A stretch of 64,000 nt of DNA from Maylandia zebra (taxonomy: Eukaryota > Chordata > Actinopteri > Cichliformes > Cichlidae), in contig NC_135170.1 in assembly GCF_041146795.1 (NCBI RefSeq), positions 31,669,533-31,733,532 on the forward strand. The letters run 5' to 3'. Shown piece by piece: positions 1-64,000 of this stretch. The translations under genes and the position numbers were made by a program. Under the pieces are notes generated by a model, which had not been told where the DNA came from, searched no databases, and was given only the letters and a program-made list of their open reading frames with translations. How positions within the stretch are numbered: position 1 is the first letter of the stretch; each line of letters begins with the position of its first letter.

Positions 1-17
1 TTCTGGTGTCTTTCCAG

Positions 18-128
18 GACTGGGTGGATGAAGGCTATTTCAGCAGTGGTGTTTACTGTAGGAGGGTGGACCAGGAGGGATCGCAGTTCTACAGCTCCAA
101 GAGACTGGACTTTGAACTCTATACATGA
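18..128 (+). CDS. cd2bp2: cd2bp2, last coding exon (GYF domain C-terminus)
   Basis: Only the final exon lies in the window. After a tttccag acceptor (11-17), an open frame of 36 codons runs to a TGA at 126-128. It reads [18 protein letters not shown] and ends in [10 protein letters not shown], which matches the end of the GYF domain and the C-terminus of CD2BP2 (U5 snRNP 52K protein). The GYF domain binds proline-rich ligands such as PPGHR-type motifs, and the protein joins the U5 snRNP before tri-snRNP assembly. The W-x-x-x-GYF core is visible. The upstream exons are off the left edge. Human CD2BP2 lies in 16p11.2, as do most other genes here, which supports the call. Confidence 0.9.
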
Positions 129-635
129 TTTACATCGAGTATTGAAAACTTTGAAGATAATATTATGTTTCAGCTACAATCAATTCTCAGCCTTTTCATG
201 TTTTTTTTTAGGGCTTTGGTTTCAGATCTGCCATTTTAACACTGGTTTTGTTTTCTGTACACTTTTTTTTAAATACATGATGTATGTGGTGAAGTAATCT
301 GACATGTTTCTGTTAATCTTAGAATCAGATGACTCAATTTTAAGCTCACTGTGTTTTATTTCTTTCTTGACATGTGCTGAAAGTTTAAATAGCCTTTCCA
401 GTTGACGGTACATGTAGCACATTTTGAGAGACTGAATTATTCAGTTATTGTAGAGTATTTTACACTTATAACCATGGTAAAAAAAAAAAAAAAAGGTACA
501 CCCTCTTTAAATGATAAGGTTTTACTGTCTGGACATAATAAAAAAAATCACATATTACAGAGTGTCATTATTTAAAACAAGCCAAAAAGAAGAAGCAGTG
601 TGTGAAAGCATCCTCACTGGTTCCACAGATGGATA
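129..635. other. cd2bp2 3' UTR and downstream spacer
   Basis: This AT-rich stretch follows the cd2bp2 stop. It contains an oligo-A run near 480-494 and an AATAAA polyadenylation signal at 537-542, which probably ends the transcript near 560. The small open frames on both strands show no recognisable protein. Confidence 0.6.
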
Positions 636-2035
636 CAGTTGTGGTCAAGAGTTTACATCCACTCATGGGTGTGAATGTCATGGTAATTTGGGGATTTTAA
701 TTGATTCTTGGAACTATTCTTTTTCCAAGGTCGAATGATTAGACAGCATACATCTTTAATGTCTTTGAAAAAGAACAACTGGGTGCACATGTTTGAATTT
801 ATTTTGGATTTTGTCTAATCCACACAAGGTCAAAAGTATACATACAGACAAACATACATACAACCCACTAATATTTTGCTAAACTTTCCTTAGCAAGTTG
901 GACCTCAACCAGATGCTTTTGGTAGCCATCAACAAGCTACTGGAATAATTCTGGCTTGATATTTGACCACTATTCTTAGCAGAATTTGTGAATGTTTCCA
1001 GGCTTTTAAACAGATGAGGTCTGGCTTTTAATTGAATGTAAGGGACTCAACTTTTATGCATTTTATGTTAAAAAAAAGGGAGTATAAAGAAGTATAAGCT
1101 ATAACCCTCCCCCTTCTTATTGTTAAATAAATGACTGCAACATTCATCTTCCTTTCAACAAAACTTATGGCCTACATATATCGAGATGTAAATTGCACCA
1201 ATGCATTAATATGTATACAAGCTATACAGCTCATTCATATATACATACATCGACCTATATCTACACAAACATATGTACTCATAGATGTAGTCACGCACAA
1301 AATCACTTATGTAGAGTCAATGTTTCGACTCTTTATTCCAGAATGAATAAATTAAGAGGGTAAGTAACAGCCCACTGCTGACTCAAAGCAGAACTTTTTG
1401 GCAGTTTTGCTGGTCCCCAAGTAATTCCATGGAGGAAATACATCTGCAAATTATTTAGAGAAACAATCGTTGCGTGCCAGTCAGTCTGGGAGGGGATATA
1501 TGACTGTTTCCAAACAATTTGAAGTTTATTATTTTACAGTGAGAAATATTATTCACAAGTGGAAAACATTAAAAATATTCACAGTTATGAAGCTTTCCAT
1601 GAATCAGGAGTTAGTCACTGAGTGGACCATGAACACTATACACTAAAGTTTTCTAGAGACAAATCTGAGGAGAGTTAAAGCTTAACTGGGTCATACAGCA
1701 GGACAGTAGTCTCAATGCAGCCGCAAATCTATCACCGAATGGCTGAAAAAGAAAGGAATCAAGGTGTTGCAGTGGCCCAGACAAAGGCCAGACCTCAATC
1801 TGATTAAAATGCTAAAGCGTAAACAAATCTGGCAATCCTCACTGAACTGAAAAGAAGAGTGAGCCAAAACCCCTCCACAATCATGTGCAAGACTGATAAA
1901 GTCACACAGGAATTTTTACAGGTACTATTAAGATACTTCTGCCGTGGAAAATGCACATTTTCCATACAGAAGAATATACGTAGAAAGTAGAAAAACCAAA
2001 ATCCAACTCTGATCAACTTGCGTGCATGTAACAAA
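636..2035 (+). mobile_element. Decayed Tc1/mariner-like DNA transposon
   Basis: The left end, beginning after TA at 634-635, reads cagttgtggtcaagagttta, close to the terminal repeat of fish Tc1-like elements. It is followed by typical Tc1 inner-repeat text around 780-1000 (for example the 'caccaactttccttagcaag'-like region). A decayed transposase-region sequence lies at about 1400-1990, around the 'aattccatgg' and 'catacagcaggacag' regions. No long open frame remains, and a clean right terminal repeat was not found, so the right boundary is approximate. The element is non-functional. Confidence 0.7.
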
Positions 2036-2440
2036 AGATGGTGAAAGATGGTGCAGTAACTGTTCGATTAGCTGAGTGACTATTTAGTAAACCTAAGAAA
2101 AAGAAGTGGTTTGCTGTTAGATGTCACACGTTATACTAAACTGAATATTTTTTTTTTTTTTTGGGGGGGGGGTATGCTAATATTTGGTATTTTTATGAAA
2201 TTATGCGAGCAAAGCTACTTATTGTTGCATTAATAAGTAGTGAAAAAACAGCAACCATTCATAACTATCAGATAAAGCATAGGTAAAAGAAAGAAATTAA
2301 TTAAACTGGTTAAAAACGTATTTGTTAAATATATTTTTTGACCCTGAAGAACAACATTCTGATTCGATGCCATATAAGATACTGGGTCACCCGAGGACGT
2401 TAAAAATATAATTTTTGCAGCCATTTGTCTTTGCGTTCCT

Positions 2441-2537
2441 ATTGGTTGCCCTCAAACGACGACCCTTGTGATCTTCTTCTGATTGGTCAAATTTCAACAG
2501 GACTTTCCGGGCGGAAAAGAAGTTGAGCTGTGATTGG
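2441..2537 (+). promoter_or_regulatory. prr14 promoter with three inverted CCAAT boxes
   Basis: Three ATTGG cores (inverted CCAAT) lie at 2441-2445, 2482-2486 and 2533-2537, each within a TATTGGTT, GATTGGTC or GATTGGAC context. They sit within about 200 bases upstream of the inferred first exon of prr14, and no TATA box is obvious. Regularly spaced CCAAT boxes are the usual NF-Y arrangement in TATA-less promoters, often of cell-cycle genes. NF-Y binding is inferred. Confidence 0.6.
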
Positions 2538-2589
2538 ACAATCCGTCTGCCTAAGATGTTTGGTACAAACGGATAACATCTTCGAGTCA

Positions 2590-2669
2590 CTGCAGGGCGC
2601 CGTCGCTACTGCATGTCTTGTTTACGGTGAGGTCAGTTCGCTACGCTGCGGTCCAGCTTATCATTTCAG
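2590..2669 (+). other. prr14: prr14 5' UTR exon 1 (inferred)
   Basis: This GC-rich segment lies just after the CCAAT cluster and ends in a strong donor, CAG|gtaagtt, at 2669/2670. The first bases of the transcript are not defined by the sequence. A second noncoding exon is probable at 3750-3778, after a caattgcag acceptor and before gtaagtg. Coding starts in the next exon (3877-4066). Confidence 0.5.
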
Positions 2670-3923
2670 GTAAGTTTCTTTAATCCTGTTTAGCTGCTAT
2701 AACAATTTGCGGCTAAACTACGAACAGAAGTTTAGCTCCCCGATAAAAAATGGTCGAACCTTTGGAGATGACAGTTCTTTGGCTACGACTATTGCCTGGT
2801 GCCGTAACTGACTGCCGTACACTGTGAATATCGGCGTCAGCCAAGGCATGCATTGTTGGCAGAGTAGTCTTAAGGCTCCACTTCAGATAAAACGCAGTAT
2901 TTTATTACGACAACCATTTCAGTGGTTGAGTCAAGATTTGCTGTAGTTTTCGTTCGTTGGCTCATAAATAAAAGTTTAAATGTGAATCTGTGATTTCCAG
3001 CAAGTAGACCTCACCCAATTTTGATGGTTTCCATTCGATTAAAACCGCTGACTGGATTCCTTCGTGATGGAATAGCAATAAAACTACGGTGCATTTCCCT
3101 TTTACTGCTTTCTTGTTTCTATCAACTTATGTTAGATCTAAGCTTAGACAACTTTTCTCTAACGGACTCGAGGCGCAAGTGAAAGGATACGGAATGCCAA
3201 CCACAATGACTGGCATAGATTGGGAGCTGAAATTCAAAGGTTGAGAACCGAGGGTTTGCCTCCAATTGTACTTTTTATTATAATATTAATTGCATCGTTG
3301 CAATTTCAACTATTATAATTGGCGTTTATCAATTTTAAAATGATGTACTGTGAGCAAACGTTTATTTGCACGTCTGGCCAATGCTGCACTTAAAATCTAA
3401 TTATTTCTGCGTCATAACTAAGCATAAAATTACTACGAGAAATTAATCTTTTTTTCACCACGTTGATAGGAATTTTTATAATGCACAATAATCAATTATT
3501 GTTTTCAGTGATTGCTGTATTGTATTAACGTTAACTATATTATTTGTACTTGCCCCTATCTACGTTTTGTTGCTTTTATTTAATCATTTAGTAGGCTATA
3601 ATATCAAATATCCAAAATTTCTGTTTAACTGTGTTTTTTCCTGGCCTTATATGATATTAAATCTAGACTTCTGCTGTGATGCTATGTTATTGTCAGACAT
3701 TTTGTGTATATATTCTAAAAACTTATGCTATTATTTTTTTCAATTGCAGAATAAAGTCCCATCTCAGAGTTTAGCAAAGTAAGTGAAAAATCCATTTCAA
3801 GACTTACTTTCAAATGATGATGTGCTGTTTTGGTGCCCCGCATGTTTGTTTTATTTTCCATTATTGTTATTTACAGAGAAGGCCAGACAAGGAGAGGGAA
3901 AAAGAGAGCGAGAGAGCAAGGGG

Positions 3924-12743
<8,820 letters not shown>

Positions 12744-14274
12744 CCGATGCCTCTCAGGTGACTGTTTTGGCAGCCATTAAAAACCAGATAATACTGTCTA
12801 TATAAATATTTCAACATGAAGATTGAGTGTGCCAGCAACTCTTTTTGTCAACACAGTCTGTATAAATGTTTTGGTGGCAAGTTCTAAATGAAGAATGTTT
12901 ATTCTGTAGTGTTTGTAGCCTGAAAGTTGAAGAACAGTACATGATAGCGCCGTTAAAAGTATTGCCTCATAAACGTGGTTAAGAATGTGTAGAGTAAGTC
13001 GTTTTTCAATCATTGCCGTCGCTGTCCCTTCCTTTTAGTTACGATCCGTCCATGATGGATGAAAACTGTTAGCATCAGCAAAAAAATCAGCAATATGAAA
13101 AGCCAAACTCCCTGTCAGGGTGACTCAGTGCCATTCACTTACAGTAACTGTGTGTTTGACAAGTGATAATGCACGTTGTGTCAGATTTCTTCAAGTGCAT
13201 TTGGGCCATTTGAGGTGCAACTTTAAAAAAAAAACCAAAAAAACCTGAGATTTAAATTTTTATGTTTAGGGGGAAAGGAGATTAAAGTGTCACAGTTTTA
13301 AGAAAATTGAAAGCCTGAAATCATAACCTCAAAGGAAGAATGGGCTACGTTTTTACACCAGAGATGTAAAGAGCGAATCTTAGGTGCAAATGTCAGTGAG
13401 GAGGTGCAGCAAAACCCAACGCATAACTGCGATCAATTTGTATTTTGTTTTGTTTCTGTCTGTCTGGGTGATGGATGATAATATGGTTCTCGACTTAAAT
13501 TGCCAGCATTTATATAGTTCTTAATTATTCGTGTCAGTCTGTGATATGATGAAATTGATCCAGCCTTAAAATTTCTTGTAAATTTATGAATTTAATCTTT
13601 GGTGTTCTTGTGGATTACGACTTCCTCGCTAGCCTATTCACCGAGAATGGCCCTAATACACAGAATCCTAATCAGCTGTCTGTTTTTGGAAGAAAGCAGT
13701 CAATCACCTTAGATGTTGTGACCTTACCACATCATTGTAAGTGGTTATATAGGCAGCTATTATTATTATTATTATTATTTTTTTAATTAACTAAATGCCG
13801 AATACAATTTACTCTTCAAGGTGCCAGGTGGAGATTCATAGTCACTGGACTCGGTTTCACAACCACATTTTGTACAATCAGTCGTCTACATGTAGTTTGG
13901 ACTGCATACGTCATTGTACTCAGCTCAGGGCAGAGCCTCAGTGAAATGTTTGTGTTCGTGATTTCATAACTGTGGAGGTTTCTTTTGTATTAAATGTGCC
14001 ATAAAGACAATATGACTCTCCAGTAAGCATTTCTAATGATTACTGGAAGTGTCCACTGCTGTTTTTCCGTGGTGTTTATATTTGCATTGCAAGTATTAAC
14101 TTGTCATTAAACAGCCTATATGTGTTTATTATATATTTGCCAAATGTTAATGGGGTTGCCTTAACTGTAAAAATGTGTTTAAATAGGTGTTTTGTCTGCA
14201 CATTTGTAATCATTGGTGGGGGTTTTTTCTGTGCGTGTTAAAATGTTTCCAGCAACTCAGAGCACAAAAGTCAT
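12744..14274. other. prr14 3' UTR and convergent spacer
   Basis: The sequence from the prr14 stop to the end of the oppositely oriented tmem265-like gene. It is AT-rich, with weak ATTAAA-type polyadenylation candidates near 13988 and 14106 and a short (TTA)n run near 13758-13779. No coding exon was recognised. Confidence 0.5.
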
Positions 14275-14280
14275 TTTATT
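14275..14280 (-). terminator. Polyadenylation signal of tmem265-like copy A
   Basis: TTTATT on the plus strand is AATAAA on the minus strand, about 650 bases beyond the stop of copy A. The same surrounding text recurs at 18717-18780 and 18890-18960 downstream of copy B, so the 3' end was duplicated as well. Confidence 0.6.
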
Positions 14281-14932
14281 ATAAAATTGTTTAATGTTTG
14301 TATAAAAGTGCAGCATATATACATTTGACATTAATAAAGCGAATACAGTAACAATGCAATAATGCCAATGTGGTACACCAAGAGCAGGACCTCATAATGT
14401 CCTGATGAAACACTGCCACGATCACTGCCACGCATTTTATATCTGGTAGAGACTCAATCCTGAAGTTATTCTTTGCTATAATTGAGTGGCTTGTTGATTG
14501 ATTCATTAACTTTCTTAATATCTGTAGTTATCTACAGTAAGGAAGTTAAAGTGTAATGGAGAGTATTAAAGTTTGGGTAATTACTGGAGCGTAACAGGTG
14601 TAATCTTTGATTTACAAATGTATATGTGTAATATTGTGTCATGTTCTGTAACTATAGGCAATGCTGGATTTTTACATTTGCAGTTGGAATTGTCCACATG
14701 TCCATATAATGTCAAATAAATATTACAGCATATAACAAACAGTTTTAATACATTTAATACGATTTTCAGCTTTGTTTGTTCTTGTAAAGGCTGATTAGAG
14801 CGCATTCAGCACAAGCTAAACAAAGTCAGTATTTTTAAGGCTATTGTAACTTTTAGTTACTCCATAGCTTCAGTGATCTAGTTGATCAGAATCTTTAAAG
14901 ACACTCCCCTGGATGTGCTCCACTGAGGTTTG

Positions 14933-15542
14933 TCAATCAAAGCCCAGGTTTGATAGGACCAGCACCAGTAATACCAGTGTCAAAGACGCTGACACCAGGA
15001 TGGAAACCCATGTCACGATGGAGATGATGCTCCATTTTTTGGCCTGTCTTAAATACTTTGCAGCTCTCCTTTCTCTTGTCCGCTTGGCTTTCTCTGCTTT
15101 GTCAGCATTCTCAGCCTGGTGAAGTAAAGATGTGACAATACTTTTGATTTAAAGATCATGCCTAACAAACATGATGAATGACTAGTGTATATAGTTGTAA
15201 AGAGATGTAGCAGATAAGGTGTTTGTCAAATATAAACATGCTTATCCTCATAAGAAAGTTTTCAAATGCTGGTTTGCTGCAGGTTGCCTGCCTGCAGAGA
15301 AAATAACTTACCTTTACAGAATAAATCAAGGCTCGGACTCCGAAGCAGGAGAACCCGCAGATGATACTAGAGATGGCCAGCTTCCTGTGGTACTTGTCAC
15401 TGCAGCAGGACGCAGGAGAGTCCTCACCGACACAGATTACTTGATTGCCAGTGTCCTCAGGTTGTTGAACACCTGTTCCTGGTACAGAGTTCAGCGGGAG
15501 CGCTTCCTCTATCGGTGCATCTAACTGATATGACTCTGACAT
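14933..15542 (-). CDS. tmem265: tmem265-like two-pass membrane protein, copy A
   Basis: Two coding exons on the minus strand, 15542-15312 (77 codons) and 15115-14933 (61 codons with stop), give 137 residues. The first exon starts just after a ttttgcag acceptor, so MSES is the likely start. The middle reads SCCSDKYHRKLAISSIICGF, a first membrane segment near residues 53-75, followed by an AENADKAEKAKR charged loop and a second membrane segment around WSIISIVTWV to the end. The layout resembles CD225/dispanin-type proteins and closely recalls TMEM265 (SIICGCSCLGVMALVF in human), a small protein of unknown function encoded in human 16p11.2. A noncoding first exon ends at a gtttgt donor at 17346/17345. 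Copy B at 19583-20539 is its tandem paralogue. Confidence 0.75.
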
Positions 15543-16059
15543 CACTGCAAAATATGCCGTCAAGTTAGAGAAAGTTTAAACTCAAAGACAAGACGTGGTA
15601 AGCTGTGCGAGACAACTTTAAGCAATGTAAGGATTCTGTGTGCACAACAGCACTGGAAGGATAAGTTAATGGTTTCAGTGGCTGCTTGATATGAATGTTT
15701 GTTTAAAGGATAAAAAGGAGTTTTAAGGAACTGGTTTCATTCTATCTGCTGGTTTCACCCTGCTTAGGTAAATGTTTATTTTGTTATTGCTCTGGCTTTT
15801 TGACTTATCACACTGCATTAATAGTCAGACAGAACAGTCCAAATAATCATCAAAGGGTTTTATGTATTAATTCTTTTAGCTATATTGTCCTTAATTTTTC
15901 AAATCAGTCTTTCCTTTGTGAAACTGGAGCGCTCGGGGTGAACTGTTGTTGCTGACCATGTGGCTTGTGTTACAATGAGTTAGCTTGGGGCAGCTTTAAT
16001 AATTAATTTCCTACAAGGCTGTACAAAATCCCACTTAAGAATTTTATATGAAATGCCTT

Positions 16060-16975
16060 CTGCATGTCTAAACATCCCTCTCCGTGACCACCTCTTCCCT
16101 GGGAATACCGAGGCATTCCCAAGCCAGATGAGAAATATAATCTCTCCAGTGTATCCTGGAGCTGCCTCCACCCACTGGGACATATCCCAAACATCTCAGC
16201 TAGTAGACAGTCCCTCCTGAATGACTGAGCTTCTCACTTCATCACTACAGGAGAGCTCAGATAAAATTCAAAAAGGAAGAAGGCTCATTTTGGGCACTAC
16301 CCACTGGTGTGTCCAAAGCTGAATAATAACCTGTAATAATAACACAAGTCAATTCATGGGGGTAGATTTCATGTTGCCCGTGCACATCTCTAACTACTTT
16401 GGTGAACTCAGCCACAGTAGTGAACGAGCCATCCCTCTTGTTCCCAGACTCTCTTTCCTCTAAGCAAAATTTGGATATAGGACATTAAAAGTACTCCTTC
16501 TACTTTCTCACCATATGCTCAGTTGAGGTTCTCCTGTCCATGCTCTGACCAAACTCCCCCCACACCCAAGTTTCTCCTTAAGCTATTGATAGAGCTGCAC
16601 TGGCTTGGCGTGCTGGCACTCGTTATCTGCCTCCTGAGTCCCACAAACCAATCAGATTTGACCCTTCTTCAGCTTGACAGCTCTCTTCACCTCCATCTGA
16701 TTTGGGGTTTCCCCCCAAAAGGCCACAACCACCTTATGGCCACAGCTCCATCAGCAAAGAAGGAGCAGAACAGTATCTATTTAGACTTAATGCCTCCAGC
16801 CTCCTTTGAAATTTCTGCTGGAGGTTTGAATTGAGGACTTTGTGGAACCAGGTGCTCCCAGCACCTCCCAGCACCCTCTTGCTATATGTTCGTGTACACC
16901 AGGTTAGTCCAGCATCCTTTCCCACCATCAGATCAGCACCGCTCCTCTCTTCACCCTAGTCTAAACATGTTCTGC
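16060..16975 (-). mobile_element. LINE (APE-type non-LTR retrotransposon) fragment, antisense
   Basis: Text such as 'ggtgaactcagccacagt' (near 16400), 'ctgcctcctgagtcccac' (near 16628) and 'cctctcttcaccctagtcta' (near 16943) matches, in reverse, the endonuclease to reverse-transcriptase region of a LINE family that is abundant in fish. A second block (16060-16200) comes from the 3' part of the same element, so there is an internal deletion. It sits in the large 5' intron of tmem265-like copy A. The exact family was not settled, and the copy is decayed. Confidence 0.6.
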
Positions 16976-17345
16976 AAAATATGCAAAATTTGTAGTGTAT
17001 TTTCTTAAGTGCGTGTGAGAATTTTTTGGGGGAGTGGGTATTTTCACAGGAAATAAAAAGTATCCCGTGAAAAGTGTAACATGAAGAGGATGATAGGTAT
17101 CCATGTTCCCTGTTACCTAAAAACAAAACAAAAGAAAAACACTCCCTCCTCTCTAAAACAAACCAAAAACTTGAAAAACTTGATTGGCTGGTGCAATCAA
17201 GAAAAAGTATCAGCTGAGTGTTGGACTGTAATATTACACAGTTCTGTGAATAAACAGCAACTAAATTATGGCCTGTATCTTCAAATGTAGTGAAATACTA
17301 CAGTAAACATGAGTTGATTGAGAAGGTTTTAAATAAAGTACAAAC

Positions 17346-17520
17346 CTGATTTCTTCGGTCTGATGTCACTCCTTCAGTGAAGCAAAGGTTGTCTGGTTTC
17401 TTTTTAGGGTGATATCGAAGTCTTGATGAGATGATAAGCAGGTATGTTCTCTCCTCCTTCTGTAACCTGACGTGTCTTCCTTTAAAACGTGTCAGTTGAA
17501 GTTTAAAAATGTCCACAAAT
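17346..17520 (-). other. Noncoding first exon and promoter side of tmem265-like copy A
   Basis: On the minus strand a donor ATCAG|gtttgt lies at 17346. The preceding bases align with the equivalent region of copy B (21393-21560), sharing blocks such as 'agtacaaacctga' and 'gtgatatc'. The transcription start is not defined. The shared text shows that the promoter was copied with the gene. Confidence 0.5.
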
Positions 17521-17639
17521 GGTCATTCAAACACCGTTCACCTGGTTGTAGGATGACGACATAAACCTGTGCTTCTACCATGTACGTTTCTGAATGACAG
17601 GACTGTGCATGAGGAATGAAGCCGCGCCTGATAAAGACT

Positions 17640-17930
17640 GTAACTGGTTGAATCTGAAGGTGGCACCAGAGGAAAGGTCGTGTTATCTGAATCAGCTCTA
17701 TCTAAATTGCTTTATAATAAGTAGGAAAATAAGTGTGTCATTCATAATACAGTCTGTACTATATTACCTTACCCCTGACTGTAACCTGTCACTTGTGTTT
17801 CAATATGCTGGATATTCGAGGTGCATGAATGGTTCTGATTTGGCCAGAGGTCGTGACATTTTGAGGTAGTTCCTTGAGTTCGGTCTAGTTTGTGTTACCA
17901 GGTTTAATAAATCTGCACAAACAGATTTCT
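17640..17930 (+). pseudogene. Fragment of prr14 last intron and last exon, duplicated and decayed
   Basis: Blocks here match 12285-12560 in the same order and strand. 'ggtggcaccagaggaaaggt' matches 'ggtggcaccacaggaaaagt' in the intron. 'ggatattcgaggtgc...aatggttctgatttggccagaggtcgtga' recalls the exon text coding for FEEVPLNRRNGSESWFGQRRVK. 'gttccttgagttcggtc' matches 'gttcctggaggtcggcg'. The frame is lost by gaps and stops. It marks the left edge of a second copy of the prr14-3' end plus tmem265 unit. Confidence 0.7.
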
Positions 17931-18059
17931 GGTGACTGGGACGTTTATATTAAATCATAAAATGTTTTTGTTTAGGTTTTCTCATCACACCATAGTAAAC
18001 AGGAAATGGAACAGCTGAGCAGGAGGGTGCAAACCTTGTGCCAAGCATCAGCAGGAGCT

Positions 18060-18440
18060 CGGTGTTCAAGATGGATGCATCATGTGGGGTTCCAGAGTCA
18101 TTGTTCCACCCCAGGATGAACACAGATGATCGAAGTGCTGCATGAAGCTCATCCAGGCATTTCTTGAATAAAAAAAACGTTGCCAGATCATTAGTGTGGT
18201 GTCCGGGAATGCAGAGCTCTTTGGAGGAAAAGGTAAAAGTAGGTTCTCAATTTCAGAGAAACCAAATACAGGCACCACCTCCAATCCATCCATGGGAGTG
18301 GTCTAGCCATTCATGGTCCAGACTCCACCTAGGTTTTGCTGGCCAATATATGGGTCACATAATGGGTCCAGTCACTACTGACGGACTCCCGGGAATCTTG
18401 GATTGCATGGACTGGTTTTTCCTGTTCCAGTTTCTGATTA
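18060..18440 (+). mobile_element. Ty3/gypsy-like LTR retrotransposon fossil (integrase region)
   Basis: Plus-strand translation shows pieces recalling the zinc-binding and core start of a Ty3/gypsy-type integrase, including a HPWEW ... RLH motif near 18280-18340. Only this internal piece is present; no LTRs were seen. It is broken and old, with several breaks. It lies between the prr14 fragment and the 3' end of tmem265-like copy B. Similar-looking text continues to about 18560 but was not assigned. Confidence 0.5.
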
Positions 18441-18716
18441 CACCTCACACAACCACAGGCATGAACCCCAGATAAATTGTTGATGAGGAGAAAGTCCTCC
18501 TTCACCCAAATGTGGGAGCCAAAGTCACCCAGCCACATGGGTGACCTCTCCAAATGCCCTGATAGACTGAACTATTAAAAGAATGTGGTCAGTACAAGTA
18601 ACACTATACATTTAAAAAAAAAAACTTTGTCAAATGATAATGAGATACTGTAAAACTATTAAAATATTTTGTTTTGTACGCACAAATACTTCAATCAAAT
18701 CAAAGCATAAAAAAAT

Positions 18717-19100
18717 CTGTCATTTTATTAGAAAACAGCTTGTGTTAATGCTTGTATAAAAGTACAACATGTATATATATACATTTGACATTAATGAAGT
18801 AAATATTGTAACAATGCAATAATCCCATGGCAACGTTTTTTTAATGAGTACATGTTAAAATGTTTCAAGTGGATGAAGACCATAAAAGTTTCCTCATTTT
18901 ATTATAAAATTGTTTGTTAATGTTTGTATAAAAGTGCAGCATATATATACATTTGACATTAATAAACTAAAATAGCAAGAACAGGACCTCATAATGTCCT
19001 GATAAAGCACTGCCCCAATCACTGCCTCGCATTTTATCTCCAGTAGAGACTCAATCCTAAAGTCACAAGTTGCCTCATTTTAAAGTGACTTGTTGATTGA
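18717..19100 (-). repeat. Doubled 3' end of the tmem265-like unit
   Basis: Two adjacent stretches (about 18717-18835 and 18870-19100) each repeat the text found at 14263-14500, for example 'tgtataaaagt(g/a)ca(g/a)ca' followed by 'acatttgacattaat'. Each carries a minus-strand AATAAA (18724-18729 and 18898-18903). The 3' end of copy B was therefore duplicated a second time locally, giving two possible polyadenylation sites. Confidence 0.65.
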
Positions 19101-19582
19101 TTGATTAACTTATATAGCATCTGTAGTCATCTACAGTAAGAAAGTTAAAGTATAACTGTAAGAATATTAAGGATTGAGTCTTTACGGGAGCAGCTTTACA
19201 TTTAAGTAGCTTTATATTATATATAACAGCTTTAGTCTTCAATCTATAATATATACATGTACGTTCGTATAGTCCACGGGTCAACAGATGGTTTAATAAA
19301 TATCACAGCATATAACAAAAACAGTTGTTAGACATTTAATACTATTTTGAAAGATGTTTGTTCTTTGTGTAAAAACTAAAGGAGCTAGAAAAGTATAAAT
19401 TAGGACAGCACCCATTTCAGCGTAAGAAAAACCAAGACAGCCTTTTTCCATTTAATGTAACCTGTAGTTTCTCCACAGCTTTGGTGTTCGTAGCCATTGA
19501 TTCAACAGCTTCCTGCTCTCCACTGTCCGTCTCCTTAAACATCAGCAGAGACACTCCTCTGGCTGTTCTCCTTTGAGGTTGA

Positions 19583-20539
19583 TCAGTCAATCAAAGTGGC
19601 GAGATATGAGCCCAGTGCCAGCAGCAATGGAGCTGACACTAGAACGGAAACCCACGTCACGATGGAGATGATGCCCCATTTTTTGGCCTGTCTTAAATAC
19701 TCTGGAGCTCTCCTGTCTGTCGTCGGCTCGGCCTTCTCAGCTTTTTCAGCATCCTCAGCCTGTTAAAGTAAACACATGACAATATTTTTCATTTAAAGAT
19801 GAAATCAAAAAGAAGAAGCATTTTATTTCAGTTTCTCTTATTCTAAGGGAACATAATAATTGAATATGTAGATCTGAGGAGATGTGAAGGTTAAGATGTT
19901 TCTCATTAATGAGCTGTGTGTAAGTGGAAGCTGTGTTTTTGCTGCACACTCTGATGCTGTTCTCATAGGATTGGAAACAAATCCAGAGTGCACATTATGA
20001 ATAATAACTTCCGCAGAACATTGCTTTTCTTACAACATGAGGATCATACCCTCATTCACTGCACTGTGCCTGGTTTAGGGCAAGTTTTTTAACACACCTG
20101 TACGAACAGGTGATTGTAGAGCTGAAAAACTCTTTTAAATTGAAGAAGAGCTGCATGAAGAAATCTGGTTTCCAACAGGAATTACTTGCCCTTGTCTTGT
20201 GTCAGATAAAATTTGACTAAAGCATCCCAAACCAGCCATGACAGTTAATCTAAGTATGGTTATTCTCATAAGAGACGCCTGCATGTACTCAGAACATGAC
20301 TTAAAATAAAGTACCTTGACAGAATAAATCAAAGCTGGGACTCCGCAGCAGGAAAACCCGCAGATGATGCTACAGACGGCCAGTTTCCTGTGGTACTTGT
20401 CATTGCAGCAGGACGCAGTAGAGTCCTCACAGATTACTTGACTGCAGGTTTCCTCGGGTTGTTGAAGACCTGTTCCTGTTACAGTAGTCAGTGGAAGACT
20501 TTCAAGGTTGTTTAGATGGTTCTGGGATGACTCTGACAT
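19583..20539 (-). CDS. tmem265: tmem265-like two-pass membrane protein, copy B
   Basis: Coding exons on the minus strand are 20539-20315 (75 codons) and 19759-19583 (59 codons with stop), giving 133 residues. As in copy A, the MSES start follows a tttgcag acceptor by two bases. Shared features are SCCNDKYHRKLAVCSIICGF (first membrane segment), an acidic-basic AEDAEKAEKAE loop, and WGIISIVTWVSVLVSAPLLL (second membrane segment). The two copies differ most in the N-terminal 40 residues, in the loop, and in the last few residues (ATLID here, SNLGFD in copy A). Both frames are open and both keep their splice sites, so both may be functional. The noncoding first exon ends at 21393. Confidence 0.75.
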
Positions 20540-21392
20540 CTCTGCAAAATATGACGTAAAGTTAGGGAAAGTTTGACCCAAAAGACAAAAAACGAACATC
20601 TCAAACACGCTTAAACATTTTGTGTGCACAGAAACACTGAACGGACAGTTTGACGGCTGCTTGATAGACATGTTTGATTTTTCAAGATAAAAGCAACTTT
20701 AAGGAACTAGTTTGTTTTCAAAGGACAAACCCTGCTCAGGTAAACCGGTTTTCTCCACCACTGAACAAAACAATTTCGATTCAGATTCAAAAGAATTTAA
20801 AATAAATGTTTCCCACGGGTTTAAACACGCTCTGCAAAAAAATGTAGTGTATTCTTGAGAATGTGAGTGAGGACTGGGTATTTCCATAAGAAACAGAAAG
20901 TATATTTTGAAGAATGTTGCAATACAGTGAGCAGCGTGCGTAACAGTGTTCCCCTGTTACTAAAAAAATAAAAAAATAAAGTAATAGCTTGAAAAACTAG
21001 CTTGGTGGGCAGGTTGTTACGGCAAGTTGAAGCCTGAAGTGTTACTTATCTAGCCTCTGATTTAAAAGAGCCGGGCGGGCGACACCTACATTGTGCATTT
21101 TTTGGTAAGAGATGAGAAAATGTATGAGCCGAGTGTAATATTACACATGCAGGGCTGCGAATCATTTGTAGTGAAGAGGGAGAAAACTCCGTCCTCCACC
21201 CTTCACATGAAGTGGAATACAACAGTAAACATGAGGCGATTAAGTAAGCTTTGATCAAACACTGCTGTACACCAAAATCTTAAAGGTGGTTCTACAAGGC
21301 AAACAGAGTATTAACAACTAGGGAGATAAGATTTTTTTAATCACTATGACAACCACTTAGACCGCATTCAAAGGCTGAAATCAAGTACAAAC

Positions 21393-21660
21393 CTGAGCAA
21401 GTTTTAAAGGGCAGTGTCCTGAATCCACTCCTCAGTCTGATCTTTGTTCAAAGTTTGTCCGGCTTCTTCTCAGAGTGATATCAAAGCCTTGTTGAGATGG
21501 TCAGCAGGTCTTTTCCAACTCAAGCTGCCTTCCTTTAATATGTGAAGATTTCAGTTAAATATTTATAAATGGACATCCAAAGAGCGCTACTGTGATTGTA
21601 GAGAGACGACATAAACCTGATCTGTTCCTGTTCTACACAAGCTGTTGAATGACAGGAAGA
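21393..21660 (-). other. Noncoding first exon and promoter side of tmem265-like copy B
   Basis: The minus-strand donor GCTCAG|gtttgt is at 21393, the same boundary sequence as in copy A. Homology with the copy A upstream region continues to about 21655, where the shared 'gaatgacagga' ends; this places the right breakpoint of the duplication. Confidence 0.5.
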
Positions 21661-22304
21661 ATAGCCTTTGGTGAAACTCTGTTTGCGACTTCCACTCCCA
21701 TTTCCCCTTTACTGCCCTGCCCTCTTTCCCCCCCCCGTCTCCACTCCCACTCATAAAATGTGTCAGCTTGTTATTACCTCACAGTGTTGCGTTAGTTCTC
21801 ATATTTTATTTCAGTTTAGATTTTCCTTTCTCTTCCTCAGTAGTCGCACTGATACATAATGCACAGACTTACAACTGTTTCTTATTTCATACCAGATTCC
21901 AGAAGAGCTGAGAAAGGTGTGTCAGAACTTGTAATGCCTTCAGGTAAACCTGAGATTCCAGTCTGCTATCTATTTTTAAATTGCCCTTTCCTCTGATTGT
22001 ACACTTGATTTTCTTTCTGCTCATCACAGCAGAATCAATCACTTTTAACACACCCTGCTTTTTTCCAGTCTCCTGACCCCCCCTCTACTCTCTGACCTTC
22101 GCATAAGATACATTCTTAAACACTGATGCAACCTGAGAGCATTTTTCCAACATTGACCCCACCCACTGTACACAAATACGGCTGTTCCCTGAGACTAAAA
22201 AACCTGCCGTGACGTTACAATCAGGGTGCTGTTTGTTTTGTGTCATAGTGCCAGGCATTTCAAAAAAAAAAAGAAAAAAAAGAAGACTGCCAATATGTTA
22301 CAAC

Positions 22305-22618
22305 GGGGCGATCGTGGCTCAAGAGTTGGGAGTTTGTCTTGTAATCGGAAGGTTGCCGGTTCGAGCCCCGGCTCGGACAGTCTCGGTCGTTGTGTCCTTG
22401 GGCAAGACACTTCACCCGTTGCCTACTAGTGGTGGTCAGAGGGCCCGGTGGCGCCAGTGTCTGGCAGCCTCACCTCTGTCAGTGCGCCCCAGGGTGGCTA
22501 CAATGTAGCTTGTCATCACCAGTGTGTGTGAATGGGTGGATGACTGGTTGTGTAAAGCGCTTTGGGGTCCTTAGGGACTAGAAAAGCGCTATACAAATAC
22601 AGGCCATTTACCATTTAC
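22305..22618 (+). repeat. tRNA-derived SINE with LINE-type tail
   Basis: The head has a box A-like tggctcaagagttggga and a good box B, ggttcgagcccc, near 22358-22369, the internal Pol III promoter of a tRNA-derived SINE. The body ends in 'gtaaagcgctttggggtcc' followed by gaaaagcgctatacaaata, a tail type shared by many fish SINEs and their partner LINEs. It is preceded by an A-rich run. Confidence 0.85.
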
Positions 22619-24946
22619 TACAGTTAATGTAATGACCCTTTCATATATCTAAATATAGCGACAGCTGGCTGTTTCAAAGCAATAAAATTGGTTTACAGAG
22701 TTGTAATTGAGCAAACCTAGACTGGGGAAAGATCACTGAATAAAATATTCAAATGAAAGTATACAAACAAACTACAATAAAGTTTTATGACATAGAATTT
22801 TTGTGGTAAATTCTGTCCTGTTAAAAGAAAAACCTCTGCTGTGTCTAGGAGCGGAGAAACAAAAACATACAAGTGATGCAGTCATCTGCACTGCCCTACA
22901 TCCACAAATAGCTTCTGGCAGGAATATGCAACTCTGTAACACAAATAATGGAAAACAGCCAGAATCTGGAGACAAGTAAAGGTACCCCACAGAAACATTT
23001 AAACACCTTGAACTGTTTATTCTTCAAATTTGAAAGATCTACGTAAGTAAACTGGATCAACTAAAGCAGAGAAGATACATAAGATAAACACTGCTGTTAT
23101 ATGTAAACAGTAACTTTATTGAATGATGGCAAAACAAAGTCAGAGTAGGCTTTTTATGATTTTTGCCATCAGCAGGGTGTGTGTGATTTCCTCTAATTTT
23201 AAAGGTAATTAAGGCAGGATGCAGGGTTCAGTACAAGCAGCCTATAAGTCTGCTGCAAAATAGCAGTGAGCAAATATCCTGTAGTGGCTGAGTAATACTA
23301 GAAGAATGCGACTGGTAAGTTTCTTCTCCAGGTGAATCATTTAAACCACCTGTGACCTGTTACCGCCCACATTCCTTGACCTTTCCTGCATCAACAATAC
23401 GACTGCAACTGTGTGCGATAAAACAACAGATGTTTTGTAGATGCACAGTTACAGTTCTGTGCAATAAAAATGTTTAGGTGCAAGTTGTACAGTAAATATA
23501 TTTACATTCTCCCCAAAAACTGCAATAAAATGATGACATATAAGAATAGTTTGAACCCTATGAGATCTAACTCACCTATGGTAATGAATCTAAACCTTAG
23601 CCTTTGCTATCTGAATATATCATTCTCATTTATTTATTTATTTATTTTTGACACTAGGTCAAACTCAGTTTTACTTATTGCAACTAATTTTACAGAGGTC
23701 TAGGCTGATTATCAGAGCATTCAAAGTCTTAACAGTTCCACGTCTTCACTTGAACCCACCCTCACCCCCCTTTTTTGTACTTTTAGCTGTTTATAAGGGC
23801 ATTTTAACCACTGTAAACACCTTGTGACAGTCTGGTATTTTTCCTGCCTTACTTAAATCTTGTTAAACCACATTTAAAGAAAAACAGTCTAAATCTGTCT
23901 GTTATTAATAACTGCAGACACATAACTAATGTTACATTACTTTGTAGAATTTTAAGGGAAAAAAACCCATCCACGAATTACCACTGACACTAAACTATGA
24001 AGATTTCTAATGATTTCTGCAATGTTGTAACTACAGAGGTGGGCAGGCCAATGGAGGGTGGGATTTTGGTGTTTGTCTTGGGAATTTTAGCTCATGTGTC
24101 ATACCCCATGACAATTATTAACTTACACCAGTTACCATGGTCACTTGATTAACAATCACAATACGTGGTTGTTAATTGAGTGTGTCATAAGCATGTGTCA
24201 TCAACTATGCTCCTGACACAGCGTTCCCAGTCTGCTGACTGACACACTATCAGTTTCATTGATGTTGATAACAGTATGGCTAAAACCGCCTTCAGTTTAA
24301 CTTTGATCAGAAAGCGGTCCTGACCACTGGAGTCTCACAGATGCTGACCTCACTTTACAGATTTCCTGGGCCACATCATGAACATTGTTAGAATCTGATT
24401 TATCACCACAGAAATATAATAAAGATTCAGCGGTTATCATGTAACTAAATAACTCATCCATGTATCTCTAGTTTGCTGGATGATTGCAATGCACTGCTTA
24501 CAGGAATCTTAAGAAACTACCTTGAACAACTAAAGCCACAGCTTGCAAAATTATAGGTAAATATTTAACTATGTAACTACTATAACTATTTATTTATAAT
24601 TGAAAAAATATATTTATCTATATGTACTTCTGCATCCAAAGTTTTATAAATCACTTTCCATCCTGTATTAAAACTTTTAAAGTTTTAATACTGGATTTTA
24701 TATTTCAGTAGCTCTCTGGCATGCTCATAAAAATGATGGATGAACTATGAACCCAGGTCTTTATGAACACTAGACACGCTTTGGCTTCAACATTTTTACT
24801 GGTCTACTGCTGGTTAGTTTCTTGTTGAATTTCTATTTCTTTATCAGTTTAACTTCTGTGCTTCACATGAAGCAGGTCTTTCTTACATCCGCAGGCTGAA
24901 TTATATTAGGCTTACAAATGTCCTTTTTGACAAAGCATATAGTTAG

Positions 24947-25372
24947 GGCTGGATCAGGTGACCCTGATTCTTGCCTTAGAATTGGCTTAGGCTACTAGGG
25001 GCTTCCAATGATGCATTACTGTTTCTTCTTCACTGTGTGTTTACACACCTGCATTTAATTCTGCATTTAATCATTAGTTAATATTAAACTCTGGATCTCC
25101 TCCACAGTCTGTCTTTTGTCCTGTTTCTCTTCCCTCACCCCCAATCTGTCACAGCATATGGTCACCCCTCCCCAAACCTAGTTCTGCTTCAGGTTTCTTC
25201 TTGTTAAAAGGGACTTTTCCCTTCTCACTGTTGCCAAGTGTTTGGTGAAAGGGGGTCATTTGATTGATGGGATTTTCTCTGTGTTATTGTACGTTCATTA
25301 CCTTGCAGTATAAAGTACCTTGAGGCAACTGTTATTATATTTGGCACTACATAAATGAAATTGAATTAAATC
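24947..25372 (+). repeat. Abundant fish dispersed repeat, LINE-type 3' end
   Basis: Recognisable blocks include 'tctgcttcaggtttcttctt', 'gttaaaagggacttttccct', 'cactgttgccaagtg' and the terminal 'ttggcactacataaatgaaa' then ttgaattaaat. This is the 3' end of a very common fish retroelement family of L2-like type; the family label is from memory. Confidence 0.6.
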
Positions 25373-26726
25373 AATTTTAAGTGTCACAGCTATAACGTTT
25401 GTGGTAGTCTGAGTATCTTGACTTGACTTTAATACCAGTAAAACAGGAGTAAATACAGCAGAGCACAGGTGGGTTTGCAAGATAAACAACTGGAACTCAA
25501 GAATTAACTGGTTAATAAACTGGTTGAAAAACCATTCGTAGTTAAGCAAATGGTCCTTAGGTGCAAAAGTTCGATTACTGCTTTCTGCAGCAGTGAAGTT
25601 TGTTTCCTCAGAATGTGGGTTAACTCCCCAGTAAGGACCAGGAAAACCTCCCACCAACTTCCTGTCTTTGCAAAGTACTGTGATTGGGCTTGGCTTCCAT
25701 TAGGCAGGTTATTTTCCAGCTGGTAAAAGGGGGAATGGACAAGGCAGGTACGTGGATTAGTCCAGATTCTCCAGAGAGGAACACAGGAAATGAAAGGCAG
25801 GTGAGTGTCTCACAGGTTAAACCCAAGCAAACAGTTCATAATTGCACTAAACCCTCTAAATAACAGTACCACAAAAACTGTTTAACAATCCGGTCCTGAG
25901 CAGCACTCTGAATTTAAATAATGAGGATGATCACTCAGGTGTACAACAGGTGTGCTTGCTCTGGGTTATCAGACACCACACCCACTGCTGTAAAGGATTG
26001 GTTAATCACCATTCACTTGCACAGAGGGGAGAGAGAAAAAGCAGGTGCCATACTAAGACAGGGTGAACCATTTCTATTTATTTATTTAACTGTATGTATT
26101 GTGTTTATACTTTTATGTTTAATTTTAAATCACCTGGAAGTTAAAGAATGGAAAAATGGTTAAATTACGTGAAGTTCATTGCATGAGCCGTATGAAACAA
26201 GGTTGGTGAAATTTAGGGGAAAGAAACTGTAGATATTGTCTTAAATGAATGTGCATTGCAATGTTGGTATCACATTTTTATTTTTATTTATTATTTATAT
26301 TTTATTTATTTATCCTGCTTGTGTACGCTTTTTTTTTTGACAGTATTTGTTTTTTATCATCTGAGTTCATTCATGTTAACTGACACATGGTTATGAAAAA
26401 TATTTATTGTTCCTCCAGCAAGACCGTAAAAAGCGAAGAAAAAAAAATCTATTTCTCGTTTCTTTGACATCATTTGAGCGTCTCCGCTGGGGCTCCGCCT
26501 TGAACTTCTAATCCACCAATGAGTGATCGGGAAACTGTGAGTGCGGAAGCAAACCCGGAAACGTCACAAATCAAAACAAAACAGGACACGTCGGCTCTGT
26601 CACGCTGAAGTCCACTTTTAGCTGGGCTTTAATTAAATGCATTCCAGTGGATCTGAAGCCGCAGAATTGCTCAGTTTGTTTAAAAAATCGTTTACATCCC
26701 TCCGACTATCGCTCTTAAAAGTATAA

Positions 26727-27534
26727 ATGGAGACGGACAAAGGTGTGGTTTTGGCAACAGAGAGATATGGCAGTGCAGAATCCTGGAAGTATGTATCAAA
26801 AGATGGAGTGATGGAGAGGAGGAGAGATGGGAGTGAAGGTCACTCAGGAGGAAACTCGGTTTTTGGAGTTTTTAAAGTAAGGCACAAGTGAACTTAATTG
26901 TGCTTACGCTAACTGCAAACATCAACCTGAAGTTTGAACTTTTGATTTCAGAGCGTCTTTCTGCCTCAAGGTTATCCAGAGAGTGTGAGTGATGATTATC
27001 TGCAGTACCAGTTCTGGGATACAATGCAGGTACAGTGGGTAATACAACAGGGATAGTTACATATCTGTGACATTAAACCCCTTCAGTCACGCTGTTCCTC
27101 CTCTCTCAGGCCTTCTCCAGTTCCCTGTCAGGGACTCTCGCCACTCAGGCTTCCCTCAGAGGTGTTGGTGTTGGAAACCAGGAGGCCACCGTAGCTGCAG
27201 CCACTGTTACCTGGTTATTAAAAGGTGGAAAAGTACATTTACATTTACATTAACCCTGCACAGCTCGTGCTGACCTCACTGGTGTTTCGATAACAAACAA
27301 ATGTGTCTCCCTGCAGATGGGACTGGCATGTTGGGAAGAATCCTCTTCGCCTGGCAGAAAGGGTAAGGCTTATATGAGAAGATCTAACCCAGTGTGCAAA
27401 AGCAAATACTTTAGATTCTACAACTGTGGCCACTGATGATAAATTTTTTTTAAAGTGCATAAAATTCAGTGCTTTAAGGAAATTTAAGGAAGTGATTCTA
27501 TCAGTATTTCCTTCAATGCCATTTGCCAGTCTCT

Positions 27535-27633
<99 letters not shown>

Positions 27634-30600
27634 TGGCTTTTGTTCTGATAGAAATTATGTTCAGAGTAAGTTTCTTCGTCTTTTTCCAGGAGTAAGCTGG
27701 ACTCTGAAGCAAAAAAATGGAGGTATGTGATAAATGTGTAAGACAAGTCATTCCAGTCACGACAGGAAACCCATTTGAGTTTTGTTTGTTTTTTAATTCC
27801 CAATTAGACTTTTTGCTGATGTGCTCAATGACATTGCCATGTTCATGGAAATACTGGCTCCTTACTTTCCTGCTTGCTTCACCTTCATTGTGTGCACTGC
27901 AGGGATATTCAAGGTAACAAACAAACAAACAAAAAACAGGTTAATTCTGATCAAAATTATTTAATGTACACCACAATTTAAAAGGCTATTCCCATTGCTA
28001 AATAGGTGATATAAAAATGAAATTCCTGTCTAGTTGACCAAGGACAGCCCAGGTGCAAGGATGCAGAAAAAGTATAAAACGTTACGTTGCGTTATCTTGC
28101 ATGTCATCCATTTGTGTTTGTCTTCTCCAGTCTATTGTTGGAGTGGCAGGTGGTGCGACCAGAGCGGCTCTCACTGTTCATCAGGCCCGCAGAGACAACA
28201 TGGCTGACATCTCTGCCAAAGACGGCAGTCAGGTAGCTGCCACTTCCTACTTTCATCACACTGTGTATCATCAAGCTAACCAACGTGAGCAGTTTTACAC
28301 TGTTCATTGTCTACATGTTTTCAATCTTTCAAATGTACCAGGATGGAAACTTAATGTGATGGTAATTAGAAAAGGATATATTCTGTATACAATATTTTGG
28401 TGTGGCACAAGAAAGAAGCACAAAAAGCCCTTTAATGGTAGTTTTAAGTTAAACCAGGTAAAGCACGTTTGATTAATAATAACAGCAACATTTCAGGTCC
28501 CTGCTACTGAAGCAGATACATTTTATTATGTACACAATGTTTATCTCCAGAGACACACAGTAAAAAACAGGTAATTTGTAGCAAATCTGTAAAGCCATCA
28601 TAACATCATCATCTCTGTGTTTTCCTTTAGGAGACTTTAGTGAATCTGGCCGGACTGCTGGTCAGTCTGATACTCATTCCCCTCGTCACTGATAATCCAG
28701 TGTAAGTTTTGCTATATTTCAAATACTAATTATATTCTTAATGGGTCAGTTTACCCAAAAAACATGTTTTTGCTCCAGCCTGCAATGCTGTTTATGATTG
28801 TTTTGATGTGAGGTTCTAGTTTTGGAGAAAAACTTTTTTTTCTTGGCACTTTGAGCCTTCAAGGTGATTGTGGTACAGTTTTATTATATTATAAGACAAG
28901 GTGGACATTTCCTTAGCTGGTACTTCCAAACCCAGACAAAATGATCTAGAAGGATCGGGTCAAGTAAATTTGACTTAAACGACTGCACAGCAAGTAAAGT
29001 TATCAAAGAGAAAAAAAAATAAAGAAAAAGAACAAAAAAATGATAATCAAAGTATAGGATAATAAAAAAAAAAATAGTAATAGTAAATAATGTGGGTGAA
29101 CTGTTGCTTTAGAGTGTTTCATGCCTCTAACATCACCCACCTCAGTCTCTTTCTCCCTTTCTGTCTTGTTTAGATTGACTCTCTGCCTCTTCTTCCTCTT
29201 CACCGTGCTTCATCTTTTTGCCAACTACAAGGCTGTGCGTTCAGTTGTCATGGAAACCTTCAACGAAGCACGGCTTTCTATTGTACTGCAGCAGTACCTG
29301 AAGGACAAACGAATCCTGAGTCCACCAGAGGCCAATCAGAGAGAACCAGTTTTCTTTGGTAAGAATTAAGTTTTTTGTGCTATCACACTGGCAGGGTAGA
29401 GTCCTGTGTCGAGTCATTGTAAATCTTATTAAGTTGTCTTCTGTTTTGCTTTTGATTTTGTTTTAGAGTTTGGGCAAACTGTGCCGATAAAGCTTGGAGT
29501 GAGGCTGCAGGAGATTGCACAGAGGTGATTTCAAAACTTGGTTTGCACGCATTTAAATGTTGCAGTAGCAATGAAAATATGCAGGGGAAGAGTGAGACAA
29601 GGAGGAAAAATCCAGAACAGGGAAGTTTTTATTAAATAGTTAAAGTCAGACACTGAAAAGCTGAAACGTTCATTTCTCAAATTACATGTTTTCGATTCTT
29701 TTCCTTGCGTCTTAGTTCCTCACACCAATGCAAGTGGAGGAAGCAAAGAAGAAGAAGGCTTTTCTCATTTCATGTGCCTCCTTGTCTGTTCTGTCCACCT
29801 TCCTCTGACCCCCAAATCAGTCTGTCTTAAATCACACACAGAAACCGTGACGGGCAGAAAGTTTGATGATCTTAAATAACTGAAACAGTTTATGGATAAA
29901 AACGATGAGCTGTTTAAAGATTCCTCCTCCTGCCACAGTTTGTGTATTCCAGCTGTGAGCCACTGGTCTGTTATATGTTGAAGTTAAAAACACTTCGGAA
30001 ACATGTCATAAAACTAAAAGGAATTTCATTATCGTTCTGCTCATTTTGCAGCCCAGAAGATCTTGAGTTGGCTTTGAAGGAAAACAGCATGCCTTACCTG
30101 TTAGGAGTCAGAAATGGTATGCTGTCTTCCACCCATGCAAAGAAAAGCAGCATGTTTACATACTTGGAAAGTTATTTTTAAACCTCCTGTCTTTCTCGCA
30201 GGCTGTGTATGTGTTTGTTTGGGACCAGAAGCTTCAGTGAGTGACGAAATCAGAGCGATGTGCCAGGCGGTAGTACTCGGCAACATGCTGAGCTCGTCAA
30301 ACTCCAGAGAAGCTACAGGGGCTGCACCGAAACAACAAAGTGAGCCTCTACCTCTTTCCATGTTTAACTGTTTAAATGTGAAGAACTGTAAAACTTCCTC
30401 TTTTCTTTTTAGAAGGTCACTGGGAAATGGTGCACAAGAGTCACAAGCTGATGGATGCCATTTTCAATCCATTACTTAAGGGTGAGCACATGCAAAACTG
30501 CTTTAACTTACCAATCATCCTCTCTGATTCCTTTAGTGGAAGCATGATTCTGGAAATGTAACCTTCAGGTGCTGAAGCTGCAGGATGGGACATGAAACGA

Positions 30601-30654
30601 ACCCTGATCGACTGGGATGAGTGGAGAGTCGAGTGGAAAACAAAAAGCAGCTGA
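26727..30654 (+). CDS. rusf1: rusf1: RUS family member 1 (DUF647)
   Basis: Fourteen coding exons join in frame to 433 residues: 26727-26876, 26952-27029, 27110-27224, 27317-27362, 27690-27722, 27808-27913, 28131-28232, 28631-28701, 29174-29358, 29467-29524, 30052-30116, 30202-30339, 30413-30481 and 30569-30654. The protein contains FLPQGYPESVSDDYLQYQFW, then DGTGMLGRILFAWQKGSKLD, then GGATRAALTVHQARRDNMAD, all hallmarks of the RUS/DUF647 family (human C16orf58, about 468 residues). Hydrophobic stretches lie at EILAPYFPACFTFIVCTAG and LVSLILIPLVTDNPVLTLCL. The plant homologues act in UV-B sensing and auxin transport; the animal role is unclear. An AATAAA at 30664-30669 gives a very short 3' UTR. 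The human orthologue lies in 16p11.2. Confidence 0.92.
27542..27629. repeat. (AC)44 microsatellite in rusf1 intron
   Basis: About 88 bases of uninterrupted CA/TG repeat lie in the intron between exons 27317-27362 and 27690-27722, ending only about 60 bases before the next acceptor. It produces long artificial open frames on both strands. Confidence 0.98.
28741..29112. repeat. Possible MITE in rusf1 intron
   Basis: The left edge 'tgggtcagtttaccca' and the reverse complement of the right edge 'gtgggtgaactgttgc' are similar (both of the CAGTT-ACCCA type), suggesting imperfect terminal inverted repeats. The left edge follows TTAA. The interior is A-rich and noncoding. The family is unassigned. 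Confidence 0.35.
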
Positions 30655-31784
30655 GAAGCTTTAAATAAACAAAGGTGTTTTTAAGTATGCCTGATTTGAT
30701 TCATTTAGCTGCCCCAACTCTCCAGAGAAAAATAGTTTATATGTTTACAAGAATAATATTTTATTTATTTTTATATTTTAAGTAATTAAAAAAAAAACCC
30801 AGCAGATCACCACGGAGAAAATGATCTTGGAGCTTTTTTTGTGTGGGTATTTTGAAGAAAATATCAAAGTATAGATGCAAAAACAAAACGGTAGGGAAGG
30901 GGGCGGTATTAAACTGCCTTAACCAATCAAGGCACAACAAAGAAGAGGGAGCAACAACATCCGGTGCAAAGCGGATATGTCAAGTTCGAAACATCGTTGA
31001 GTAAAATTATAATTTACTAATAGTACGTAAACACAAAATAATAATAATAATACTTGAAGTTTTCTTACATGCCACAGGGCTATTTCTTACTTATTGTTCT
31101 TAACTTTGTTTTTTTTGTCATTTAAAAAAAATTGAAAAAGTAGATTAAAATATAAGTGAATTTACAAAATGAGACAAATCACTATAAGAGTAAATGTAAA
31201 CATAATAGATACATAATTCAGTCCTCCCAGTCAATTTTAGTCTTAGTGAATTGTGGCTGTGTTTTAAAGTACATATATATATTTTTTAATGCCTAAATTC
31301 AATTTATTACATTACATACAGTAAGACAAGTGATTTTATGGACATATCTTTCTGGGGAAACCACAGTTGCTGAACGATAACACGAAATTGTAGACTTAAC
31401 CCCCAAAAAGAAAAAGCTATTAGTTTAGGAGATCATTTCAAAGAAATATCACATTTATGGATCCAGCAAATTAATTTTCTGTAGTTTTCACCATATGGTT
31501 AAACATAATCTCAATATCAGGAATTTTCACAAATACCACGATTTTTGAAAAAACAAAAATCATATTAATTATCAATCCTAAATATTATTAATTTTTAATG
31601 ATAAATGTAAAAAAAAAGTACATATTTCTAAGGAAGAATAAATGCGACCTTTATTTTGAAATGTCCTTCCGGATGTTGAAGTGTCCAAATTGTTGTTAGC
31701 TGGAGACGTTTCTCATACAACTTTAGCGTTAGCAACAACAAAATCGGTTTTTGTGGTTCCAGCTTGACCGAAATTAGACCATAA
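30655..31784. other. Spacer between rusf1 and the THAP-integrase gene
   Basis: The rusf1 polyadenylation signal is at 30664-30669. The rest is AT-rich with no recognisable coding or RNA feature. The GC content rises slightly near 31660-31784, the probable promoter and 5' UTR of the next gene. Confidence 0.5.
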
Positions 31785-34700
31785 ATGGGGAGATATACGT
31801 GTGCCTACAACTGCGACACCTCGAGCGATCCAGACGTAAAGTTTTTTAAGTAAGTTTTCGACAATAGCGCTGCTTTTTGGTTAAACTAAACCAACAGACA
31901 GCTAGAAGCACGTTTGTAAAGTAACAGTGGCTGACAGAACTAGGCTTGTATCAGTGTTAAGACTCAAATTTTCCACCTTTTCTCAACATTTTAAGCCCAC
32001 ATAATTAGATCTTTTTCTGTATACATGGGAGTGCAGTTCGGAGTGCACCTGGAAAAGTTACCGAGACGTGTACACAAGCTCACTAAGCAAAAAAAGGGCA
32101 TAAACAAATAAAGTTTATCACTGTACATTTTGCTGCAGCATTATTATTTTTTTTTATGCAGTTGCAATAGAGGGGTTTTATTCACACTAAATTCTAAGTC
32201 AAATCGTTTGAGAACCACTTGTGAGCTGTGTGCTGTAGGAGTGACTTAAGGGTTTAAGGTGCTGGTGGGAGTGTATCAGGGATCAGCCCTGAGGTGCTTC
32301 TTTCAGCAACAAACATCATAGTCCATAGTTTTCATGGACTGTGATGCAGGGAACATTGTGACCTATACTGACAGTAAGGAACAGGTGTGAAGATGTGGAC
32401 TTCAGAGAGAAGAGAAATGAGAGGGATACAGGTGTGATACTGCAAGAAGTAGATGTACTGAAGATAGATGAGTTTACATACCATCCAAAACAATAGACAG
32501 TGCATAAAAGAGGTGAAGAACAGAGTGCAGGCAGAGTGGAGTGGGTGGAGACAAGTGTTGGGTGATTTTTTTTATTTTTTATTTTTGACAGGATAGCAGC
32601 AAGGGTAAAGGGGAAGGTTTACAAGATGCTAGTGAGACATGTTATCATTTATGGTTTGAAAATGGTGGCACTAACAAAAAGACAGGAGGCGCAGTTTGAG
32701 ATGTTAAGATTTTTATTGTAAATGAGCAGGATGGACAGGATTAGAAATGAGTATGTCAGAGGGACAGCTGAGGTTGAGTGTTGGGAGACAAAGTTAGAAA
32801 GCTGCATTTTTTTAGATGGTTTGGACATATGCAGAGGAGGGACAGTGGATATATTGGACAAACGATGCTTAACATGGAGCTGTGGATTTGGTAAAGGAGA
32901 ACATACAGAGGGTTGCTGTGACAGAGGAGGATGCTAAGCATAGGTTGAGATTGAGGCAGATGAACTGCTGTGGCGACCCCTAAAGGCAGCAACTGAAAAA
33001 AGAAGAAGAAAAAAGACCACTTAAGATCCTCTAAATTACATCTATGAGACAAAAATACTCCAGATTAAGATCTTTAACAGTAAATTATGCTCTTATTATT
33101 ATGTTTTTCTGTTGTTTAAGTTTAATTATCTAGCTTACGTTCAGTATATCACGCTGGAAATACTGAGTGTTATATTACATATAGCATATCATAATTAGTT
33201 TTAACAGAGTTAGTCAACAGGTAAAATTTACTGAACTCTACACAATTTTTAGTGAGTTACTTTTCACACGGGAAAAAATGTTTTCTGTGTGTGCATGCAG
33301 GTTTCCCCTGTACAATCCCCGAAAACTTAAAAAATGGGTACTGAACATGAAGTGGAAGGACTGGACGCCGACTCGCTTTTCTGTTCTGTGCATCAATCAC
33401 TTTGAGGAGCAGTACATTGACAAAACGGGCAAAAGTGTGACACTTCGGGAAGATGCGGTTCCCACCATATTTACACCGACTGACAACACACAGAAAAAGA
33501 AGGTTAGTGTGTATCATAGATAATTGTTGGCATCATTTAGAAATAAAACATTTGTGAAATATTTAAAGCTGCATAATGAAACTCCTCCTGTTTTTCTGTT
33601 TAAACCTCAGCGGCTTTTTAAAAATAAAGGTGTTGTTACTGTCTCCTTGATACAGGCTGCCATTAACCCGAGACGTAAACGACACAAGGTGAGCTGACCC
33701 AGACAGTTAGCTTTTTATTGTTTAACGTTTAATGTTATTCATTTTTCTAAATGCATTACGTGTTGTTTATTTTATTGTGAAAGCAGCAACCTGGTGCTAA
33801 AAGCTCAGAGAAGGATTTGGCTGCATCTGCAACATCAGCTCTCCCTGCAACAGACGACAGTGTCCGGGCCAAAGAACCCAGCCAGACAGACCAAGAGACA
33901 TCTGGGTATGTAACTACACACAAGGAGACGTTTACTGTCCTAGTCCTCTTTTCATAAATCAATAATAAGCAGTAATGCTTCAGTATGCACAGTACGGATG
34001 CCCTTCATGAGGGATTTGTGTCTCTTCCTTGTTATCTTTCACTTTTTAGGCAAATGTGTGAACAGCTACACTATGGAGCCAGTTTCTTAAATCATTAATT
34101 ATACGTCTAATAAGTCAGTGTTTACAGTTTGAAGACTGCCATTAGCTTCTTGTGCATATTTGCTTGTTAATTATTAATAATACATTTATTTGTAAAGTGC
34201 ATATTTACAAAGTGCTTAACCGTTTGAATAAAACCACACATTAAGGATAAGTGTACATAATTAAACATGCAGTTAGTCTTACATTCATTCCTGCATACAC
34301 ACATTCAAAGAACCAAGGGCCAAAAACAACAGTCAAACAATTAAGGAAAAGCGGAGTTATGAAGCGTCACTGAAAACCAACCATAAAAAATTCAGCCAAC
34401 CTGATAAGCTGAGGAAGGTTTAGCAGTGGCAACCTCAAAAGCATTATTACCTCTGGTTTTAAAGTAAAGACGTAAAACAGTTAAAAGACCTTTTCAGACC
34501 CAGATTACCCTCTTCAGTCTAAGCAGATCTGCTGTATAGGTAGGAGCCAAGCCATGTAAGGCTTTATATGTTATTAATAACATTTTAAAATGAAGAAAGG
34601 TTTAATTTTTGCAGTGTTTGTTCAATAAAGGAAACAAGGCTGGATGAGCTTAGAGATCAAAATTTAGATTGTGGTAAATAATATTAGCAGCATATTCCAT

Positions 34701-37700
34701 ATTATTCTCTAAAACCAACTTCCTCCTGTTCTCATCGCTCCTTAATTCACTGAATCTGCAACTTTTTTGTTATATATTTGCTGAGCTTTTAACATTCACA
34801 CCATAATGAGGTTATGAGAAACAGTTTCTAGGTGTCACAGATTGATTCAGTTATATTCCACTGTATATTTATAGTGACCGTGTAGTTTGGGAAAGAAAGC
34901 CATATTGCTGACCAACTTGTAGTCTCGAGTTTAGTTTTAGTGCACTTCTTATCGTTCACACAGGTGTACTTAAAAGTGCTGCCTTGTAGTCATAAGCTAT
35001 ACATTCAAATATGCACATAAATTCTGAAAACAAAGCATTTTTCTTTGCGTGGTTTTGATGCTTGATATTTATTTGCTGAGAAAAATATTTGTTTTGTGCT
35101 CAGTGAGGGACATTTAAGATTTGTTAGAAGTTTTAGAAGAAAAGCAAAAGATTAAAAAGGATAAAAGGACTAAACATGTTACTTCTGACTAGTCAGTTTC
35201 TCTCAGAGGTATAAAAACAATCTGGTTTGTCAGCTGCTACCTGCTGAAAGATTGTGGCTCATAAATGTCTTTATAGAAGCAGTTAGCATTATACAAACGC
35301 CTCAGATTTTAAATTGATATATATTTAATGCACAAGCCTAAAAACCACAGTAATCTTGCAAAAAGGTTGTTTTGGATGGTACAGTTTGCAGGTATAACAC
35401 AATGTCAAACCTAAGTTGTTGTTTTTTTTTTCTTTTAAAAGCTGATAAAAGCATTTAAGATGACATTTTCCTGCTGTACACGCATTTAAAAACAAATTTA
35501 CAGTCATGGTGGTTTGCTGTATTGGTCCATTGGAGATCTGCCCACTGGTTAGGTCACTAAACCAGTTTTCAGACCTAACCAAAGGTCTCCTTGGGACTTG
35601 TTGTGTTGGCAAAGATGACTTTCTGGTCGATCACAGGTTTTCTCTTGGAAAAAGGTAAAATCAAATCAAACACCAGAGAGGTTTCTTTGGTGCTTCTCCT
35701 TCATAAATTTAAATTTTTTTATTTATTTTGTTAATAATTTCTGTACAGATATATATTATCGTTTCCTTAATGTTTTAACTTTTTTTTCTGTTTTAATGAT
35801 TAGAGATCCCAAAACGTCAGAGAAATGGAGGATTATAATTGATGAAGCACTGATGAAGATCGATTCATTTCCACACTTTTTTCATGGAGATTACTGTGTA
35901 CCACAGGTAAATGGAATTGTATTTTATACATACTGATCACTGGGATAACTTAAGAGTTTATGTTTAGCTAATCTTATGGCATTTACGGCATATCCGATAT
36001 GTTTTATCTTGTTGTTTATCTTCATTAGTGCGAGTTAATCTATGTGTGTGTTTCCACCTGCATCAACAGAGTATCCACTGGGCTCCAGATAATAATTTCA
36101 GTGTAAGTAGAATATTTTCAGTCTACTGGGGATGTAATAATTCTCTGAAACTGGATGAACGGATGAACACTAAAACCACAACCCTGATCACTTGATTGGA
36201 TCATAAACAAAAAATAAACTTTTATTCTCATATATTTCCAGTTCACCCACTACTGGGACATTTTTAAACAGAATTCACCAGACTAGCTTTAACCAAGGGC
36301 TCCACACGGGTATCAGGACACTAAGTGTTGCGCACAATTGTGTCACAGTTTCCTGTCTCTGCTGCATTATTCTTACACCCCTTTAATCTGTAAAGGTTTG
36401 TCTTTTATATCGTGGAGCACTTAATTCACCTCCTCTTTTGTCATTTTTACAGCCTGAGGATAAAGACAATGAAAACATTATAGAGGTACGTCTGTTGTAC
36501 GATTACCTGCAGGTGTTACTCCAAATCCAAACCAGGGTTTTGGGTGGTTTTGTCCCTCTGCCTGATGCATTGTCCTGACTGCAGGTGAAGGAGCCATGGG
36601 AGTGGCTTGCTCTGGATGTCCGAGGACCGCTGCCTCAAACAGTAAACGGACACAAATACATTTTGACGGTGACCGACTTCTACTCCAAATGGGTGGAAGC
36701 TGTGCCGATGACAGCGTGCCTCCCTTCAGATGTGGCAAAGAACGTCGTGGACATCATTGCGCACTTTGGATATCCACTGAGAATCCTCTCTAGACTGCCT
36801 CTTGACATAGTCCACAAAGTGAGCGCGCACACTTGATTAATCTGCCTGGACTGTTTTGCAAAACCTGATTTCATATCAACATCAAAAATGTAGTTGAAGT
36901 TTAGAAACTTGCATTTTTTAAAGTGCCTTATAAATCTGACTTGGAATTAGTGCCTGAAAACCAAACCCAAGGCAGTTAAACCCATGTGTAGTTATTATAG
37001 TGACATGCTTTTAATTTAGAAGAGCATATTTAACCTTCACAAGACCAACTCGGCAATCATATAATGCATAAAGAGAAGCTAATATACTCCTCCTTATTTT
37101 CTTTCACACATATACTGTTGTGGTTTGTTCCAAATGGGTAACAGTTTTGTCTTGTGGTACTTGCATGAATACAGTTGTTTTTTTTAGAGTTCCAGTATAA
37201 AAATATGGTGCTGAGAATGAAACTTTATCTATTCTGTGAGATGTCATGATAATTAAATGCTAATGAAATAATATTGGTTTTATTTTTGTTAAATTAAACA
37301 TATACTCTGAATTGTCCAGTATAACATGTTATACTGGAAATGAATTACCACCAGCTGAAAAAGCCCTTTGTGTCTTCCAGCTCATAATATAATGCATGAT
37401 ACTTTTTTTTGTTATAAACTAATGTTATAGTGTGTCCTCATTGTCCAGTTTCATACAACTGTATACTGTGTGAATGTCTTCCCGATGACAGATCAACCGA
37501 GAACTGAAAGATCAGCTGAAGGTTGCTGTTGCTCTTGTGGTCTATCATCAGCAGACGGGCATCGCAGATATGATCACACCACAGCTGATAGACAGGTCTG
37601 TAAAAAGCCAGGGTGTGCTAATATTTGTTTTTTGTGACATTTTATAGTCTTGTTATGCCTTTATACCTGTAGTTTTGTTTCTTTTGGTCCTTTTCCAGAT

Positions 37701-39001
37701 TTGATTAATTTTACCAAAATACATTTTGTCATTTGGATGACCTACAAAGTTCATTCTCTTGTTGTTGCAGGTGAAAACTTGTAGCTTTTAACACAGGATT
37801 AAAACACTTAGGTTATTAATAATATCACGAATGCTAAAGTCTCTGAAGTTTTCTGTTACCATATTGGTTTTGCAGTTAATAGTTTTAGATGCATTCGTGC
37901 TTTTAGGGCAGTTATAACTGTGCATGCACCAATAAATCAGGCAAACATCAGTATCTGTTTGTTAAGTGGTGATGTAACAGGATTATTCATAGTGAGTCAT
38001 TCAAACCACACAGGAACATGTTTTAATGCATTGTGTTGTTGATGGATCATCTCTGAAATATAGTCCGTTTTCATCATCTTCTTCCTACCAGATGATAGTG
38101 GGAGACCCTCAACGTGAACTTTTATTGAGAATAGTTTTATCCAGATCTGTGCTAATGTGTTTCTATCAGCTCGACCATAACTAGCCACCTGGTAGTAAAG
38201 CATATGTCAAGTATCCCAAAGCTGCTGTTATTTTTTCCATCTACCTTAACATCGAAAGTTATAGCCGAGCTCTACTTTTTTCTTTTTTGTCAAAAAATAT
38301 ACTAAAGTGAGAATTTTGTCAACTTCAGATGGAAATTAGCTCTTCTTTACTTTTGGATGTCTGGACATGAAACTTTATTGAAACAGCGGTCACGCTCATT
38401 TTATTGGAGCTGAAAGAGTCTGGACAATTTTGAACTCTCTGTGGATTCTCAGTACTTGTTTTGTTGGGAGCTAAAGGAATATTTGAACAACAATTTTCTG
38501 CTGATGATGTAGTTGTCTTTTATAATAGTATTTATGTTTTTTTCTCAATGAGATAAAAAGGAATAAATAACACCAAAAATATAAAATATCTGGCACCTGT
38601 GGACCAAACTGTTATTACAAACAATCGGCGCATAATACCTGGATGTTCTGTCATGATAGTAACATCTCAGTGCTGTAATGTTCCTAATCAAACAGGATGG
38701 TGAACGATCTAATAGAGGAGCATGCAGCTGACTGGGATGTTTACCTGCCTGCCAAAGTGTTCAGTCTGTGCTTCAAAGAGCATTCAGAGACCGAGGAGAG
38801 GCCTTTCTCAGTGCTCTGCTGTAAGGGAATAGAGCCTGTTCAATTCCCCAGAGAACTGGATGTAAGTGTAGGTTTTAAAATTTGAGTTCTAATAAATCTT
38901 TAATAAATCTTACAGGTAAAGTAAAATGACTTTCTGTGTAATCCATTTTTTCACAGTTTCCACTTTCCAAGATCCGAGAGAGTGCCTTTGTGGTTAGATA
39001 G
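31785..39001 (+). CDS. THAP zinc finger fused to an integrase-core-like domain (host gene)
   Basis: Coding exons: 31785-31849, 33301-33502, 33656-33688, 33784-33905 (or from 33787), 35804-35906, 36070-36102, 36453-36485, 36585-36818, 37492-37595, 38696-38861 and 38957-39001. They join in frame to about 379 residues. Residues 1-90 form a THAP domain: CAYNC near the start, a WTPTRFSVLCINHF block with the C-x2-H pair, and AVPTIF at the end, the C2CH DNA-binding module found in P-element transposases and THAP proteins. From about residue 197 on, ALDVRGPLPQTVNGHKYILT and VTDFYSKWVEAVPM resemble the integrase core of Ty3/gypsy and GIN-type elements, and HAADWDVYLPAKVF resembles its later part. The many small, in-phase exons and the open frame argue for a host gene, not a mobile element. 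Role unknown; a nuclear DNA-binding protein is inferred. An AATAAA lies at 39838-39843. Confidence 0.75.
32230..33018 (+). mobile_element. LINE 3' fragment in intron 1 of the THAP-integrase gene
   Basis: The text recalls the end of a fish APE-type LINE reverse transcriptase: 'gcaagggtaaaggggaaggt', a frame containing MDRIRNEYVRGTAEVE at about 32728-32775, 'tggtttggacatatgcagag', and the closing 'ctgtggcgacccctaaa' followed by an agaagaag-type tail. It is on the plus strand, 5'-truncated and frame-disrupted. Confidence 0.7.
34165..34620. repeat. Probable dispersed repeat in a THAP-integrase intron
   Basis: Blocks such as 'atgtaaggctttatatgtta', 'ggagccaagccatg' and 'aagaccttttcagacccaga' recall a common fish repeat of LINE type. 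The boundaries and family are uncertain. The remainder of this intron (33906-35803) shows nothing recognisable. Confidence 0.35.
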
Positions 39002-39924
39002 AAGTTTATTCGGTGAGTTTTATGTGGAGTTGTGCACCACACTGTAATATAATATTCTGTATTTTACTGTTGTTTGGAACTGTGTGAAGCATATGGGGCA
39101 TTTGTGGAATATATCACTGGGATTAGGTAATTACTGTTTCTATAGCAATTATTCAGGTTTATATTTTCTCTCGGTTAGATTATTGAGGTGTTCTTTTAAC
39201 AAGCATCAGAAATCAGTTGAACGACTTCAAATCCAGCAGTGAGACGTCTTAAAATATTATGCCAGTTTTAGTGACACTACACTGTGTTGTTTTAAACTGA
39301 CTTAACAGTGATGTTCAACTTGTCTCAGTTTTATTTTCAGGTCACTTTAATTGGAAACAAACTGGAGCTGCTTTAGCAGCAAACCAGGGAAGAAGAACGT
39401 GTTCAGTCCTGGAGGTATTCGTTCTGGTGGAAACCCTGATGAGTGGACCGGGATGTTCTAGTACTGAGTTCTGTGGAGAGGATTTGTTGATGAAGCTGTG
39501 CATTTCGACAGCATTTTCCACTTTGTCTGTGATACACTGAGATGCTCCACCTATTTTTCATTCGCAAGTATTTTTGGATGTAGTATTTTAATTCAGTTTT
39601 TTGCTGTAGCACTGCAGCAAAATGTCTTGCTTAAAATATATAGCAGCATGTCTGCAGTGTTGAGACTGGAACAAGCTAAATGTAGGTTAGGAAGGCGAGA
39701 CAGTTTTCTGAGCCATAGGAGACTGATCAGTATAGCATTATTATTTTTATGACTTCAAGCAGTTCAGCCACCTCCACTGGTAAGGTTTAGGCTGCTGATC
39801 GTTGATGTTTTCTGTTTGTAAAAAGGTAAAAGATGCCAATAAACTTTATTTAAATATCATTTTTAATCACTAGTGAATAGTTTTTGTTTATTGACTATCC
39901 ATGTTATTCTTATCCAATCTGGGG

Positions 39925-40110
39925 GTTCTTGAGGCCAACTCAGCTACCTTAAGGTGAGAGAGGGGTACACCCTGGTTGCCAGCCTATCGCATGATAACAC
40001 AGAGAGACGGACAACCATTCATACTTACAATCTCACCTACAGCCAATTTAGACTCGCCAGTTACCCGATGCATGTCTTCAGACTGTTGGAGTAAGAGGAC
40101 CCAGACTGGA
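39925..40110 (+). repeat. Common fish dispersed repeat fragment
   Basis: Blocks 'ggggtacaccctgg', 'acacagagagacggacaacc', 'attcatacttacaatctcac' and 'gccaatttagactcgccagt' match a very frequent fish repeat, remembered as part of a LINE-type element. It is truncated at both ends. Confidence 0.6.
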
Positions 40111-40698
40111 AAAAAACAAAGTAAAACTTTCTTCTTTTTTTTTAACAATAATTTCACAAACAGCTGATTTACAAGTTTTCCAAGAATCAGTTGACGAGCC
40201 TACAACTCACTTCTGCTATTCTTATTTTACAGTAAAGAGAAGTGTGTGTTTTTCTGTCGCACTGTTTTTAGACACTGCTGACTCCTGAGGGTCAAGACAG
40301 AAAACCAAACCTCAGCTGTTGTCAGGTCAGTCATCCCACTCATCTCTGAGGGAAGGAAGGCGTGATGAAACAGTTTAAAAGGTGTCGATGTTACAAAACT
40401 TTACTTGTGTTGAATCCAAAAGGAGGAAGCTTCTTGCGAGATCAGAAAAAATCTGAAAAGAAATTAAGATTTCCTTGACCTACCCCAGATCTCAACAAAA
40501 TAGATGAGTTCATTTATAAATATCCAGAATAATTATAAATATTTTATAGATAAACACACACACAATCTTTGCACTTATAAAATAATTTTGTATTTGAACA
40601 CTATTCTCATCTGCTAAAAACAGTATTTTTAACTCTAGTGACTGCTAAAACTATCAGCTGTAAAATCATCTACTAATCTGTCTGCTAACCATCGATGG

Positions 40699-40790
40699 CA
40701 GGGGTATCAAACTCAAGGCCCAGGGACCAAAATCTGGCCAGCAATGACTCCAACCCGACCCACAGGTTAGCTTTGAACAATATTCAAGCA
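40699..40790 (+). mobile_element. hAT-type transposon end fragment
   Basis: Begins with caggggtatcaaactcaagg then cccagggaccaaaatctggc, a well-known fish hAT terminal sequence. The matching right end was not found nearby, so this is a fragment. Confidence 0.5.
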
Positions 40791-41344
40791 GGGCACTCAT
40801 TTTAAGCTTTTAACCGTGCTTTTATAAGATTTACAACTTTTCATGCTGATAAGGACCTCACCCATTCATACTACACCAAAGTAATTAAGTAACAGATAAA
40901 CCGTTAAATGGCAGAGTTCCTGTTTCGCCCCACTTACTATGGAAATTTCTGATTTTTTGTGAATTAACAAAAGCATTGTTTTATTTTAAATTTTAATTTT
41001 CCACATTTATTTAAGCCCAGAGTTTCAGTATTCATGCTCACGTGTTGACTTTTGCAAAACAAAACGTCTCAGTGTGTGGGGAAAAACGTGGTGCAATCCT
41101 TCATAAAACGGGAGCTCCGATTAACTCTGATAATTTAAGCAGTTATGAAGAGAAATAAGACATTCAGACAGATATTCTCCTGTTGCATTAGTTTGTGCAT
41201 GCACAGAGTGACGGCGCTGTGCGCGCTGCCCTCAGCTGGTGGATGGTGGAGTTAAAGCGGTGGCTGTCTGATGCTGCTCTGAGCTCATAGTTGTCGTTGT
41301 GCAGTGCAGTTTTTCTCCCCACTGTGTGCAGCCAACCGCAAGAA

Positions 41345-45443
<4,099 letters not shown>

Positions 45444-48400
45444 GCTCAGAGGCGGGGGAAACGAGAGGGACACACAGGGGGTCGAAGGGAGGGGTTGAAT
45501 TTTTGGGAAGTGATGCCTCAGCGGGTGAAGTTTTGCCTTGCCGACGACCGATCTTCAGCTGGGCGTAAACAATTTCAAACACGGATTCCCCCTTGGTGTA
45601 AATGTGAGGGTGCTTCAAAGTGGTTCATTTTGTCCTGAAATCGGCGAACGCATGCTAGATAAATTGATAATTACACAAAAGACCCCACAGAGATACCTGA
45701 CGGACTTGTCACGACACTGTCAGTCATCCACGGGGTTGGTAAAGGCTGAACATGAATAATTGTACCTCGTATTTAATGAATTCTAGTCTTTATTTGGAGT
45801 AAGGCTGATGCTGCCTTACTTGTGTTCTTTAATTTGCTGGCTTCAGAGTGGGATTTGACAAGGTGTCGCATTTTTAGGTTTTTATGTTTGTGTTTCTTTA
45901 TTAAAATATTACTAGGATTAACTTTTTTGGGGGGTGGTTTGGATATGTGTTGCTGCAATAGCTTGGAGTTTGTGAATATCTAAGTTACTGAGACTGAATG
46001 ACTCATTTGAATCTTCAGTACACGTCTTCAGGCATAGCAGCAATCAAAATTCAAGTTGTGGCGATTGTTCTTTACTTTTCCCTTCTTAACATTGATGGAG
46101 ACCTCTTCACCTTTCCTCAGCAACAATTGGTTGTAGCCTGTGACTTGCTTGACAGTCTGAAGTGAAGAGGTGACACGTCGTGGTTAAATTATGAGCTGTG
46201 CCTGGCTGCTTATTTTGCCTCCCATTTATCCCGGAACCATAGCTCATTTATGTCATGCTGCAGTTTGTGCTGTATTTTACACTGTTAATACCATAATGCG
46301 TATTATTTTCAAAAAATAAAAATAAAATTGTATTAGAAATAAACACTTCTGCACATCAAAACTTCACATTATGGTGTAACACTGGGTCTCATGATCTAGA
46401 AACTTAATAATGATTACAAAAAAAAAAAAAGTCTGTTATTACAGGAAGAAGATGTAATGGCCTGGTGGGTGTGGGAAAAGACGCTGTTTAATATTACATT
46501 TAAAAGCATATTTGAAGATTGAGGCTGTTAAACAGTGGGATGTGATGATCAAAGTTGCACTTGTAACTGGTTTAACATTAAAAGAATTGTTTTTCACATC
46601 TGTGTACTGTTGTGTGTTTGTACAATTTAAAGTGATCTTTGAACATAGACGGTGTAAAATGTTGCCCACAGCCACTGTGGCCTTGATGAAGCCACGATGT
46701 TGGTGTTTTAGCAGCTGCTGTTAAAACACCACAAGCTACTTAGGAGGTCTGTACCGCACAGAAAATCATATTTCGGGAAATCTGACAAGTGGATGACTTA
46801 TTTAAACACACAGATTGTAAAGCTGTTATGAATGACGAAACTATCCATAGGAGCCAAAAGCCATTGTTGAGCCAGGCTGTAAATCTGTGAATTTTAACAT
46901 TGAAATCTGTTGAAGCCAGCTTTAGAAGTTTGATTTGATGAATTGTGCAGCAATTCATCAAATCCACAAATGGATTTTCCTTACAAATGTGCCACCATTT
47001 AAGGCAGGGGTGGGAGAACTCAAGGACCCGTGTCCTGCAGGTTTTAGATGTCTTTGATCCAACACAGCTGATTTAAATGGCTAAATTCCTCCTCAACATG
47101 TCTTGAAGTTCTCCGGAGGCCTGCTAATGAACTAATCCTTTGATTCAGGTGTGTTGACCAAGGGTGATATCTAAAACCAGGACACCAGATTTTGAGGCCT
47201 GGAGTTCCCCACCCCTGATTTAAGAGGAAATAAGCAGGCTGTCCGATGGTATAAGATTTATTGCCGAGAAGCGCTGTTGTAACAAAGGACTTACTTTATG
47301 TGCCAAGCTCATTTTTTGTGTTATACATCATGTAGCACTGTTTCTGTTTTTTAAGGACCAACGTCTTGCTTAATCTGGCGTCGTCCAGCACTGGGCAGGT
47401 TCTACTGGTGTGTATTAAATTGGCTTTCTAACTAATAAGGAACTTTATTCAGCCAGAATGTAATTTGGCAGGATATGTGTTGTTTACTCTGAATGATAGT
47501 AGGACCCAGAACTGGGCATTGCTTCGTCTAAAAATCTAAACCACTAAACTGCGAAGTGCAGTCTCTTATTTATCCTGTCTTTTAATTACTGCTATAATTA
47601 TGGATATCAATCTTTTGGTTTTCTGTTATATAATGTTCTGGCTCTTTTCTATTTACCATCTACTTCACTGGAAAGCATCAAAATTGGACTGAAACAACCA
47701 AAATAGTGACGATAACAGAAGAAGTTGGGACTTTTTATTGCCTGTGGTGTAAATAACCTCCTTTTAGGAAAATCTTCTTGTTGACTTAAAAATAGATTTG
47801 ACCATTCTTGTTTATTTTCACCTTTAACTTTCTGAGACATATTTCTTTAACGCAGTATTCAAATGAACAAAACAATATGTGACTGTAATTAAATATGCTG
47901 GGTCTACTTTCAAGAGGTAAATAAATCAAGACAAAAAAAGTGATAACTATCAACATTTCAACTTTGCCAGAGCACTGACATCAGAAACATCTCTGTACAA
48001 ACTAATACAAACACTAATTTGTGAAAATGTTTGAAAATTTCTCAAAAGATATTTTTCATATTGCAGTCCAAAACCAAATGTGTATAATATTTATTGTGTT
48101 CATATTGTAAATACAAATTAACAATTTTTAAAGTTACACTAGTAAAATAATAACAGATTTTTTGATTAATGAACTTTCTAATAAGTATTAGAAAGGCTGC
48201 TTAGCAATCTCTCAAATCAGTTTTTGAATTGTTTTTTTTTTCCACTTAATGTAATGTGACTTATTTTGTCCTTGTTCTGTCTCTGTATTGCTCACTGTTT
48301 GATTTATTTAATTTACTTTTTTTATTGTCTGTGTACCATTTTTTTACACTTCTATTTATAATGATGAAGAAAAACTTTAGTGTGCTCATACGGTCACTGT

Positions 48401-48596
48401 CTTTCAACGTCTCAGTGACTCTGCCAAAATTCCGACAGTCCCTGAAAGCAGCAAACATTAGCTAGCTAGCCAGCGGGCTAGATTAGCATAGTGCTAACAA
48501 CAGAATGGGCTTGCAACTGCTTGAAAGGACCGGTGACCTCTGCTTGGCTTCCATGCTCTGAAAGCATCTTGTTTCTCTATCGCCGGTATTAAAAAA
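45444..48596. other. elob 3' UTR and spacer before the HARBI1-like gene
   Basis: The elob 3' UTR probably ends near 46345 after two AATAAA signals. The rest is AT-rich and holds one hAT MITE (47005-47217). A short GC-richer stretch with agctagctagc (48460-48596) leads into the HARBI1-like start and is its likely promoter and 5' UTR. No other coding signal was recognised. Confidence 0.55.
47005..47217. mobile_element. Short hAT MITE, 213 bp, with target-site duplication
   Basis: The ends caggggtggg and ccacccctg are inverted matches. Flanks are atttaagg (46997-47004) and atttaaga (47218-47225), an 8-bp duplication with one mismatch. The inner halves are also partly inverted copies ('aggacccgtgtcctgcagg' against 'ccaggacaccagattttg'), so the element is hairpin-like. 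It has no coding capacity. Confidence 0.8.
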
Positions 48597-50412
48597 ATGG
48601 ATGTCAGTGAATGTGTTTTATCGGCAGGCAGGGCCGTGCTGGACATGGTGGAACGGGAGTGGCAGCCTCTGTCTGCGGGCGAGCTGGAGCACAGGCTGGA
48701 CCAGGCGGTGGAAGAGATCCTGGAGTCACAGCTCCTGGCAAAACTGGAAAAGCAGTCCCATCGTCGTCCTCCTCCTACCAATACTATTTACGTACAGTTA
48801 CTACAGAATCAGGTGGGGCCCCAAGTTTTACACACAGCAACAACATCCAGTCCGTCCGAGCAGGAGGAAGAGAAAGAGGAGGAGGCTGCAGAGTCCCAGG
48901 AGCAGGTTGATACTGTGGATAATCCAGCGATCAAGGTAGTTTTGTGGCTTTAGTTTTCCTCTGAGAAAGCGTTTTACAGTTTTCAACTACTATTAAAAAC
49001 AATAGTGACAATTTTTGGCCAGTTTTTTTAATTTTCAAACTCAAATTTAACATGATATTCAAAAATCAATTAAAAAGAATTTGAACCTGAATATGAGATA
49101 AACTAAGGAATTTCTAAAGTGTACCAATCATGTATAACAATGCCTTTAATCAAATTATAAGCTCTGCATTTCATATGTTTGTCATTACTCCTTAATCTTA
49201 TAACTTTTTGCTGGATTCATTTGTTTTATCTCACCAAAAAAAGTGGAAAATTCATCTTTTTCTTTGAGATGTGGCTGACATCCCAGTAGAAAACCAGAAA
49301 CTCTGCATGATCCGGAAGGAGAATAAAGTGGATACATGCCTATTAAATACTGTTGTATTTTGTTTGTGTCTCTGTGTTTCACCAGTACATTTCAGACCTA
49401 CTTCAAAGCTCCAAATCAAGGACACGAATGGCTGGACGGGCTCGCTTATCAATGTCCCACACTGTCCTCCTGTCTCTCACACTGCTGTCCGAGCGAGTCA
49501 GTTACCGCACTGTGTCCCGCCGCTTCCAGCTGGAGAAGGGAAACATCCACAGGATCTTCTTCTCTTTCTGCCAGCGCATAAACATGCTGGAAGAGAGGCA
49601 CATCAAATGGCCAGCTGGTGTGTTAATTTGTTGGGTCATTAATCATATGTGGGCAAATTATGATGATGATAATATTTTCTCTCTGTTCTTCAGGGAAAGA
49701 GGCTGTAGAGGCACTTTTCCCATTCTCCAATCTAATTGGAAAAAAGGAAGTAGAAGGAGGACAAGGTGTTCCTCAGGTTCTGGGAGTGTTGGGACACACC
49801 CGGATCCCTATTCGCCTGCCTATAGGGAAACATGATGTGGAGAGCACCATACCTGAGGTGAAGAGAATGAAGATGGAGGCCCCTCCTGACTCTTGGTTAA
49901 ACCTTGAGCTTGTGTGTGACATTAGAGGCCGGTTCTTGCACTGCAGAATCAGTAAAGGATCTCATGTGGACAGAGGTCGTGCTCTAAGAGACAAACTCAA
50001 ACAGAACCCTGACCTAATGCCTTCCAGCTCCTGCCTTGTGGCCAGAGCTGGCTACCCACTTACTGATCAGATTTTTACCCCGTACACAGGAAGTCACGGA
50101 CCAAGAGAGGCGCTCTTTAACAAGACGCTGGAGGAGCATTTTCAGATCCTAGATCAGGCCATTGCCGATCTGAGAGCCAGGTTTCGGAGGCTCACGTATC
50201 TGGATATTGGAAACTATGACCGAGCCAGAGCTGTTGTGCTGACTGCCTGTGTGTTGCATAATGTGTTTCTGGACCTAGGACAGGCGGTTCAAGGAGAGAA
50301 GGAGGAAGCCACACCCCAAGATGAAGAGGGGGAGGCGGATGACGAGGGTGTATGCAGACGTGACTCCATTACAGATTTTCTGTTTAAAAGCTTTAATCAT
50401 GGAAACGCGTGA
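48597..50412 (+). CDS. HARBI1-like domesticated Harbinger transposase without catalytic triad
   Basis: Three coding exons, 48597-48935, 49386-49617 and 49694-50412, give 429 residues. A helix-turn-helix-like part reads VSYRTVSRRFQLEKGNIHRI (near residue 145-165), as in PIF/Harbinger transposases. The DDE_Tnp_4-like core follows: VLGHTRIPI where active enzymes have (A/V)-I-D-G/C-T/M-H, LVCDIRGRFLH as the second strand, VARAGYPLTDQIFTPY where enzymes have GDSGYPL, and LDQAIADLRARFRRL where enzymes have VERAFGxLKxRFR. Thus all three predicted catalytic acidic residues are changed (D to G, D to R, E to D). The frame is open and spliced, and an AATAAA at 50428-50433 gives a 15-base gap after the stop. 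It is best read as a host gene derived from a transposase and probably without nuclease activity. N-terminal residues 1-113 are unique, with a Glu-rich stretch. Confidence 0.8.
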
Positions 50413-51948
50413 ACATTTCAATTTGTTAATAAACTTCAGTTGTGCTCGTGATCCTGGCATGTTGCATTCATTAACATTTGAAGGTAGTGACTGAACCCCT
50501 AAAAATCAACAGCAAAGGTTTCCCTGAGGTCATAGAGCGAGAGCGGTGAAGGGATCTCTGTGGGAAAATGGGCCTCCCTCGCTCTGAGACTTCAGTAAAC
50601 ACATTCCAGGTTAAATTGAACACAGCATTAAATTTATTATGTAAATCACTGTCAATATTAAGAGTCAAAAGAGGATCATCCAAGATGTGCTCATTAGGTA
50701 ACAACTTGTCAAGCTCTTCACTAACCAGAAGGTGACACCAATGTTTATATATTTTTTTAATACACGCTGTAGTGTATGCAAGGCCGGGATGGTCCATTTG
50801 GTAAAGTAAATCTGTTGGGCATCTTTATTGGCCTTTAGACAATAATTCTGATGGCAAAAGAACCAAATGGGACAGGCGGGAAAAAAAAGGAATGGCACTG
50901 TGTGTAAAAATCTGGCAAGTCAAATATGTGGATCTACTGCGGTGACCCTTTGTGAATAAAGGAGCAGCTGAAAGAAGATTACTCTTAATCCTTGACAAAG
51001 TTAGTTATAAGTAAATTCTTCTCTGTGTTCAAATCAGGCACCTGGTAGACAGGAAGACCTAAAAAAGAGCCTAAATTTAAAGTTTAGAAACCACAATAGC
51101 ATGAAATGTGTTCTGTCATGAAAGTATCGTCACATTATATGTCGCAAAGCGCTGTCCCATTTCTACTTTCCTCAGTTAGAGCCCTTGCAGTCTCACACAC
51201 TCAGTCACCTATGAGGTGTTTAGGTCTTCTCCCCCTGCATATTTCACCTCTAGCTTGAGCAAGTTGTCATATTAGAGTAGTAATAAGAAGATGCACGGGG
51301 GTAACTTCCAGTATTTTTTGTACCATTCTCTAAGGTAATAGACAGCCAGAGCCTGTTTCTGTGCTAATGCTCACACTGCATTATTGCTACTTATGCTAAT
51401 AATTTGTTTTAAAACTAAATAACTATATGTGCTGGAAAGATTTGCAGGAAGCTTTCAGCATAAAAAACACACAACAGAGACAGAGTTATAAACAAAGAGT
51501 ATCTTATTAATACTTTAACATTTATACCAGTATCTTCATTAATCCCATTACTGAAATCTGTATTGTATTTGACTGCTTTTGGCCCGGCAATGGTTACTTT
51601 ATTTACGTACAGTTTATTTTCGTACAGTTCTTTAACAGATGGGGGTGGATTCCCCATTTGTGTGTACTCTTCAACTTCATCCAAGTTTTCTATTTTGGTA
51701 TAAAAATAAAAGATTCTTACATTATTTTGAGCACCAGGAGGAAAAAAGAGACAGGTTTAAAGAGAACTGTAATCTGCCTGCTGTGTTAAAGGTGAGTCTG
51801 GCCTCATACTGTACACCTGCTAATCCAAGCTACTCTGTAAACTGTAACGGTAAAAATGTGAAAAAGTCTACAAACATTAGACATTGCAAACGAGCTGTTC
51901 TTCTCATGCAGTGTTGGAAGGTCTTGGTAATTTCGCGTTTCCTCTCTC
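50413..51948. other. Spacer between the convergent HARBI1-like and Myb-like genes
   Basis: Contains the polyadenylation signal of the plus-strand gene (50428-50433) and, for the minus-strand gene, TTTATT at 51613-51618 (AATAAA on the minus strand). An 89-codon minus-strand open frame at 51415-51684 has no recognised homology. Otherwise AT-rich; no transposon terminal repeats could be identified by eye. Confidence 0.5.
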
Positions 51949-53220
51949 CTAATGTCCATCCTTTGAAGTCTGTGTGCCGTTCTTCTGAGCCAGGCTGGAG
52001 ATGGCTTGGGCCAGGTTGTTGATGGCCTCAATTTTTCGCTCCTCCAGTGCTTTCTGCTGCGCCCACATGTTCATCTTCCTCTCCTGCAGCTCCATGTACA
52101 GCTGCAGGACATCCTGCGGAGGCCTGGTGAGGCAGGGAGCAGCTGTTGCAGGAGGCGTAGGGAGGATAGGGGTAAACCTCTTGCTCGCTATAGCTTTTCC
52201 TACTTTGGTCCCGCTGAGTTTGGCCCTGCGCTGGGCTTCGATCTCCTCCCTGCTCTTACCCAGGACTTCGTGCATAGCTTTAAAGAACTCCCAGTGGACG
52301 CTGGTCACTCCCAACCTCTTGGCCCTCTCTGCGTTTTTTCTGTATGTGGCCAGCATGTTTCTCCACTTGAGATCACATTCATACGCCTTCACAGTGACAT
52401 CAGTGACCTCTGACTCCCTCAATTTGGCATTGACCTTCTCTGCAACCATTTCCCAGAGTTTCTTTTTCTTGCACACTGGCTGGTCAAAGGCCTGATCCAT
52501 TTCAAGCCGGGTATTGACTAGATGCCATGTAGCCTGAACTGTCCAGATAAATTCTAGGAGTGAAAAAAGGTAGATGATCAGATCGACTGCTTTTTTTTGG
52601 AGTTATTAAAGACAATGCCTTGGTCTACAGTACAGTTTTTCTTAAAATGCTGAACATCATGAGTACAACTACAACTGCAATACAACTACAATTAAGTTTT
52701 TCTGCGTTATGGTATACTGCACTATATTTTGGATGCATATCTTGTTCTTGATCTATATTTTAAAGCTATAGTCACATATTAAGTTTAAAAATATAAATAA
52801 AACTATTCCAATAATAATACTAATAAAACCAACCATAAAATAATGTACCGGTATATGATTTTGTATTAAGTACTACATCAAGTACTTTTATTGTAGGTAC
52901 TTTGTATGCTTAACTTTTACTTAACTGAAAGGGTGTGTAAATGCATATTTAGCTACATTGCAAAGCAGTTTTTATTGAATACAAATTTTGTGCAGTGCTA
53001 CTTTTAATGCAATAAACCAGGTTGTTGTTGTTCTTGCCCCCCCCCCCCCCCCCATTCTCATTCTCCACCCCACCCCATACAAAAAAAGAAAAAAAAATCC
53101 TGGAAACGTTCCTGCTGAGTACTAACCTGCTTTTGTTTTATCCGTATCCACACTGGACACGACCGTTTCCTTTCCTTCCACTTCGGAGTTTTGAATCACA
53201 ATTGTCTCGATTACCTCCAT
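51949..53220 (-). CDS. Myb/SANT-like DNA-binding protein, Harbinger partner type
   Basis: Two coding exons on the minus strand, 53220-53127 and 52553-51949, give 232 residues. After an acidic N-terminus (MEVIETIVIQNSEVEG), a Myb/SANT-like trihelix domain spans about residues 32-115: FIWTVQATWHLVNTRLEMDQ, then KKKLWEMVAEKVN, then VKAYECDLKWRNMLATYRKN, showing the spaced tryptophans of the family. A proline-rich linker (FTPILPTPPATAAP) and a C-terminal helical segment (LQLYMELQERKMNMWAQQKA onward) that may dimerise follow. This architecture is that of the second, Myb-like protein of Harbinger transposons and of NAIF1, which binds HARBI1 in vertebrates. It is convergent with the HARBI1-like gene, 1.5 kb away. 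Its promoter faces armc5. The intron contains an 18-base poly(C) run at 53037-53054. Confidence 0.75.
53037..53054. repeat. Poly(C) tract in the Myb-like gene intron
   Basis: Eighteen consecutive C residues on the plus strand (G-run on the coding strand), about 70 bases into the intron beyond the donor of exon 1. Simple homopolymer, likely unstable in length. Confidence 0.95.
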
Positions 53221-53371
53221 CTTATTAAAAGCACAACCATTACAGTTAAAGTTGTTTTTTTTAATTTACTAGCGGTGTATCTATCGCGGAATTTAACAAC
53301 ATCCAAGAGTCACCGATGCCCTCTCTCGCGTCGAGAAAGACGATGACTATAACAACGTCGCTTGGTAGCTT

Positions 53372-53570
53372 GGAAATTGTAGTTCATTTTGGTTATTACG
53401 CCTATTCTTTTTAGTATTCTGGACTAGCGGATGAACTACAATCCCTAAACTCTTTGACTCTTTTAACGTAGGTTACGATTTGTCGCGATCATGGGGGGTG
53501 TAGTTTTTCAAAAGGATGGTTCGCATAAGAGGAACTGGGCGCTATCAAATTCGAACTACACGTCCCAGAG
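53372..53570. promoter_or_regulatory. Shared promoter region with ZNF143/THAP11-type ACTACA motifs
   Basis: Four ACTACA cores followed by C-rich text lie within 200 bases between the divergent Myb-like gene and armc5. On the plus strand: actacaatccc at 53435-53445 and actacacgtcccagag at 53555-53570. On the minus strand: ACTACAATTTCC at 53383-53372 and ACTACACCCCC near 53503-53493. The consensus of the SBS element bound by ZNF143 and THAP11 is ACTACAATTCCCAG. The second plus-strand site fits best. Binding is inferred from the motif alone. Confidence 0.6.
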
Positions 53571-54144
53571 TATTTTTAACCGACCCACCTCTTCACTCCC
53601 TGCTCCCTCCCTCGGCCGACCCTGTTTTGTTGTTTGGCTAAAGATGGCGTTAGCGGCTAACCCACTCGATTGCAGTTTGTTTCACAAAAATTATTCGGCC
53701 AGTGGTAACAAAACATTGATAAAATAGAGATTTAATTCGTCATTTTGTGTGTAAAAAATATATTACACCGAGAAAATACACGTCCACTTGGTCGATTAAC
53801 GTTTGCTTGGCCTTCTTACGATATAGGCCAGTTTTAAAGGGAGCGGACCGAAGCCGTCGGAACTCCATATCCCGTCGGGGAGTGCGGCGTCAGGCGGTAA
53901 CACTTTCCTTTTTCATGCTGGTATCTGTAGTTCTTACCACACAAGTCTCTTTTTTCCGGAAACTTTAAAGACAATGAACTAAACCAAGAGTTGAGTATAT
54001 CTAAGTGGAAAGGACATGGTATATAATTTCTCGGTGTTTTACTGGAAACGTCCAGTGATGCCTCGCGGCGCCTGTGATATTTGTTTTAATTGAGGAGGAC
54101 AAATTAAAAATAAGTACACCTGTTACCTGGAAATCCGGGGGGCC
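53571..54144. other. armc5 5' flank and 5' UTR
   Basis: Moderately GC-rich sequence upstream of the armc5 ATG with short open frames but no recognised protein. An 'aagatggcgttagcgg' at 53641 resembles a YY1-type AAGATGGCGGC core, which often lies close to a transcription start; armc5 transcription may begin nearby. Confidence 0.4.
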
Positions 54145-57100
54145 ATGGCTGCAGAATGTGACAGAAAAAACCCGAGAACACCTTCCAGGGAAGGACAACC
54201 ATCACCAGAGTCTTCTTTGACCTGGTGCTTGACTCACATCTCCAAATCTGGATCGGGGTCTGAGCGTCAGGGACAGTCAGGCTCAGGCGGTGCCAGAGAA
54301 ACGGACAAGAGGTCCAAAGTCTCCCAGTGGCGAGCGCTTGTTGCTATTAGGACGCAGCACATCAAGGGCGGCAAGGCTGGCATTGCCAGATTCAGAGGTC
54401 AGGGTGGTCTCCGGCACCTGTTGGATCTGATTAAACACCCAGAGTGCTCGAGGAAAACTCTGGATCTCGCTCTTAGCATCCTGGGCAACTGCTGCACTGA
54501 GCTGGAGACACGAATAGAGGTGAGACAAGAAATAATAGATGAGTTTGTTTATTAAAGTCACTAACTTTTAAAATGTTTTCCTACTTTCCTACAATATCAG
54601 GTGCGTAAACTTGATGGGATAAATATTGTAGGTAAGTGGTGATTTATTGTTATACTATATATTATACTTTTTAAATTTAAGCAATCTTTATCATAACTTA
54701 TATCTGAAAAATGCCTGTTGTAGTGGACATCCTTAAGAAAAATGTGTCACTGGAAACAGTCCTGAACCGAGCAGCCCGCGCTTTAGGGAACTTGGCCATG
54801 GATCCAGAAAGCTCTGCACTCATCCACTCTGCAGGTATGTCTGACCTGCTTCTGTGTGTCACATCCACCTTTGTAGCTGACAGCATTTAAAATGAGCTTG
54901 AAAGCTTCCAAATGGGCTTTTTTAGTTGTAGATATATTAAAATAATAATAATAATAAGTGCTGTAACAGACAGGCAAAAGTAGAGTGCTCAAAGGGCAGA
55001 TTTAAAGTCGATCATTAAGGTCAAACAGGGGAAAGAAGACAAACAAAAAAACTGAAAGCTGATAACCAGACAGTACAAAGATATCACATGTAATGCCATC
55101 ACATAAAAGCAAGTCTATCAAAATGTGTTTTCTTTGACCTGTGAATCTATATAATTTCTCCTCTGATTATAAATCGTTCTTATTATCACACAGGTGGTGT
55201 TCCTCTTCTCCTTCTCTGCGTGTCTCTTTCATCTGCACCGTCCTCCCCCACAGCTGCTCCACCCAAAGATGCCTGTCCCAAACTTGAGTGTGCTCAGTCT
55301 GCTACTCGAGCCCTTCTCTACCTCTGTGATACGCCTTCTAATCGCCTTTCATTGCTCACCCAAGGGACCCTATCTGCGCTCACCCCTCTTATTGCACCAG
55401 AGTATCCCCAGGGGTTGAGGCGAGCAGCTCTCAGGACTCTCCATGAGCTCACCCGGGGCTGTGGTGTTGAATGTGCCAGGGAGGTGTCTCGTTCCGGGGT
55501 CCTCGCTCAGCTGGGTGTCATGGTGACAGGAGAGTCTGGTAAACCCTTTGAAGAGTTGGCACTGAAAACATTAGCCAATATGTGCTCTCAGGGTTGCCTA
55601 CGCCCTCTCGTGGGGTCACTGGGAGTCATCCAGAAGTTCACAGAGGAGGTTAAAAGGGACCCACTGAAGTCAGGACTCTTCCTCAAGGCTCTGTGCTTGT
55701 GCTGCAAAGAGGCCGTGAACCGGGCCAAGGTGAAAGAGAGCGGCGGACTGGAGGTACTGATTGGCTTTTTGTCGGCTCATCAGAGTCATCCTCTTTCCCG
55801 TCTCGCTCTTATGGCCTGTGTAGACTTTGTTTTTGATGAATCTGCCATGGAGCAGCTGCAGGAGTTGGGGCTGGTTCCTCTTCTTGTTGCACGGCTAGTT
55901 GAGCTCACCAGAGGAGAGGAGCCATTGACTGAGAAGATGGACGTGAGCCTCTCCTCTAGTACGTCTCCCACCGAGCTCCTGTCTTCATTATGTTTTGATT
56001 CCTTTGATTTTCCTCCTCCCGAGGGACACAAAAAGGAAGAATCTGGTAGGGAGCAGGGCTCATCCAGCTTTTTAAGTCTCAGGTATGGAAAAAGGAAATT
56101 TATTTTTTAAAATTTAGTTTTCCCAATCCACTGTTTTCTTCTGTTTGATATTGTTTACAATTTCATTCCTTTCTCCAGGTCCTGGTTGGTGTCTGAGGGT
56201 TTGATAGCTTCTGAAGGGGACCTTCTAGATTCTTCTAATGTTGATGGAGAATGGGGGAGTCTTCAGATCCCGCCATCTTCATCACCTCAAACCCCTTCCT
56301 CAAACCCATATTCTAGTTCCTCTCTTAAAAACTCTTCTTCACCCAACTCAGCTATTTCTTCTGCTTCTAAAAAAGCACCTCACTCTTCGCCTTTGTCTTC
56401 ATCATCATCAAAAGTCACCAATCTGCCTCCCTCCAATACGCTCTCACCACAAACCCAGCCTAGTTCCTCCACCATCTCCTCTCCCACTAAAACAAGCCAA
56501 ACCCCCGTTTCTCCATCCAAGTTTTCATCCCCACTCAGACGCAGGCCGCGGGCTCAATCAACAACGTCTTTGACTAAAGTCACACTTGAGACTCCTCCAT
56601 CTGTGCCTCGCGCATTAGCTTTCCATCACCCTTACCACCCCGAACCCTGGACGCCAGAGTCACCCATCCTGCTGCTGCTGTCGCGCTTCTCCCACGCCAC
56701 CGATCCAAGTGCTGCTCTGGTCAGCTCAGGCGTCATGTCCGGCTTGCTCTTTTACCTTACCCAGCGTGAGGATCCCAGCAGCAAGTGCTTCCGCATGCTT
56801 TGCCGGCTGAGCTGCAACCCGAACTGTTTGCAGTCGCTTCTCCGAACGGGTTCTGTAGCGCTCATTCGCCACCATCTCTGCCAGAGAGAAGAAGGATTTG
56901 AAGGAGGAGACAGGCAGACGGACAGAGTGAAAGCCAAAGTTAAACAGCTTGGTGAGATGAACACAGTCATGTTAAAATAAGTGAAACCTTATACAAGATT
57001 TAAATAATGCACACATAAGTAATTAAATATGCTCACAGGGTAGAGGTGCAGTGTTAGTCTTTTACATTTAAAATCTGCTTATTTTGCTTTATTGGAATCA

Positions 57101-60100
57101 TTTTTATTTGAACTGAGAAAGCCAGGCTACAAGTGAAATGACTCCTAACAAGTAACCCTGAACTTTACACGGATACACTGAAAATTCAACTAATTCAATT
57201 GCTGCTTGGTCACATTTGGTTAACTACAGGGACGATATTGATTCGCTGTTGATCAGAATTTATCTCAGGAACCGTCTTTTGTTCGATCAAATATAATATC
57301 TGGTCTTTTTGTTTTTTTATGTAAGACTAAAGAGTTTATAATTGTGTGCTGACTTTGCAGGTGTGGCCCTTCTGAATAACCTGCGTGTCCAGTGTGAGTC
57401 TGGATTTGGCTCTGGGGTTCTTGCACATGTGATGCTGTCTGGCTCTGACTCAGATAAGCTGAACTGTGCACTGTCTCTGCCATTAATCAGCAGGTAATTA
57501 TTGGATGTATACTGACAATGTATTCATAAAAAAATACTAAATGTATAACAGTAGGGCTGCAAGGATTTATTGAGTATTTCGAAAAATTCAGTTCTAAAAA
57601 GTTCTCGGCACACATTCTTTGCTTCGACACTTCGTTTAAGGCACGGCCCTGTAGCGGAACATTGTCACCATGGAAACGTGAGCGCTTCTCCCAGACTTGT
57701 GACTTAAAAAACAGACGTGCAATACAAACATATTTAGGAGCAGCATGTGAAAAAAAAAAAACAACTCAGCTCCCAATTTTAAACAAAAACACAGATGACC
57801 CAACAGCAGCAGTGATCATGCTACCACAGTTTAATGGGGAGGTGGAGTCTGTTTACATCCCGCGAAGAGCAAAGAGGCGGCGTCATTACGCGACGGTGAG
57901 CTCAGGTTGATTGAAAGAAAACGTGTTTCTCGTGTCCAAAACAGCAGGCTCTTCATCAAACCAACTCATCAACAAACTGTGATATGAAGAAAAACTATCT
58001 TTGTAGCTGCTCCATTCACCGCCATTTGTTTTACACAGAGAAAAATCTGCAGCAAGCCTCCAGGAGTTGTATTAAAATATGCCGATGAACTGGTAACTTA
58101 GTCTGATACCAGACTAGTTAGATTATACAGCTCGCTGACGGCTGACGGCAGCTGTCCTTTTTTACATGGATGCGAACAGGGGTGAGTCTAAACGGGGGCA
58201 TGGTGTGCACTAGACCATTTATTTCAAAGCTTATGTTACATTGTTCAGATTCAAAGTGAAATAATCTGAAATACTGTCTCAATTAAATTGCGTTAATATT
58301 TAAAAATATACAAATGAAAGCTTTTTTTTCACAAGCCAAAAAAAATGTACATGGGCCAGTAAAACTCTGAGCCACTGACCCGAGGGATCTTAGGTTGGAT
58401 GGTGAATGTTAATGTTCATTATCTACACCATCATAACCTCTTGTGTTCAGCAACACAAAAGCTTTGCATCAATGCACGGGGCAAACTTCAAAATATTCAG
58501 ATATGCTTGCTTCTCTTCGTTGCAGCCACTACATTTTCCTTTTTCCTTACAGACGCAAACTCAGTCATTCACTTGCACACTTTAACACATAAAAACACAT
58601 GTAGAAAAACTCAAAAAGCCTTCTAAGAAGACAGTAAAGATTCATGTTTTATGCCTTAGTTTATTTTGCATATTCATCTTATTTTATTTGACTATACTTG
58701 AGAGTATTTTTTAAAATATATTTTTGCATTTAAGACAATTTTTTAAATTTAAAACGTAAATAAAAAAGGGTTTGTTTTGTTGACGGATAAGACAAAAAAC
58801 ACGGGAACACAATGAGCAGTTTGTTTTAAAAAAAACCTGTATTTTGTTTTCCGCATTACTCATTAATAAGACAAAAATATTTCTACTACTCGATTAATCG
58901 ATGGAATAATTGATAAATTAATCAATTAGTAAAATAATCGATAGCTGCAGCCCCACATAACAGTAATCTGTGATGAATTTTGAAGTAGACCAAATATAGT
59001 GGATTCTATTCTACTTGCATTATATTTCTGAAATATGGAAATCTTCTATCTGAAACAAGCTGTTGTAGTTCTTCAACCTTTACACCAAATATCCTCAGAC
59101 TGCCTGTTTCTTGTAAACAGAAGGCTTGAACAGCAGGCAGGCGGGGCTTCTGTTCTCTTACCTGCGTGCCTGAAACAACTATATTAGAAACTGCCAGACA
59201 TCCTGACATCTTGTAGATCAGATAAAGAAAAGCCTGAAAATAAGCTTACTGTAGTGTGAGGTTTTTGTCTCAGGGATTACTTGTACATATGCTGACCTTA
59301 TTATTTGAAACAATTTCCTTCTTGAATAGGAGTATCCATCATTGTAACAGTGTGTATATGAGAGGGAACAAAGAAGGTCAGAATAGACAATAAACACTCA
59401 CTATTAATGTTTTTACCTTTTCTTTTTCTCGTACAGCAACAAGTCACTGCTGAAGAAACTTCTTCTGGACAGCGGCGGGCTGCTCTTGGCCCTGCGGCCC
59501 CTCAGCTGTGACGACGATGATGGTGCGGACGAAGACCACCCTGCTGAATGTGAAAGACTGCTTTCTGACTTTTTGAATTCTCCACATTCAGGCGTGACCT
59601 CACATCTCCACTCGCTGTACTTCTCTCTCCTGATTGGATGCCTGTCTGCTCTCACAGGTACCATTAAAACCGAGCTCGACAAAAAACATTCAATTTCAGT
59701 TATAAGACAGTCGATCAGTAGCCTTGGTCATTTTTCTCCGCCTCCCTCTAAAAAAGCTCGGCTAGCAGACACATGCCCTTACAGCATCTCTAACTTTGAT
59801 CTGTTCTTGCTGCTGGATGATGGGACCCAGGTCCCAGCCTGCAGGGAGGCTGTAGCTGGGGTTGAGGGCACAGGTGGGGTTGGCTCTGAGTATTTCAGGG
59901 CCCTGTTGAGAGGTGGATTTGGAGAAGCTCAGGGCAATTCAAAAGAAGCTATCCCCATTAAAGATGTCAGCAGAGGTGCATTATTACCAGTGCTACATTA
60001 TCTGCATGGATGTCGCTTTACTAAGGGTGAAGAAACAATTAAGGAAAGGGAGGAAGGAAGGAAGAGTGGACAGTGCCAGATTTTGGACAAATTGGTGCTC

Positions 60101-60817
60101 GATGGTCTGAGTCTCTATGAAAGCGAGACAGAGGAGCGCTCGGAAGGAAATGTGGATTTCCAGAAAACTCCGTTATGTGAGATGATGATTGGAGGTTGCA
60201 GGTTTTTGGTAAGTGAGCTACAGAGAGACTTAGAGGACCTGTGTGTGTCGTTTCTCCTGTCCTGCTGTCCGAAAGCCGCTAATCGGACTACAACAGAGGC
60301 CAACGCTGAAAAGGATGCATCCAAAATGGACCACGAGTGCCCCGAGTCTGCTGAGGAAAGCCTGGCCAATCGAACGTCAGAGCTAGAGCTGACAGGATTT
60401 AAGATGCAAACTGAAAAAACAAAGAAACCAAATTCCCTGCAACAGACAGACGGTAAGAAAACAGTGGACAAATCAGTCAGTTCAGAAGAGCTGACTTTAA
60501 GACCAAAGAGCTTGATTAAAGATTCAGAGCAGCTTCCTAAATCTGCGGCTCAGGGCTCTCGCTCCTCGGAAACATTTGCTGAAGGTGGTGTTCTGGCTGC
60601 TCTGCTGCCCCAGTTGTACTGGTTTTCCCAGCGGTACAGCTACCCAGCACTGGGCCGGGCTTGCCTGTCCTTGCTGCTGGGCTGTCAGGACTGTCCTCGG
60701 CCCTTCCTGTCCTCCTCCATTGCTGGGGACTGCCTTCGCAGACTGGCCAGAGAAGCTGACTGTGCAGAGACTCTCAAACAAGATCTGTTAAGTTTGGTCT
60801 CCGTAGCTTTGACCTGA
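54145..60817 (+). CDS. armc5: armc5: armadillo repeat containing 5, BTB protein
   Basis: Seven coding exons, 54145-54519, 54601-54631, 54724-54834, 55194-56082, 56179-56951, 57361-57493 and 59437-60817, give 1230 residues (human about 935). Armadillo repeats cover roughly residues 60-470 (LVAIRTQHIKGGKAGIARFR, ALSILGNCCTELETRIEVRK, RAARALGNLAMDPESSALIH, and LALKTLANMCSQG). A BTB-like domain starts near residue 885 (SNFDLFLLLDDGTQVPACRE, then YFRALLRGGFGEAQ and PVLHYLHGCRF). A Ser/Pro-rich linker of about 130 residues in exon 56179-56951 and an acidic, lysine-rich insert of about 130 residues after position 60280 account for the extra length. In mammals ARMC5 is a CUL3 adaptor that promotes degradation of RPB1, and loss-of-function variants cause adrenal nodular disease. 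The human gene lies next to COX6A2, as here. Confidence 0.92.
57552..58955. mobile_element. Non-autonomous hAT transposon, about 1.4 kb, in armc5 intron 6
   Basis: The ends are tagggctgcaa and gctgcagcccca. Flanks are tataacag (57544-57551) and cataacag (58956-58963), an 8-bp target duplication with one mismatch. The interior has 'ggcacggccctgtagcggaa' and 'attaatcgatggaataattg', typical of fish hAT families with TAGGGCTG ends. An 82-codon frame at 57662-57910 resembles part of a hAT-derived N-terminus at best; no full transposase. It lies between the armc5 exons 57361-57493 and 59437-60817. Confidence 0.75.
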
Positions 60818-62924
60818 GCAAGGATCGAAATACTGATTGATCACATAATTTAAAGGGGCACAGCGTGAGTTTAAGTGTCTAGAGTTTCCATTGTCATACG
60901 TTTAGGAAGCACATGGATTATGTGGTTTACAGCAGCATGGTTACCTTAAAAAATGCTGCTCCAGCACTTACAGAAGGAACTGCTGATTTATGTTGATTTA
61001 TTTTGATCATTTTGAAGAATACATTTCTGTTTAGCTTGGATGTAAATGTAGCACGTCCCAGCATGATGTACATCTACTATAATTTACTGTTGGTGATATT
61101 TTATTTTATTTTATTTTTTTTTTAACCGGGGAAACGTTAAAGCAGATGTCTGTCATGCATTTGATAAAAATAGCTAAAATTATGAGGTTGGTCTGAGAGC
61201 CAGTTGTTGGAGATGAAGTGGAATAGCAGATAAGCAACGTATATACATTTCAAATGGCTCATAAATTTATGCCAGTAAATATATTGGTGGAACATCACTT
61301 TGGTCTCAGTTTCTTCTTGTGGGAGGGTGTGCGTACACAAAAAAGGGAAAACCTAAAGCCTTGAAAGTTAATTGAGTTTTGGTTAACTTGGATAACTAGC
61401 AGTAGAGAAAGTCAAGCTCTCCAGATGACTCTGGTGTTTTCAGGGTTTCTGCTACTGCATTACAAAGTTTCTGGGGTTAAAGATTTTTTTTATGGGTAAA
61501 AGAAGCAGGCAAGTACCTGTTCAGCTTTTTTTTTTTTTTTTTGGACTGCACGTAACAGTTAACAAAAGCATTCAATGCTCTCACATAGATATAGGTATAC
61601 AGTACTTTCTTTTCATGTTTGAGGTGGGTGATTAACCTCCCACTGTCTTTGTTTCCTTCCAGTCCAACATTTGTTTTCCCCCTGAAAAATTATTCTGGTT
61701 TTTCAAAAAGTGGTTTCTACTAATCAAATTATCTACCTGGCAACACAAGGAATTATACAAAATTTTGTAGTGCAATTTTTTGTCAGTGGAGTGGGAATCT
61801 GAGGACCTGCAGGCAATCAGGATATTTGGTTCTGACCAAAAGTTCTCATTATTCAGAATCATATACATTATATTAATTGATCATAACCATTAATTCGTGA
61901 ATGTGTAGATCAGCTGGAGAAGATTTTATTTCTACTGCTGGATAGCTTTATCAATAAGCCAACATAAAATAATTTCTAGTTTAAAATCTCCCCAAGTAAG
62001 CTTTAAAATTGATGCTATTTTGCATTTATAATATAATGTAGTAGAAAGCTGTGTAACAGAGGAATAAAACACAAATACATTAAGATTGTACTAGAGTAAA
62101 TGCATTAGGTTAGGTGGTGGTGTTGGGCATCGTAACATTGCTCCAGTCCAATGGAAGTCCAGCCATACGTGCATTTCAGAGGCAGCCCTGCTGTTACATT
62201 TATCACTACAGTATAATTGTGCAGCGCTGCAGACAGAACAGCTGGAGAGAGGGGGGTGACACCGGAGAGTTAACCCACCTCAATTAGGCTAGTAAATGTC
62301 AAGTTAACCTAACTGTTGTGACCAGGCTCACGGAAACTCAGCATTCTGTGTCTTTAAAAACTGGTCATGCATAAAAGTTTTCAGTCGGGGAAACAGTTGC
62401 CAAAAATTTTATGTGGGCTTGAGTTGGCGTGAAGCAACGTGCCAGTGCAGTCGTCTGGATAGTTTGTGGAAAACAATGCACCTTTATGACACGGTGGAAT
62501 CTGCCACCGAGTCAGGTCACTTATGATACTTGATGCTACTTATTGTTTAACAATAGGAAAAAACTGATGTTTGATAGAATAATAGTTTTATATTTAAAGC
62601 CTGATATATGTTGGATTTTAATCTTTCTAAATTTGGCACCCCTCATGGAAAAACTCAGTGCAATCTGCAATCACATCGGTCTAAAATGTAAATACACTTT
62701 CATCACAGCACCACACACAGACACATATTTTGTGTATTGATTAAATTAAAATGAGCACTTCTCCAATTTAAAAAATGAACTGGCACTCATGGTAATACAG
62801 CACAAAGTGGTTTTATTCCTGGCTGTCTACTTGGCCCCTCAGCCGTTTTAATTAAACCAAGTAGACTGCAGACCGGAGTTTGAAGCATGCAGCAGGATAG
62901 AGCCGAGAAACTGAGCCGATCCTT
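60818..62924. other. Convergent spacer between armc5 and cox6a2
   Basis: armc5 and cox6a2 end tail to tail here. On the minus strand TTTATT at 62812-62817 is an AATAAA for cox6a2, about 110 bases beyond its stop. armc5 has no strong AATAAA close to its stop; a plus-strand AATAAA near 62063 would give a 1.2-kb 3' UTR. No other coding or RNA feature was recognised. Confidence 0.5.
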
Positions 62925-63558
62925 TCAGTGATGGGAGCTCTCGTAGCCGTCAGGCAGAGGGTTGGTGTGCGGGTTGTGGAACAGACTGTGGTTTCCATCT
63001 CCCCAGGGAAATTTCTGGAAGGGGACATATAGTATTTTGGAGAAAATGATATTGAAAGAGTGAGCATTTATAGTTAGAAATGGTTGTTAATTAATACATT
63101 AACCAGAGACTCACCTTGGTGCGGATACGCAGGTGAGAATATGGCACAAATTCGAGCTGTTCATGTGAGTGCGCCTGGGCCTTCATGTAAGCATTGGCTA
63201 TGCAGACACTAACCCCAGGAAAGGCCAAGACGATGGTCAGTATCTTCCAGGTCTTTGCTGTCCGAAACAACAGAAATACACAAGTGAAGCACTTGTTAAA
63301 GCACGAGGAATAAATCACAGGACCTGCCTCACTATTGGTCAGTTTGTGATTATTTGCCAGAGCAAGGATAGCTGTCGGCTCTGCAGACATTTCAGTTAAT
63401 GTTCAACTAAAAAGTAAATGTGCCTTAGTTTTGATCTCTAATGGGGAGGCTTTGAACCATTATGGTATTTAGTTATAAAGGACAGGCTGACCTCCTCCTT
63501 CATTGCCTGAATGTGACGCAGCAGCAAGCACCCGGCGAGCGGCTAAGGCGGCCGACAT
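62925..63558 (-). CDS. cox6a2: cox6a2: cytochrome c oxidase subunit 6A
   Basis: Three coding exons on the minus strand, 63558-63492, 63257-63115 and 63014-62925, give 99 residues. The N-terminus [18 protein letters not shown] is a short mitochondrial targeting sequence. A single inner-membrane helix, [20 protein letters not shown], is followed by [20 protein letters not shown] and [17 protein letters not shown], which are diagnostic for COX6A. The subunit sits on the intermembrane side of complex IV and stabilises its dimer. The neighbouring armc5 matches human COX6A2 (muscle form) synteny, so cox6a2 is preferred over cox6a1. The start follows a ttcag acceptor directly, and a noncoding first exon with the donor AACA|gtaagt lies near 63919. 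Confidence 0.93.
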
Positions 63559-64000
63559 CTGAACAGGTGGAATGAGAGAAAACAAAGTTTAATAGCAGCT
63601 GTAGATATAAATAATGCACTTTTTACACCAGAGTGCACGTAGAAACAGACAGAATCTGACTATTGGAATTTTATGTGCAATATAAAAAGTAAAATGAAGC
63701 AACATTTAATTATTTTAATTTTAAGAAGAAATTAAAGATCAGCTGAAAAGAACATGCAGTGATAAGGTTATTTAAACCACGTGTGTCATGTGCTTTAGTA
63801 CCAAACAAAGTAGCTACAAAGCACGTTTGAGCAAAGGCCTACCACTGCTGGTGTATGTCCAGAATTTTGACAGCCCCTTTTTCAGTTAAAATACAGTAAA
63901 ATCTGGTAAAAACTTACTGTTCCTCAGGTAGATGGTGCTCAGTATTCGTTATTGTCCTCTTATTTTTATATCAAACCAGTTCTTTCTCCTCCCCGTTTGT
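63559..64000 (-). other. cox6a2: cox6a2 5' region with noncoding first exon
   Basis: On the minus strand a donor GGAACA|gtaagtttt lies at about 63919, matching the acceptor just before the ATG. The first exon therefore lies upstream of 63919, with its start near or beyond 63960. The rest is AT-rich intron. Nothing else was recognised to the right edge. Confidence 0.45.

Follow-up and report, generated by a model that had tools for sequence, protein, structure and literature searches.

The Locus and Its Flanking Genes

In the window analyzed here, a 64,000-nucleotide stretch of Maylandia zebra DNA, a gene with a Harbinger transposase-like core lies next to a gene with a Myb-like domain. This raises the question of whether the two genes, termed A and B in the following, are both protein genes of one captured transposon or neighbors of separate origin. 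An initial inspection without database searches (the sequence-only reading) had described two intact, spliced, convergent genes ∼1.5 kb apart. This description holds: both consist of open frames with splice sites, from which their splicing is predicted, both carry the expected domains, and the convergent genes are separated by 1,536 bp from stop codon to stop codon.

The pair sits between elob, represented by an exon-containing frame at 42203–42436 on the plus strand (Elongin-B, E 5e-24), and armc5, whose exons extend over 54145–60817 on the same strand (ARM_ARMC5, E 3.7e-54 for the frame 55145–56110; the first ATG at 54145 and the frame 59408–60817, which has no Pfam match, were assigned by eye). 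The surrounding region had been taken for a conserved 16p11.2-type block, in keeping with what we take to be the human locations of its genes. ARMC5 is a firm member of this block, but the prr14-like gene shows only a Tantalus match below the cut-off (E 0.0097), and the tmem265-like gene was assigned by eye.

Domain Architecture of the Predicted Proteins

Gene A is located on the plus strand and comprises three exons encoding 429 amino acids, interrupted by introns of 450 and 76 bp (both GT-AG). Exon 1 (48597–48935), an open frame with a GT donor, encodes amino acids 1–113, an N-terminal extension with an acidic stretch. Exon 2 (49386–49617), flanked by an AG acceptor and a GT donor, contains a helix-turn-helix-like region with a weak Pfam match to HTH_Tnp_4 that remains under its cut-off (E 0.27). 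A degenerate DDE core occupies exon 3 (49694–50412), as judged from alignments and from a DDE_Tnp_4 match at amino acids 259–380 (E 3.1e-10, 40.3 bits vs. a cut-off of 24.8). The frame ends at 50412, and an AATAAA signal is found directly 3′ of the stop codon (50428–50433, plus strand). With random codons, a stop-free run as long as gene A has a probability of ∼1e-9. The deduced product, an acidic protein of 48.5 kDa (pI 5.9), is a PIF/Harbinger-type, transposase-derived protein.

In the alignments, all three catalytic acids are replaced (D, D, and E by G224, R308, and D344), and the predicted protein thus lacks the residues of an active PIF/Harbinger transposase. It keeps 12 of the 35 columns invariant among element transposases, including G221, P233, V264, P312, N333, and H379, where a column counts as invariant if all element transposases that have a residue there, five or six of the six rows (two of them from one family), agree.

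Gene B is encoded on the minus strand by two exons, joined by a GT donor and an AG acceptor, and its product of 232 amino acids is basic (pI 9.1). Exon 1 (53127–53220) is an open frame for amino acids 1–31 and the first base of codon 32. Exon 2 (51949–52553) encodes a trihelix Myb/SANT domain (amino acids 35–128), a proline-rich linker, and a charged, helix-like tail, the latter called by eye. The domain matches Myb_DNA-bind_4 (E 3.6e-12, 46.9 bits vs. a cut-off of 27) and also MADF (E 1.5e-5) in Pfam. The probability of a stop-free run of this length is ∼1.5e-5 with random codons. A search for zgc:152938, a guessed name for gene B, gave no result.

A and B Show the Layout of Harbinger Elements

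Harbinger elements of this genome carry the same domain type as gene B, a Myb/SANT trihelix. Among the matches listed (59 for Myb_DNA-bind_4 and 150 scored ones for DDE_Tnp_4), all 11 neighboring pairs within 5.1 kb, A/B excluded, are convergent, with a domain-to-domain gap of 2.0–2.3 kb in nine of them. The same orientation is found for HARBI1-like and Myb_DNA-bind_5 neighbors within 6 kb (24/24 among the 94 and 150 matches listed). These pairs are copies of few families and therefore do not represent independent cases. The gap between A and B measures 1,855 bp when counted from where the exon-3 match ends, and 2,002 bp when counted from where the DDE domain ends. A and B are therefore adjacent genes in the layout of an element, as in linked PIF co-domestications. 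Since both layout and spacing are the same as in the elements, we favor the capture of a single element and consider it probable that A and B represent both protein genes of one ancient PIF/Harbinger transposon, kept as linked single-copy host genes.

The elements best matched by gene A are L020, L021, L022, and L023. Three of these (L020, L021, and L023) contain a convergent frame with a similar trihelix end and a charged tail. The introns of A differ from those of all four, and the L020-type second gene, whose tail frame has no Pfam match, scores 40 against B, below several others.

Descent of Gene B

The weak points of a shared origin are that neither gene could be assigned to an element family, gene B least of all. 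Compared with single sequences, B scores best with a host-like trihelix gene of the same contig (C4:13787530), with the plant trihelix protein GT-1, and with one element Myb, L029. A search of solved structures with B likewise returned a single weak hit, the trihelix of GT-1 (E 0.019). No specific sequence tie to element Mybs was detected among those examined, and the argument for the origin of B is therefore drawn from its position and orientation, the spacing, and the type of domain. Of the earlier proposal that one element was captured whole, the convergent layout and spacing are borne out, but for B no sequence link was found to the element Mybs examined.

Alternatively, A could be a domesticated Harbinger transposase and B an unrelated host trihelix gene that shares a promoter with armc5 and became the neighbor of A by chance. 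Besides the missing link to the element Mybs examined, the pairwise comparisons agree with this explanation, in which C4:13787530 (score 77, z 11.6) exceeds the best element Myb (64), as does the placement of B beside plant GT-1 (support 85/89), on a long branch of a mostly unresolved tree.

The 5′ end of B, moreover, lies in a CpG-rich region adjoining armc5 (53100–53999), in which the observed/expected CpG ratio is 1.03–1.32 compared with 0.44 in the whole window. Judging from this composition, B and armc5 probably have a common bidirectional CpG-rich promoter. Five of the nine window matches to ACTACANNTCCC (at most one mismatch), a motif that we take to be ZNF143-like, are located at 53372–53931, but the enrichment in the window is modest (nine matches vs. 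3.1 expected, with one of 100 shuffles equally high).

However, the probability that an unpaired Myb_4 locus is found by chance in convergent orientation less than 2 kb from a given gene is only ∼5e-5, a rough value for uniform density that becomes several-fold higher in gene-rich DNA, and the spacing of A and B fits that of the elements. In addition, Harbinger elements may themselves be the source of some animal trihelix genes. We regard an unrelated origin of B as unlikely and prefer the descent of both genes from one element.

Descent of Gene A and Its Relation to HARBI1

In the phylogenetic tree, gene A is placed inside the Harbinger/HARBI1 clade (support 100/100), on a very long branch of 2.8 changes per column and with no supported grouping with any element family: a grouping with L020 and L022 receives a support of just 39/10, and one with L042 is not rejected (p-AU 0.26). 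Searches for solved structures related to A gave none up to E 1, and none of 69 pattern matches in viral contigs was confirmed as a relative.

Gene A is not HARBI1 itself, since harbi1 is located on another contig (C22:42070888–42072795) and a sister relationship of the two is rejected (p-AU 0.043). It could instead descend from HARBI1 by an old duplication, with no separate capture required. Both genes belong to one deep clade, a grouping of A, harbi1, and the element L055 is not rejected (p-AU 0.477), and their introns lie within a few codons of each other (codon 191, phase 1, in A; FNR/D, phase 2, in harbi1), although it depends on the alignment whether this is the same site. Yet the identity of 20.8% between the two proteins (60/288) falls inside the range of 17.0–24.5% that A shows with clade elements, and the rejected sisterhood also speaks against a duplication. 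Moreover, harbi1 groups with L055, its nearest element, the partner of which is a Myb_DNA-bind_5 protein, whereas B belongs to Myb_DNA-bind_4; and harbi1 keeps both catalytic Ds, whereas A keeps none of the three acids. We consider a duplication of HARBI1 very improbable, compared with a separate capture of A together with B.

A and B Look Like Host Genes

In the 962-Mb genome, where 98 of the 264 candidates for gene A were scored, no close copy of it was found: three of the nine matches up to E 0.01 are its own exons, and the remaining six show 26–28% identity at E values of at least 6e-4. For gene B, nothing beyond its own two exons was detected up to E 1 in the same genome (seven candidates). 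Inverted repeats of at least 14 nt flanking both genes are absent from 46500–54000, in a search that old, decayed ends would escape. Two signs that the sequence-only reading had named as refuting a co-domesticated pair, copies nearly identical to the genes and terminal inverted repeats of recent date, were thus sought and not found, and from their sequences A and B have the appearance of single host genes rather than of a mobile element. The gene order, orientation, and spacing of the pair are those of an element and would suit a Harbinger insertion that is recent or in decay. However, neither close copies nor flanking inverted repeats were found, which leads us to reject a live or recent element, and with catalytic acids lost and frames intact, such an insertion is extremely improbable. 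The intact frames may also, indirectly, point to purifying selection on both genes.

A Possible Partnership of A and B

According to the preferred reading, the captured PIF/Harbinger DNA transposon would have lost its ends and mobility, while the host kept both genes in linkage. We consider a working partnership of the two proteins slightly less likely than not. In this model, the basic trihelix protein B would bind DNA and bring the acidic, cleavage-dead A to chromatin through the old transposase/Myb interface. There, A would serve as a protein-binding scaffold and not as a nuclease, like ALP1/ALP2 and HDP1/HDP2 of plants. Both proteins contain a crude nuclear-signal motif (KRMK at A247 and KKKK at B60), so the pattern reported from insects, with a signal in one partner only, is not seen here.

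More tentatively, and with some doubt, we suggest that the locus represents a second vertebrate Harbinger co-domestication, linked and independent of HARBI1/NAIF1. Its cleavage-dead transposase would be nxhl/zgc:113227, and with an unnoticed trihelix protein encoded next to it would make up a DNA-binding complex that is conserved among teleosts. If true, it would be a vertebrate case of both genes of a captured transposon staying together, and one could ask directly whether the host retains the dead transposase and the Myb protein as a unit. With captures from two Harbinger lineages, of the Myb_5 type for HARBI1 and of the Myb_4 type here, co-domestication would be a recurrent route in vertebrates, as has already been argued for insects (PMC9710019).

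Comparison with Known Systems

HARBI1 and NAIF1, a Harbinger transposase-derived and a Myb-like protein that interact and are taken as co-domesticated (PMC9710019, citing Sinzelle 2008), resemble A and B in this combination. The sequence-only reading, which placed the genes for HARBI1 and NAIF1 on different chromosomes, had regarded A/B as their linked counterpart. A is indeed distinct from harbi1 and the pair is linked, but precedents have already been published in insects: DPLG7-DPM7, APLG1-APM1, APLG2-APM2, and LPLG2-LPM2 are linked PIF co-domestications, in which transposase-derived and MADF/Myb-derived genes adjoin in most species (PMC9710019). The insect pairs, like A and B, were not traced to elements still present in the same genomes, and no TIR or TSD was found for the lepidopteran pair, just as flanking inverted repeats were not found here. 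The insect pairs are described as independent events in which gene orientation is not always fixed (PMC9710019). Descriptions of a linked vertebrate Harbinger pair, or of armc5 together with harbi1 in fish, were not found in the literature searched.

In Arabidopsis, ALP1/ALP2 and HDP1/HDP2 each unite a transposase-derived and a Myb-like protein that act together in chromatin complexes (PMC9710019). They are the model for our proposed mechanism, but are plant proteins from independent domestications. ADF-1L of the miiuy croaker, a fish MADF-protein gene, is ascribed to a Harbinger element, as proposed for B, but the sections of the report available give no transposase-derived partner, and its neighbors differ from those of B (PMC11893794).

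Gene A may correspond to zebrafish nxhl (zgc:113227), a maternal DDE_Tnp_4 gene with a reported effect on vessel development, which its authors consider the only homologue in zebrafish and for which microsynteny was drawn over gar, zebrafish, pompano, and stickleback (PMC8558974). Pompano nxhl is described with “two exons with two introns,” compared with two introns and three exons in A, and the nxhl fusion protein of 62.0 kDa is compatible with the 48.5 kDa of A if the carrier supplies the remainder. The authors treat nxhl as the HARBI1 homologue, an identity that does not apply to gene A, and the available portion of their account does not mention a Myb neighbor, whereas A has B (PMC8558974). 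If A and nxhl are orthologous, the reading of nxhl as HARBI1 would come into question, and B would be a candidate partner open to testing in zebrafish.

The A/B pair comprises host genes

Gene A, the DDE_Tnp_4 gene of PIF/Harbinger type, consists of three plus-strand exons (48597-48935, 49386-49617 and 49694-50412); its introns are of GT-AG type, its frame encodes 429 aa, and an AATAAA begins 16 bases past its stop codon. Gene B, the Myb/SANT trihelix gene, lies on the minus strand (53220-53127 and 52553-51949) and encodes 232 aa. The genes are convergent, with 1,536 bp from stop codon to stop codon, and are flanked by those for elongin B and ARMC5. Pfam matches were DDE_Tnp_4 in protein A (E 3.1e-10) and Myb_DNA-bind_4 in protein B (E 3.6e-12), with MADF as a second, weaker match in the latter. 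The open frames, the introns of gene A and these domains bear out the sequence-only reading of two intact convergent genes with a Harbinger DDE_Tnp_4-like core and a Myb/SANT trihelix.

Searches for near-identical copies and terminal inverted repeats also left that reading standing. Among the candidates scored from the 962-Mb Maylandia zebra genome, protein A matched, up to E 0.01, the three exons of gene A itself and six distant sequences at 26-28% identity, none with an E value better than 6e-4, and protein B matched nothing but itself up to E 1; these counts are lower bounds, as scoring covered the best candidates only. Within 46500-54000, no inverted repeat of at least 14 nt flanking both genes was found. 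We regard A and B as host genes, not as an element.

The start codons of gene B and armc5 are 925 bp apart, and the CpG ratio between the two genes is 1.03-1.32, compared with 0.44 in the whole window. Because of this CpG-rich stretch and the spacing of the start codons, both genes probably share a bidirectional promoter. Five of the nine window matches to ACTACANNTCCC (at most one mismatch) cluster at 53372-53931, between gene B and armc5; this sequence resembles a ZNF143 site.

The pair retains the layout of Harbinger elements

The sequence-only reading had proposed that A and B are both genes of one captured Harbinger element, a linked counterpart of HARBI1/NAIF1. We therefore compared 59 Myb_DNA-bind_4 matches with 150 scored DDE_Tnp_4 matches of this genome. 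Among the matches listed, 11 pairs besides A/B lie within 5.1 kb, all convergent, with domain gaps of 2.0-2.3 kb in nine and of 3.1 and 5.0 kb in the remaining two; a further pair of neighbours, at 10 kb, has a tandem arrangement. The gene A exon, which scores under the best 150 DDE_Tnp_4 matches, was added by hand. Its distance to B is 1,855 bp if the exon-3 match is taken as its limit; measured from where the DDE domain ends, which is the like-for-like figure, it is 2,002 bp. A second survey (94 HARBI1-like transposase matches, 150 Myb_DNA-bind_5 matches) gave 24 pairs within 6 kb, 24 of them convergent among the matches listed; none of the 150 Myb_DNA-bind_5 matches lies within 1 Mb of A/B. 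Many convergent pairs are copies of few families and hence not independent cases. A/B retains the convergent plan seen in each listed pair within 5.1 kb (Myb_DNA-bind_4) or 6 kb (Myb_DNA-bind_5). For an unpaired Myb_DNA-bind_4 locus, the chance of lying convergent less than 2 kb from a given gene is ∼5e-5 at uniform density and would be several-fold higher at real gene density.

Protein A lacks the catalytic acids and is distinct from HARBI1

In an alignment with transposases of this genome, protein A carries G224 in place of the first catalytic D (IDG), R308 in place of the second (LADGGYP in transposases, VARAGYP in A) and D344 in place of the catalytic E. The element transposases, aligned as six rows of which two belong to one family, agree at 35 columns in which five or all six have a residue. 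The common residue is kept by harbi1 at 20 of these columns and by A at 12 (L, P, F, G, V, N, A, R and H), and no catalytic acid is among those that A keeps. Protein A is thus predicted to be catalytically dead. Since an element without catalysis is unable to spread by itself, these losses would most likely have followed capture.

Gene A is not HARBI1 itself. The harbi1 gene lies on another contig (C22:42070888-42072795), with up to 81% identity to the human protein in one exon. In two trees it clusters with L055, a HARBI1-like element (support 81/99 and 93/91) that adjoins a Myb_DNA-bind_5 match. A falls into the same large clade as harbi1 (100/100) on a long branch, without a supported finer placement: a sister relationship to harbi1 was marginally rejected (p-AU 0.043), and neither grouping with harbi1 and L055 together (p-AU 0.48) nor a sister relationship to the locus L042 (p-AU 0.26) was rejected. 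Support for A with L020 and L022, two of the four element loci it matches best, was 39/10. An intron of A and one of harbi1 fall at nearly the same place, a few codons apart at most, and differ in phase; whether the positions coincide exactly depends on how the sequences are aligned, so we do not count the intron as common. At its third catalytic place, harbi1 carries D, compared with E in the human protein.

Origin of gene B

Judged by sequence, B appears to have no specific tie to the element Mybs examined. Among those compared, its best match is a host-like trihelix gene on the contig that also carries B, C4 (score 77); one element Myb, L029, scores 64. The plant GT-1 domain is also among the best matches, and B stands beside it in the tree (85/89) on a long branch. 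The C4 trihelix exon exists in two copies ∼10 kb apart and 97% alike (C4:13787530, within locus L060, and 13777333), and no DDE_Tnp_4 lies within 12 kb of them among the matches listed. Joined by eye, this gene probably resembles B in construction, combining a trihelix exon with a frame whose tail is charged and helical, and it is possibly another domesticated Myb-like gene. Because of this likeness and the missing tie to element Mybs, an origin of B from a host gene keeps some probability, but we consider it unlikely. Conversely, the family nearest A has a convergent second gene, encoding a similar trihelix end and a charged tail, at three of its four loci (L020, L021 and L023; not seen in L022). 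This second gene of L020 type scores 40 against B, no better than other Mybs do, and no Pfam domain matched its tail.

Other features in the window

The same block contains a THAP-domain exon-like frame (33185-33523, plus strand; PF05485, E 9.4e-12); THAP domains occur also in some DNA transposons. A short plus-strand frame resembling a retroelement integrase core (36579-36836; rve, E 0.003, below cut-off) is either a remnant or a piece of a host gene. Two similar minus-strand frames for small membrane-like proteins (15162-15575 and 20135-20698), tmem265-like by eye and without a Pfam match, perhaps represent a tandem duplication.

Comparison with known systems

The Myb-like protein of Harbinger elements binds to the transposase, permits nuclear import and attaches to the element ends (PMC9179366, PMC9710019). 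By analogy, A, having lost cutting, could serve as a scaffold carried to DNA by B. Simple nuclear-signal motifs are present in both proteins, and the predicted pI is 9.1 (basic) for B and 5.9 (acidic) for A. In fish, Harbinger diversity has been studied (PMC9179366) and a MADF gene ascribed to a Harbinger element (PMC11893794). The fish DDE_Tnp_4 gene nxhl/zgc:113227 is maternally expressed, and its morpholino knock-down causes vascular defects; gene A fits it in domain, in uniqueness, in number of introns and in size of the protein (PMC8558974), and is a candidate orthologue by description and not by sequence.

Taken together, A and B appear from their sequences to be a pair without close copies, built like a Harbinger element, with a transposase minus its catalytic acids. 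No linked vertebrate pair was found among the listed titles and abstract beginnings from the open-licence literature, which does not prove absence. Linked co-domestication is already known from insects, where transposase and MADF genes were retained together (PMC9710019), and A/B is perhaps the first linked case in vertebrates. For the scaffold role proposed for A with B, ALP1/ALP2 and HDP1/HDP2 provide a described model (PMC9710019).
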